The notes beneath the pieces were generated by a model that made no database searches, had not been told where the DNA came from, and was given only the letters and a program-made list of their open reading frames with translations. This document shows, piece by piece, positions 1 through 64,000 of a stretch of DNA of 64,000 bases (position 1 is the first letter of the stretch; every line of letters starts with the position of its first letter). The position numbers and the translations under genes are program-made. Location: NCBI GenBank assembly GCA_019096065.1, contig JAGUCH010000008.1, forward strand, positions 6,205,001 to 6,269,000. The letters run 5' to 3'. The DNA is from Paracyclopina nana. Its lineage: Eukaryota; Arthropoda; Copepoda; Cyclopoida; Cyclopettidae.

Positions 1-1849
1 TTGAATTATAAAAATATGCTGAATATGAGTTAAGTGTAAAGTGCTTCTTCAATCCATCTATGCAAAACGAGCAACGCATGGTCGATGTTTGCTTTGCTAG
101 AAAGCCTTTTTGCCCATTGAAATGATCAAAAGAAGGACTTGACATTTCATTGAGGTGGCAAAGAAAGCTCAACTCATTAAAGCCTTTGTGATCTTTGCTC
201 AACTTTTTGATGGGAATGTTTTAGCCCTCAAGTGTCCCCCAAGTACCACTGCATTCAATCCATTAAGATCTGAAGACAAATAATGTCAGGAAGTTCTCAT
301 TAAGGTTTTGCGTCAAGTTATTGGGAGAACAGCAGTAGTAGCAGTCATGTTAAAAGGCAGCACAAAGTGGCCAGATGATGACTTACAGAAAGTCCCCTCA
401 AGCAATTTGCTTTTGATGACTGACAAAGGCCTTGAGTCAGCAGCCTTTTCATCCATATGGCAGTGGTCTTCAATTACTGGTCCTGACTTCCTAGATAAAT
501 AATCTGTTTCCTTCATCTCCTGCTTTTGCTGCTGTCAACATTGACTCAAAACTGTATTTAACTTCTGCTACCTCTGTTCTACTAAAGGCATTGCTCTAAA
601 GGATACCCTATTTTAGTTTTGTCTTCTCAGAAAATGAATTTCTCTCAGTATTGTCAAGACTTTCTGGTAGCTCTGTTTTATTGAAGTTGTTACTCAAAAG
701 AGAAGGGCCTGGACCAACAGTCTCTTTTTGGACAAAGCATACCTATTTCACTCACTAAGATAATTGCATCCCTATTTCTGGTCAAAGCTGAGTTGGATTT
801 TTTTCAGAAATAGAATGGCATGAATATAGGACATTTTTAGTGGTAAAGCATACACTTTTTCTTTGGTGAGCTGATAGAGAGGATTCCTGTGGAGGCTTAA
901 TCATTACAGATGTGGTCAGCTGGATGTGACAGAATGAAAACATGTTTATTTCCATTGGAGCCTTAAGTGCCACCATGCATGTCATGCTGAGAATGACTTT
1001 CCATTAATGGCATCATCATAATGATTCTATTAACCCTTTTTTCCGGAATATTCACCAATTGCATTCACATTTCAAATACATGGCATTTCCTCGCCAGCAT
1101 CAAAATAAGGCTTTTTCTGGCCAGCTTATTAGATAAGCTGTCACTCTACACATGGATCTGTCAAAGAAGCTATCATGTCTTCTTGTTGAACCCACGTTGA
1201 TAATAAACTCATTATGCAGGAGCCAACCCCATACTCAGCACAGTGGGGGCAAAACCTCCAAGCAAAACTGCATTAAAGTATTGCCAGGGGGTGGAGCTTA
1301 ATTTGGCTTGATCCAATTTTCAGCTATCAAAGGGGCCATTATTGGCTTCCTTTTAAAAGTTGCCATACCTACCACTGTGAGAGTGCAGAGTGCGCACCAC
1401 AGTTGACCCTCTTACAGCTGAATATTATTGAGATTATTACCGCAGCACAGAAAGGTCTCCCTCACCAGGGTGTCACAGATATTAGATGTGGAAAGCTTTC
1501 TGTCCCCTCCCCATACACAACTGCACTGATGATGATGCTTTATTGCAAAAATTGATGTTTGTTGACCTCATGGAAAATTGATAATTGGCTTATTCAGCTC
1601 GCATCTCCTACATTCTTCTCCCTTGGGAGATTCGCAATTCATTGTCCAAACGAGCTGAGCAGTAACCCTAAGCTTGTTGTCGTAGTACTCATCGATAAGT
1701 TGAGCAAAGATCACCCGAGTTAAACTGCACTGAGCTTTCTTGGTCGTCCCTGCACAATCTTTTTACCTACCAAGGCTCATTTCTATGTTTTGAAAGGCTC
1801 TTGATAGGATTAGTAATTGACATTTGCAATTACCTTAAACGAAGGACTT
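1..1849. other. No gene recognised
   Basis: No open frame here looks like a conserved protein, and no splice-flanked exon was found. An 18-base match to the first visible exon of the Ig/FN3 gene lies at 1239-1256 and is described in the findings. The signal-peptide exon of that gene could lie in this stretch or before the window, but I could not identify it. Confidence 0.4.
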
Positions 1850-2697
1850 GAAGTGTAGGCTGAAAATGTATGGACTTAAAGAGTTGACTGAAAATGTGGT
1901 CTTAAGTGTGACTTTAAGGCATGGATTTCATGAGTGGACTTAAGGTGTGTACTAAAGGGCTGCATGTACGTAGTTCACAACCATAGGAATAAGAACGGAC
2001 GGTCATCCAGAAAGGGAAAATTGACCGGCCTGCCGACAGGGGCGCCGCGAAAATGGCTATGTTAATCAGGAAAGCCAAAAATTATTGCTATGTCTTGTGA
2101 GTAATTTTAAAAGGTAAGCAGATAAAAGAGATATTTTTTGATAAGAAAATTTCATTTTCTGATCGCCCATCGGGATAAGCCCGAATTGTTAAGATTGCTG
2201 CTCGACTTAGTTCAAGCTTCTTCACTTTTTTTCTGTAAAATACGAATACAGTACAAAATAATCAAGCAATATCTTTCTACAAAAAAGAATCATTGCAAAA
2301 ACTAGGTCTTGAATTAAAATTGATCACTACATAGCCAACAATTCTAAAATTATTTTTCAAAGAAGCCTTAAAAATGTCAGCGCAAAGATGGGTTTTCCCT
2401 TTATAACATAGCTAATTTGAGCGCACGCTTCCTCAAAAAACGAGATCGTCCGTTCTTATTCTCAAGGCAGTGAGTGACGTCACTGGCTAACCCGTACATA
2501 CAGGTCTTTAGTGTGTACTGTATCTGCTCATGAAGTGTGGACTTGAGGTGTGAACTTGAGATGAGGAGTTGCGTTGCGGACTTGAGTTGCGGACTTGAGT
2601 TGCGGACTTGAGTTGCGGACTTGAGTTGCGGACTTGAGTTGCGGACTTGAGTTGTGGACTTGAGTTTCGGACTAGAGTTACGGACTAGAGTTGATGT
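1850..2697. repeat. 13-bp minisatellite, interrupted by a TIR element
   Basis: Positions about 2567-2690 hold roughly nine near-perfect copies of TTGCGGACTTGAG. More diverged versions (GTGTGGACTTGAG, GTGGACTTAAGG) lie at 2534-2566 and again at about 1850-1970. The two diverged flanks are separated by the inverted-repeat element at 1987-2461, so the element probably inserted into an existing array. No coding meaning is evident. Confidence 0.8.
1987..2461. mobile_element. Non-autonomous TIR element, about 475 bp
   Basis: The left end GAATAAGAACGGACGGTC (1987-2004) is matched in inverted orientation by GATCGTCCGTTCTTATTC (2444-2461), with one mismatch in 18. The interior has no transposase-like open frame, as expected of a MITE. 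No convincing target-site duplication was found, so the superfamily is not assigned. Confidence 0.6.
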
Positions 2698-2699
2698 TC

Positions 2700-5600
2700 A
2701 TATATCGTTGAATTGATTTATTAGTCATTGAGCACTGCATCTATGCAGCTACGTTAATGAGCAAAAGTGGGCTGATTGTCCTTTGTATTCTTTTGGATGC
2801 TTCCATAGATGTAAACCTGTGCCTTCCATTTGCCAAACTTTATTTATTGCCCTTTTGGCCATGTGTCTCCCTATTGAAAGCTGGAAGGGGATGATGACAA
2901 TTTGTTTCCAATCATGCCAAATGATAGAAAGACAAACAGCAGCTGCACCAGCCCAAAGCAAAGTTGGGCCAAACTCTAAATCCTGGATGGATGGAGAGAT
3001 GTGTGCACAGTGGACAATTTTCACGAATCATAAAATATTCAAATCATAAATATTTACTATTTTATCTAAGAAAAAAAAGTAACGTAACTTCGACTTTTTT
3101 GTAGTCTCTTGATCCCCATAGTGAATTTATTGGTGGCTGCAAAGTTCGTTGTAACTCTTCAATTGGAAGTTTGAGGTAGCTTGGCATAAAAGGGGGAGAA
3201 GGGAAGCGCAAATCTTGGGGCTTTTTTGCTTAGATGAGGAGAATTCGGACAGTCACGCTAGCTACATAAAAGAAAAGCCCTTGATCCTTGCCATAAGCAG
3301 TAGGCATTGTTTCCAATTCGATGCTACAAACTTTTTTGGCGAAAAAAAACTTTTTCTCTTTGTCCTAATAATACAGACGAATACTGCTTGTAGCAAAAGT
3401 GCTGGAATCTCCCCCAATAAAAAAATGAGAAAAAATGCTGGCATTGCTTTCTTTCAAGAGATAGCAGTGTAAAAATCAAAGTGGCACTTTTGTGAAGGAT
3501 TTGGCTACACAAAAACTTGGTTATGGTGATTGGCAATAATTCTACTATACCGTGGTAGTTGTAGTCTTACTCATTAAGGATAATTCCTGTTTTGTGGTTG
3601 TTGCCACATTGGGGCGAAATCCCCCCATATTATGAAATTATTTGGCCCAAATCTCTATGTGCTGATAAAGCCTTTTACACCTATTTGTGAATCCTGCTTT
3701 CTAACCCTACCCTTTCTTACTCTATATCACTGTGGGAATACTAACTTGAAAAATCCTTTGAAAATCCTTTTAAAAATGTCGATGCAGACCTGATACTTTT
3801 GTTCAATCTGCAACCAAAACTGCGTAAAATATTTGCATTATTTTTCAAGCTGTTATTTTTCAACTTGTTTGTACCAAAATAATGACAAATGCTTAAAACT
3901 AGTGTCAACTTACATTAATATTAAAAACTGCTTGTGATTTAGAATAATTTTGAACTGTACCATTGGAAAGCCTCCCAAATATAAAGAAATGTTACTTTTC
4001 AAGAATGATAATTGAAGCTTTCAACCTAGGTGATGTTTGCTCAAGTTTCCGCATAGTGAAAGTCATAAAAGCAATATAATAGGAGAAACCGATAGAAATT
4101 TTATTTTGGGGTGGTTTTCTTTGGGTGTTTTATTGCCCAAGGTGTGATGAGGTTCCGGAAAGGCTATAAATGCTTCTTGGCCAATATTGATGCAGACACT
4201 GATCCCCTTTTCAGCGTTTCCACACTGAGTCTGAACGATCGTAAAAAATGTTCCATGAAAGGGAGTTTTATGGATACTTTTTCGCACCGTGCACCCCGAA
4301 TTTCCTCCTGCGCGTAATCCCAGCCATTTCCAGTTCCGATTTTCGATCGAGGATCCGCAAAATGATGGAGACTTTACTGTAAACTTTTCAATGTAGGGGG
4401 TGAAAATGCTGATAAGAGGGTGAGAAAAAAGTAAAAAGAAACATTTCAGATGATTTTCACAGAACACTTTGATTGTGCTTGCAGTTGTATTTCTCCTAAA
4501 TTAATTCGTATTTCTCCAAAATACTGTCATATTTCTAAAATAAAATCGTATTTGTCCATAATTAAGCTCATTATCAGTTTTGTGTAATTTATTTCAGTTG
4601 TTAAATCAGAATGCAGCAAAATAGAATGCCATTCTTTTTCAAAAGTACAATCCTTAATCAAGAATAGTACAGTAGAGTATCCAAGGACCCGATTTTATGT
4701 GTAATTCTCTCTCAGTTTTTAGAAGCAATTTGTTTTGGCTTAGATGAGAGCAGATGGGATACATACACACACAGTGTCTTCGCGTCGCGGAGAATTTATT
4801 TGAGCATTTTTCACCATTAAAAGTCTTCTGCAGCAGCAGTCTTCCCCTTTTCCTGCATGGCTTGGAACCCTTGATTAGATTTTACCCTGAAGCTTCTTTA
4901 AAATGTGATCAGAAAATACAAACCTGCAGCATTTTCCAGCTCAAATTAAAAGTAGGTAAATACATTGGATACATTCACTGGTTGGTGTAGTGAGTAATCC
5001 AGCTGCTTCTGATTTGATGGGATTTTGCATGCAACAACCTTTTATGATTATGGAGACCTTTTATTGGTGGTAGTGAATTTTTAGTACTTTTTCAGTGCAT
5101 ACATTACAGCAGTACAGGAAATACATCTAGGGACAGCTCCAAATAATATGTATTCAGCTGTATTCATGTTTTGCTGCTGTCCACTCTTAGAGATGCCAAA
5201 AGGGACAAAAAGGTACTCACTCAATTTCCCCTTTTGCAAAAGGAATACATCAAGGCCATCAAGATGTAAGATACATTATTATTACTCTTATGACTTTGAC
5301 TACTTTGAATAAATACATCGCTACAAAAATATCATAACACAACTTGAAGGATCCCCAGTGAGTTTTGCCTATGGACAGCAGCAGTATGTAGACAAAAGCT
5401 CTTACTTCACTTTATGTATCTCAATTCAGTCCCTAGGGACTTTAGCAGTGAAGTGTAACTGTTATCTTTTTTCTGTATTCCTTGTAGGCTCTTTTGGCTG
5501 CTGTTGTAGTAGGGCTTTTTGCTGACTTCATCCAAACTCAAATCGAACTTCCCAAGTTTCAATGATCCCAGATTTTAATTCAAAAATACCGTGCAGACTC

Positions 5601-8355
5601 TTCTTCAAACCAGTATTTTAAAATATTCCTTAAATCCTTTTTTTCATTTGACATGTGAGTATTTGAAAAAAGGCTATAAAGCTATTTATGTGCTTATTCT
5701 GTTAGGTTTAAAAAAGTCAGTTTTTTGCTTTCTTTAAAATGGGTGAGCACGCTGAAGTTTGGATGCCTCAAAAGAGTGCAGAAATTCTGCTGAGCTGCAT
5801 TGCTTAACTCCTACAAAAGTGCATCAGCAAATTAATTAAGCTTTTATTTATAGTTGGGCGTAAGTTAGTCAGCCTATTTGAGTCAAAATGTGACACTAAT
5901 GATTGAACTTTGCCAATTTAGCTTAAGATGAACTTTGCAGTACAGGATTATCATTTCTCTTCAGCTACATAGAAATGATGTTGAAAGTGTGTGTGTGCAT
6001 TACTGAAATCCCCTCTTATTGCCCTTTATACTTATGCTACTGCTATCTCACAACTTAAATCCCTTTAATAATGGACTTTCATTTCATACACATGAAGAGA
6101 TAAAAAGGTCTCCTTCTTACCAAAATGTGTCCCAATTTCCTTAGATAACTTTTTTCTTTCTCCTTCTGCAATCACAATAAAGGCAATCTCCCCTTTTATA
6201 GTATAAGCCTCAGAAAATCACAATTTTGTGGAAAGCAGAAAGAGAGCTAATTGTGATTGTGAAGGGCAAAAAGAGATTGAAATTTGAGGCTTTTTCACAA
6301 ATTAGAAAGCAATTTCATATCTGGGCGAGAAAAACTTCCCTGGGGACCTTTCTTTGGGTCACACAAAAGAAAGCATAAATCAGCTCAGTAGAAGCAAAGC
6401 TTAACTATGAATTTCAGACACGTAGTAGAAAAAGGAGTCGGAAAAAAGCCGATCCCATTTTAGAGTCCCTTGGGACTATCTCCACATTGACAAAATTCAA
6501 AAGTCCCCAACATCAACTATAGGAATTTGGAGATATACTATCTAGCATAGCCTTGCTCATCTTACACGAGAAAAAATGCAAAAAAACCGGAAGGGTTACT
6601 TTTCAGAACGAATGCAGACAAATGTTATATTATTATTTCTGCAAAGCTTATTCCTTCGAACTATACTATATGTCATAAGAGTTTTATTAAAAATGAAAAT
6701 ATTCATGAATTTATATTTGTTCAAATGAAATAATTTTCTAATTTTTATTTCGTAGCTGAATTGATTTCCTTTTCAGTTGTGTCAACAATGAGCATAAACA
6801 ATATTTTCCCCTTCGTCTTCATTTTTTTGTAACCATTGCATTGAGGACCTTTCAGGGCTTTTCTCAACATTTCCCTTGACTCTGTCCATTTCTTGGCTAG
6901 AAAAGTTCCTTCTTCAATCTTTTGGCCTTGGAAGTCTGCTGCTTCAGCCATCGAAGTCCCAAATGTATTTTACTATGTGCTTACTCACGTACAGTACGTA
7001 AAATACAGCTACGAATTGCTGAAGGAGAGCCCAATAGATTTATTATATTGAAGGCTGAGTGATTTATAAGCCATTAAAAAAAATAAGAAATCTGTGTATA
7101 GTTTTGATTGCATATTCTCAGGAATATCAAAAGGAAACCCCGATCATTTTCAAGCTGTTATTTGTCCCCTCAGTGCAATGTCAAAAAGATGACTGACCCA
7201 AAAATTATACCCAGCCACTACTACTCCATTCCAAAAGGGAGCTAGCCAAAAAAGCCCAAGAACACTGGGAGGGAAATGGACATAAAATGTGCCATTTCTC
7301 ACCAGAAGTTACATTGTGGTGGTGGCCAGAAAGTTATGAATTGAGATCCTCGCTGTAGTAGTATCTCAATGGCAATCCACATAGTAAAAGTCCAGAAAAT
7401 AAAATAAGATTGGGCCTAAAATGTCCCAGATTCTGCTCAGGCTCTCCAGATAGCAGTATATAGATCCCCTACCAAAAGTTTATGGTTCAGAGCTCGCACA
7501 AATATTTTCTGCTTCAAGCTCTATTAGAGATCCAAAAATGTGGCTTTAAAAGTTTTCGAAAGCATCGAAGAAAGCAAGCATCTTGTCAAGTTGACAAAGT
7601 TACACATTTGCAAAATACAGGGAAAATCATGTGGGGAATCTTCGGTGTCACTTCCTTGCACAATGCTTCTCATTTGACTTGTGAATTTATCGGTTGGTTT
7701 ATGGAATTATCGCTTTGGTTGGTGGGGTCCAGGAGTGAAAAAGTCCTGGCTATTTCGCCGAAAAAACGTCGAGAAAACCAATTCACCAAGCGGCCCGTCA
7801 TTTCTCATGTTACTCAGAAATTGAGGCTTATCAGGCAGCTTGAGCTTTCGAGCAAAAATCAAGCCGTCGAAGCAGCAAAAAGTGAAAGCAATGCCAATGG
7901 CAATCATAAAAGAGAGAAGAGCGATGGCATCTCCCAAAATATGGCTCTCCAGGTTCTCTATTTTGCTCACAAAAAGAGCCATGCGATGCATTTCCAAGCC
8001 TCAATCCCCCGTCAAAAGCACTGCTTTTTCAGCCCTAGAAATTAGCAACATCGATGATCAAACGTTGTTTTGACTGTCCTTCAATTAAGTAGATTTCAAG
8101 CCGAATGCCATAGATTGCGCGAAGAAGTTTTTTCAAAGATTCACATCATGATTTCTCAGGCGTTTGACAAATGTGGAACTTTGTCAATTTTTCAATGTGC
8201 TGGAACTGACAAATGCTTATTGCAAAAACTTGTTTAGCTTGGTTGTTTTCTGCGCTATTTTCATGCATCTTTCCAGCTATAAAAGGGGCAATATCCTGAG
8301 GAATCTGAAAAACTGCATCAGAGCTGGCCTCTATTTTAATTGTTTGCTTTTCCAG
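2700..8355. other. Long stretch without a recognised gene
   Basis: Open frames are short and none has recognisable domains or exon-like borders with neighbours. The longest, 7482-8045 on the plus strand, has no recognisable motif. This is probably intergenic DNA or the first intron of the Ig/FN3 gene that begins to be visible at 8356. Confidence 0.4.
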
Positions 8356-11300
8356 GTTCGGCAAATTACCATAAGGAAGCTGTCAATCGGTTCTTTGGAG
8401 GAGCCAGAACGCCCCCAGTTTTTGTCCACAGTGGGGGCAAAACCATCAAAGTCACTGTGGGAGATACTGTGACAATACCTTGTCAAATTCTCAATAGAGG
8501 TGAGAAACTTGCATGGTTGTTATATCGTGGAAAAGAGTGAGAAAAGGGCCCCCCCAAAAAAAATGAAGGTTTTTCTAACTCTGGCAACTCTTTGACCTCA
8601 TTTTGCTCCACTGTGTGTGTGTGCATCCTCTCCATTGTTAGAGGCCACAAATGGCCTCCAGTGCCATTTCATATATTTTATACCAAGTACCTGCAGTTCT
8701 TTATACTTTCTTGACTTTAATGTCACACTTGATTTATAGAACTTCGAACCAAATCAAACTTTTCATATAGGTAATAGCAGAGACTTATATAGAAAGAGAA
8801 GTGCTACTTCTTGCATTCTCACTGCACGCGAGCGCGCGCCAAGTGCTACTAGAGATTTTGAAATCATTTGGGTCAGCTGTTCTAATAAAATAGTCAGCGG
8901 GCTGTATTGATCCAGAAAGGAAAACGACAACTGGCTCCTCTGTTTTATAACTTTTAATTCCTTAAAGTTGTGAAAATATTTATAAAAGACAAAAGATAGC
9001 CCTAGCAAAATTGAGCACCTCGTAAAATAGGACTATTTTGGCTAAGTGGACTCATTTAGGAGTTATTAGCAACCAAAAGTCTGCCCCGGCCCAAATTCAG
9101 CCAGCCCGCACCAAAATTCCATTGTAGTCTCTTTTGGAGCGTGCAGCAGATCTGCAAACGCACCCCCTTAAGCCTCGCCCAGTAGCACTTCTCTTGTTAT
9201 ATAAGTCTCTGGGTAATAGTGTGTAGCTTTTCTGCCAATAAAAATTAAATATGGCAATGTGTGAATTTCCAAATATGCTTGAAAGTAAACCTTGCCAGAA
9301 AGAAATCTTTTTATAATTATGCTGTATTGGGGGCAATTTACATTTTATGGCCATTATCAAGTTGTTATCAGAAATAATGACTTTATTAGTGACCTCCCAG
9401 AATTTGAACGACAACTCAGCCGGTCAAATATTGTTGTAGACTACTTGCATTATTTTGCTGCTACACTATTTACCCACGAATTACCTCTGGGTCTTAAGTT
9501 TATGTCGCAAGCACCAAGTTTTGAATAGGCTCCACCAGCATTTGCATGGTAATGGGCCTGTGCTTTTGAATAATGCTGCTGACTGCATGAAAGTGTGAAA
9601 GCCAAAAACTTTTGTCGGAAATTGAGACCACAGCAGCGTTAGCAAAGTTGGGCCCACATGATGCTGCAATTAAGGCAGCTAGGGGGGCCATTTGACTCGA
9701 TGGCCTGGAATGCTCACAATACAAATTCTTGCACTTTTATGTGCCCCTCCCACAAAAAATCAAAATGCCATCTCCCTCACCCTCGTGGCTTCATCCGCTT
9801 AGCAAATTCAACTATAAATGTACCTAAATGAATTTAATGTGTATTTCTAAAAATTGAAATTACATTAGGATAAAAAAATAGGGATTAAATGATAAATTAG
9901 TCAAAATTGTGTAGTTTTTGGATTTGCACCAAGGTATAATTAAAATCTTCTTATATTTATGCTATATGGGTATCAAAAATTGCTCCATACTAATTTTATG
10001 TTTCATATGCAAAAAATGGGGCACATTTAGTAATTGCTTCAAATTGAACAACGCTAACTTTGCTGTATTGATTAATCAAAGCTTAAGTTAAAGTATGTTG
10101 TAATCTTGTGCACTTGCACTCAAGATTTCATCCTGCTAACAATAACTTGTCAGCCATAAATCATCATGGCTTCTGCAAGAAGCAGCAACTTTTGAGCCAT
10201 TTTTTCCTTTTTCCTACAGAAATGCATCAAACGCATGGAATGCACACTTGCAGCTTTCTGCTTTTTGCAGTAAATAGCGTAACTACTTTTTAGCCCAATT
10301 TACTGGCACTATATACCTTGGCTTTATGTTTGTTATCTCCCTGTTTTTATGGAGTTTTCTTCACCAGCCTCCCTTCCTATTGCCCAGTTTTGGCTCCTGG
10401 CACAACTCTCATTAGCCTAGATTTCGATGAAAGTTCCAAAGCGGTTAGCTGCTAGCTTATGTAAACTGTTAACTTTTGCAGGAGATGCCACAGTGGTCTG
10501 GAAGCAGGGAGAAAGAGTCATTTATGCTGACACACTTCACATTGGAATTGAACTGAGAGCCTCTATTGTTGATGACACTTCTTTGCTTCTCAGAGGAGTT
10601 GACACCCAATACACAGGTAAGAATTGATGACTCTTACTACAGCCTATGTGCTTGCTTTTGCATTTAGTTCAAGTTTCATCAGCCATGGCCACAAATTGGC
10701 AACTTTTGAACGGTTGCCAAGATGAAAACAATTCATTTGTACTTCAAGCCGTATATACCAAGAAGTTCTACTTTTTAGGCCAAGTTCTTCTAGTAGAAAA
10801 GAAGTAATGGTCCCAGAATAAGATATCGGTTGTGTCACTGTCATTTGTGGAATGCGTCATTTTGGACATTTCTCACAGAATCACTAGCGTTGCTGCAGGA
10901 GCTAACGTACAAAATTAGTCGATATTGCTAAACTCCAATAATTAACAGCACTTTAAGTGATCATAATTGCTCATCTTTTCAGAATTTTGCCTTACTTGGG
11001 TCATTTATTTATCACCTGTTGAGGATTAGCTAATGCTAATTTATTAATTTTGCAGTGGCCTACATAATTTTGGAGTATTTACGTCACATAAAAAATATTC
11101 AAAAGTTCAATTTCTGGTGGCAACGCAAGCACTTACTTTCACTTTTTCTCTTGAAATGAGCCAAGGTCATTATTCATCACTGATTTCACTGAAATTCAGC
11201 TTTGTCTTATTATCATTCTTGGTGTAGCAAAGTGAAAACTTGTTTATGATTGTTGTTAAATACTGCTTTATGTCAAATCTCCTAGCATCGACATTATCTA

Positions 11301-14300
11301 CCAATGTGAGCCTTTATTTCCAGGCAATTACACATGCGAGGTGGAGTGGTCACCAGAGCAGCCCCCTGTGTCCCTCAGCCATTATTTGGAGGTCTGCGTC
11401 CCGCCCACTGTGGTGGCCATCAACACTGAGGGTGGGGCCTTTGTGGATGTCAGGGAGGGGGAGAATGTCACCTTGGAATGCGAGGCAGATGGCATCCCTA
11501 GGCCCACAATTTCTTGGGTAAGATTTCCACTCAAATTCCTCCTCCTAGATTACAGCAGAGCTATGGGACAGAAAGTATCGAAAGTCCCATGGGACATTTG
11601 GAAACAATCATGGATTTGACCAGGAATGGGGAAACAGGAAGATGATGATGCTCTTAGGAAAAAAGTGGAAAGTCCCGGATAATTTACGGTTATAGCTTTT
11701 CTCCTTCATGGTGAAATTGTGGAAAGCCCATTTGCATTTCCAGATAACTTTTCATTGCATCGTTTTGTCAGCAGGGAAAAAATGCCATTTTGTTTATGGC
11801 CAAATCTTGCTCTGCAAAGCCATACTTTGCAAATGTCCCTTTGGTGGCTTTCCAATTTCCCTGAAAAAAAGTTCAAATGCTTTGCCTTTTTGATTGACTC
11901 TTATATTTTGCTAAAATTATGTTTGCAACATTGATTGAACCAAAAATGGCCAATTTGGTTGTTTTTTAGAGTGCTTGACATTTGTTGGCTTTCACTTTTG
12001 ATTGCTAACAAACTTGGCCAGGAGATTTGATCTGTTAAGACAATTTCTATTCATAAGTCACAATTTGCAAGAAAATTTATCTGTGAGAAAGGAGTTGTGC
12101 CTCCTTCCAATCACTTTTGTAGCTTTTGTTTTCCCATGAGACTTGTTTTTTATTGATGTCCTTATCTGAGAAAAAAGGCCAAGGAAGATGATGATGCTGC
12201 AGTAGAAGTAGAAGCAGTGGAAGCCAAAAAGGCCAGTTATTGTGATTTAGGAAATGTAAAGGCCAATCATAAAATGTCCCATGGGACATTCCTACACAAA
12301 GTATGAACTTCCCTTGGCACTTGACCCAATTACATTAGCATTGGGAATTTTAGCCTAATTTATGAAGCCTCATTTTCCATGACTATCATACTTTGTCATT
12401 TTAGCAGATGAAGCCTAAATTATAACTAGGCTTCATTTTATCACTTTTTCTTGTTGAAATATTCCTCATGAATTTTTGAAGAATTATCCAAGTTAGCTTT
12501 CTCTTTGTGATTTATGCCAATGATTGGTATTGAATGGAAAGGGGTGCTTTCTAATTGTTTCATTATGGAGATTGATGCTGCTTTCTTCATGGCCAATCAA
12601 TTACTTAACGAGTTTGTCTAGACTGAATAAGTCTTTGTAACTGCTGGAAAAACCTTTTTTAATCAGGGCAGTATTTATTGTGATTATCATGAGTTGGCTG
12701 CAAGTGTAATAAAAATGTTTCCTTGAGCTTTATTGACATTACTTCCACGGAAGAAGGCGGACAGTGGATTGATGTTTACAAGGTTCTTATTTGGCTGCTT
12801 TGGTATGCAAGATACACAACAACTCTGTAGATTGAAAAAAGTTCACTTTTTGTTGACACTTACAAAAAAAGCCCCGTTCATCTCAAATGTACCTCCGTTT
12901 CTAGAGTTAAATATATTTTTTTAGGCACATAATGCCTAAAAAGGAATTCAATGGCACAATGGTTTTCATTTTGCGCAAAGATGAGTATTGCCAAAAGCAG
13001 AATTTACTTCAGGCAAAAAAAAAAAAGATTTGCGATCTTTTTCAAGGCTTTCATAGATTGATCGACAAGCCTTCGCTATGTACATGAGATAGCAGAAAAG
13101 CAAAAAGAGGCTTTTTTTGTCCCGCCACTGTGCATCTTTTGGATGGAGCTGACAAAAATTCATTTTTCATTCTGTGAGCCTTGCCAAAGGGGTACATAAA
13201 AATTGGTCTTTGATACCAAAAGGCACAGCGGGGTAAAATCACCTTCAACCCCCTTTGCACCTATTCTGCTTAAAATGTAGGCAAATAAAAGATATAGTCT
13301 TCCGAGAACTGAAATTATTTCAGGGATGCGTTGCATTAGATTCCCACCTTTTTGATTTGCGTAAATTGAGCTTTGAGTCTCCTCTTTCCATTTTTTGGGT
13401 CATTGGCTTTGTGATGGTCAAAAAGGCCTTTTTGGTCATTCAATCCAAAATACCATCAGTCCTCCTTTCCTCAATAGAGGCTAAAATTCAAGGGTGACCA
13501 AGGCCTTTTACATTCAATTTGCATCTGATTTAAAAATATGAATACAATGCTCTAAACAGATAGAAATTGTAAGGAATAAACCTGGTATTTGATAGGCATA
13601 AAGGCCTGGTTCACCTGCGATATTATGATCAAAATATCGAGCGATATTATGCTGATATTTGCAAATATCAGGTACTTCCAAAAACATTTTTTAGATTTTT
13701 TCTTCGGATTCGGTCTTTTGGTACCAAAATCCATCCTACTACAGCATCTAAATTCTCAGTTTCTCAGCATTTCGCTCCGATATTTTGACAAAATATCAGC
13801 CATAATATGCAGGTGAACCATGCCAAAATTCCAGCAGGTTTTTTTGTCCTAATGTAATTTCGGGCTAATTATAAAAATGGCCAAGCTAGGAAAAACACTA
13901 GAAAATTAGGCTTATCACAGAGTGATCTAAATTTGCACCAGTTGAAAATTCTTTTTTTTTTTGCATGTTTGCGATTAATTCATTAGTTTTTATTTCTATT
14001 AAAACTCAAGCTTAAATGTAAAATGTTAAATTATGTGAGCCAAAAAAGTGCATCAAAAGTGTGTCTGGACAGGCCGTACAGTCTATGCATTTAGAGTATC
14101 CAGCCACTTTCAATACTCTTTGGGCTATATGCAAAGCTTTATGCGTATAAAGCTCGACACAGTTGATCCTCTGCGGAAATCTTGGCAGCTTAACGCGGCT
14201 GTCATATTTCATTGAAAAATGATAGAAGCAATGCTACTTCATCCATTTTTCACTCATTGCCCAATTAAATTATCGAGTGTCAATGGCAGCAGCAGAAAAG

Positions 14301-17300
14301 TGTACACGCCATTTTCTCACTCAGTTCCTCAGCGAGGAAAAAACCATTAAGGGAGCAAAATTGTTTTGCTTCCAGCCATAAATCAGCTGCACGTACTCAT
14401 TAGGCCGTTCTCATATTGCCGGAAAAAGCTAAGCTAAGGTAAAAATAGCTAAGCAAACGCTCAACATTTCAAGCAAAGTAGCTGCTTTTTGTGAATGTTG
14501 AGCGAAATAACCGGTTTTCGTTGCATAATTTTTACCTTAGCTTAGCTAATTTTACCTTAGCTTAGCTTTTTCCGGCAATATGAGAACGGCCTACTCCTTC
14601 AAAAAAGCACTATGTGAGAAATTGATTGTAATTCAACTTTGTCCTCTTCGACTTGCAGAAATTCAGCCGGTAAATAAGGTCCAACCATGTTACGTTGATT
14701 CACTTCTCCTATAGCTTTTTATACTTAGCTTTGAAACTTTTTTTTCTGAGTTTCTGCTGTGGAAAATAATTTCGCTGTGTCTAATTTTTGTAGTTGCCTT
14801 TTCAGATACAATTAAGTTTACTTATAAATAAAATATCTCTGAAAAAAATGTATTTTTCATAAATATGCATTTGCTTTATAAGTATTTAATTTCATTTGAA
14901 GTATGTATTTTCCTTTAAAATATGTATTTTCCTTGAAAATATGTATTTTCCTTGAAAATATGTATTTTCCTTGAAAATATGTATTTTCCTTGAAAATATG
15001 TATTTTCCTTGAAAATATGTATTTTCCTTGAAAATATGTATTTTCCTTGAAAATATGTATTTTCCTTGAAAATATGTATTTTCCTTGAAAATATGTATTT
15101 TCCTTGAAAAATATGAATTTGTATTTTCCTTGAAAAATATGAATTTGTATTTTCCTTGAGATTATGTATTTTCCTTGAGAGTATGTATTTTATTTTCATC
15201 GCATAAAATAGTTAATTTCTAAAAATGTATTTACAGTATGCAGTACACTCTAACTACTAGCTAAGCACCTTCGTTTAGTTGCTCATATCTTGAGTGCTTT
15301 CTAAAGCCCTTTTTGCTGGCAGTCACCTCACAGTGCTTTTTGCACTTTTTTCGCACACATCAAGGCCGATTTTTGCTGCTCCAGGATAGATCAGAAATGA
15401 AGTGAGAAATTGTGAGCATTTCTCTCAAGGGCAATTTTCTCTATTCATACTTTGCATATTCAAAACACATTTGTCTCTGGGCCTGTCAAAAATATTTTCC
15501 TTCGCAAGATTATGTCTTTTAAAGAAATGTGAGCTGAATCAGCGGAAAAAGGACCACGTGGTCTTTTCTCAGCAATGAGCTCATCAATTTCTGGGCACAA
15601 ATGCTCGCCCGCTCGCAGGTTTTACGAGCGCGCGCCCTCTCAGCAGCGGCCATTGCAAAAAATGTGATTGCAGATCTCCTTCTTCATGTTGATGGATACC
15701 TTGAGAACTAGCTGAGGGTAAAAAGGCGTCGATTTCCCATCTGAAAAAAGGAAATGGTGTTGTAGTACAATGACGCAGTCATTTTCCGGGAATGAGTGCC
15801 CTGAAAGACAAAATACTGAAAATCCTAAGCTTAAAAGTACTTGGGAGCTTTCATTTGAACTAAGAATTTTTGTTTTGAAAGCAGCCAGTTGCTGACATCT
15901 TTGAGGCGCGTTACGGCTGGAACGCTACACTTTTCTGAGTTTTCACCTTATTAAAAAGTGTTATTTGAAGCGTTTGTGCGCCATAAAGCGTTTGTGTGCC
16001 ATATAGCGTTTGTGCACCATGAAGCGTTTGTGCACCATGAAGCGTTTGTGCACCATGAAGCATTTGTGCACCATATAGCGTTTGTGCGCCAAGAAGCGTT
16101 TGTGCGCCATGAAGCGTTTGTGCGCCATGAAGCGTTTGTGCGCCATGAAGCGTTTGTGCGCCATGAAGCGTTTGTGCGCCATGAAGCGTTTGTGCGCCAT
16201 GAAGCGTTTGTGCGCCATGAAGCGTTTGTGCGCCATGAAGCGTTTGTGCGCCAAGAAGCGTTTGTGCGCCACGAAGCGTTTGTGCGCCATGAAGCGTTTG
16301 TGCGCCATGAAGCGTTTGTGCGCCAAGAAGCGTTTGTGTGCCATGAAGCGTTTGTGCGCCATGAAGCGTTAGTGCGCCAAAAAGTGTTTGTGCGCTATGA
16401 AGCGTTTGTGTGCCATGAAGCGTTTGTGCGCCAAGAAGCGTTTGTGCGCCATGAAGCGTTTGTGCGCCATGAAGCGTTTGTGCGCCATGAAGCGTTTGTG
16501 CGCCATGAAGCGTTAGTGCGCCAAAAAGTGTTTGTGCGCTATGAAGCATTTGTTAGCCATGAAGCGTTTGTGCGCCATTAAGCGTTTGTGCGTCGTGAAG
16601 CGTTTGTGCGCCGCTAAGAGTTTGTGCGCCATAAAGCGTTTGTGAGCCGTTTAGTGATTGTGCGCCTTAAAGCCAACGTGTGCCGTAAAACGTTCAGTAA
16701 TACAAAGCCTGCGCTTTGTACCTTTAACTTGAAGCATAAAGAAGTGTTCCACATTTCTGCATCATACTGAGTCTATTAGCTTAATTGAAGTAATTTTACA
16801 ATATGGAATAACATCAGGGTTTAGCTATCCTAGTTGGAGATTTGCTCCTTTTCAGTTTTCCTCTTCATTCATTGATGAGCAAAAAATGGAGTAAATCAAG
16901 GATTTTCCTTTTGTGCGTGATGCAATGCATGGTGGTAGTAGTACTTTTTTGCTGAAAAAATGTGCGAAGCAAAAGAGAAGAAAGAATCGTGGGAAAATGC
17001 TGCATTTTATAGGCCTTTCTCCTCGAGCTTCAGCTGATGATAGTATGATTGAATTTCTCTCTCCTTCCAGATTTCCAGCAGATGGGGCTCAAACCGGAAT
17101 GAGCAAGGATCCAAGCTCAATTTAACTAATACGCAAAGAACTGACAGTGGCCAATACTCTTGCATTGCCACCAACCATGTGGGACAACCCGCCTCAGCTC
17201 AGATCACTTTACGGGTTCAATGTACGTTATTTTTTTGGCTAAAATTGAGACCCTCCCATTGGATTATTCAAATATTTTTTGTGAAAAAGTCCATCAAGCG

Positions 17301-20300
17301 AGAAAGCAGATGACCAGGGCCGTAAATGGCTGACACGTGTGGATTTTGGATTTTTGCTCCTCCTGGCAGGAAATTCCCATGAGCTTGAGCATAAATCATG
17401 GATATTCATCATTGAGCCATTTTGCGGAAAAGGGTATAGAAAGATAAGGGTCTGGTTGTCGGTGGAGCCACAACCACAAGATGGATGGCCGATGCCACCT
17501 TCTCTGAAGTGAAAGCGTTTGTCTTCATGCCAAATGTTGGCTAAAAACAAGCAGCGGATACAATTGCTGAAAACGTATCCCATCACCTTTTTTGGCTTTT
17601 CGCAGCCTTTTTTTGAGAGAGCCTTTTAGCCTCACCATGATTTATAGAAAATTATTTTAAAGCCTTATTATTTAATTGAGAGGGTATCGACAATTGCTCC
17701 ATTAGAAATAGTTGTAAATTTGTATGTATTACATTTTTGGAAGCTGCTGTATTCAATTGGATGAGATTTCTCTGCGTAAAGCTGAGAATATAGGGAAGTT
17801 GCGCAGCTTGATGGCAATTTATTTTAAGCACTTTGAGCTGTCATAACTGTTGCAAGCTAGGGATTTCATAACAATAAATATAAATTAGGCTTATTTGAGA
17901 CCACTACCCATTTCCTGCAGTAATTTGAATACTTCAAAATACTGCTATTTTCATCGTGCTAACTTTCGCCTATTGGGTAACTTGGTTGCTTTTTGAAAAA
18001 TATCAACAAATCTGGGCGACTTGGAAAGGCTCTTCTAGGAGAAGGCTGGAAAAAGCAAAAATGTGTGCTGCGTTAACCTTTTCTTTATGAGATTCCGCCG
18101 CTTGTAAAAATGGTAGTGTTGTTGTACGTTGTAGCGTGCATCCCATCCGTATATTGGAGCTGAAAATATCCAGACAGGCTTTATCAAGATTACTTTTTGG
18201 TGCGAAAGGAATTTCATCTCACCTCTTTGTCAGTATTTTGATTGTAACCATGGTCGATGGACCGTTCAAAAGGTCCATCCTGAAGTCCATTTAGTAGACA
18301 AATTGCATATTCCAAATTCCATCAAAGCTTTGCTCGCTCAAGTGCATTTTATATTAAAACACTCACTATCGATATCGACTTTCTCCTTCACTTCACTATT
18401 TCAGTTTCAAGAGCTGAAGACAAAATTTCAAGAAACAAATCGTTAAGAAATTGTTAAGAAAGTATTGTAGTTAGATGCTTTTTTAAAGGGAAATTCGTCA
18501 TACTTTCCAGATGCTCCAGTTGTGAGTGCTGTCCCTCCGAAAATCTCCACTGTGGAGGGTCACAGGGTGTCTCTAACATGCTCGGTGTTGTCAGTGCCCA
18601 AATCGGATATTCGGTGGTATTTTGAGCGCAGACAGCTAAAAATGGATGACAAACACATGATGGAAGAAAGGGGGAACAATTACACCCTCACAGTGGCAAA
18701 TGTGAGGGAAAAAGACATGGGGGAATATGTATGTTCAGCTGTGAACAAAATTGGTGAAGGACAGGCTTTTGTACTGCTTACAGGTGAGAGCACATTTCAT
18801 TTCCCAAAAATGATCATCAGATACATTCATAAAGTTATTTTTTTCAGGCATTCCTTACGATTTGGATATCACGAGTGCTTCCCAAGGGATCTATAAGCAC
18901 ACTTATAACCTCACTTGGAGCCTAAAAACATTTGTGGCTCTGGATGAGACTGAAATCTCTTACAGAAGAACAGTAAGTTGACTGCTATACAGCTGTATTT
19001 GCCTGTAGTATTGATTGATTAGTCTAGCTGTATTTGCTCACCAAAAAGCAGTTCAAACACTAGCCCGGTTCCAACAATGAAAATCAGTACAGTATGGACA
19101 CCTTACTTATACTTATAAGTATAGTATGGTGCCTGCTAGCTCGCGCGCTCAGCTGTACCATACTATACTGGTTAATCGTACTTATACTATACTTATTTTG
19201 TTGTTGGAACCGGGCTACTGAGGGGAGCGCAATCTGCAAAAAAGACTAAGCCAATAAAAGGCCTTCTTTTTGGGATAACACTTTAGGCTTAAAAGTGCTA
19301 CCAGATGGCGCCTTATTTTCTTTAGCTTCCTCACCATCTGTGTGCAGCCTTTCGGTCTACTTTTCGGCCTTTTTTGCCAACTCCATTGTATCTTCACTTG
19401 AGGTCTGGTTACCCTCGATTTGTCAAAACGCCTGGAGATTTGAAGGGGATGATCTTGTGACCTCATTCTTTTCCACCACGTGAACTTTTTGCTTGATCTG
19501 GCAGATTTTTGGAAAGCTTTTAAAGGCTTCTCCTGTGATATTCATTAGTGAAGAATAGTGCCATTGTTCACAAAAAAAGGATGATTTTTGTCCTTTTTCT
19601 CAGCTGAAAACAAATTCAAAGATACCAGCCCTACAAAACAAATCATGGTTTTTCGAGAGCTTTTTGATGCAGGGGGCGTTAACTGAAAAAGGAACTATGA
19701 TCATAGTAGTTCCTTTTTGAATTAACGCACCCCCATACTGAACAGATATAAAACAGCCATGACTTGTTTTGTGGGGAGTACATTGTTCATTTGCTTAGTG
19801 CAATCAAATTATTTTGCTTTGAAAGAGCTGTTTTCTTTGGTCCAAAAACTTATACATTTCTTTGATAAACTTTTCTAAAATACAGTTATGTCTGTAATAC
19901 ATTTTATAGTTTCATAAGCTCACTTCATTAAAGCATAGTTAAAAAATGTAGAATTGAAGGAGGTCATACTAATGAAGACCATTTAGTTGAGAGCCAAATG
20001 AAGAATTGGTCTGGCTTTTTCTTGGTTGAGAAGGAAGAAGAAGTAGAAATACACTGCTGGAAATTAGGGGGGATCACAATGATGGCAAATGAAGGAAATG
20101 GGAAAGGGGGAGCTGCACGTTGATGCCCAGCATTTCATGGCTGTATATCAACATAATAGCCTCTTTTCTGGGCCATCATCTACTGAAGCTACTGAAGCTA
20201 GCTTTTTTGCTATAACAAATACAGTTTCTCACATGAGGAAATTTGCCTTTCAAAATGTATTTTCAAGCTTTCAATTCTCTTCCTTGTATCAGTGGGATTG

Positions 20301-22174
20301 GGAGGAGCAACCAGAAAAGTTGTCAAAATCAATTGGCATCTAGTTTTTGGTGTCAGGACAAACTAGTGAAGAAAAACGTTTAATCTAGGGATTTTGTGGA
20401 ATATGCTGAAAATACATTTAGAGTGATGAGTAGTCGGTTTTTTTGCTCAGGCAATTTCTGACATACTTTTACCGTTGACCTCAGAGGCCAAAAATGGTTA
20501 TGGCTCGTATCATTTTGGTCGAGTGTTGGGGCTCTTCATTTTTGGGCCATTTCTACGGTTGGTGGGGTTAGGCACGTTCTCAGCACAGAGGACGCGACTT
20601 GACTGCAATAGTAGACAAAAAGTGACAAAGTCTCTGTGATTACCATGCCATCATCTCCATCTTGCACAGTGGGACCACCAACAAACTTGGCGACCATGTC
20701 AGCCATCAAATGTCACATCAATTTACCTCTCAAGTGCTTCAATATGAGTTTGATAGGCTCATTTTTCAGCAGAATTCTTTCTTAAGGGCTTTTTTCCAAA
20801 CCTGAAAGCTCACAACTGCTTTTTTTGTATCCATACATTTGTGTCTGATAACGATTGATGGCACTGAATCCTTGCAGAAAAGAAATAACTTAGCTTATTT
20901 TCTTTTGATTATTACTTGCAATTTCGCCAGTCTTGTTTGGATTTTTTCCCCAAGCTTGGAGGCACAGTGCTTGGCCGGAAATAGCGTGCTTTAACCACCA
21001 AATGACTACAGTATTTTTTCCCATCTCTCACTTTTTGCCATTCATGGCATGAGCTCTTGCGATGCAAAAAAGAGAAACCCCTCCATGCAGTTTTGAGTAA
21101 TAGAGTATGTCCATCAAATATTTCATGTGAATTTTCGTGGATGGATGACAACCTCGAAAAAACGAAAAATGTGGTTCCCCACATAAAAATGAGTCCAAAG
21201 GCCAACTTTTTCCTTTCTGAAATAATTTCATGTAAATGCTTTTTTTTAAGCAAGTAGATTTTTTCCACTCTAGCTTTAAAAACTATGCTTTTGCTTCTGG
21301 AAGGCAAAATTTGCACTAAGCTCGAGTACATTCGCTTGGGACTGTAAAATACGTTTAATGTTATTATCTGTATTTTACGACAACTTTTATCTTCCTTTTT
21401 AGGGCTTAGGCTCATGGATAACCAGGTCAATAAACCATCGGATTCCATGGACCAACGAGAACTACTACTATTCAAATTCAAGATTATCTACTGCTACGCA
21501 TGACGAGGACGACTTTTTCCACTCAAACACTAAGCCCATTTCGCAAGGCACTTACACATTCGTCGATTTGGCACCAAATACTGAATACGAAGTCAAAATA
21601 CGAGCCAAAAATAAATTTGGCTGGTCAGAAAACGAGCCAGCATTTGTGTTCAAAACTAGTCGAAGAGGTAAAACGAGATATAAATCACCTAGAGCAGAAA
21701 AAACACTGGCTTTTTTGATCAATTTCCGTCACGTTTCGGCATCATCTTTTTTATGTGTGAAACAAGACAGGATGATGCTTTTTTTACGACTCAGGCAACC
21801 ATGCAAAAGGACATAATCCAAAATTGCTAACAAATGAGGTGGCCGCAAGAGCAAAATGAAAGTCATAAAGTAGAAAGCCATTGCATAAAGAGCACTATAA
21901 TAATGCCAAAATTGCCTTTTGCAGATCCTGAACCACAGAAAATGTCCACTCTCAGTGATGGCAGCTCAGGTAAAGTGGCCGCTACCCCAGAGGAGAACGT
22001 CTACATCTGTAGCCTTCTCTTTTGGGGTGACGCATTCAGGAAATCAGAGTTACCAGACCTAAACATTTTTCTTCATTTTCAGAGTGGAGATCACATGCCA
22101 CTTCCATAAGATATTTATGCCTGAGCTTCATACTGACAACATTTGTCACCATGGTTGTTGTCGCCTCGGATTGA
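8356..22174 (+). CDS. Ig/FN3 cell-adhesion protein, Klingon/Wrapper-like (5' partial)
   Basis: Nine exons join in one frame: 8356-8499, 10482-10616, 11324-11517, 17071-17221, 18511-18783, 18848-18972, 21403-21667, 21925-21969 and 22083-22174. All borders have AG acceptors and GT donors, giving about 474 visible residues. The product has three Ig domains with disulfide pairs at about residues C43/C98, C146/C189 and C232/C283, the second and third including the DSGQYSC and DMGEYVC signatures. An FN3-like domain follows (about 300-430) with the motif EYEVKIRAKNKFGWS. The end is a small-residue stretch (DGSSG) and a short hydrophobic tail (LCLSFILTTFVTMVVVA), typical of GPI attachment. Three Ig plus one FN3 with a lipid anchor is the layout of Drosophila Klingon and Wrapper, neural adhesion proteins; that assignment is inference. 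The first visible exon starts mid-codon, so the signal-peptide exon is missing. AATAAA at 22392-22397 is the likely poly(A) signal. Confidence 0.85.
8778..9211. mobile_element. hAT-type MITE, 434 bp
   Basis: The element begins CAGAGACTTATATA and ends with its inverse TATATAAGTCTCTG; the inverted match extends about 30 bp with two mismatches. It is flanked by an exact 8-bp direct repeat, GGTAATAG (8770-8777 and 9212-9219). An 8-bp duplication with CAG...CTG ends is the hallmark of the hAT superfamily. There is no transposase, so it must have been mobilised in trans. It lies in the intron between the first two visible exons of the Ig/FN3 gene. Confidence 0.85.
13603..13824. mobile_element. Foldback/MITE-like element, 222 bp
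   Basis: The left end TGGTTCACCTGCGATATTATG (13607-13627) is mirrored by CATAATATGCAGGTGAACCA (13801-13820). The similarity continues weakly inward (ATATCG and AAATATC blocks) and outward to GGCC/TGCC. There is no coding capacity. The target duplication is unclear (perhaps AAA). It lies in the 5.5-kb intron of the Ig/FN3 gene. Confidence 0.65.
14403..14591. mobile_element. MITE with TA target duplication, 189 bp
   Basis: The terminal repeats are GGCCGTTCTCATATTGCCGG and its exact inverse at the right end, followed by inner inverted AGCTAAGCTAAGGTAAAA blocks. A TA dinucleotide flanks each end (14401-14402 and 14592-14593). TA duplications are typical of Tc1/mariner-type elements. It lies in the 5.5-kb intron of the Ig/FN3 gene. 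Confidence 0.8.
14895..15192. repeat. 19-bp minisatellite with hairpin-forming unit
   Basis: About fourteen copies of TGTATTTTCCTTGAAAATA, near-perfect in the centre and degenerate at the edges (one variant inserts GAATT at about 15113-15150). Each unit contains the imperfect palindrome TATTTTC-CTT-GAAAATA. The unit length is not a multiple of three, so the open frame on the minus strand cycles through all frames and is not a gene. It is intronic in the Ig/FN3 gene. Confidence 0.95.
15967..16680. repeat. 18-bp minisatellite, about 39 copies
   Basis: The consensus is GAAGCGTTTGTGCGCCAT. Because 18 is a multiple of three, several frames on both strands stay open for 96-212 codons, producing RHEAFV-, MKRLCA-, AQTLHG- and MAHKRF-type repeats; these are artefacts of the array. 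Variant units (CCAA for CCAT, GTTAG for GTTTG) recur in order. One block starting at 16363 repeats at 16507, a 144-bp period of eight units. It is intronic in the Ig/FN3 gene. Confidence 0.95.
19063..19215. mobile_element. MITE with TA target duplication, 153 bp
   Basis: The ends are GCCCGGTTCCAACAA and the exact inverse TTGTTGGAACCGGGC. A TA dinucleotide flanks both sides (19061-19062 and 19216-19217). The interior is itself partly inverted around TACTTATACTATA-like words. It lies in the FN3-region intron of the Ig/FN3 gene. Confidence 0.85.
19629..19776. repeat. Foldback element, 148 bp
   Basis: The outer arms CCCTACAAAACAAATCATGG (19629-19648) and CCATGACTTGTTTTGTGGGG (19757-19776) are inverted copies. 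The centre (19674-19736) is a tight hairpin with GGGGGCGTTAA, AAAAAGGAACTA and their inverses. No target duplication is clear. It lies in the same intron as the 153-bp MITE. Confidence 0.75.
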
Positions 22175-23348
22175 AAAGGGCGGCAAAATTCAAATCTATT
22201 ACTTACACCACTAAAACAAATGGAACTTTTAGGCAATTTTTGGTTCCTTTCCCGCTGAACGGCTGTGCTACTCCTCGGATCGGGAAAGAGTTGATCATTG
22301 TTTGCGCATTTTCTAGCCTGAAAAATGCATCCTGGTTTTCAGTTCTCTCAAATAAGGACAGTTTACGACTGTGTACGAGTAGTAAAGGACTAATAAATGT
22401 CTTATTTTGATACAACTATTATGCCAGAGTGCCACATTTTATCTTTGTAGCCGAAAATGCGGCGATGCAGTGAAAGGGGAAAAAATTGGAAAATATAATA
22501 ATCTTCATACAACTTTTTTTGGCCAAATGCAGATAATCAATTGAGCGCACGCTGTTGAGCGAGTCTTTGCCGAGTTAATGAGGCAAGTGAAAGTCTGTAA
22601 AAAGATGTTGGTACATTTGCAAATGTGTATGTCCCATTCTCTTATTTTTGGCAGTGCTAATCCTCATCAAATAGATATTGTCAACGATTTATTCATTTGC
22701 ACACAACATGCACAACATGATAAATGAAATCAAAGATAAAATCAATGATATTTCTCTGAAATTATGTAACCGAAGTCAGCTTTCAAATTATCGCGATAAC
22801 AACTAATTTAATTAGGTCTCCAGTTGACGCACTTTTTCAAACTTTTTATTTTTTTAAGCAATGTGTAGAAGTGAATAAAATCAGTTTTCTTACAAGTGGC
22901 AAGAATTTAGCTCTTTAATTCTGGTTCTACAGCAGCAGAGAATGCTATGAGGGTAAAAGTGATTTTCTAAGTGTGTTATAAGAGAAACATTTTTAAATTG
23001 GTCTGCAGTGCAGTGCAGTGGGTAGAAATTCTTATTTGTCGGTTGAATCTATTCAAGCCTTCTGAAATACTCTAAGTTACAAAGATGTTTCATCTTTGTG
23101 AAAGATGAGTGAATGCTTGAAACAAAATAAGTTAATTTTTAAGCTGAAAAAGTACTCACTCTACCAACGCACATTGGACATCTATTTTAGCTCAGTAATT
23201 GAATTGATGAAACTAATCAGATAAGCCAACTTCAAGGCAATTAGCTCACGGCCTTTGGGCCTAATTTTAAAGCTTGTTTTATTTATTGTTGAAGCATTTC
23301 CTAGTCACATAAAAGAAATTATTGTTGGTCGGACACAATAATACTCTT
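22175..23348. other. 3' region of Ig/FN3 gene and intergenic spacer
   Basis: The first about 240 bases are likely 3' UTR of the Ig/FN3 gene, ending after AATAAA at 22392-22397. The rest has no exon-like frame. A short triplication of TGCAGTG occurs at about 23006-23021. TTTATT at about 23278-23283 is AATAAA on the minus strand and would serve the small gene whose stop codon is at 23349. Confidence 0.45.
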
Positions 23349-23803
23349 TTAGCAATGCCAATCTTGACCAAAGATGCCTCCAATATCAACAATGACTTCA
23401 CAAACACATTCTTTGCAAGGGCTGGCACCATCAATGATATCAAAGATGCAATTGATGACATTGAATGACAGGATACAATCAAAGGCAGCAGCCAAAATGT
23501 CGTCATAGCAAGCTGAACAATCTAAAGGGCCAAAAGCATTATAAAACTAAAGTTTGAAGCCATTATAGTATGGTGAAAATTAGCTTACCAAGCTGGCCCT
23601 CTTTAGGCGCTGGCAATCGCTCAATTGCCAATTTCTTCAAAGCCTCTTGCAACTTTACATTCTTCAACTCGCATGTCTTATTTTGAAAAAGAATGCTTAC
23701 ACCTTACTCTAAGTGAAAACAGAATTAAACTTACTGATTTTGAGACATTAGCAGCTGAGGCTGCAACAAGGAAAACAGCAAAGAGGGAAAAAATTATCTT
23801 CAT
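23349..23803 (-). CDS. Small secreted cysteine-rich protein, copy 1
   Basis: Three exons (23803-23735, 23676-23589, 23521-23349) with GT-AG borders give 109 residues. The N-terminus (MKIIFSLFAVFLVAASAA) is a clear signal peptide. The mature part has a charged helix-like segment (KLQEALKKLAIERLPAPKEG) and a C-terminal domain with eight cysteines: CSACYDD, a DC 12 residues later, INC, then CKECVC and a terminal WHC. Exon phases (0, then 1) and lengths (69, 88, 173 nt) are identical to the neighbour at 24013-24465, so the two arose by tandem duplication. TATATAAGG on the minus strand (23862-23854) is a well-placed TATA box. I do not recognise the family; a secreted, disulfide-stabilised extracellular protein is all that can be inferred. 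Confidence 0.85.
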
Positions 23804-23853
23804 TTTAATGCTAAAGTCCCGCTTTGTTCTGATCCAGCTATTGAGCCAAAGGA

Positions 23854-23862
23854 CCTTATATA
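23854..23862 (-). promoter_or_regulatory. TATA box of small secreted gene, copy 1
   Basis: TATATAAGG on the minus strand lies about 50 bases upstream of the ATG at 23803, leaving room for a short 5' UTR. The neighbouring copy has TATAAATG (24529-24522) about 57 bases upstream of its ATG. Confidence 0.6.
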
Positions 23863-24012
23863 GGCAGGTCTAATCATAGTAAATTTCCTTGATCACTTAT
23901 GTAAATGTCAATTGAGATCAAACATAAAAGTTCATCATAGTAGTACGTTGGGTATAATTGTGTACATATGTATTCAAGTTTGGCGTTTTACAGCGAAAGT
24001 TTGACATTTTGT

Positions 24013-24465
24013 TTAGCAATGCCAATCTTCACCAAAGAGATCTCCAATATCAACAATGACTTCACACACACACTCTTTGCACGGACTGGCACCATCGATG
24101 ATATCGAAAATGCAATCAATGACATTAAATGAAATGATGCAATCAAAGGCGGCAGCCAAAATGTCGTCAAAACAAGTGGAGCAATCTGGCAGAGAAAGCA
24201 GATGCAATCATCAAAATAGCATAGACATTTTATAATCATTATTCTACCTTGTTGGCCTTCTTTGAAGGCTGGCTTACGCTCCAAGGCCAACTTTGTCAAC
24301 GCCTTTTGCAACTTGGCATTCTTCATTTCACATGTCTGATTATGAAAAATTAGAGCTACACAATTGTAGTACAAATGAGAACTTTTGTGAGCTTACTGAT
24401 TTTGGTACACTAGCAGCTGAGGCTGCAATGAGACAAACAGCAAAAAGGGCGAGAATAATTTTCAT
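24013..24465 (-). CDS. Small secreted cysteine-rich protein, copy 2
   Basis: Three exons (24465-24397, 24335-24248, 24185-24013) give 109 residues, with the same exon sizes and phases as copy 1 at 23349-23803. The signal peptide is MKIILALFAVCLIAASAA. The C-terminal domain reads DCSTCFDDILAAAFDC, then VIDC, SPCKECVC and ends EDWHC; it is nearly identical to copy 1, while the middle exon has diverged more (KALTKLALERKPAFKEGQQG against KKLAIERLPAPKEGQL). This suggests stronger constraint on, or gene conversion of, the cysteine domain. A TATAAATG box sits at 24529-24522. No known family was recognised. Confidence 0.85.
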
Positions 24466-24702
24466 TGTTGACCCTTGGAAATTCTTCCCTTCAATACGAT
24501 GCTATGCTTTGCATTTTTTTGCATTTATAGTGCGATTTCTTATCATCATGTGCAGTTTTAAGGTACTTGTGTACTTGCTTTCTTTCGCGTACCTCGTGGT
24601 ACTTTATTAAAATAAATTCTTTGTTTGGGTGGAGCTTTGATGCGATGACGCAGTTTCATTATTTATCCAAAGTCTAAGGTCACACACTGAATTCAAACAT
24701 GT

Positions 24703-27061
24703 TTATCTGCGAGCTGCCTGATTTCCATGCGTTTCTTGCCTCAATTTCTCCAGAAAGCCAGAATACTCTTGGAGGCTCTTGAAAAAATCTTCAAGTGCAT
24801 GCTCGGGATTGGTGAAGGATGCAAATTCAGGCGTTTCCTGGATGGTCTTGAGCAGGAAGCTGGCCAAGACTCTCCAGAGGCCAGTCCCTGAACCTTTGTC
24901 AGGGTCATCCAGGATGGTCAAGAAAGTCACCAAAGCAAGCAATTTCCTTGAGGCTGTGAATTTGCCAATGACTTTCCTCAATTGGCCACATCTGAACTTT
25001 TGATGCTTTTTCATTATGGGACTTTTCCCGTTGAACTTCTCAAAGGTCAAAGGCTCAACATGAGCTTTCTTGTCAGTGACCCCAATGAGTGCCAATTGCT
25101 GGTTGAAATCTTGCAAGTGCAAGCATTGCACCATCATGAGACTCATGGCTTTGTGAAGGTTGCATCTGGCCAACTTCAACTTCTCCCAATGCTTGAGATT
25201 TGGACCAAGTCCCTCAATCATGAACTGGAACTTCTTGAACAAAACATTGGCTGAGAAAAGTGACACTTGTGGTCTCGAGTCGACATTGCCATTGGTGAAT
25301 TCCAGCAAACAATCAAACAGTTCATTAGGCAGGGGAAGTTGGCTGGCTTGATCAAAGATCTCCAGCTTGCCTTCCAGCCACTCACAATCATTGGCATTTT
25401 GAATGGACCTTGACAAAGACAAGTGTCTGGAGTTCAAGATGGTTGTCATTGTGACAAGTGAGTCAAGGAGCTGATCTTGCTTGTCACATCCGATCTTGGC
25501 AAAGTTAATTATGTCCTTTGCAAAGTTGGCCACATGAAGGATTCTCTGAGGTTCATCCAAGACTCTGCGGAGTTCTGGAGTCCAATGACAAGTACTCATA
25601 AGCAGGAGGAAGGCAATGAACCCATTGGACATCTGAGGGTATTTGCAGTTCTCCTGGATGATTGTGTAGCATTGCTTGAAGCCAGTGATCAGCCTGGTTT
25701 CCGTAAGTGGGATTAGGTCTCCGTTTCTATTCAGCTGGTCGAAAGAGATTTTGCTCAAGCCTTGAACCTCAGCCATTGCTAAAATTGCACTTTAGCCTTT
25801 GATTTAAAAGTAGTTTGAAATGGTACTTACTTAGTTGTAGCACAGAAGGTCCCAAAAGGAATTTGAGCTGGTCATATCCATTGTCCGCTCCAAAATATCT
25901 GGCCATGATGTATTTGCAATACAGTGTTGAGTTTTGACTCAGCAGCGCATTTTTGTCATTCGATGACAAGCTCATGAAGAACGAGTTGTTGCGAGCAAAC
26001 TCTCCGAGTTGTCTGATGAAATTGGCAGGAATGGCTTCACAGAAGCACCTAATAAATGTGGAACTGGGCAATCCTTGCAAATGAGCATCAATAACCAGTC
26101 GGGTGATGTTGCCATCCAGCAAGTGGTCATTTTCAGCCATTTTCTGAGCTTTCAACAGTGAAAACATGACACCCTTCATGTTGATTCCATCACAAGAATC
26201 CTTTTTGCAGCCATCATTCATATGCTTAGCAAGCACTGAAATCTCCGAGTCTTCCCTGTTTACCTTGGGACTAACTGAGCTCATTTGGCTCATAGAGCTT
26301 GTTTTGGCTAAATTGCACAAGTCATGCTCTGATCCTATTCTATCCAGTGAGCCTGATGAGCTCCCTGGGCCTACTGAGCTCATTTTGCCTTCTGAGCTCT
26401 TTGATCTATTTGAGCTCGCAAGGTTGGCTGAGCTCATAGGCGTAGTTGAGCTCACAGGCTTCACAGTGCTCAATGAGCTAACATGGTTCAGTGAGCTCAC
26501 TAGGTCAGGTGCACCAAGTGACTTTTCCAAGAGAACTGGGTATGATGAGCTGAATGAGCGTGAGCTGCTCATTGCACTCACCGGGCTCATTGTGCTCACT
26601 GAATTCGTGGCGTCCATTTCGTCGACCGAGGTCATTTGTGAGCTCATTGGGAATACACAGCTAATCTCACCCATATTGCTCATTTGCTTAGCTGAACTCA
26701 TTGGGCTGACTGAGCTCACAGAGCTCACATCTTTGACTGAGCCCAATGTGGTCCTTTTTCGTTTATTGTTATGGCACTTCCTCTGTCTTTCCTCTTCACT
26801 CAGCACCAGTTCAGGTTTCAGACCAATTTCCAGACATTTGACAAGTCGACACCTTTTGCACTTGAGCCTTTTCACAGGTTTGATTTCGCAGTTGTTTTCA
26901 TACCCAATGCAATTGAGCATCTCGAGCACTTTTCCATCTTGGTGGAATCTTCTGAAAAAAGCTTTGCAGCTTGTGCAGCAAATTGCTCCATAATGAGTGT
27001 GAAAGATTTTGTTGGGCTTTGCCTGCTCCCCGCAAATTCTGCACACTTTTTGAGCATTCAT
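24703..27061 (-). CDS. Divergent nuclear receptor with Ser/Met-rich hinge
   Basis: Two exons (27061-25831 and 25778-24703) separated by a 52-bp intron encode 768 residues. The DNA-binding domain starts at residue 7. Zinc finger 1 is C7-C10-C29-C32, with 18 residues between the pairs instead of the usual 13. The P-box region reads CTSCKAFFRR. Zinc finger 2 is C51-C58-C68-C71, with six rather than five residues in the first gap. A basic stretch (KCHNNKRKRT) follows. The hinge (about 105-235) is a degenerate repeat of MSS and VSS words. The C-terminal ligand-binding region is unusually long and weakly conserved. Family knowledge: nuclear receptors are ligand-regulated transcription factors; the DNA site and ligand here cannot be inferred. 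AATAAA on the minus strand lies at 24608-24603. It starts head-to-head with CIAO3. Confidence 0.85.
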
Positions 27062-27747
27062 TTTTGAGGACCTGAGGAGCTACTACAGGAGGATTTAAAA
27101 ATCAAGCAAATGCTGATCGTAAAGTAGAGTAGATGGTTTTCTGAGAAACTAAGCTCAATGGGAATCAATGAAGCTTGAAATTCTCAGAGCAAACTCTACT
27201 TCATACTCAATAGCTTTTACAGTTACAAAAACCTGTTTTTGATGCACGCTGAACTAATGGGCAAGGCAGACGGGAAGTAAGGTTACAAGCATCGTAACCA
27301 ATGATTATGTAACTACCTCAAGACATTTTAGAAGATGAAAAAATGCTAATAAATGTGAACTTTCCTTTATAGTTCTGAAACTTCCTCAATTGTTATTAAT
27401 GCAGCCTTTTTGGCATGAATCTTAAAGTATTTTTTATAGAAAATTCAGTCCATTTGGTGAAAAAACCCAGCCAGTAGTTGCTAGTCCGATTTAACTGGAT
27501 TTAGCTCGATTTATGTAGTTAGATATTTTTTAAGCACCTGTGCTTATGTTTTATAAGCCTGCTTTTTGAAAATCCCACCCGTTTTGAAATTGATAAATTC
27601 ACTCCGATTAGAAAATTCTTGATGCTTCATTTTCACAATTTCAAAAGTCAATTTCTCTTAGAAGGTTGCGTGACTTCCAAGTAAATATTCCGTCAACTCG
27701 AAGATCACAAGAGCAGAAAGTAAACAAAAACAACAACTTGATTTAAC
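27062..27747. promoter_or_regulatory. Divergent promoter region
   Basis: These 686 bases separate the start codons of the nuclear receptor (minus strand) and CIAO3 (plus strand), so both promoters and 5' UTRs must lie here unless upstream non-coding exons exist. No TATA box is obvious near either start. Confidence 0.5.
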
Positions 27748-29311
27748 ATGGCATTTAGCGGAGTTTTGCAACTGACAGACCTCGATGATTTCATCACACC
27801 TTCGCAGGAGTGCATCAAGCCTGTGAAGGTGGAGAAAAAAGCCACGAAAGGCTCCAAATCTGGTGCCAAGATCAAAATTGAAGCTGACGGAAGTTATGTG
27901 GAAGAATTGCAAGATGGCAGCACAAAAAAACTGCCCAAGGCTCAAATAACTTTGGCAGATTGTTTGGCATGTTCTGGTTGCATCACATCAGCTGAGTCTG
28001 TCCTCATTGAGGAGCAAAGCAGTGGCAAACTGAGGGAAATTTTGGCTGCCAAAAAGGAAGAAGAAGAGGCCATTGTTTTGAGCATGCAAATCCAGCCCAT
28101 TTTGTCGTTGGCTCACAAATTCCAATTGACACCCGATGAAATGGCCCAAAAGCTGACTGGCTATTTCAAGCAGTTGGGTGTCGATTTGGTATATGACTTG
28201 AAAGCTGCTGAGGATTTGGCCTTGCTTGAGCATACGCGTGAATTCATTGAGTACTTTCGGTCAAGTGACAAGAAAAAGCCACTCATCAGTTCATCGTGCC
28301 CAGGTAAATGATTAATTTCAAGTCAACTTTGTAGTCTCAACAAAAGTTTTTTTCTCTCTGACATAAAGTTGCTATTCGATGGACTAACCATGAAATTTGC
28401 GTTTGATTATGGGCAAGCCAATCCGGATCCTCATTTATTCTTTCATTATAGGCTGGATTTGCTATGCAGAAAAGACCCATGGCAACTGGATTTTGCCACA
28501 CATCAGTAAAGTCAAATCAGCCCAGCAGATCATGGGATCAGCCATCAAGGACTACTTGTCGGCAAAGCTCAAGAAATCCATATTCCACATTACGTTGATG
28601 CCTTGCTTCGACAAAAAACTCGAGGCTTCCAGATCAGATTTTTTCAATGAGGCCACCAATGTGCATGATGTTGACATGGTCATTACTTCCATTGAGGTGG
28701 AGCAAATGTTACATGAGGACAACTTTGTCGAACTGGCAACAGTGCCTAATTGCCCATTAGATTCATTAAGCGAAAGCGCTTTGCCTTCGAGTCGACTGAA
28801 GGCCAATTTTGGTTCTGGTTCAGGTGGATTTACTGAGAATCTGTTCATAGCAGCTGCCAAGGAGTTGTTTGGCCTTGATTCAGTCCAATTGGACTACAAG
28901 CAAATCAAGAATCCGGATTTCCTCGAGTTGAACTTGGTCATCGACAATGAGGTCAAAATGTCTTTCGCAGTGGCCAATGGGTTTCGCAACATCCAGAACT
29001 TGGTGCAAAAGATGAAAAGGAAGCGGTGTCATTTTGATTTTGTTGAAGTCATGGCTTGTCCCAGTGGATGCTTGAACGGAGGAGCTCAATGTCGCCCTGA
29101 GGAGACGAGTAATGCAAAAGAGCTCGTTTCTCATCTCGAGGCTGCCTATAAAAACTCATTGATCAAAGAGTGGCCTCTGCAAAATAAGGACGTGGACTTT
29201 TTGCACAAGGAATGGCTTGAAGGGGCCCATTCTGACAAGGCTCATCACCTGCTCTACACAGAGTACCATGAAATTGAGAAAATGACCAATAGCCTAGCCA
29301 TAAAATGGTGA
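27748..29311 (+). CDS. CIAO3: Cytosolic iron-sulfur assembly factor CIAO3/NAR1
   Basis: Two exons (27748-28303 and 28452-29311) encode 471 residues, close to the human length of about 476. The product resembles [FeFe]-hydrogenases but in eukaryotes acts in the cytosolic iron-sulfur assembly (CIA) pathway, linking early scaffold steps to the targeting complex. The N-terminal cluster ligands are present as C22 in SQECIKP and C72/C75/C78 in CLACSGC. The C-terminal cluster motifs are also present: SSSCPGW (C184), MPCFDKK (C237) and [11 protein letters not shown] near residue 390. The protein ends in Trp (LAIKW), as NAR1 proteins do. The start [15 protein letters not shown] matches the conserved N-terminus. 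A likely poly(A) signal, AATAAA, is at 29499-29504. It sits between the divergent nuclear receptor and PP1. Confidence 0.97.
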
Positions 29312-29504
29312 AATACACTCTATCCTAAAATCATTGTTGGACTCTTATGATTTCATCCTTTACCATTGGGTTGATTGCATTTTGAGTTCATTAACGAGGT
29401 CATGCTATTTCCGACATGTCAATCAAGACTATCTCTAGACTGCTTTTAATATTAAAATATTGTCGAGGTTGCGTCATTGATAAAAGTTCCGCGCTCGTAA
29501 TAAA

Positions 29505-29918
29505 AATCTCGTGAAATGACCGCATGTTTTCCTCAACGTAAACAAAGCCTTGAAAAGCGTCCAGAGCAGTTTTCGCCCGGAAAGCATGTTTTTCACATAT
29601 CGGAGCTTTTTCTCTTTTTTGTCGTAAGTGAGGCTTGCACGACGTCGTCGTCGGGCGAGGCCGCCATTATTACATGAAAGCAGCGAGACCAGACGTGCAA
29701 GCCTTCAGCCAAATACACTTTTGGAAAGATTTTGGCGGTTTTCGCAACACCGACTCTGGCTGTTTTTGCAGCTGTTTTTCGGCTGGCCAACCTTAAATAA
29801 ATTTTGGCCTGGCCTGGCCGGAGTCGGCCGTGAAGCGAGGGCAAGAAGAGAGCTGAAAAAGGAAAAAAGATTTTTCTGTGACTTGGGCTCGAAAGATAAG
29901 AAAATTGCTGGAGAAATC
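29505..29918 (+). promoter_or_regulatory. PP1 upstream region and probable 5' UTR
   Basis: This stretch lies between the CIAO3 poly(A) signal and the PP1 start codon. Around 29638-29665 it is CG-rich (GACGTCGTCGTCGGGCGAGG), unlike its AT-rich surroundings. No TATA box was seen. The transcription start cannot be placed from sequence alone. Confidence 0.4.
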
Positions 29919-32327
<2,409 letters not shown>

Positions 32328-33190
32328 ACAAGTAAGACGCACGTGGACCGGAAGCAAACAACGCCACGTGGGTCACACCGCGCATCATACAACAACTACA
32401 TAATTATTAATTTAAAAAAGATCACCGCTCTTCAACATACAAAAACAACATACAATGCGCAAACATCATCTGCAAAAAGAAAGAAAAAACAAACAATTTT
32501 TCTCCTTAACTGTCTGCCTCTAAGCATTTTGCAACATTTCAATCAAAACTTTTGAGGCAAAAGATGACGAATATTTGCGCCGTCCTTGGAAGATTGAACA
32601 AGCCCGAGCAAACTTTGAAATGATTAACACAAGCACACACAAATTTTGAATGATGCTACTTCTACTATTATTGTATGTTATGTTAGAAACCATTATTGAA
32701 TAGCTTTCTCCTTCTACAACTTCTCCTTCATGGCAACTATAATAATATTAATAATTATTATTATCATATCGTTGATTTCGAAATCAAATCCTTCTTTTGT
32801 CCACTTCGCATGATGAGATGATGAATTATACCAAAAAACCAAAAAACAATTTTGCACTAATTGAAGAAAAAAATCTAGTAGCAAACCTAGAGAATAAAAA
32901 AGTTAGTCAATCAAACAATGATCGTGAACCTGATATTGCAAGATCATAGGCACACTAAAACAAACCATTGATAACAAGACATTTTCTTTTGAGTTGCTTC
33001 TAAGCTCTGTTATGATTATTAATTCAACAGAATAAAGAGACTTCAAAAAATAATTTGCCATTACTTCCTGAAATGTCATGTCCAGTTATTGATTATGTGT
33101 AATTATGATAAGTGTCACTAGTTATTGTGAAAAAGTAATTTATTTTTCTTCAAAAAAAAAGAAGTGGCGAATGAAAGCTTGAGTAGGAAT

Positions 33191-34615
33191 TTATGACTGT
33201 GTTGAGCATTGAAGAAGAGTCACCGTAGATGTCACAGTTTTGGTGACTGTTGATGACAAGGGCGTGTGACTATTGACAGGAGGGTGTGAACTTTCAAGGT
33301 CCAGTGCTAAATCAGATGATGTTGAATGTAACGGAATATCCAGGTCAGTGTCACTATCATTATCAGTGCTAGCAAAAAAAGCAGGTGGCTCAGTATTAAG
33401 TATGGGCTCAACTTTGCTGGGGTGAATAGCTTCATCGTCTCTCTTGTTCCTTGTCAAAACTGGTTGACCCTTTGCATCGACTGGCAGAGTTGTCAGTTTG
33501 GTTTCGAAATGGCCAGGAGCTGTTCCAGAAAAGTACAAAGTGAACACTTTGCTCTTGGAAAATGGACTTTGCAAAAAGACTGGCCTGTCTTGAGCTGAGA
33601 GCCCTTGAAAGTCATCTTCATAATAGTCAAAGTCATGCTGCTGCTGAGAAAACAAGGGGTTCCGTGCTGGCCTCAGCACGTCACCAAACCGGTTAGAGCT
33701 TCGCTGAGCAGAATCAGCAAAATAAGCACCATAAGCTGCCTTGTACTCATTCCCATTGGGAATTTCAACCACTTGAGCTTCTTGGTGATTGCGCTTTCTT
33801 GGTGCTGTCTTTTTTTGCTCGAGAATAGGAAGAAGCTGCAAAGATGGAAGGTTGGCTGTGTTCAGTAGCAGTTGGGGAATGGCAGGTGCTGAAGGTGTGA
33901 TTGTAACAGTTTGCACCTCCCATGTTGGCTCAGGTGTCACAAGGAATGAGCTGGTTTTTATCTCAGTCGCTGTCACCACTTGGGTGTTAGTTTCTAGAAT
34001 AGTTGTCACCACCTGCAAGAAGTGTAGTTTAAGTGTTACAATCAAGAGTTAAATTATCAAAAGGTGTGAAAAATGTCACTTTGATGAGGTGTCAAATTCA
34101 CTAATCACCTTTGCACCACGAAGGATGATGGGCACTTCTGATGTCTCAGTGTGAGTCACTGTCGTCTCATAGCTTGTGGTTGTCATTGAGGTGGTAAATG
34201 ATGGAGTAGGTGTTATCAAAACAGTTGTGAGTGAGATTTGAGGCTGTTGCAGCACAACTTGCTTCAGCAAAGTCTCAGTTGGATCAATCACCCTTTGGTC
34301 TTGCTCGCTTGCAAGCCCCAAAATATCGAAATCAGCACCCAGATCCTGACCTCCAGTCACTGACAAAATCATTTGTCGCAAGAGCTTGTTTTGTTTCTTC
34401 ACTGCTGAGCATTGATCCACCTGCACAGGTGTCAGTTGCTGTTGCTGAGTCTGAGAAGCCAACAGCGAGCTCAGCAACTGAGGGTTGCCTTGCAAGCTGG
34501 CAAGTAGTGAAGGATTTTGTCGAAGAGTATTCAACAATTGCTGCAATTGGCACTGAGAATATGGCATCATGCCCAAGACAAGGACTTGGACAATCCAAAC
34601 CAGTTTCAACCTCAT
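33191..34615 (-). CDS. Secreted Thr/Val/Gln-rich protein, unknown function
   Basis: Two exons (34615-34109 and 34012-33191) encode 442 residues. The first 22 residues (MRLKLVWIVQVLVLGMMPYS plus QC) form a signal peptide. A Gln/Leu/Ser-rich region follows (LQQLLNTLRQNPSLLASLQG) with one cysteine in VDQCSAVKKQNK. The exon junction lies inside a Thr/Val-rich array that includes TTVLITPTPS, TSYETTVTHTETSEVPIILR and VVTTILETNTQVVTATEI. The C-terminal half has acidic and Tyr-rich stretches (DFDYYEDDF), a dibasic site (NKRDDE) and a final TVTKTVTSTVTLL. Such Thr/Val arrays occur in arthropod extracellular-matrix and cuticle-associated proteins, but I cannot name the family. Its 3' end converges on PP1, with AATAAA on the minus strand at 33144-33139. 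Confidence 0.8.
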
Positions 34616-37228
34616 TGTTCAAGTGGCTTATTCCAACTGATGTCTAGACAACACTGATGTGGTCAAAAAATGTTTTCGCCAGACTGAGAAGGACTTTGAG
34701 CGTACTTTTGATAGTCCTTTGTTAAAACCAGCCAGTTGGACACATTACTTCACATTATGTAACACTCGGTTGTCACTTTTGCGTAGTCTGGAATTTCAGA
34801 ACTTTTTCTGTCAACAATACAGTGAGCAAAAAATGTTGCACCTTATTGCTAACTTTTTGTACTATGGGGGCGGGCATTTCGAGCCCTCCCTCACAAAAAA
34901 TTATTATTCCCAACCTTGTCCGAAATTGAACAGTAAATTATTTTTCTAGTTGACTGAATTTTGATTGTAACAATTGATATAAGACCAAATCCTATTTTTT
35001 GTTTCTGGTGCAGCTATTTTTTGCTCACCCTCTCAGTGAAAAAGGAATTTTCAGTTCACATGGTAGCTTGAAGGTAACTGAGAGATTCTAACGTGGATAC
35101 GCAGGAGGTGCGTCATTGTTGCGTCAAAATGCGTCAATAATACGCTACTGTTGCGCGTGCGCGCGTGAGTGCGTACTAAACCATAATAGGGGCAAAAAGT
35201 GACCGCAACAGGAATTAGAAAAAACTTTATGCTTTTATTGAGGGTCAGTCTAAAAATAACTGCATTTTTATTTGCTTAGTTAACTCTCTTTTTTATTATA
35301 AAAAGCTAAAATGAGCAATAGTCTCGTTCTAACATTTCCAAGTATTTGATTTTCAATATCTTTTAAGAAGGAAAAAGTTGTCAATTGACACGGTTCAATT
35401 TGAGTTTCCTGTTACGTGTTTGAGGTTATTGACTGAAAACAGCCAAACAAGGAAGAAGAAGTAATTTCATAATAGGGTTCACCCCAAACTTTTTTACCGT
35501 CATCGGCCCAATTTAGGAGAAACTACGGTAAATACACTTTTCTACAGGTAAATGTAAATGGTCAACATTTTTTGATGGATTTGAAATTTCAATTTTCCCA
35601 CCTGTTGCGGCACACTGTGCATGGTTTTCTGAAGGTCAAAAGTGCTTCTTACTTTTCATCTTAATGTCTGACCTCCAAATTGCTCGAGTGTCCTCGGAGT
35701 CGTTCATTCACACTGATTGGCGTGCTGAAAGAGGCTTTAACCTAAAGACGCTTCACTCTTACCCAACTTCTAAGAATGATTCATTGATATTGATTACATG
35801 CATATCTGAATTCAATTTAGGCAGGAAATCCAAGATAAAATGTTCACATGAAGCAGTTTTAACATGGGACATTATTTATCAACTGTTCAATTATAAATGT
35901 TTATCATACCCAGTTAGATAGTATCAATTCATAACATTAAAAACTTAACTTACTTGGGATGTTTTCATTAAAGCCATGTAGTTTCCACATTGCTATATTT
36001 TCAACACTGTAAGAAAATTGCAATAAAATTGAATTTATAAATCAGCAGTGACCTTAGGTTTTGACAGAAAAATGGCAACTTTTGAATTGGAAAATGCAGC
36101 GAAAATGGTGAAAAACATCACCTTGAGATGTTTAATTGTGCACCAACATTCAAGCGATATGAGAAACTTATTTGAATTACCTTGGCTTGTTACTTCGTTT
36201 GCTTTCAAGGTTGAAAAATGAGCTCATGTTATGAGAGTGCAAATGTCTTTCAGCAAACCATGACATGATCTGATGTTGCAAGCAGATTGCAACACACCAT
36301 ACACAAAAATAACCAATTACTGTTGCACAACTCAACTGAATGAAATTTCGAAAAATTGATATTTTTTGGAAATTATTGATGGCACTTCACGATTTTTAGT
36401 TCCTGATAGGAAGAAATAATTTAATAATTGCCGTTCACAATTGCCCTGAAAAACAATTAGAATTGGTAAAAATGGAATGATTGACTTATAACCAATTATT
36501 TTTTAGAGGATTTCAAAGTTTTATTTTCGAGATCTAAGTGCACATTTTTCATGATACTATTTACACACTTTGGCACAAAATAGTTAGTTTACAAATGATA
36601 ATAAGACTGGCAAGTTGGGTCCGAAAGGGGGTTAAAAATAATAGCACTTTTTCTTCAGCTTTCTTTTCATTGGGTCCGGTAAAAAATGAAAACAATAGTA
36701 TTATTTACAGTGTCATGTAATTGATCTTCAAGAGATATCTTCATATGTGCTTTGTTGACTTGGTTGATCCAAACTAAGTTGAGATTTACTATATTCTATT
36801 TGTATTGGAGATTCTTGAATAAATCAATTTTTGTTCTTGCTCACTTCTTTTCTTATTCTAGGCCAATTTTTTTAGGGCCTAAGTTGCACTCAAATTTCCT
36901 GAAAAAAAAAAGATTTTTAGGCGTTATTTTCAGTCGTTTTGATATTTTTAAGTCCTATAGAATATTTTAAGTCAGTATTGGTATTTTTAAGTCTATTAGG
37001 ACTTTTCAGGCAATCTGGACTATGTATATAGCTTTAAACCTTATTTAGGCAAAAGTTTTTTTTACAAAATATTCTAAAGTCTCCAAATTATCTAATAAGT
37101 TATATGCATAATGTTTTAATAAAGAACAATCTATTAGAGCTCACCTTGATTCACTTCATAGTGCTGAAGTCCATTCAAGCATTCCATTTCACATCAACAT
37201 TTATCACAAAGTCATCTAGCTTAATTAA
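34616..37228. other. Intergenic, no gene recognised
   Basis: Open frames are short and unconserved in appearance. A cluster of TGCGTCA words lies at 35115-35150 next to an alternating GCGCGTGCGCGCGTG stretch (35153-35168). Otherwise it is AT-rich spacer between the promoter side of the Thr-rich gene and the 3' end of the tetraspanin. Confidence 0.5.
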
Positions 37229-38641
37229 TCAGCAGACAGTTTCATGGTCATGGTTTAACCGGTCGGTTTCATCTTGGGTGTTATTGGTAGCATCTCCCAT
37301 CCTCCAGTTCTCCTCTCTTCTCCTCTGCCTTCTGGTGATTTGCGCCACATAAGCACTGGACAAGACCACAGTGATGAGTTCCAAGAGAGCAATGATGACA
37401 CCCACCACAGCATAGACAATCATCATTGGCACCACGTCATTCTGGAGCTTCGGCTTCAGCAGAGTGACGCATCCATCCACAAAAATGGTGTTTCTAATTT
37501 GGTCATCTTGCTGCACCAGAATATTGGCACCACAGCCCTTCACATACTCATGGCAGCAAGAGTCTGGTACTGAGTTGTTGTGTCCAATTGGAGTGGATCT
37601 GTAGTCATTGTAACCGGTCAAAAAGTTGTTGCCTCCACAGCAGTGCAAATCAATTTGCAGCTCATCCCATTTGGAGGTCACTGATGGGTTCACACCATAC
37701 TGAAAGACAAAACATCCCAAGTGAAAGCAGGACTTTGACATCTGCTCAAAATGACAAGTCACTTGGCACATGAAGTATTCATTAAGTGAATCATGAAATG
37801 TTATTTTGAAACATTCCCAATTCGTCATGAAAGAGGCATCGTTTCCCAGAACGTTTGTGCAATCATCATGAAATTACTGCATATAATGCTATTGTTCAAA
37901 ATAAGTTTGGTTTTTTGGGTGCGTGGGATGAGGCAATGACTTAATCACACCTGAACATCAAAAGAGCAATTTATGGTGAATTCACATTACTTTACATGGA
38001 ATCACATAGACAGTAGTTTTGTCCGGATGATCAGCCTCGATACATACTCAATAGGCTACAAGGTGTGATCAACCCGACAAAACAATGATCCATGTTCATC
38101 AATGCAAACTAATGTAAAAACATCATTTGAAACTATTTAAATGTACGCATGCGCCAATAACTCAAATCTTTTGATTCCCAAAATAATGCATGTGTAATCA
38201 GATGTATCCGGATGTATTCCTTACTTCATTAAGATCCTTGCTGACGCCAGCTGCTCCAATGTTTGCTTGTGCCACTGTCGTTCTGAGTTCCAATGCCGTA
38301 AAGATGGATCCCAATTGAGCCAAGAAGGCCAATGTGAGCATGATTGCAAAGCCCACAATGAGCCCTCGGTTCTCTGAGCCCGAAATGACAAATCCAAAGA
38401 TGCACACCAGGAAAGTGTACACCCCCAAAATGACCATGTAGATGGGCACCACCCAGAAGTAAGTGGACCAAAAGTCCAATTTGTCAATGTGGTAAAACTT
38501 CATCAGGATGATGGCAGTGAAAATCAAAATGGTGGATGTAATGAGCAGAAATACATTGCTCAGGTTCAAGTATTTCTGATATTTCGTGGCTTTCCTCTGA
38601 ATACTGGACAGAGTGGATCTTGCTGAGCCTGACCTCAACAT
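37229..38641 (-). CDS. Tetraspanin
   Basis: Two exons (38641-38225 and 37699-37229) encode 295 residues. Four membrane segments are visible: about residues 27-50, 60-85 and 92-116 in exon 1, and a fourth (VYAVVGVIIALLELITVV) in exon 2. The large extracellular loop carries the family signature HCCGG (C159/C160), PDSCC and two further cysteines (six in all). Tetraspanins organise membrane microdomains with integrins and other partners. The start was set at the ATG at 38641 (context AAAATG) because the longer open frame upstream begins with GTG and has no ATG. The C-terminal tail is polar and Asn/Asp-rich. The intron is 525 bp. Confidence 0.93.
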
Positions 38642-41600
38642 TTTGGCGAGATTTTTCAATTTTGGGCGTTGCTGTTGTTGCACTGCACAGGTTCTTGAGT
38701 GTAATAACGAAAATCCAGGCAAGTCAGCTAGGGCTCCAAAAAGTAGGAGTGCCTGACTCACGCACGTTTATAACAACAGGTAGGAAATTCCAGGCGCGCC
38801 AATTTTGCATCTACTGCCATTCTGACGGTTTGCATTGTCTTTTGGTTATGTTGCCTGCCTAGTCATGCCTGTATTCTAGCCTGGTTAATGATCATTTAGA
38901 TACTCTCAGTTAGAGCCTGATTTTTGCGTAGAAGATTTTTATTGGCAAAATTACCCTTTTAATATTAATCAAAACTTATCAGAATATGTCTTTACTAAAA
39001 ACATATAGCTTTCAGAGATTTTCATTCATTCATTTTTATTTATTTTTTTGGAGAGGACATTCAGAACTAAAGAATGGAAAAAAAGATGTGATTTCATGCA
39101 ATGATTCAAATAATTATACGGTATGGCAGTATAAGTAATTTCTGTTGATCTTACTTCAGAATGTGGCCAGCAAATCCTTAGCTGGCAAAATATTGGCTGG
39201 ATGTGATGATGGTCCTGACTTTTCAAGCATAGCAATGAACTTGGTGGTCAAAGACGAGGAGGAATTTTAACGGAATTTCCGATTTTTATTGCAAACGGTC
39301 AAACAGTCATAAAAAGATCCAGCATGTCCTCATTCCTAAGCGTAGATGTTAGTGAAACGCCCCGCTTTATTATAGCGCTGCTCTCCATAAGAAATAGATG
39401 ATGATTCACTCGCCGCCAAAGTTCGGGAAATAATTCTTTCAATGTGACGCATGTTGCGTTTTCCGCGAAAAATGCGTCAAAACACTGAGTCATACTTACT
39501 AAAAATTAAAATTAACAATTTAAGAGAAGTGAAATCCGAATATACTGATAAGACTTTGCAGCTTTTAGCTTGAATTGACGTAAAAAGAGGTTGAGTGACT
39601 CTGAATTGAAATGTTCCACAATAAAGTAAAAAGTGGAAAATTAATTTGAGCTAAGGGATCTTCAAAGCGGAGCGTGTGAATAGTTTTTAAGTTTCTCTGC
39701 TTAAATGTATATGTAATGCATTCTATTTATTTGACTTGAGATGTTCGAAGACAAAAATAGGCAGTATCCAAAAAGGAGAGAAATACCGAATGTTGGATAC
39801 ATTTGTGTTTCCTATTGATTCTGTGCTTGAGTACATTGGTATGCATAGATGAGCATTCCATAAGAAAAAGGATGCAATGAGAAATGCATAACAAAACAAT
39901 GGTTTTGCAATATCATTTCTACCGCTCTAACTGGTATTGCTAGAAAAAAGACTAATATCAGAACTTTGAAATAGCACACAATTTTTCTTTTTTAAAATAG
40001 TCCATAATGATAAGGGGAATTACTTAGGTAATATTTTATTCAGTGCATCCTTTTCAGCCTAAATTCTGAATTAGAAATTGGCATTCAGGGGAGAAGTAGG
40101 CCTTTTTTCTTCCTATTCCTCAATAATGTGAATAGAATTCCATATTGCAACTACATGTAGAGAAGTTTACGCTTAGAAGAGAATAAATGGCAAAAACTTT
40201 TTGCACTACCAACTTCTTCAAAAGGTAGCTAAAGTTTTCACTTCTATTGACATATTTCATCAATGTGCAATGTTGCTAAAAAAAGATAGGTAAGCATGGC
40301 ATTTTGCATGACCTAGATGATTTTATGTAGTACTGTTTTGGCCTTCAATGTCACTTTAGTGGAGCATAACATCAAGAGAGGATGAGATGCTTGTTGTTCT
40401 GAACCCAAGCAGAAACACATTTGCATCTTTATCCCTTGATTATCGTCCATTTTCCACCATGTAGTACAAAATCCTTTTTATAAGCACCAATAAGTCATGT
40501 GAGCAGCTCAGTCTACGCTCAGCTCTGCTGAATGATTTCGTAAAATGCAACTGTATGATTTTCTGTACTTTTTCGAGATTTCTTAGCAACTTTTTGCTTG
40601 CTGTGCAGTTTTGATCTTTTGGCTTTCAATGGAATTTCATTATATGCCTTGTATCAATAGATTTTTTTGGTTGACTAACCCACAATGCGAACTCACCTAG
40701 TTTTTCAGCATGATGAAAATTCATGTCATTGCTGTGGTTTTGAAATGCCATAATTAGAATATTCAGATGAGATAATGGCCGATTTGAAAGTGGAATTGTC
40801 CCATTGCAATAAAGGATCTGTCACCGCAAGAAACCCATTTATTTCCCTTTTATGTCTCTTTTTATGTCGAGTTTCCTCAGCCATAAACAAAAGGAGTCTA
40901 AGTTTTTATCGTGAATAGGTTATTCCATTTAGGAAATCTACCATGAAATGAATGCATGCTGAATCGAATCCCTAGTTCATCTTCGGGGTTGGGCAATCGA
41001 AAAAATGCCAATGAGAAAGGTAGAAAATGAAATTCCAATTTTAGCCCGAAGAGCAATTCTGCACTGCAAGCAAAAAAACTTTGGAAAATGTTGACAGAAT
41101 ACAAAAAGACGTCAAATGAACTCTGTTGTTCGCATGATTATTGCATTTGGCTCCACTACTCAAAATCTCAATTCTCACAAGCACAATTATTGCCTTTATT
41201 ATTCTGATCATTAGCGCATTTCAGCAAAAGAATTATGAATTGTCACTTGGCACGACATTGTGCTACATTTTTTAGGGTCACCCTGTATAGTGAACAAACT
41301 CAATAATTGATGTCAATTGCTCTCAATTGCTTTGTTTTTGTTCTGATAAAGCACAACTTATTGAGTCGTGCTATATTCCTGGAAAAAATATTGAGCAGGT
41401 CTCCTTCTTCCTCCTTGGATCTTGGGTGTTTTGGTGCCAGTGCAGCGTGAGACTTGGAAGAAGAGGAGCGCTTCTTCTTTCGCTCTGTGGTGGCTCAGTC
41501 TCACTTGAGCTTCCATCACAAAGAGAAATCGGCACAATTTTGACACCACAATGTAAGTCAAGTCGTTTTACAGCGCTTTCCTTATCCTCAATAACATTTC

Positions 41601-41646
41601 CACCTGAATTTGAGCTTGATTTTTGAAAGTGACCAACTTTCAAACT
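38642..41646. other. Intergenic, no gene recognised
   Basis: This is the shared upstream region of the tetraspanin (minus strand) and the sulfotransferase (plus strand). One minus-strand open frame, 39493-39299, starts at a true ATG and has balanced composition (64 residues, ending NEDMLDLFMTV) but no recognised domain. A consensus donor, AAT|GTAAGT, at about 41551 could end a non-coding first exon of the sulfotransferase, but no matching acceptor was seen. Confidence 0.45.
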
Positions 41647-44600
41647 ATGAGCATATTTAGGTCAGCTTTTATAAAGATGAAAGGCACAAATTTCATCAAT
41701 GGCTTGTTAACATGGAAGGCTGTGGCCTTTTCTGCACTCTTTCTACTGGCAACCCTGGAATGGCGGAGGAATTTTGGCCAAAGGGATGAGAAAAATGCGT
41801 TTTTGTCAATTGATGAGTTAGAAGCTGGCAACTACCATAATAGCAGACAATTGCTCAAAAAACTTAGCCATGCTTCAACCTCACTGCCAACTAGTTTTAC
41901 AACCACAACTTCTGCCTATGACAATCCTCTTGATTTGGATGACAATCCTGGAGAATCAGGTAAGAGTTAATTTTTGGGTAATTAATATCTTTGCTGTGAA
42001 TCAACCAAGAAAGGAGCAAAATCACAATTACTATTTAAATCAAAACTGATATTCAAGTTTATCGTGAAATGAATAAATTCTAGCTAGACAGACTTAAAAT
42101 CAAAAATGCTAATTTACTCCAAATCAATCCATGATAATTAGGTATTGTTCAGCCATGAAATAAGTCAAAGAATAGGCAATTTAATTTAACAAGGTTGTTG
42201 AACAACCGTGAATTTTCCCTATTATGTAACATGAGAAAATTAGCCAAAAATTCAGCCTCAAATCTGTTTTAAAAGTTCGATTAACACGTGAATAGAAAAT
42301 GACCGGAAGATTTTCATCTTCAACTTCTTTTTTAGATCACCTCAAAGCTAATTTAACGTAGGATACTCGTATTGTGCAAGCTGCAACACCAAATTGCCCA
42401 AAATCAAGATAAATTTCTCAGTTAGCTCAGCTAAATAAAGATTTATTCACTCAATTCTTGGACCAATTTCTATTTGGCGTGATCCATAAAAACCGTCGAA
42501 GTCTAGACTGCATGGCGCATGTATTCATCCAAGTCTGCACATTCTTAATGTCTCGAACCAAGGTGCATTTAACAATGGCACTTAATATAATTTTTACTGT
42601 AGACTCAATGGCATCTTTTTTGGAGTCTAGACTCTGTGGTTCCTAATGAAAAAAGCCTATGAGTATAGTAAATACCAAAAAACTTTATTACATCAGTTGT
42701 CATTTTTCATTTTCGCCTTGACTTTGTGTCAAGAAAAAGATAATTATACTGATTCACCACCACACACTATAATGATCCTGCGGTTTCTTTTCATAGCCAT
42801 GCAATAATAAAAGTTTCCACCAAAAGTAAATACATGCAATTTTGAGTAGTTGTTATTTCTTATTCTCAAAAAAGTGAATTTTGGAAAAAGAACAGATAAG
42901 GCTTTTACTGGCTAAAAAGGATTGATTGTTCCCGTTGTTTTGACTGACATTTTCTGCTGTGAATCGGAATGACAGGTTTGCAAACACAACTACTGAAAAA
43001 TCTTGGTGATTTGTGAATTGCATGAGAGCCACCAACCTGATTTCCCAGGTGACCACTTATTCTTCTCAAGTCATATAAACTAAATTGTTGTTGATCAGCT
43101 ACAGCTTTACAACAATTTACAGGTGTATGTACTTTTATGATGCTTTTCACTTGGAAAAGTGACTTTTTATCTTATGGCGCCACTGGACAAAACCGTTAAG
43201 AGTCTGTCTAGACAATTAGGCGCCTGTGAAAATAAATCATAGTGATTTAAGTTTTGATAAATCACACTTCCTATAATTATGGATCATAAAATAGTGCTGA
43301 ATTGTTTTATGATGCACATCCTGAAGATGTTATGGTAGTTTTCCAAGTCAACTCAATTCAAGAGAACTGTTTTCTCTCTTTCGGACAAAATGCAAAATTC
43401 CATGTAATACAGTATGCTGTAAAGATATTTTTTGGTCTAACCAAGAACTCCTTCAAACTTGTCTTATGCAATAGTTGTTTCCAGTAGGTTGTAGAAGGAA
43501 AACTTTTGCTTAGGTAGATCCGATTATTGTATTGATTAAACATCTTATTTCTTGCTTATTTATTAAGCTAACTCACTTAATTTACAACCATTTCTTAAGC
43601 TGGCCATTTCTTGACACTTCTTACGTGTATACGTGTATAACTCTGATTCTTTTTTGATCTTTTCAACAAGAAAATTGATTCCTAAATATCTAATTGAGAA
43701 AAAAAATTGGCTTAAATAACTCTCATTGAGTTATAATGGAACACTTACAGCTTTATTAACACCAATTTCATAAAGAAATCATGGGTGCAAGTTATATTCC
43801 AGTTTTATTTGAGTTTGATATAGCGATCGACTCAACATATGAAGTTATGAGGTGTATTCTTGCAGCCTCTTTGGCTCATTGGATGGAAGAAAGGCAAAAG
43901 GTGTATGAAGCCAGGCAAAGGAGGATTGATGCCATATGCCAAAAGTACAATGTGTCCAATTTCTCATCAGATGACACCATGCAAGATCTGATCAACCAGT
44001 CTGCCCACAATGACAGCTTACTGGGTAAGTCCACTTAAAAAGCTACTTTTGTGCCTCAACAAATCAAGCAATTAGCAGAGAATGGAAAAACTTTGCTGCT
44101 GTGTGATGTAAAAGTTAATTACTGTTGATGGGAGGAGGGCTGCAACACACATTTATGCTTTTTCCCATTAGATTTTTTTCAGTTTTTTAAAAATTATATA
44201 GTAACTTAATATTCTTACTTTTTCGTATTTCTCTTTTGCAGAAAAAAGAAAAGCTTTGATGCACTATGTGCAGAATATTTCTTTTTTTATTTTATTTAGT
44301 ATAAGGTGTTGACAGCCTAATTGTCAAAGTCACTGGAGCAAATCAGGATTTTAGACATTTTTAACAGGAGGGGGAAGATTCTTGATCTAATGGTGGTTGA
44401 ATTGTGGTTTTATGGTTAATTTCCAACCCTCACTCCTCTAATTTAATGTTGCAGGCAGGCACTATGTGGAACGTGTAAGAAAAGAGCAATTTTTGCTATC
44501 CAGAGCCAACCAATTAATGGGATGTCTGATCAATAAAGTTGCCTCTTCCTCCATGGTCAGAATGTATCTCACATTACAAGGTCTAGATAACAAGAAAATA

Positions 44601-47390
44601 GAGTCCCCTCATGGATACAGAAGTAAATTCTTGCCAGAGGTGAGAGATACAACATAGAATAAAGGTTATTTTATTCTAAAAAATAGAGGTTTTTTGTAAG
44701 CAGATGAACATCACATTTTCTGTAGAGGAAAAAGTGACGAGCTCTCAAATATTGAAGAAGAGAGAGAAGTGAGAGCAGCTTTATCAAAAGTTTCAGCACA
44801 AAGTTCTAGTATGATGGACCCCAAATCCCATTTTTTTAAAGTATTCAAAAATAAGCCTAATGCTATACTTTTTTCTATTTCAAAGCATATTTTTTAATAT
44901 CTAGTTAATTTCTGATAGACTTTTATTTGACCTTGCTCAGAAAGTCTAGTTGAAAAGCTGCAAGTTGCACAGTGGGAAAAACTGATTTTTTTTTTAGTAT
45001 AAATGGCTACCTTCTTAACCCACTGTGTACACTTGAGAGGATCCAGCTTTTTCTCACACCTCCTTTTTGCAAGGCTAGCTAATCCTTCAGGATGAAAAAA
45101 GTGGATGAACCTCCTTGATGATGTTAATTACAGAGAAACTTCCTCATTAGCTGAGCAGCATTTTAGAAAGCAGATTCCTGTTTTTCATTTACAATTCCAC
45201 AGCTTTTATTTGACCCAAGCTGAATTAGTATCACTGAAAAATACCTAGAGTTAGTTATATATGTATTATAGACTTTGTGGACTATTTTTCAAAAAATAAA
45301 CATCTGGTAATGTTAGTTCAACTGTCTATTCTTTTCAGAGTGACAAAGAAATGGAATTTACCAGCCAGCATTACTTCAAATTTATGCTTGTGAGACACCC
45401 AATGGAACGGTTGGTCTCATGCTACTATGACAAGATGGTGAATGGAACTCACAAAAGCCTGAAAGGTTTCAGAAAAAATGTCAAGATGAGAGCTGCCATC
45501 ATAAGAAAGCAACGGGAAGGGAGAAATAGGGGTCAAATCACACCCAGAGGAGTCTATGACCCATTGTATTTTGAGCAAAAGGCCAAAACAAAGGCCAAGA
45601 GGTCGATTGTGGCCCACACCACCTTTTCTACAAGTAAAACTGAAGAAATTGGAAGGATGACTGAGGAAGCTTCAGTTATTCCAACACTAGATGACTTTTT
45701 GGAGTTTGTCCTCACTGATTTATCAGGTATTTGCCCTATTACTCTGTCTCAGCATTTTTCATCAATAATCCTTCTGATCATCTTTAGTCAGTGATCAGGC
45801 CTAGACTACAGTCTAAGCACCTTGTCTCATTTTGTCTCAGTAACCTGCCTCAATACAACATCTGCCTCATGTCTTAGTCTCATCATGTTCCAGGTCTCTC
45901 AAGTTTTCACAAGTCTCATTATGCTGTCTCAGTGTCTTTCTCAGCACTTAGAATCCGTAATCTGTCTCAGCAACTGAACAGAGGTCTCACTTAACTTGTG
46001 ATAGATGCTGCATTTCTTGATTTTACTCATTAGGTGGATTCCACAACATTAGGCAGCTAAGCTTAAGCAAAAGCAAAGTAACTTAGATTGCGAATTTCTC
46101 AGCAACCTCTCAACTGATTCGAACCAAAATTGGTAGGATTCATCAGAGTTGCCTTATAATTGTTCATGCCTAATTCAGTCCAAATCCGAGGTCACATTCA
46201 AAAGATTGGTTTTAAGCAAAGCAAAGCTGGGTTAAGCAAAGGGAAATTGGGTACCACTTAGCAGCCTCGGATTTGCACTAAATTTGACAACAACAATTAT
46301 AAGGCAACTCTGATGAATCCTACCAATTTTGGTTCGAATCAGCTGAGAAGTTGCTGAGAAATATGCAATCAAAGTTACCTTGCTTTGCTTAAGCTTAGCT
46401 GCCTAATGTTGTGGGATCCACCTATAGGGTACTGGAAATCGGCCCATATTTCGCCCAGCGGTCAGCGCGTAGATTCTCAGATGGCTGAAAGCTGCCTGCG
46501 TGTGCCATCTCAGATGGCAAAATGCATAGTTCTGCCTTAATTTATTTAGAAAAGGGGCATTTTTTCAAGCCCAATTTACTTATGGCACTAAAAAAATACG
46601 ATTTGGTTATAATCTTACCATTTTGCAAGATCTTGTTTGCTAAATAATCAACTTTTTTGCCAACTTTAAGGCTGGCGTTTGGGCTGGCTTTTGGGCCTGC
46701 TTGTGCATCAATTAAAAGTGCTACTAGATCAGCCTACGCAATAAAAGTGGCTACTTTAATTTATTCAGCTGGCTCTTTATGGCTTTTATTGAGATCAAAT
46801 TCTGGTAACGACTCCGATCCAAAATGGCCAATGGGTCATCTGCGATCACGCGAACATGACGTCAAGCCATCTGAATTTAACGCCATCTAGTGCACAGTGC
46901 TTTGCTCCGAGTCCCTATTGTCAAAAGTATTACATCTTGGAACTATAGAGGAACAATTTCAGCCTGTAACTCACTCAACCTCATTTTTTAAGGCGAAGGC
47001 TTCTCATCACATTGGGTCCCATATTGGAGAATGTGCACACCTTGCCACTTTAAGTATGACATGATTGGAAAGCTGGAAACTGGCTTTGATGACTTCACAG
47101 TAAGTAGCAAGCATTGAAATTCGACACAAAGCTTTTTTTTGGTTCAATTTCAGTTTTTGTGGAAGAAGACTCAATTGGACAACAAGGCACCCATTCCTTG
47201 GTACCATGCTGGTCTCAGTAAAGTTCAAGCTGAAGAGAAACACCTGTCAGACATGAAGTCTTTCTACTCCAAAGTCCCAAAAGACACTTTACTGAGGGTG
47301 TACCAAGCTTACAAGCTGGATTTTGAGCTGTTTGGCTATGACTTCAATCAGGTTCTTCAGTTAGCTGGGTATGAGCCAATCAAGCTCTGA
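41647..47390 (+). CDS. Golgi carbohydrate sulfotransferase
   Basis: Six exons (41647-41959, 43866-44024, 44455-44639, 45339-45726, 46993-47099, 47154-47390) encode 462 residues. The architecture is type II: a short cytoplasmic tail, one membrane anchor (about residues 20-37) and a Ser/Thr-rich stem. The catalytic domain binds PAPS. The 5'-phosphosulfate loop appears as CLINKVASSSMVRMYL (about 175-190), a variant of the family's VPKVAST/SW type. The 3'-phosphate site is FMLVRHPMERLVSCYYDKM (about 233-252). A CTPCHFKYDMIGKLE segment near the end is typical of the HNK-1/chondroitin sulfotransferase family (CHST8-14). It transfers sulfate to a glycan in the Golgi; the glycan cannot be inferred. 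The start ATG was preferred over an upstream in-frame TTG. Intron 5 contains a 390-bp foldback element. AATAAA is at 47446-47451. Confidence 0.93.
46033..46422. mobile_element. Long foldback MITE, 390 bp, TA target duplication
   Basis: The whole element is a near-perfect inverted repeat: GGTGGATTCCACAACATTAG at the left is mirrored by CTAATGTTGTGGGATCCACC at the right, and the arms extend well over 100 bases. TA flanks both ends (46031-46032 and 46423-46424). It lies in intron 5 of the sulfotransferase gene, whose frame is unaffected. Confidence 0.9.
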
Positions 47391-47498
47391 AACTCTGAAG
47401 TTAGCATCTACTGTGATTATTTGAGGCTGTGAATTTCCTTATTTAAATAAAGAGCCTTATGTGAACAAGACAAGCTTGCCCTCGCTTCCATGCATTGC

Positions 47499-48957
47499 CT
47501 ACTTTATTCTCATGCATTTCTCCAGCACTAATAGAAAAGCATATTCAAACAGATCAATGAGAGACATGCACGAATATCCCAGCATGAGCCCCAAGGTTCC
47601 CCCAACTTCTCCAATGAAGCTTTGGTCATCATGGGTGTAGCTGTCGACAATTGTCTGAACTGTATTTGTCACATGCCTCAGCACAAATCTCGATACCTTC
47701 CGCTTAGTCAAGTCAGTCATGCCTTGAGTGGATTCAGTGGCATCGTGAAAGCTTCGCCAACATCTCAGTAACTTGGGGCAAGCATCAAATTCCTGGTAAT
47801 CTTTCAATATCCGGTCCCATTCGGATGCATATTGGCCAATTGTGAAATTATTTGTCGCATTTGAGATTGGGCAAGGTTGAACATCTAGGATTGTCATGTT
47901 GGGTCTCAAGGGTTGGTTCATCCATGGCAATGCACAACCAAACTTTTTCACAAAGATTTTCTCATGCTAAAAGTTAATTGGGTTATATTGTATGATACTT
48001 AACATCTGTATTCTCTCAAGTTGAGTGGATTTTTTGTTTATACCTGTAACAGTTCGCAGTATTTCAGATTGTACCCTTCAATATCAGCACATGGAGCCTC
48101 TTCACTAGGGATTGCCTTCAAAACTTGCTTTTTGACCCTCACTGTCACTTCATTCCCAATATCTATTGTGTAAGGCTGGGAAGTTAAGGCTTCAATTCGA
48201 TCTTGGGGGAATTCATGAATGGCTGCTATGAATTTTGTGCTTTTGTTAGTCTCATAAAAGTAATTCATGAACTCGATCATTAAATCTTCCAAAGCAAACA
48301 TATTTTTAGTAAAATATGAAAAGTCTACACTAAAGCACTGTCCATACTGCTTCATATAGAAGCCATAAAATATTTCATTTGCCTTTGCCTTAAATATTAC
48401 TGAAAGGCGTGAAGTCAAGTAGGGAGGGAAATTGAAATTGTGAATTCCAATCTTGAAGGTGTCATTGTTCAACGCAAATGTCAATTCATCCACAGATGTG
48501 AAGGGATTTCTGAGAAAAATCTTAAGTATTTTCCAGAATTCCGCAGCATGAATTAAACTTATTACTTTTTGTGGTGAAAGCAGTAGTTCAAAACATAGTT
48601 CCAATTTTTTGGTTCAGCTAAATCAAATAATAAAGCACCGGGGTAATGACATCTCGGTTGAACTTGAGGAGCTCTATACAAATCTTGAAAATGTTTGCGG
48701 CACACAGATATGACAGGGTAAGATAAATTCCCCATATTGTCATCCCCATTTCGAAAAGTCACTGAGCTACCAATGGGTTTGTTCTCCAGCTTATAAATAG
48801 CCTGCATAAGTTAAATTGTTTTTTTAGCCTTTTACTATTTTTATTTGTCTTTTTTTACCTTTAGGCTCCATGATGCAAAAATAACCAAGCACACCGTCAT
48901 TCCAGTGGCCCGCAAAGTGGCCAAAAAGAATTGGGCATAAACCTTCACAGTCTTCAT
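47499..48957 (-). CDS. DEG/ENaC (pickpocket-type) sodium channel subunit
   Basis: Four exons (48957-48859, 48801-48566, 48509-48044, 47966-47499) with introns of 57, 56 and 77 bp encode 422 residues. Membrane segment 1 lies near residues 15-36, followed by the conserved SYPVISVC box (the family's FPAVTIC). The extracellular region has many cysteines. Membrane segment 2 contains the family signature IGEVGGTLGLMLGYSCMSL, with a G-x-S selectivity filter (GYS). These channels are trimeric, amiloride-sensitive and often mechano- or ligand-gated. The 56-bp intron was chosen because it repairs an apparent frame break at an A-run (CAC CAC AAA AA|GTAATA ... TTTTTCTCAG|A AAT). Odd points: the N-terminus is short and lacks the His-Gly gating motif, so a further 5' exon may exist. 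The gene ends tail to tail with the sulfotransferase. Confidence 0.88.
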
Positions 48958-49740
48958 GTCCTTTATACCAATTTGTTCGAGGCTAACTAGATATACCACA
49001 AAAAGTGGTTTGTCTGGAGCTCTCAATCACTCTTAATGGATCATTTTGTAAAAGCTTCTATTATTACAGCTGAAAGCCAAATTGCTCCCTTAGCTGAAAG
49101 TTCAAAGAAAATAATAAAATTGGTCCTATTTGTCCATTACTCTAGCTCAAAATGGTCTAATGGTAACATGATTATGTTATTTTGAAACATTGTTCATAAG
49201 TTTCTAAGGTGCATTTTCCTTTGCTTTATGATTTAGTCTGAATTTTGGCTTTTCAAGCATTTCTACTCTATGCAAGTGTTATCTTCTAGTACTATGTTTC
49301 TCTGAGCTTGAGAGATTTTTTTTTAAATATTGGCTGAAGTAGTTTTTGCAAGCGAAAATTTAGTTATTTATTTCTAGCTTGGGCACGTAAAGCGGGGTCA
49401 TTAAATAGCTGAGCGAGGATTTTAAAATGGGAAAACTCAAGTACAACTTTACTAGCCCGAGCCTGCGAGGGCTGTAATTGTACAAGTTTTTTTCCATTTT
49501 AAAATCTGAGGTCAGCTATTTAATGACCCTACTTTACGTGTCCCAGCTCAAAATATACAATTTTATATTCTGTAATATGATTTTTGAGTGTTTTAATGAA
49601 GTTACCGGGCTCCCCCATGCCCTAGAAAATGCTACAAGGTTTTAAGTTGCTATGTGAATATCACTGGCTCTAGTGTGCTAGCATCCTGTTGTCTGGGAGC
49701 AATGGAATACACTTTTATTAAAATCCATTTCTTCAGAGGT

Positions 49741-49810
49741 GTTCCTATGGCACAATGGTTAGAGCACTGGGCTCTTGAGCAAGCCGCACAAGGTTCAAAT
49801 CCCAGTCATT
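49741..49810 (+). ncRNA. tRNA-like segment 1, unit A
   Basis: A box TGGCACAATGG (49748-49758) and B box GGTTCAAATCC (49792-49802) have normal tRNA spacing. The anticodon arm has decayed and the 3' side (CAGTCATTCC) does not pair with the 5' side (GTTCCTA), so this is not a charged tRNA as it stands. TTTTTTT follows at once, a typical RNA polymerase III terminator. Equivalent segments in units B and C are at 50416-50488 and 52014-52086. Confidence 0.65.
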
Positions 49811-49880
49811 CCTTTTTTTCATTTCTTTATCTGGCTAAAGTTATTATAAATTCATATACATAGCATTTAGTTTTCATGAT

Positions 49881-49950
49881 GTTTCCATAGCTCAGTGGAT
49901 AGAGCATTTGAATGCTAATCCAACTGTCTAAGATTCGAATCTAGGATGAT
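49881..49950 (+). ncRNA. tRNA-like segment 2, unit A
   Basis: It begins GTTTCCATAGCTCAGTGG with a canonical A box. The B box is AGATTCGAATCT. The anticodon stem-loop is almost intact (TTTGA-ATGCTAA-TCCAA, loop anticodon GCT), but the 3' end cannot pair with GTTTCCA. A T-run (CTCTCTTTTTTC) follows. It has no detailed similarity to segment 1, so it is not a simple duplication of it. Confidence 0.65.
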
Positions 49951-50415
49951 CCTCTCTTTTTTCAAACTTCTTTGGAATTTGGATTAGTTCCATGGAGTCT
50001 GTGGGGCATTAAATTACTTAAAATCCCTCAAATTTGATTCAAGGGCTGTTAAGTATTTAATATCCCCCAAATTGCTTAGAAAGTACTGTGATATAATAGT
50101 TATTTATTTCGAGCTAGGGCTTGTAAAGTAGGGTCATTAAATAGCTGAGCGAGGATTTTTAAATGGGAAAACTCGAGTACAGCTTTAAAATCCTCGCTCA
50201 GCTATTTAATGACCCTACTTTACGTGCCCCAGCTCAAAATATACAATTTTATATACTGTAATACGATTTTTGAGTGTTTTAATGAAGTTACCGGGCTCCC
50301 CCGTGCCCTAGAAAATGCTGCTCGGTTTTTATGCTATGTATCACTGGCTCTCATCAGCTAGCATCCAGTGGTTTGAGAGCAATAAGAAGACTTTCAAAGT
50401 AGATTTCTTGTGAGT

Positions 50416-50488
50416 TGCACCTATGGCATAGTGGTTAGAGCGCTTGGCTCTTGATTCTGCAGTCTAGGGTTCAAACCCCAGACATACC
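50416..50488 (+). ncRNA. tRNA-like segment 1, unit B
   Basis: A box TGGCATAGTGG (50423-50433) and B box GGTTCAAACCC (50468-50478). The loop CTCTTGA resembles a Lys-type anticodon loop, but its stem pairs poorly and there is no acceptor stem. A run of seven T follows. Confidence 0.65.
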
Positions 50489-50559
50489 TTGTTTTTTTGG
50501 TTTCATTATCTGGCTTAAATTATGTTTAAGTCCTATACATAGCATGCAATTTTCATGGT

Positions 50560-50629
50560 GTTTCCATAGCTCAGTGGTTAGAGTATTGGAATGCGGATCC
50601 AAGTGGCTGAGATTCAAATCTTGGATGAT
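50560..50629 (+). ncRNA. tRNA-like segment 2, unit B
   Basis: A box TAGCTCAGTGG. The anticodon stem TTGGA/TCCAA is a perfect 5-bp match with loop ATGCGGA. The B-box region is GATTCAAATCT. There is no acceptor pairing. CTCTTTTTTCT follows. Confidence 0.65.
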
Positions 50630-50948
50630 TTTCTCTTTTTTCTAACTTCTTTGGAATGTTGATTAGTTCAATGGAATATGTGGGGCATTAAACAACTTAA
50701 AATCCCTCGAATTTGATTCCAGGGCCGTTAAGTATTTTATATGATGGAAAGCAATTTTCGCATGTATAATTCAATTTACCAATTCGTCTCAGTTCATATT
50801 ACTATACATATATAAAAGCTCTGACGTTTAACTTTATCAAGTGACACGCATTATAAAGTATTTTATAAGGTGTGTTGCTCCTCTGTTTGACCAGAGACCA
50901 TGATATTGTCCAAGAAGTAAATCCCATGTTAGAAAAAAGGAGAAAAAA

Positions 50949-51022
50949 TGCCGAGTATGGGGATCAAACCCTGATCATCTAGATTAGGAGTCCAACGCTC
51001 TTCTGACTGAGCTACCAATACA
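50949..51022 (-). ncRNA. Third kind of tRNA-like sequence
   Basis: On the minus strand the order is A box TAGCTCAGTCAG, an anticodon arm TTGGA-CTCCTAA-TCTAG (one wobble; anticodon CCT), and B box GGTTTGATCCC. The acceptor sides GTATTGG and ACTCGGC do not pair well. TTTTTT follows the 3' end. It could be a decayed tRNA-Arg gene or the head of another tRNA-derived SINE. It lies between repeat units B and C. Confidence 0.6.
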
Positions 51023-51330
51023 GACAGAATAATTTTTGTCAGAATTCCTTCTTATTCTTCTTCTCAGCTGAGCTAAGCTTAGTAGAACAGTAGAGCCTTT
51101 TCAGAGGTACCAGACAAAACTTAATCTAACACATCTTTTAGCCCCAAAAAATGCCAAATTCTAAATGCACAATTTTTTAATTGCTTGATTAACGCTTTCT
51201 GTTCCTCTTGCACCACTGAGGGCCTCTCACCCCTCGCCTTCAAGTAATGCATCAGGTGCTAAGTCAAGATCGCCTGGTCTGGTAACCTCATTAACATTTG
51301 CACATTACTTTCCATCATATAAAATCGTAT

Positions 51331-51512
51331 ATATATGTAAACAAATTATAAAACAGGCTTACAAAACATCTGAGCTCATTTTGCAAAGTAAAAATCTCGT
51401 AGCATTACTTGGCTCTCGCAAGCTCGAGCCCACAAAGTTGCCACTCGATTTTTACTTTACAAAATTTGCTCAGCTATTTTATTAGCTTGTTTTATAAATT
51501 GTTTACATATAT
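51331..51512. mobile_element. Foldback element, 182 bp
   Basis: The ends ATATATGTAAACAAATTATA and its near inverse (51488-51512) are joined by arms that stay similar almost to the centre (CTGAGCTCATTTTGCAAAG against its inverse CTTTACAAAATTTGCTCAG). The layout recalls the hairpins inside units A-C, and GTAAAG/TAGCTGAGC words are shared, so it may be a relative. Confidence 0.75.
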
Positions 51513-52013
51513 AAATAGATATAATATCCCCCCAAATTCCTAAGAAAGAAATGTGGTATAAAAGAGCTGAGTCGGATAGGTAAACTGAATTATAACACGA
51601 GGAAATCGTATTACAGTATATAATTAGTTATTTATAAATATAAATAACTATTATTTCGAGCTGGGGCACGTAAAGTAGGGTCATTAAATAGCTGAGCGAG
51701 GATTTTAAAATGGGAAAACTCGAGTACAGCTTTACTAGCCCGAGCCTGCGAGGGCTGTAATTGTACAAGTGTTTTTCCAATTTAAAATCTGAGGTCAGCT
51801 ATTTAATGACCCTACTTTACGTGCCCCAGCTCGAAATATACAATTTTATATTCTGTAATATGATTTTTGAGTGTTTTAATGAAGTTACCGGGCTCCCCCG
51901 TGCCCTAGAAAATGCTGCTCGGTTTTTATGCTATGTATCACTGGCTCTCATCAGCTAGCATCCAGTGGTTTGAGAGCAATGAAACGGACCTTAAAAAACA
52001 TTTCTTGTGAGTT

Positions 52014-52086
52014 GCACCTATGGCATTGTGGTTAGAGCGCTTAGCTCTTGATTCCGCAGTCTAGGGTTCAAGCCCCAGTCATTCCT
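52014..52086 (+). ncRNA. tRNA-like segment 1, unit C
   Basis: A box TGGCATTGTGG and B box GGTTCAAGCCC. It is nearly identical to the unit B copy, again without an acceptor stem, and a run of seven T follows within 10 bases. Confidence 0.65.
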
Positions 52087-52157
52087 TGATTTTTTTGGTT
52101 TCTTTATCTGGCATAAATTATGTTTATGTCCTATACATAGCATGCAATTTTCATGGT

Positions 52158-52227
52158 GTTTCCATAGCTCAGTGGTTAGAGTGTTGGAATGCTGATCCAA
52201 CTTGCTGAGGTTCTAATCTTGGTTGAT
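52158..52227 (+). ncRNA. tRNA-like segment 2, unit C
   Basis: A box TAGCTCAGTGG. The anticodon arm TTGGA-ATGCTGA-TCCAA is intact (loop anticodon GCT). The B box has decayed (GGTTCTAATCT). There is no acceptor pairing and only a short T-run follows. Confidence 0.6.
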
Positions 52228-52686
52228 TCTCTCTTTGTTCTTACTTCTTTGGTATTTTGATTAGTTGAATGGAATATTAGGTGCATTAAACTACTTAAAT
52301 CCCTCGAATTTGATTCCAGGGCCGTTAAGTATTTAATATCCCCCAAATTGCTTAGAAAGAACTGTGATATAAAAGAGCTGAGTCGGATCGGTAAACTGAA
52401 TTATAACACGAGGAAATCGTATTACAGTATATAAAAGAACTTAATCGGATCGGTCAGTTGAATTATAACACTAGCATTTCACAAGAAATATTTCAGATCT
52501 TGCGGAACAATAGAAAATAATGCACAAAACCTTTCCATATAATCCTCCTCACATTGCCTTTTTTGTTGCATTGCTATGCCTTGAAAGTTTTTTCTAGATT
52601 TCTGTTTAAATAGCCAACGCAACAACCAAGCAATGAAAATTCAAAACCTTTTTTGACAATCTATTATCTGATATGCTCATTTCATA

Positions 52687-52833
52687 ACTATCTGTCTTTA
52701 TTTTCTATGCTTTCTTTGCTTTCCCCGAATTGATGCAAAAGTGAGTGTAATCCATGAATACGAATTCTTTTTTGCACTTTTGCGTCAATTCGGGGAAAGA
52801 AAGGAAAGGCATAGAAAATAAAGATAGGTAGTT
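52687..52833. mobile_element. Foldback element, 147 bp
   Basis: The left arm begins AACTATCTGTCTTTATTTTC and the right arm ends with the inverse GAAAATAAAGATAGGTAGTT. The arms continue through TTTCCCCGAATTGATGCAAA and its near-inverse, leaving a loop of only about 30 bases. It has no coding capacity. Confidence 0.8.
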
Positions 52834-52840
52834 TTTTAAA

Positions 52841-53805
52841 ATAAAATTCCTTTTTGAGCATTATTGAGCTTATCTGGATTCTTGAATTTATTGCCAGTAG
52901 GACTTTCCTGGCATAAAAAGAAGAATTGGATGGATGCCAACTTTGTCCAATCGTAAAAAAGGCCATACCAGCCTCCAAATGAGTATGGCCTTGAAGGACA
53001 CATGTGTACGTGTGGCAAGATAAATAAGTAAAAAAAAGGAGTGACTTCACAATAAAAACAGCAATGGATTCCCAGATTGTGTAATACTGCTATGAGTTGC
53101 TCTAACCCAATCACTTTAGTGCACCTAAACAAACTTTGGCCTTTATGGACTTGAAATCCTTTGTAAAGTTGAATCAAGGCCAAACTCTAACAAAGTTGCC
53201 AACATATTACAAGAGTAATTAGCTTGGGCTCAATATAGCCCAATTTCAGTTCAGCTTTATGGTTTTATCAGTCTTTGTTCAGTTTTGGTCCACAGTGGTC
53301 TTTCATGTTGCGCGCTAATAATTTCATAGTGGCACAAACATTGAGACTGATGCAAAAAAATCCCAAATTGGTGATGTTGGCACAGTGTGTCCATATTTTT
53401 ATGGTTCTAATGGCACCCCCTGTAGGGCAAATTAATACCAACAGAAAAAAAGTGGGCGAGGTCTTCTTCTGAAATATTACGTAAAATTTCAGTTTTGCGC
53501 CTCAACTCACAGAGATAAGAAGACAGGAATGTTTTCCAGTCTTTCCAGAGCTTTCCAAACAATCACACGCCACAAATACAGTCATAAAATAATCACAATA
53601 TCACATGACGCATCGAGCCACTGTGTGCACAATTGAGCTTGCCAAAAAAAGTCACTTGGATTGCTTCATGCTGAAATTGAACTGAATTGAAAAGTAAGTG
53701 GAATTTTTCTCGATTGTTTTCTCATTCCTCACTTTTCAAACGTTACATGTTGTAGTATGAAGTAAGGAGACCAATATTGATTTGTTTATTAGTCATTGTG
53801 TTGCC
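52841..53805. other. Spacer upstream of the C1q gene
   Basis: Nothing gene-like was recognised on either strand. The minus-strand frames at 52688-53183 partly overlap the 147-bp foldback and have no signal or domain. Confidence 0.4.
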
Positions 53806-55180
53806 ATGGCCAGGGAAGCCGGATTTTTCCTTCTAATTCTGGCTTTTACCATTGGTAAAAGTGCAGCCAAAACTGTGTCAAATAATGTGGATAATTCAGC
53901 ACTAATCGCTGAGAAACTGGGCGAAATTGTTGATGCCCTGCAATTCAGCAATCAAAAGGTAAATATAAAAACCAATTTTTTTGTAGTACAAACCCTAAAA
54001 ACTATTTTTTTTTCATCTACAGAATTTTGACTTTTCCAATTTGCAAACCAATCTCTTCAGCATGCTTAGTGAGCAGGAGACCAGATTTCGTTCCCTGGAG
54101 TCTCGAATTGATGGTAAAAAAGAGCTTTAAAGTGGGTAAAATGTGGGTATAAAAAAAGAGATCTTTTTAGCTGAGTGTCGCCATAAAAAAACTGAGGATT
54201 ATCAAGAGCTAGCGCTGCAACTTCACAACCTGGAAACTCGTTTAAACATGACAATACAAGAGAACATTGACCTTAGGGCAACACTGGATATTATGCAAAC
54301 TGAGAACGTCTTCACTGAAGGTAAAATAGAAAACAATCCCACTTATTCACCAATTCAGTTCAATTTCATTTCAAGGTAATTCAAACGACTTTTTTTGACA
54401 AGCTCATTTCTGCATCAAGTGAATAAATGCGTCATTTATTATTATTTCAAAATGTCGTTTCAGAAACCAATTCAACGTCAAGACAGCCCCGAAACTTCTT
54501 GGCCTTGACGACCTCGAAGGGTCACGGGGTGGCCTTTGATGCCTATCGCAATCAGCCTTTCAGCCTTGAGCAATCCATTGTGACTTACGATGGGACTCTG
54601 ACAAATCTCGGGAATGGTTTGAACATTTCCACTGGGATGTTCACAGCTCCAAAAGGCGGCATTTATGCATTCAATTTTCACGCGTTGACTCGTGATGGAA
54701 GTGCGACTTATGTCAAAATCGTGCACAATGGGCGAAATGTGGGCGGGGCCTACAGAAGACATGAAGAAGGACAAGACCAACTCAGTGCTAGCAAAAGGGT
54801 ATTAAAAAAACACACTTTTCCCGTTTTTTCCATGCATGAAGCTGAAAATCATGTCGGCACTTGCATTTTTCCAGCTGCCATTTTTTGATGGGTCCATGCC
54901 AAAAAAGCCCATTTTTCTTGGGAAAAAAGTATGAAAAGTAGATGTTGGGAAGTTAGTTCATTGTGTAGTAGAAATACTATAGTTTTGCTCAGTAATGAAA
55001 TTGTATTCAAATATTATAATTTTTAAGGATGGTGGAGTCAAAAGGGCTGAAGGAATGCTTGCCCAATCTGTGGTCTTGCAAGTGGAAAAGGATGACCAAG
55101 TGGGAGTTTTTGCATACCACGGAAATATCAGGGATGGAGGATGGCATTACACTCATTTCACAGGATATTTGCTCTTCTAA
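53806..55180 (+). CDS. Secreted C1q-domain protein without collagen
   Basis: Five exons (53806-53958, 54023-54113, 54171-54320, 54464-54798, 55028-55180) encode 293 residues. A signal peptide (FFLLILAFTIGKSAA) is followed by a helical coiled-coil region (about 40-130; LQLHNLETRLNMTIQENIDL). The C-terminal globular C1q domain (about 140-293) has the expected core: VAFDAYRN, the TGMFTAPKGGIYAFNF box, YVKIVHNGR, and the final DDQVGVFAYHG and FTGYLLF strands. There is no Gly-X-Y collagen, so trimerisation is probably driven by the coiled coil. Such proteins act as secreted lectin-like or immune recognition molecules in invertebrates; the ligand is unknown. The start ATG sits in a good context (GCCATGG). 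AATAAA at 55198-55203 lies just after the stop. Confidence 0.95.
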
Positions 55181-55945
55181 CATAAATAATAACTCTCAAA
55201 TAAAAGACAAAGGGAAGAAGACAAATACAGTATTTTTTGCTTGTTATCTCCCCACTAGTTTTAGAACATGAGTAATTATTAGTGATAAAGTATTGACACC
55301 TCTTTTTATTCTGCTATGTACAGCAGATAACTCCTTCGTTCATTTATCTTTGTAAAGGCGGCTGTAAAATATTTGTCTTGCATCCTTCTTCTAGCTTTGT
55401 ATTTTTAAAAGCTTGCATGGTCACATGTCAAAAAGCTCAGATATGCATCACTTGACTCATGCAAAAAGTAATCTTGAAAGGATTTTTCACTTTTAGCTTC
55501 AGAAAGAAATCATTCCTGATCATTTTCACCTTGCATGAAAAGCAAAGTGTGGCTTGCCATCACTTTTTCCATTTTTCTCCTCTAAATTGACTTGGGCTGA
55601 ACCTGAGTGTTTTTTAAGCCTAGCTCTGTGCAGAGATTTCATGGAATAACTTGGCTGCAAAAAATGCAAAATAGGCTGTGACCTTCACTTCTACTCATGG
55701 CCTAGGAAATGGTTTCAGGGGCTCTTTGAGCCCAACTGATTTTTCATCATCTCTTTGCTTAAAAATCTGACACAGAAGTGCTCCAATGAGGCCATTAATT
55801 TGCCACCAGAGTTGAGTTGACTTTTCAAAGCATGGAATGCACCACACCCCACAAAAGTGTGATATCCAATGATGGATCTAATGCAATGAATAATTGTTTT
55901 AAATAGTTGCAGAACATAAAAGTATATTTTCAAACAAAAACTCAA
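55181..55945. other. Spacer between convergent genes
   Basis: This holds the C1q poly(A) signal (55198-55203) and the 3' end of the zinc-knuckle gene. Part of it (about 55720-55830, minus strand) reads as a short frame with words (TFVGCGAF) but no domain. No gene was recognised. Confidence 0.4.
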
Positions 55946-58900
55946 CTATTTCACATCTAGCTCATCGAGTATATCATCATCCAGCATTTTCAGCACCTCT
56001 GAAAATGTTCTTATGCGCTTGCCTGTACTTTTCCCCTCCTCATCTTCCAAATTGATGCCTGCTGATCCTGAGTATTTTTTGAGGTGCTCAGGCGTGGATC
56101 TTCCTGAGTCATCTCCATTATTGTTGAGCTTATTAGCCTCAGCCTCCATTCGCTCCTTCCTTCGAGCCTCTCTCTGAGCCCGGACACTTTTCAGCAATTC
56201 ATCAGTCGAGTCATCCCTCTTAAGGCTATTGGCTTCGTATTTGTGACTGTATTTCTCAGCCAATACAGCGGCCTTTTCTTCGATGGATGGCTCAGGATCT
56301 GGCTCGGAGGGTTCAATGGGCCCACCTGATTTCCAGTCATTCTTTCGCTTGTAAATTCTGTACAGAGGCACTCCAACGAGGCCATTGATTTGCCACCAAG
56401 AGCGAAATGTCTGCTCGTAAAACCAAGCTTGAAAAGGGGCCCAGCCTAAAGTATCGACAATTGCTCTTCGCTGCTTGAAGTCATGGGCATCATGCACCAC
56501 TTTGATGTGACCTAATTCATGACAGACACCACACTGAGCCTGGAAATGAGATTTAAAGTAGCATGATGACCTGAGAGACTTGAAGTACAAAGAGCTTTCA
56601 AGAAAGGATTAGAGGCTTTCTAAAAATACTTCATAATACAGCTGGCTCAGCCCAGAAAGCTCATTAGTTAATGAGACCATGTGAAAAAGGGCCAAAATGT
56701 ATTTTCATAACCATAGTTGGTGTGGCAGTTACTTCTTAATTATGGCCTTGGTGAAAAGGCTGCATTTTGCTCTGCAGCCTTACATATGCAGGTTTGCATA
56801 ATTTGAATTTGTTTGTCACCATGGAAAGAAAGTTTAGCATAATCAATTGGCTTAGAGTTCCTTTGGGTTACAAATGCCTTTTGCTTACAAAACCACTATC
56901 TCAAGTTATATGTAGGAACTAACAGCAACAATTACTCACAAGGTCATCAGGATTGTCATTAGCCCAGCAAGAGTCCTCCCAATGGGCCCATTCCAAGCAC
57001 CTAGGGCATTTGAGGTCTCCAAACTCTCCACACTTGTCCACAGTGTGATTAGGACTGTGGCACCTTGGGCAAAGCTTCAGCTTGGAGTTGGCAATATCAT
57101 CCACTCTGATGTGTGAGCTGGACCTTTGCATCATTTGCATTTTCTCAGTTTTGTCTGCTAAAAGTTTGATGTCATAATCAGCTGTGTACAAGTCAATGCT
57201 ATTTCTTCTGCTCCTCAATTTATTGGTGCCATTGCCCAGATCTACGGATCCTCTTCTTGAAGCTCTCTTTGAGCTGGGTAGACTTACAGTGACACTGGTC
57301 ACGCCATCTCCATTGTCTGTGACCAATATTTGCTTGCTGTTTTGCTGGCAGTATTTGCTCTGAGCTTTTTGTTGCTCTTTGGCCAAAGCTTCCAAAGCTA
57401 AATCAAGACCCTTGAGAGCACAACCAACAACATTGCCATTGGAGTTGCCTGAAGGCTGCCTTGACCTTTTGGTCATGGCCATGCCATTGCTACCAGACAC
57501 TTGTCTTGACCTTCTGTTCAACTCCTCTTGAGAACTATGATGGGACATTGTCTTTTTCAACCCATTTGTGATGTTGAACTTTTGGCCTTGAACCAGAGTC
57601 TCATTGGAAGTAGTCATTTGCTCTTGTTGCACTGATTTGGAAATCATGGCTGTAGATGAAGAAGCTGAGGCAAGGGAGGTTTTCTGTTGTGATGCAACTG
57701 TACTGGAATACATCGAGGATGTATTGGAAAGGACTGAAGATGTATTTGAGCATTTCAAGGATGAATTGGACTTTACTGCCGCCGATGAAGCTTGTATTGA
57801 CGTGTTTGAAGACATTGAAGTTGATGAAGTCATTGAAGAAGTCATTGATGAAGTCATTGAAGAAGTCATTGATGAATTCATTGAAGCTATTGAAGAAGTA
57901 TTTGAAATCAAGGTTGCTGAAGAAGCCATCAAGACATCTTTAGAAACTGCTGACGCTGTATTCATCTTAGTGGATGTATTCAATGTATTTTGAGGCTTGT
58001 CAGGACTTTTTGGCTTTTTCGGCAAGGCAATGGCCAACGACTCACGTGAAGCATGCTTACTAGGAGCTCTTAAGGTAACATGAGTTGTCTCCACTGAACC
58101 CTCTTCATCGGCCCCACTTTTAAGGTGTATTGTGTCTGAATGTATCTCATTGACGCCGACAACATTCGACACATTTCTTCTATTATTGGACGGATTGGCC
58201 ATTCTGATTTGGTACACTCCTGTGAAAATTTCCATGCTTGAACTTCTACTTGACCTTTTGAGGTCACGGTCAAGGCTGGGCTGGCGACTGGGTCGTTTTG
58301 ACCCAGGCAATGATATGGTGATACTCTGAAATTTTGAGCCTTAATTGTTTAATTTTCCTTGATGGATTTCATGAGTGTTTAAATATTAACTCAAGATTTT
58401 TGAGCTTGCCTCCAAAAGGGAGGAGAAAAAGTTTTGTCATTTGCATAGTTGCCATTTTTACTCTAAAAGCAAAAGAAGGCAGCTGCATATTTTTTCAAAC
58501 TTTTGAAAGCAAATGCATGAAAAAATGATTATAAAAAGCTTGATGCAGGCTTCATAGAGTAATTTTACGGCTCCTAACTGATATTGAATACCAACGTATG
58601 AAAGCTAGTCAGAAAAAATAAATTCTTACCTCATCTGGTAATGTTTCAGTGTTGTTTCTAGAGAGCGATCTTGCTCTTCTGCTCTTTTTGCTTGAGGCTG
58701 GTAAAGTGACCTCCATATTGAGCGAGTCCAACGACAAGTCTTGCTGCTCCTTGGCCACTTTTTTCAAAGCAATATCCAACTCCTTGAAGGTCATACTTGA
58801 GGTAGACACTTTCATCTCTTCTTTGGTCATAGTGGAACAACTGGAAGAGCTCATCAAGGTTGTTGAGGACAAAGTTGAGCTTGTGGTGGAATTTTGCTGG

Positions 58901-59940
58901 AGCAAAGAGGAAGTGGAAGAACTGCTGGAAATCTCAGCTTGGCATGCTGCTGATGAAGATGCCACCGCTGAAATAACTGAGACTTGAGGCATTGGAGCCT
59001 TGGATTGACTCCTTGACCTGGATTGACCTCCTTTCCTGCTTATGACATAATTTGGCCCTTTGCTAGTTGACCCAAAAGGCAGGAATGACTGGGTGACTGG
59101 CTTCCCAGTCTCAATTAGCCCTCCACCAGTTCTGATGCCAGAATTGGATCCTGTGGAGCTTGTGGAAGATCTCCTCTGGTCTCTCCAAGACTCTTTGGAC
59201 TCTTTGACTTTGTTCTCGAACAAGTGTTCAGAGCTTCTGTAGAAAGAGCCATCTTTGCCCACTGCATACCCATCCCTTTTGACTGAAGGCTCAGCCAGGC
59301 CAATGGGGTTGCTTCTCACCATCAAATTGGGCTTGGCAAAATTGTTCAAATGTTCTTGGCTGCCCAAATTTGATGAGCCTCTTCTCTTGGTCTGAGGATC
59401 TCCAATGGGCTGAGTTCTGTGTGGAAAGCTGCCATCTTTGGGCAAAAGACTTAAGTAGGAGAAGCTAGGTCTTCTATTGCTTGGTGCTTGGCTTGAGGCT
59501 CTCAAGTCCCTTTCAGGAGTTTGTGTGTTGGACCTATTGAAGTGTTGGTCCACTGAAGCTGACCTGTGACTACTTTTTTGGCCACCAAATTTGGACTGGA
59601 AATAGGAGCTGGCAATGTCAGCATCATTGCTCTTATTTGGATTTTGAGGAGGCTTTTGGTGTTGCTGTTGAGACAATTCAACATCCATGGGACATTTGGG
59701 ACTTGTACCATTATTAGTATTTATGCCATTGCTGATGGAGTTGTTTCTCACATGATGGCCAATGTGGTAGCCATTCATGCTCAGTTGCTGCTCAACCTTT
59801 TCCATTTTGCTCTGAAGAGCTGAGGAAGTTTTGACAAATAAAGCCTCTTCTTGCTGAGCTTGCAAGATCTTTTGCTTCACCTGCTTTTGCACCACATTAT
59901 TGTTGTTGTTATTATTGCTCTCAACTTCCTCCAGCTTCAT
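55946..59940 (-). CDS. Large low-complexity protein with three zinc knuckles
   Basis: Three exons (59940-58630, 58325-56940, 56539-55946), all joined in phase 0, encode 1096 residues. Exons 1-2 are largely disordered, rich in Ser, Asn and Gln, with basophilic kinase-like sites (RRPSFS, RRGSVD, RRNSID) and a Ser/Met/Thr array near residue 590 (MTSSMTSSMTSSMTSS). The end of exon 2 holds two CCHC zinc knuckles of form C-x2-C-x4-H-x4-C: CPRCHSPNHTVDKC and CPRCLEWAHWEDSC. Exon 3 opens with a third of form C-x2-C-x4-H-x4-H (CGVCHELGHIKVVH). A compact conserved-looking block follows (TLGWAPFQAWF, GLVGVPLYRIYKRK), then a charged tail (RAQREARRKERMEAEAN). Zinc knuckles bind RNA or protein. I do not recognise the family. 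Confidence 0.85.
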
Positions 59941-62900
59941 TTTGCAGCTTATTATTCCAGGTCAAAAGGAGATTCAAGACTGAGATTTCCAAGCTGGGGT
60001 TATACTTGTCCCACTATGGGACAAGTAGCCGGAACACTTTCTCATCTGGAGCACACTGGGGCACACTGGGCCAAAAAGTATTTCCTCCTGTATCAACATT
60101 TGGACTAAGTGTATCTTAGAGCCATTTTGTCAATGAAAGAAACAATTCAGGCATCTTTGTTGGGCGAGCATTTTTGGGCTGGTTTTGACACAGTGTGTAT
60201 TTTGGGCATGCACAATGTATTTTGAGACTTTCTAGTTGTAGTAGAAGTAGTAAGCATTACGAGCACTCGCACTGTCGTCCAAAATGAGCAGCTTGCACTT
60301 ACTTTTTCACATCATGCTCTACTCACTGCCCAGGCAACTTGGCACAAATCCCCTCATAACGGACAAGCTGCATTGCTTGGCCTGACTGTATTTTCTACGT
60401 AGTGCAAGGTCTCATTGGATACACTTGCTGTTATACTCAGGAAATACAGTATCAAGGCCTCAAGATGATGAATTTTTGGCCTTTTTTATAGGGTATTTTT
60501 GAGTAAGCTTCTCATTTTCCCATTAGGAAAGGAGAAGCTTGTTTTCATAGGTTGAAAGGAGAATTTTCCCCATTTGGAGAATTTGACCTATTTTTTCCTG
60601 AGAGCTGAGTCAAATTCGAATTTTCTGTGTTCCTCAAAAGTAGTCAAACGTTTTGTTATTACAGTTTGCATGCTTACCTTTACCTTGATTGTTTTTTCTT
60701 GGTCTCATGCAACAACGAAAAGGGATTTGGCTTGTTCAATGTGATGTACATTACATGAACAGAAAGGGAAATCTATTTCCAATAAGCTCACACTGAGGCC
60801 GTTACGCTCTGTATGTATTTTACCAACGCATCACCCAACAGTAAATACGAAAGCAATACAAATAAACATGCTAGGATCACTTGAAAATTGGTACTAAGGC
60901 CAACAGTAACCTTAGCTCATCTTGAGTTTTTTGGTTAACTAAAAAATTGGTTACAGATCTCAAAACAAGCATTTTTGGGGAAAAACCAAATTACTCACAT
61001 TTATACCTTGTGAGTCATCTTGTAGAGTCTGATCTTAAAAAAGATATTGGCATCTAAGTATAGCAAAAAATACTACTATTCTACTGCTTTCTCAAGGCTG
61101 CTTTCCAATTTCACAATAGAAATGATTCACACTTCCTTTGAGAGGAAAACACATTTTGCAAACTATATGAAGTAGTTGCCAAAATACATAAGGCCTCGCT
61201 CTCAACTATAAACTGGGTCAAAATGCAGACACACAATGAAGTGTCTTTTTACAACTAAGCATGCATTGAGAATCTGAGCTTTTCAAGTCCAATTTAAGTA
61301 AGCATCACATTTTTCCTGCTAGCAAAAAATATCCAAGGTCGAATTTTTCCATTTGAAAATGCGGGCTTCCGAGTTAGAAACAGTTCTTTTGAAGTGTAAT
61401 TCTGATAAAAAAGAAAGAACTTTGCGTTTAATTTATTCAAATTCAGTGTTGTATATTTGACCATGAAAAGTGGAGTGAAGCCGTTCAAAAGCAGCCAAAA
61501 AAGTCGTAAAAAAGAGCCTTGAGACAAAAGTTACATTTTTTCTTTTGAGCAACAAGAACATCAAAAAAGAAGGCCGAAGAAACCTTCAAGGTCATCATTC
61601 TACTGAAGTAAAGTGAAAGCCAATTTTGCTGAAAATTGATGGCATGCCACGGATTGTATCAAAATCAGCTCATAAATTCAATTGAACCCTTCGAAGGAGA
61701 AAAGTTTTTTCATCAAAAAAAGGGTTAAACGTAAAAACCAGGAGAAGAGCAAAAAATATCAACTTAATGCTTGATTGAATTACAAGCTCAAAAAAGTCGA
61801 ATCATCTCCACTGAAACATGACTAATAAAGTCATTTAGCGCGCCTTTGTGCATTTATGATTCATTTTTCAACATTTTTTTTTCTGGTCACTTCCCTTTGT
61901 GCTGTGAGTCTTTTTGCAGCAATGATAAAGGTTTTGCGCAAAATAAAGACATTTGCATGCACGCTAAACTCACCATCTTGCATAGACTTATGTGCAGAAT
62001 CTGCCAAGTAAAATAAATCAGCATTTTTGCACACACCAAGAAATACACAAAAAGGCTATTTTCAAACACCTTCAGAAAGCTGGAGATTACTTGAGACTTT
62101 GTCAGCCTGAAGGATACATTTGTTTGCCATTTTGGACTGAGCAACATTTTTTTTCAGCAAACTTGACCTGACTTTGTGAGTTTGTCCCTGAAGAATAAAA
62201 AAAGGAACAAGGAAAGCAAGGAACAAATTCCTAATATACAACTGCTGTTTTACTCACATGTAGGCACATACATATGGAAATGGAAGTATCCCCAAAATAC
62301 AAAGGTGTATTCTACGACAAAAGAGTCCCCTTACAGGACTTCCAATATTGAGAGCCGCAGAAGCAAACAGCCAAATATCTCGAATTTCTGTCTGATGAGC
62401 AAAACAGAACTGGTAGTCCTTGATCAGAGTCAAAAACTGAAAGCCGAAATCTAAGCCATTTGAAAAATCACTGAGACCAACTGTGCCAAAAACCGAGACG
62501 CCTAGTCTAGACTGAACCGAAAACTGAGAAAAAAATCTGAGTTTAAAATTGAGCCAAACTCATCTAGTCAAAATCTGATTCAAAAACTGAGTCTAAGATT
62601 AGTAAGCAAACTCCCGAGTCAACAACTGAAGCATAGAATTAAATAAAAAGTGACTTCTTTGGCCATGAAAGTGACTTTTCCTTAACTTATTTAAAAGGAG
62701 GAAGGAAGCAAATAAAAGATTAGTTCATCTTTGTGCCGTGGATGCATGTGTACCAAAATAATTTATGCATGATGTTCTTGTTCAGAAATCAGCTGATGAT
62801 TTTGAATATTTCATGGACGCATCACAGAATAATCCAGATGTGAAATGAAGGAGCCTTGGAAATCACATTAGGTGCGAAAAAGGCCTTTTTATTCCCTTGA

Positions 62901-64000
62901 CAACCCAACGCCTTTGAAGCCTCAGCAGAATTCCACATAGAAACCGACCTTAAAGAAAAACTTTTTAGAGGCCTGTTTTTATTAACTAATTTATGATTTA
63001 CTAAAGCATCCAAGATTAAGCTAATCTTGAATGGCTTTCTGCTATTTGTGGTTTTAGCTGCATCTTGCAGCCTCATTGAAGGCCAAATCTGGTGACCTTG
63101 AGGCAATCTGGCCAAAAAGGCCGTTAAAGGCCTAAAAATAGGTCTTAACGTAATCCACACAATTTCCCTTGCTGAAATGTTTACGTAGATTTTATGGGAG
63201 GATTTTCACAGTGTGCCATGCACAGAAAACCACGTGATCGCAGAAGTCGTCGCCCTGTAGGAAAGGCGGCTACATACTGTAGTAAAGCAAGTGTATAGTA
63301 GCAGAAGTAGAAGCTCTGGTGAAGTTTGGCCTTGAAAGGCCAAAAAATGCGCGCGCTTTCTTTCATGGATGCTCATAAAAGAACTGTTATTACAACAGCT
63401 TGCACCAGTGATTTTTGAAACGTGTACCAAAGCCACAAAAGGCAAAAAATTCCAATTCAAAATGACCAAAAATTAGGATTAAAAAAACACCCAGATTATG
63501 CAATCTTGGACAGGTTTCCAGCATGAAAATAAAGGAAATTGTGATCAAAGCCAAGATGGCCTCGATTTTGCTCATCCGGAACTTGGGGCTTTCTCTGACC
63601 TCGAAAAACGGGAGACGTGCAAAAATAGAGAGTCTAGAGGAGCATCAATCGGCCTATGGGGTTAGTTTTATTTTTACACTCAAAATGACAAAATTGAAAA
63701 TATTAATTAGGTCGCGGGAAAGCCCTTAAACTTGACAGAATAAGTATCATTGAAGAGCGCGTCACTTTAATCGAAATGTCAAAAAATCAAATTGCTATAA
63801 ACATTGATTATTTAAAATAATATAATTAAATGATAAATCCTAACATCCAAAAGTTGGCAAAAAAAAGGCTTAAAATTTAGTTGTGCGATCGCAGCGCCAT
63901 CTCTCAAATGAAACTAATCTAGGTTGCGTAGGAATCAAAACAAATGTTCCGCGCGCGCGCGCTGAGCTAAGCGTCAAGCATAGCAGCCTATGGAGCGCTT
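59941..64000. other. No gene recognised; upstream region of the zinc-knuckle gene
   Basis: A perfect 10-bp stem palindrome, ACTTGTCCCA-CTA-TGGGACAAGT, lies at 60004-60026, about 65 bases before the start codon at 59940 on the minus strand. A small hairpin, AAGCTTCTC...GAGAAGCTT, is at about 60506-60541. Positions 62460-62640 hold a degenerate CTGAG-rich simple repeat. The last 110 bases are CG-rich (GCGCGCGCGCGC). No exon-like frame was seen. Confidence 0.45.

Follow-up and report, generated by a model that had tools for sequence, protein, structure and literature searches.

Helitron-type elements capture gene fragments, and the canonical members (Helitron1) have 5'-TC and 3'-CTRR ends and a target between A and T. 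Paired tRNA-related parts are familiar from the Twin SINE of Culex, where two such parts in the same orientation make up the head of a retroposon. The closest described counterparts of the element analyzed here are the HINEs, whose layout, in the available excerpts of two reports, consists of a 5' subTIR, a 3' subTIR plus a palindrome, and a TT target that is left unmodified (PMC4067079, PMC7492417). The palindrome is given there as 5-10 bp and the subTIRs as 11-15 bp, 38-60 bp from the 3' end (PMC4067079). The same excerpts describe inner tandem Helitron copies as frequently 3'-truncated (PMC7492417), and DINE-1 is stated, in the accessible part of its description, to be without tRNA-like cassettes (PMC2374699). 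Helitron2 is described with asymmetric inverted repeats and hairpins and with insertion between TTTT and T/C (PMC5148889, in part), and the passages available for Helraiser identify the hairpin as the terminator and report circles joined exactly head-to-tail (PMC4778049). Finally, an Arabidopsis cluster of tRNA-Cys genes lies in short tandem units annotated as Helitron; its authors suggest failed termination, note that their Helitron programs placed no element reliably over the tRNA genes, and state that a captured non-coding RNA in a Helitron would be the first (PMC10701932).

The window, which is the whole 64,000-nucleotide stretch of one animal genome that was analyzed, contains a head-to-tail array of three copies (U1, U2 and U3) of a non-coding element of about 740-810 bp without coding capacity, and a diverged fourth member (S) lies within the array. 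We favor, with moderate confidence, the reading that this is a HINE-like, non-autonomous member of the Helentron/Helitron2 type of rolling-circle DNA elements. A preliminary description had reported three repeat units with a common order of parts, and both points hold: blastn identities are 84.8% over 736 aligned columns (U1-U3), 85.7% over 691 (U2-U3) and 77.6% over 706 (U1-U2), and all three units run hairpin, link, tRNA-like 1, T-run, link, tRNA-like 2, tail. The proposed single 736-bp unit had to be given up. Only U1 (49361..50096, minus strand, the proposed rolling-circle polarity) has this length; U2 (50097..51624, minus) is split by the 784 bp of S at 50738-51521, and U3 (51625..52434, minus) is about 810 bp long. 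U3 has a 62-bp 5' block, bearing the outer inverted repeat, that U1 is without, and an incomplete additional copy of this block lies past U3 (52429..52474, minus, 85% over 46 nt). The fourth copy, the inverted repeats, the 3' terminus and the probable opposite polarity had all been overlooked.

The element and its tRNA-like parts probably have opposite polarities. On the strand opposite those segments, a terminal inverted repeat comes first, and the core, a subterminal inverted repeat, the palindrome and a fixed 3' end follow. The termini are plainly visible. All three U copies end in AAATAACTA (at 49361 in U1, 50097 in U2 and 51625 in U3), and the sequence beyond differs each time, being host flank, the U1 5' end or the U2 5' end. 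TTATAT opens the 5' ends of U1, U2 and S: U1 begins with TTATATCACAG at 50096 (window minus strand), U2 with (A)TTATATACTG at 51623/51624 and S with (T)TATATGATGG, and the 5' end of U3 is TTTTATATACTG at about 52434-52436. At one junction between units AAATAACTA is followed directly by TTATAT, and at the other a single A lies between them. With the 3' end of S, AAATAGATA, the 3' terminus takes the form AAATA(AC/GA)TA over U and S.

The inverted repeats are about 30-45 nt long. The subterminal repeat of U2 (50247..50289, plus), with equivalents at about 49561-49603 in U1 and 51843-51885 in U3, matches the terminal repeat of U3 (52394..52436, minus; U2 equivalent 51583-51623) as an inverted repeat at 84% over 43 nt, and the subterminal repeat of S (51294..51325, minus) matches its partner at 50734-50765 at 84% over 32 nt. 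The alignment score of the former pair is 41, where the maximum in 1000 simple shuffles was 14, and that of the S pair is 24, with a maximum of 18 in 1000 simple shuffles. Both outer and inner repeats are present in three of the four copies (U2, U3 and S), U1 being without the outer one. In both lineages, U and S, the inner repeat lies at most 6 bp from the palindrome, and it lies about 200 bp from the 3' end.

Copy S occupies the U2 tail on the plus strand, in the orientation opposite to U1-U3, and provides the single testable insertion. The empty site is present in U1 and U3: the target GTTAAGTATTTAATATCCCCC is split in a T-run, within TTT, with a duplication of at most 1 bp, although this one AT-rich site might also accommodate an 8-bp duplication with one mismatch per side. 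This site bears on a possible, if unlikely, reading, that of a cut-and-paste TIR derivative (MITE/foldback) in which a transposase would bind the terminal repeats, the palindrome would be a large subterminal foldback, and the tandem copies would come from unequal exchange or replication slippage. The length of the inverted repeats, which exceeds that of HINE subTIRs, fits such an origin, as does the resemblance of the U2 palindrome to fold-back copying, its inner 3' arm fitting its 5' arm (GCGAGG/CCTCGC) at a place where U1 and U3 differ. The window also contains other foldbacks and inverted-repeat pairs, one of which (8778-9211) has a candidate 8-bp target duplication. However, the duplication at S does not exceed 1 bp, and the palindrome lies outside one repeat and therefore the outer ends are not mutual inverted repeats, as those of a TIR transposon or MITE would be; yet the palindrome has been mobile with the element in both lineages.

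The palindrome lies between the inner repeat and the 3' end in all four copies: at 49369..49555 in U1, 50105..50241 in U2, 51652..51838 in U3 and 51330..51513 in S. It had been described as a perfect hairpin, which proved too strong, since arm complementarity is 84%, 93% and 91% in U1, U2 and U3, and the apex is deleted in U2; U3 does fold with 44 consecutive pairs. The arms measure 55-68 nt, with less exact extents reaching 93 nt. The apex loop (GAGCCTGCGA in U1 and U3, GAGCTTGCGA on the minus strand in S) is identical in these three copies as GAGCYTGCGA. The paired structure is conserved as well. When the 81 predicted pairs of U3 are followed into S, 62 still pair: 34 have the same letters, 8 differ on one side and 20 differ on both sides. 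A further 14 are unpaired and 5 fall at gaps. The 47 pairs common to the U3 and S folds gave 97.2% of cells paired and 20 two-sided changes, but this set is paired by construction, and the count was therefore redone with all 81 U3 pairs. In this three-row alignment 92.0% of cells pair and 20 pairs are changed on both sides; none of 500 shuffles reached either value, and slid alignments gave 29.9-44.9% of cells paired and 1-5 two-sided pairs. A mir-1781 reading of the U2 palindrome (Rfam, 47.6 and 44.4 bits on the two strands, cut-off 68) was rejected because any long palindrome matches both strands.

The homology of the U copies and S is evident from reciprocal searches, in which a U3 model found S at E 4.6e-18 and an S model found U3 at E 5.2e-20; a U2 model found S weakly, in two pieces (E 0.009 and 0.018). 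The suggestion of a composite non-autonomous element is borne out by S, which holds the palindrome, the inverted repeats and one tRNA-like cassette in the same order in one block of about 784 bp that came in one arrival, with S core and S palindrome both missing from the empty site in U1 and U3. It is extremely improbable that the locus is instead a chance nest of separate elements (a hairpin element and two SINE fragments). Chance nesting would account for the lack of a recognizable segment 1 in S and of a demonstrable alignment between U and S links, but it would have to produce palindrome, inverted repeat and cassette in identical order in two diverged lineages, and an empty site that is without both core and palindrome. 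The idea that the two cassettes form one unit with the rest thus stands in part: chance nesting fails for the palindrome, the inverted repeats and one cassette because S carries them together, but S has one A/B pair.

The correspondence is poorer within the core. The S core minus its palindrome matched segment 2 of the U profile at 8.5 bits (E 0.005) and the inner repeat at -0.8 bits, whereas 300 shuffles reach 0.9, and the excised S cassette was listed against segment 1 only (5.3 bits, E 0.045). Because the palindrome-free core matches so poorly, the S links may not be homologous to the U links, and because the sequence matches are weak, the S cassette is equated with segment 2 mainly by position. 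Elsewhere in the window, 8562-8900 (minus) was considered as a possible third, older lineage; it was listed by single-copy models at E 0.78 and 2.9 and by the family profile, on the other strand, at E 0.29, and was left out of the comparisons.

The tRNA-like segments of the U copies all lie on the plus strand. Segment 1 is at 49741..49813 (U1), 50417..50489 (U2) and 52014..52086 (U3), followed by T7 in each case; segment 2 is at 49881..49953 (U1, T6 after), 50560..50632 (U2, T6 after) and 52158..52230 (U3, followed by the broken T-run TTTGTT). The S segment (50949..51021, minus) is followed by two T6 runs. A T-run had been proposed behind every segment, and this holds as T6 or longer for six of the seven, U3 segment 2 being the exception; about 4% of positions have such a run within 20 nt. 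The whole window was scanned for A and B boxes at thresholds of at least 7/8 and 8/9, with the usual box consensus. Eight A+B pairs were found, seven of them inside these elements and all seven at a spacing of 44. In 20 Markov-randomized windows, with any spacing between 36 and 61 accepted, the average was 2.25 pairs and no window had more than 6. The claim of two different segments with A and B boxes was thereby upheld in all six U segments. S has one recognizable pair, and the two-cassette form is seen in U copies only; one cassette probably dates back to the ancestor that U and S share.

The segments resemble tRNA only partly. A tRNA gene-finder check had been proposed, and its outcome was mixed: ARAGORN (bacterial code) found no tRNA, while segment 2 of U3 (29.8 bits) and U2 (29.5 bits) passed the Rfam tRNA gathering threshold, with the S segment (26.7 bits) below it and U1 segment 2 at 23.1 bits. 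Segment 1 had no match to the Rfam tRNA model in U1-U3; it matched the Plastid-ycf2 model below threshold on the minus strand (U2 22.8 bits, U1 17.9, U3 unlisted), and this model appears to be the reverse complement of a tRNA. When the tRNA register is fixed, segment 2 has 4-5 of 5 pairs in its anticodon arm, in agreement with the preliminary description. The acceptor, said to be unpaired, forms 1-4 of 7 pairs in all seven segments, which differ in this from a functional tRNA gene with its acceptor-stem cloverleaf, but S, as read in Rfam's alignment, has 6 of 7 acceptor pairs and a shortened T arm.

As far as sequence comparison goes, the cassettes are without special conservation. Between U1 and the other U copies, segment 1 is 71-74% identical and segment 2 82-84%, below the tail (88-89%), the palindrome arms (90-95%) and the inner repeat (96-100%); a 27-bp link is at 56-74%. 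Between U2 and U3 the identity of segment 1, 93%, is comparable to that of the remainder. Selection on the Pol III boxes was not detected in U1-U3, with 8 of 46 columns variable inside the boxes and 29 of 100 among the other columns (Fisher p 0.16).

The A and B boxes at tRNA spacing (here 44), as expected of tRNA-derived SINEs, the two tRNA-like segments, and the T6 or longer runs behind most cassettes would suit a composite SINE-like retroelement, in which Pol III transcripts from the tRNA-like parts would be reverse-transcribed by a LINE partner. The paired same-orientation parts of the U copies recall Twin SINE as well. Such an origin nevertheless seems improbable. As previously noted, the layout is not that of a standard SINE: the mobile block opens with palindrome or inverted repeat rather than a 5' tRNA head, no A-tail is seen at the element ends, no long target duplication is present at S, and the tRNA parts, unlike those of Twin SINE, lie within a core having inverted repeats and a palindrome. 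Furthermore, every cassette has its own apparent terminator, and an RNA made from it, at about 75 nt, would therefore leave out the element itself. The cassettes may give separate RNAs of this size.

The rolling-circle element that we favor, neither SINE nor chance nest because its layout matches published HINE and Helitron2 elements, could move as follows. The element would start at TTATAT inside the outer inverted repeat (window minus strand for U1-U3), where, we infer, a Rep-helicase from a partner element would nick and release one strand. The end signal would be the matching subterminal inverted repeat together with the long palindrome, at most 6 bp farther on, with cutting after AAATA(AC/GA)TA, and the displaced strand or circle would enter a T-run and leave the target unduplicated. 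Head-to-tail arrays like U1-U2-U3 would result when termination is missed or a concatemer or circle is inserted. A satellite-like array that spread without a dedicated enzyme, through extrachromosomal circles or unequal exchange, would also give three head-to-tail units, as the earlier mention of a satellite implied. S, however, was inserted as a single copy, and a lone diverged member in reverse orientation with matching termini and conserved inverted repeats argues for element-specific mobility; we give the satellite reading little credence. In the rolling-circle scheme the tRNA-like cassettes would be captured Pol III units in the core, on the other strand. It is rather doubtful that they are functional parts, not mere cargo, used by a rolling-circle lineage with a giant constrained 3' palindrome and lying on the strand opposite to its replication polarity; their roles might then include DNA opening, TFIIIC recruitment or production of tRNA-like RNA.

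The likeness to HINE and DINE-1 elements, as their partly available descriptions present them, lies in the inverted repeat at one end, the subterminal repeat and palindrome at the other, the non-coding interior, the T-rich target, apparently unmodified at the one site available here, and the recorded tandem copies (PMC4067079, PMC7492417). The arms of 55-68 nt are, however, about five to ten times larger than the 5-10 bp given there, the repeats are longer than 11-15 bp, the inner repeat is farther from the 3' end, microsatellite and central repeats were not seen in these elements, and the tRNA-like cassettes set them apart from DINE-1 as described in the excerpt of PMC2374699. No copy is 3'-truncated, unlike many inner tandem Helitron copies; U1 is short at its 5' end instead. 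Asymmetric inverted repeats, hairpins and a T-rich target are shared with Helitron2/FoHeli (PMC5148889, in part), whose 3' inverted repeat lies about 20-50 bp from the end in that description; the distance of about 200 bp here arises because the palindrome sits between repeat and 3' end. A 5' hairpin of the Helitron2 kind was not identified in these elements. The ends also differ from those of Helitron1, being TTATAT and AAATA(AC/GA)TA. In contrast to the Arabidopsis tRNA-Cys cluster, the element here shows its termini, its inverted repeats and an empty site.

Searches for relatives elsewhere gave no convincing match. Two degenerate motifs were found in viral contigs in 11 and 14 stretches, or 25 loci, in which a family-profile scan listed 21 rows at E<=1 (best E 0.0054, locus L024, 44 profile positions). 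These rows extend over 19-44 profile positions, namely the search motif and the letters bordering it, and were taken as chance because the motif scan itself had selected them. Two longer patterns were absent from the viral contigs, one of them also from the genome contigs, and a distant blastn of U3 against phages and plasmids gave no match. In the open-licence literature, including the available part of PMC6934838, no description of a tRNA-carrying Helentron was found, and the combination of a large end hairpin with tRNA-like cassettes in a rolling-circle build looks like a new form of a familiar kind of element. If an animal element has tRNA-like Pol III units in two diverged lineages, and its ends are clear and an empty site is available, non-coding RNA capture would become directly testable. 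It would also mean that the 3' palindrome of such elements can exceed 50 nt per arm and still persist. The case further illustrates how "SINE-like" repeats can be misfiled if polarity and ends are left unchecked.

A candidate H-type pseudoknot, read by eye, was seen in the U3 link at 51936..51979 (plus), with CACTG/CAGTG and GCTCTCA/TGAGAGC as its stems; this stretch has the same letters in U2 and is decayed in U1.

The head-to-tail repeat units U1 (49361-50096), U2 (50097-51624) and U3 (51625-52434) were each described as a hairpin joined to two different tRNA-like segments, and this is borne out: the units are 77.6-85.7% identical to one another by blastn, and each contains a long palindrome and both segments. 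What the preliminary description overlooked is that U2 is interrupted by 784 bp (50738-51521), and that this insert, called S, is a fourth, diverged copy in the opposite orientation. The U/S family is a real mobile element. It lies in a region (48614 to 52687) with no stop-to-stop ORFs of at least 110 aa. Of 10 translated ORFs from the window scanned against Pfam, 8 gave matches, with domains of the nuclear-receptor zinc finger, iron-hydrogenase-like, Ser/Thr phosphatase, sulfotransferase, amiloride-sensitive channel, C1q, tetraspanin and immunoglobulin types. On the strength of these domains the window is taken to be nuclear DNA of an animal.

When the ends are written in the polarity opposite to that of the tRNA-like cassettes, U1, U2 and U3 have the 3' end AAATAACTA in common and S ends in AAATAGATA, with different sequence beyond each copy. 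The 5' starts are TTATATCACAG in U1, TTATATACTG in U2, TTATATGATGG in S and TTTTATATACTG in U3, the last behind a partial extra 62-bp block. From these sequences it follows that U1 starts at a different TTATAT, some 62 bp inward from the beginning of the longer form, and this short start could be an alternative start or the result of a deletion between short repeats. The target site of S is uninterrupted in U1 and U3 (GTTAAGTATTTAATATCCCCC). In U2, the left flank of S matches through GTATTT and the right flank from TAATATCCCCC, and therefore at most one T is common to both sides.

The window was scanned for palindromes and inverted repeats with arms of at least 20 nt, at least 75% and less than 2.5 kb apart, and the resulting list has 9 palindromes together with 18 pairs of distant inverted repeats. 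In several of these pairs palindrome arms from different units match one another, and the pair at 46031-46424 is the outer portion of its own palindrome. Of the listed palindromes, those of the U/S family are the only ones with a distinct inverted repeat no more than 6 bp away. In the U units the inverted repeats join 50247-50289 with 52394-52436 (43 nt, 84%), and that of S joins 50734-50765 with 51294-51325 (32 nt, 84%). The alignment score is 41 for the U3 outer against the U2 inner repeat (maximum 14 in 1000 simple shuffles) and 24 for the two S repeats (maximum 18, likewise in 1000).

The element combines an outer and an inner inverted repeat, a palindrome, a fixed 3' end, head-to-tail junctions and, at the one site of S, a T-run target with a duplication of at most 1 bp. 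Published accounts of non-autonomous Helentrons and of Helitron2 describe the same layout (PMC4067079, PMC5148889, PMC7492417), and work on Helraiser describes a hairpin close to the 3' end as the terminator and the formation of exact head-to-tail circles (PMC4778049). Because of this layout and the role of the Helraiser hairpin, the hairpin noted earlier can be read as what would be an oversized rolling-circle terminator; the tRNA-like parts would be Pol III cassettes carried within the element on the opposite strand. The enzyme, the polarity and transcription are all things that we infer. At 55-68 nt the palindrome arms are longer than the published ranges for HINE, and the inner repeat, about 200 bp from the end, lies farther away than those ranges allow. 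For this reason the element is not filed as one; that it works like a HINE, without formal assignment, we consider slightly favored. Finding Pol III transcripts, or an autonomous partner that shares its ends, would make the element far more interesting.

The predicted RNA fold of U3 is much better than those of shuffled sequences (z -15.1, 20 shuffles). The U3 and S palindromes have a similar predicted fold shape, and the loop GAGCYTGCGA is identical in U1, U3 and S. S retains 34 of the 81 predicted U3 pairs as they are, 8 with a change to one side and 20 with changes to both sides; another 14 are unpaired and 5 fall at gaps. In a three-row alignment, 92.0% of cells are paired and 20 pairs have two-sided changes, neither value being reached by any of 500 shuffles; when the partner is slid by 1-3 columns, the values drop to 29.9-44.9% and 1-5 two-sided pairs. 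Because three sequences only were used, with the structure derived from one of them, these data show that the palindrome is kept and not by what means: selection, arm replacement, or the copying of one arm from its partner could each account for it. The U2 palindrome, which has lost its apex and whose inner 3' arm agrees with the 5' arm at a place where the sequence of U1 and U3 is different, suggests upkeep by arm-to-arm copying.

Single-sequence models, with U2 taken up to 50742 only, also connect S with the units. The U3 model matches S across positions 38-806 (E 4.6e-18), the S model matches U3 (E 5.2e-20), U1 (E 4.2e-14) and U2 (E 1.4e-05), and the U2 model picks up S only as two weak fragments (E 0.009 and 0.018). 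This signal comes mostly from the palindrome and adjoining repeat, where a U1-U3 profile scores 44.0 bits against S; it scores 8.5 bits at segment 2. Once the palindrome is removed, the profile scores -0.8 bits at the inner repeat, compared with up to 0.9 bits for 300 shuffled cores. The isolated S cassette was listed against segment 1 only, at 5.3 bits. By these scores, the U units and S have order and landmarks in common, the homology of the intervening links is not demonstrable from sequence, and the S cassette is assigned to segment 2 mainly by position.

A box scan of both strands of the 64 kb (A box at least 7/8, B box at least 8/9, spacing 36-61) found eight A/B-box pairs. Seven lie inside the U/S copies, and each of these has a spacing of 44; the remaining one (48918, spacing 56) looks like a chance match. 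The same scan found no second pair in S, and across 20 Markov-randomised windows it averaged 2.25 pairs, with 6 as the highest count. The T run claimed after each cassette is present, as at least 6 Ts, in all but one of the seven; a run of this kind starts in the 20 nt downstream of about 4% of the positions in the window. In a fixed tRNA register, 3-4 of 4 pairs form in the D arms and 2-4 of 5 in the T arms. The anticodon arm, rightly called intact in segment 2, forms 4-5 of 5 there and in S and 3 of 5 in segment 1. The reported lack of acceptor pairing is only partly upheld: the cassettes form 1-4 of 7 pairs in this register, but S has 6 of 7, with a shortened T arm, as read from Rfam's alignment. 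A tRNA scores above the Rfam cut-off in two of the seven segments.

Between U1 and the other units, identity is 71-74% in segment 1 (93% for U2 against U3), 82-84% in segment 2, 88-89% in the tail, 90-95% in the palindrome arms, 96-100% in the inner repeat and 56-74% in one short link. Variable columns number 8 of 46 in the boxes and 29 of 100 outside (p 0.16). By these comparisons the cassette sequence has no special conservation, and so the default reading is that the cassettes are passive cargo; the spacing of 44 in 7/7 and the T runs in 6/7 count in favour of their use. By eye, an H-type pseudoknot is possible in the U2/U3 link (51936-51979; CACTG/CAGTG with GCTCTCA/TGAGAGC), and is degraded in U1.

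Another palindrome (52686-52833) lies about 250 bp past the end of U3, and the family profile search listed no match there. At 8562-9211 is an inverted-repeat pair (8778-8808 and 9181-9211; 31 nt, 94%) with GGTAATAG on both flanks as a candidate 8-bp target duplication; the enclosed sequence has a weak, non-significant likeness to the U/S palindrome (E 0.29-2.9), and is possibly an older relative. Two further pairs could be transposon ends (53597-53715 with 54325-54443, 119 nt, 74%; 40591-40650 with 41017-41076, 60 nt, 78%). A large palindrome of 408 bp (46024-46431) has arms of 122 nt at 90% and an outer 48 nt at 92%, and a near-perfect one (14401-14593; arms 54-57 nt, 96-98%) lies about 250 bases from a 19-bp minisatellite (14848-15218). 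The window also contains an 18-bp minisatellite of about 39 copies (15966-16694), with several frames open on both strands, and a direct repeat of about 460 bp in two copies (23348-23804 and 24012-24466) that are 74% identical.
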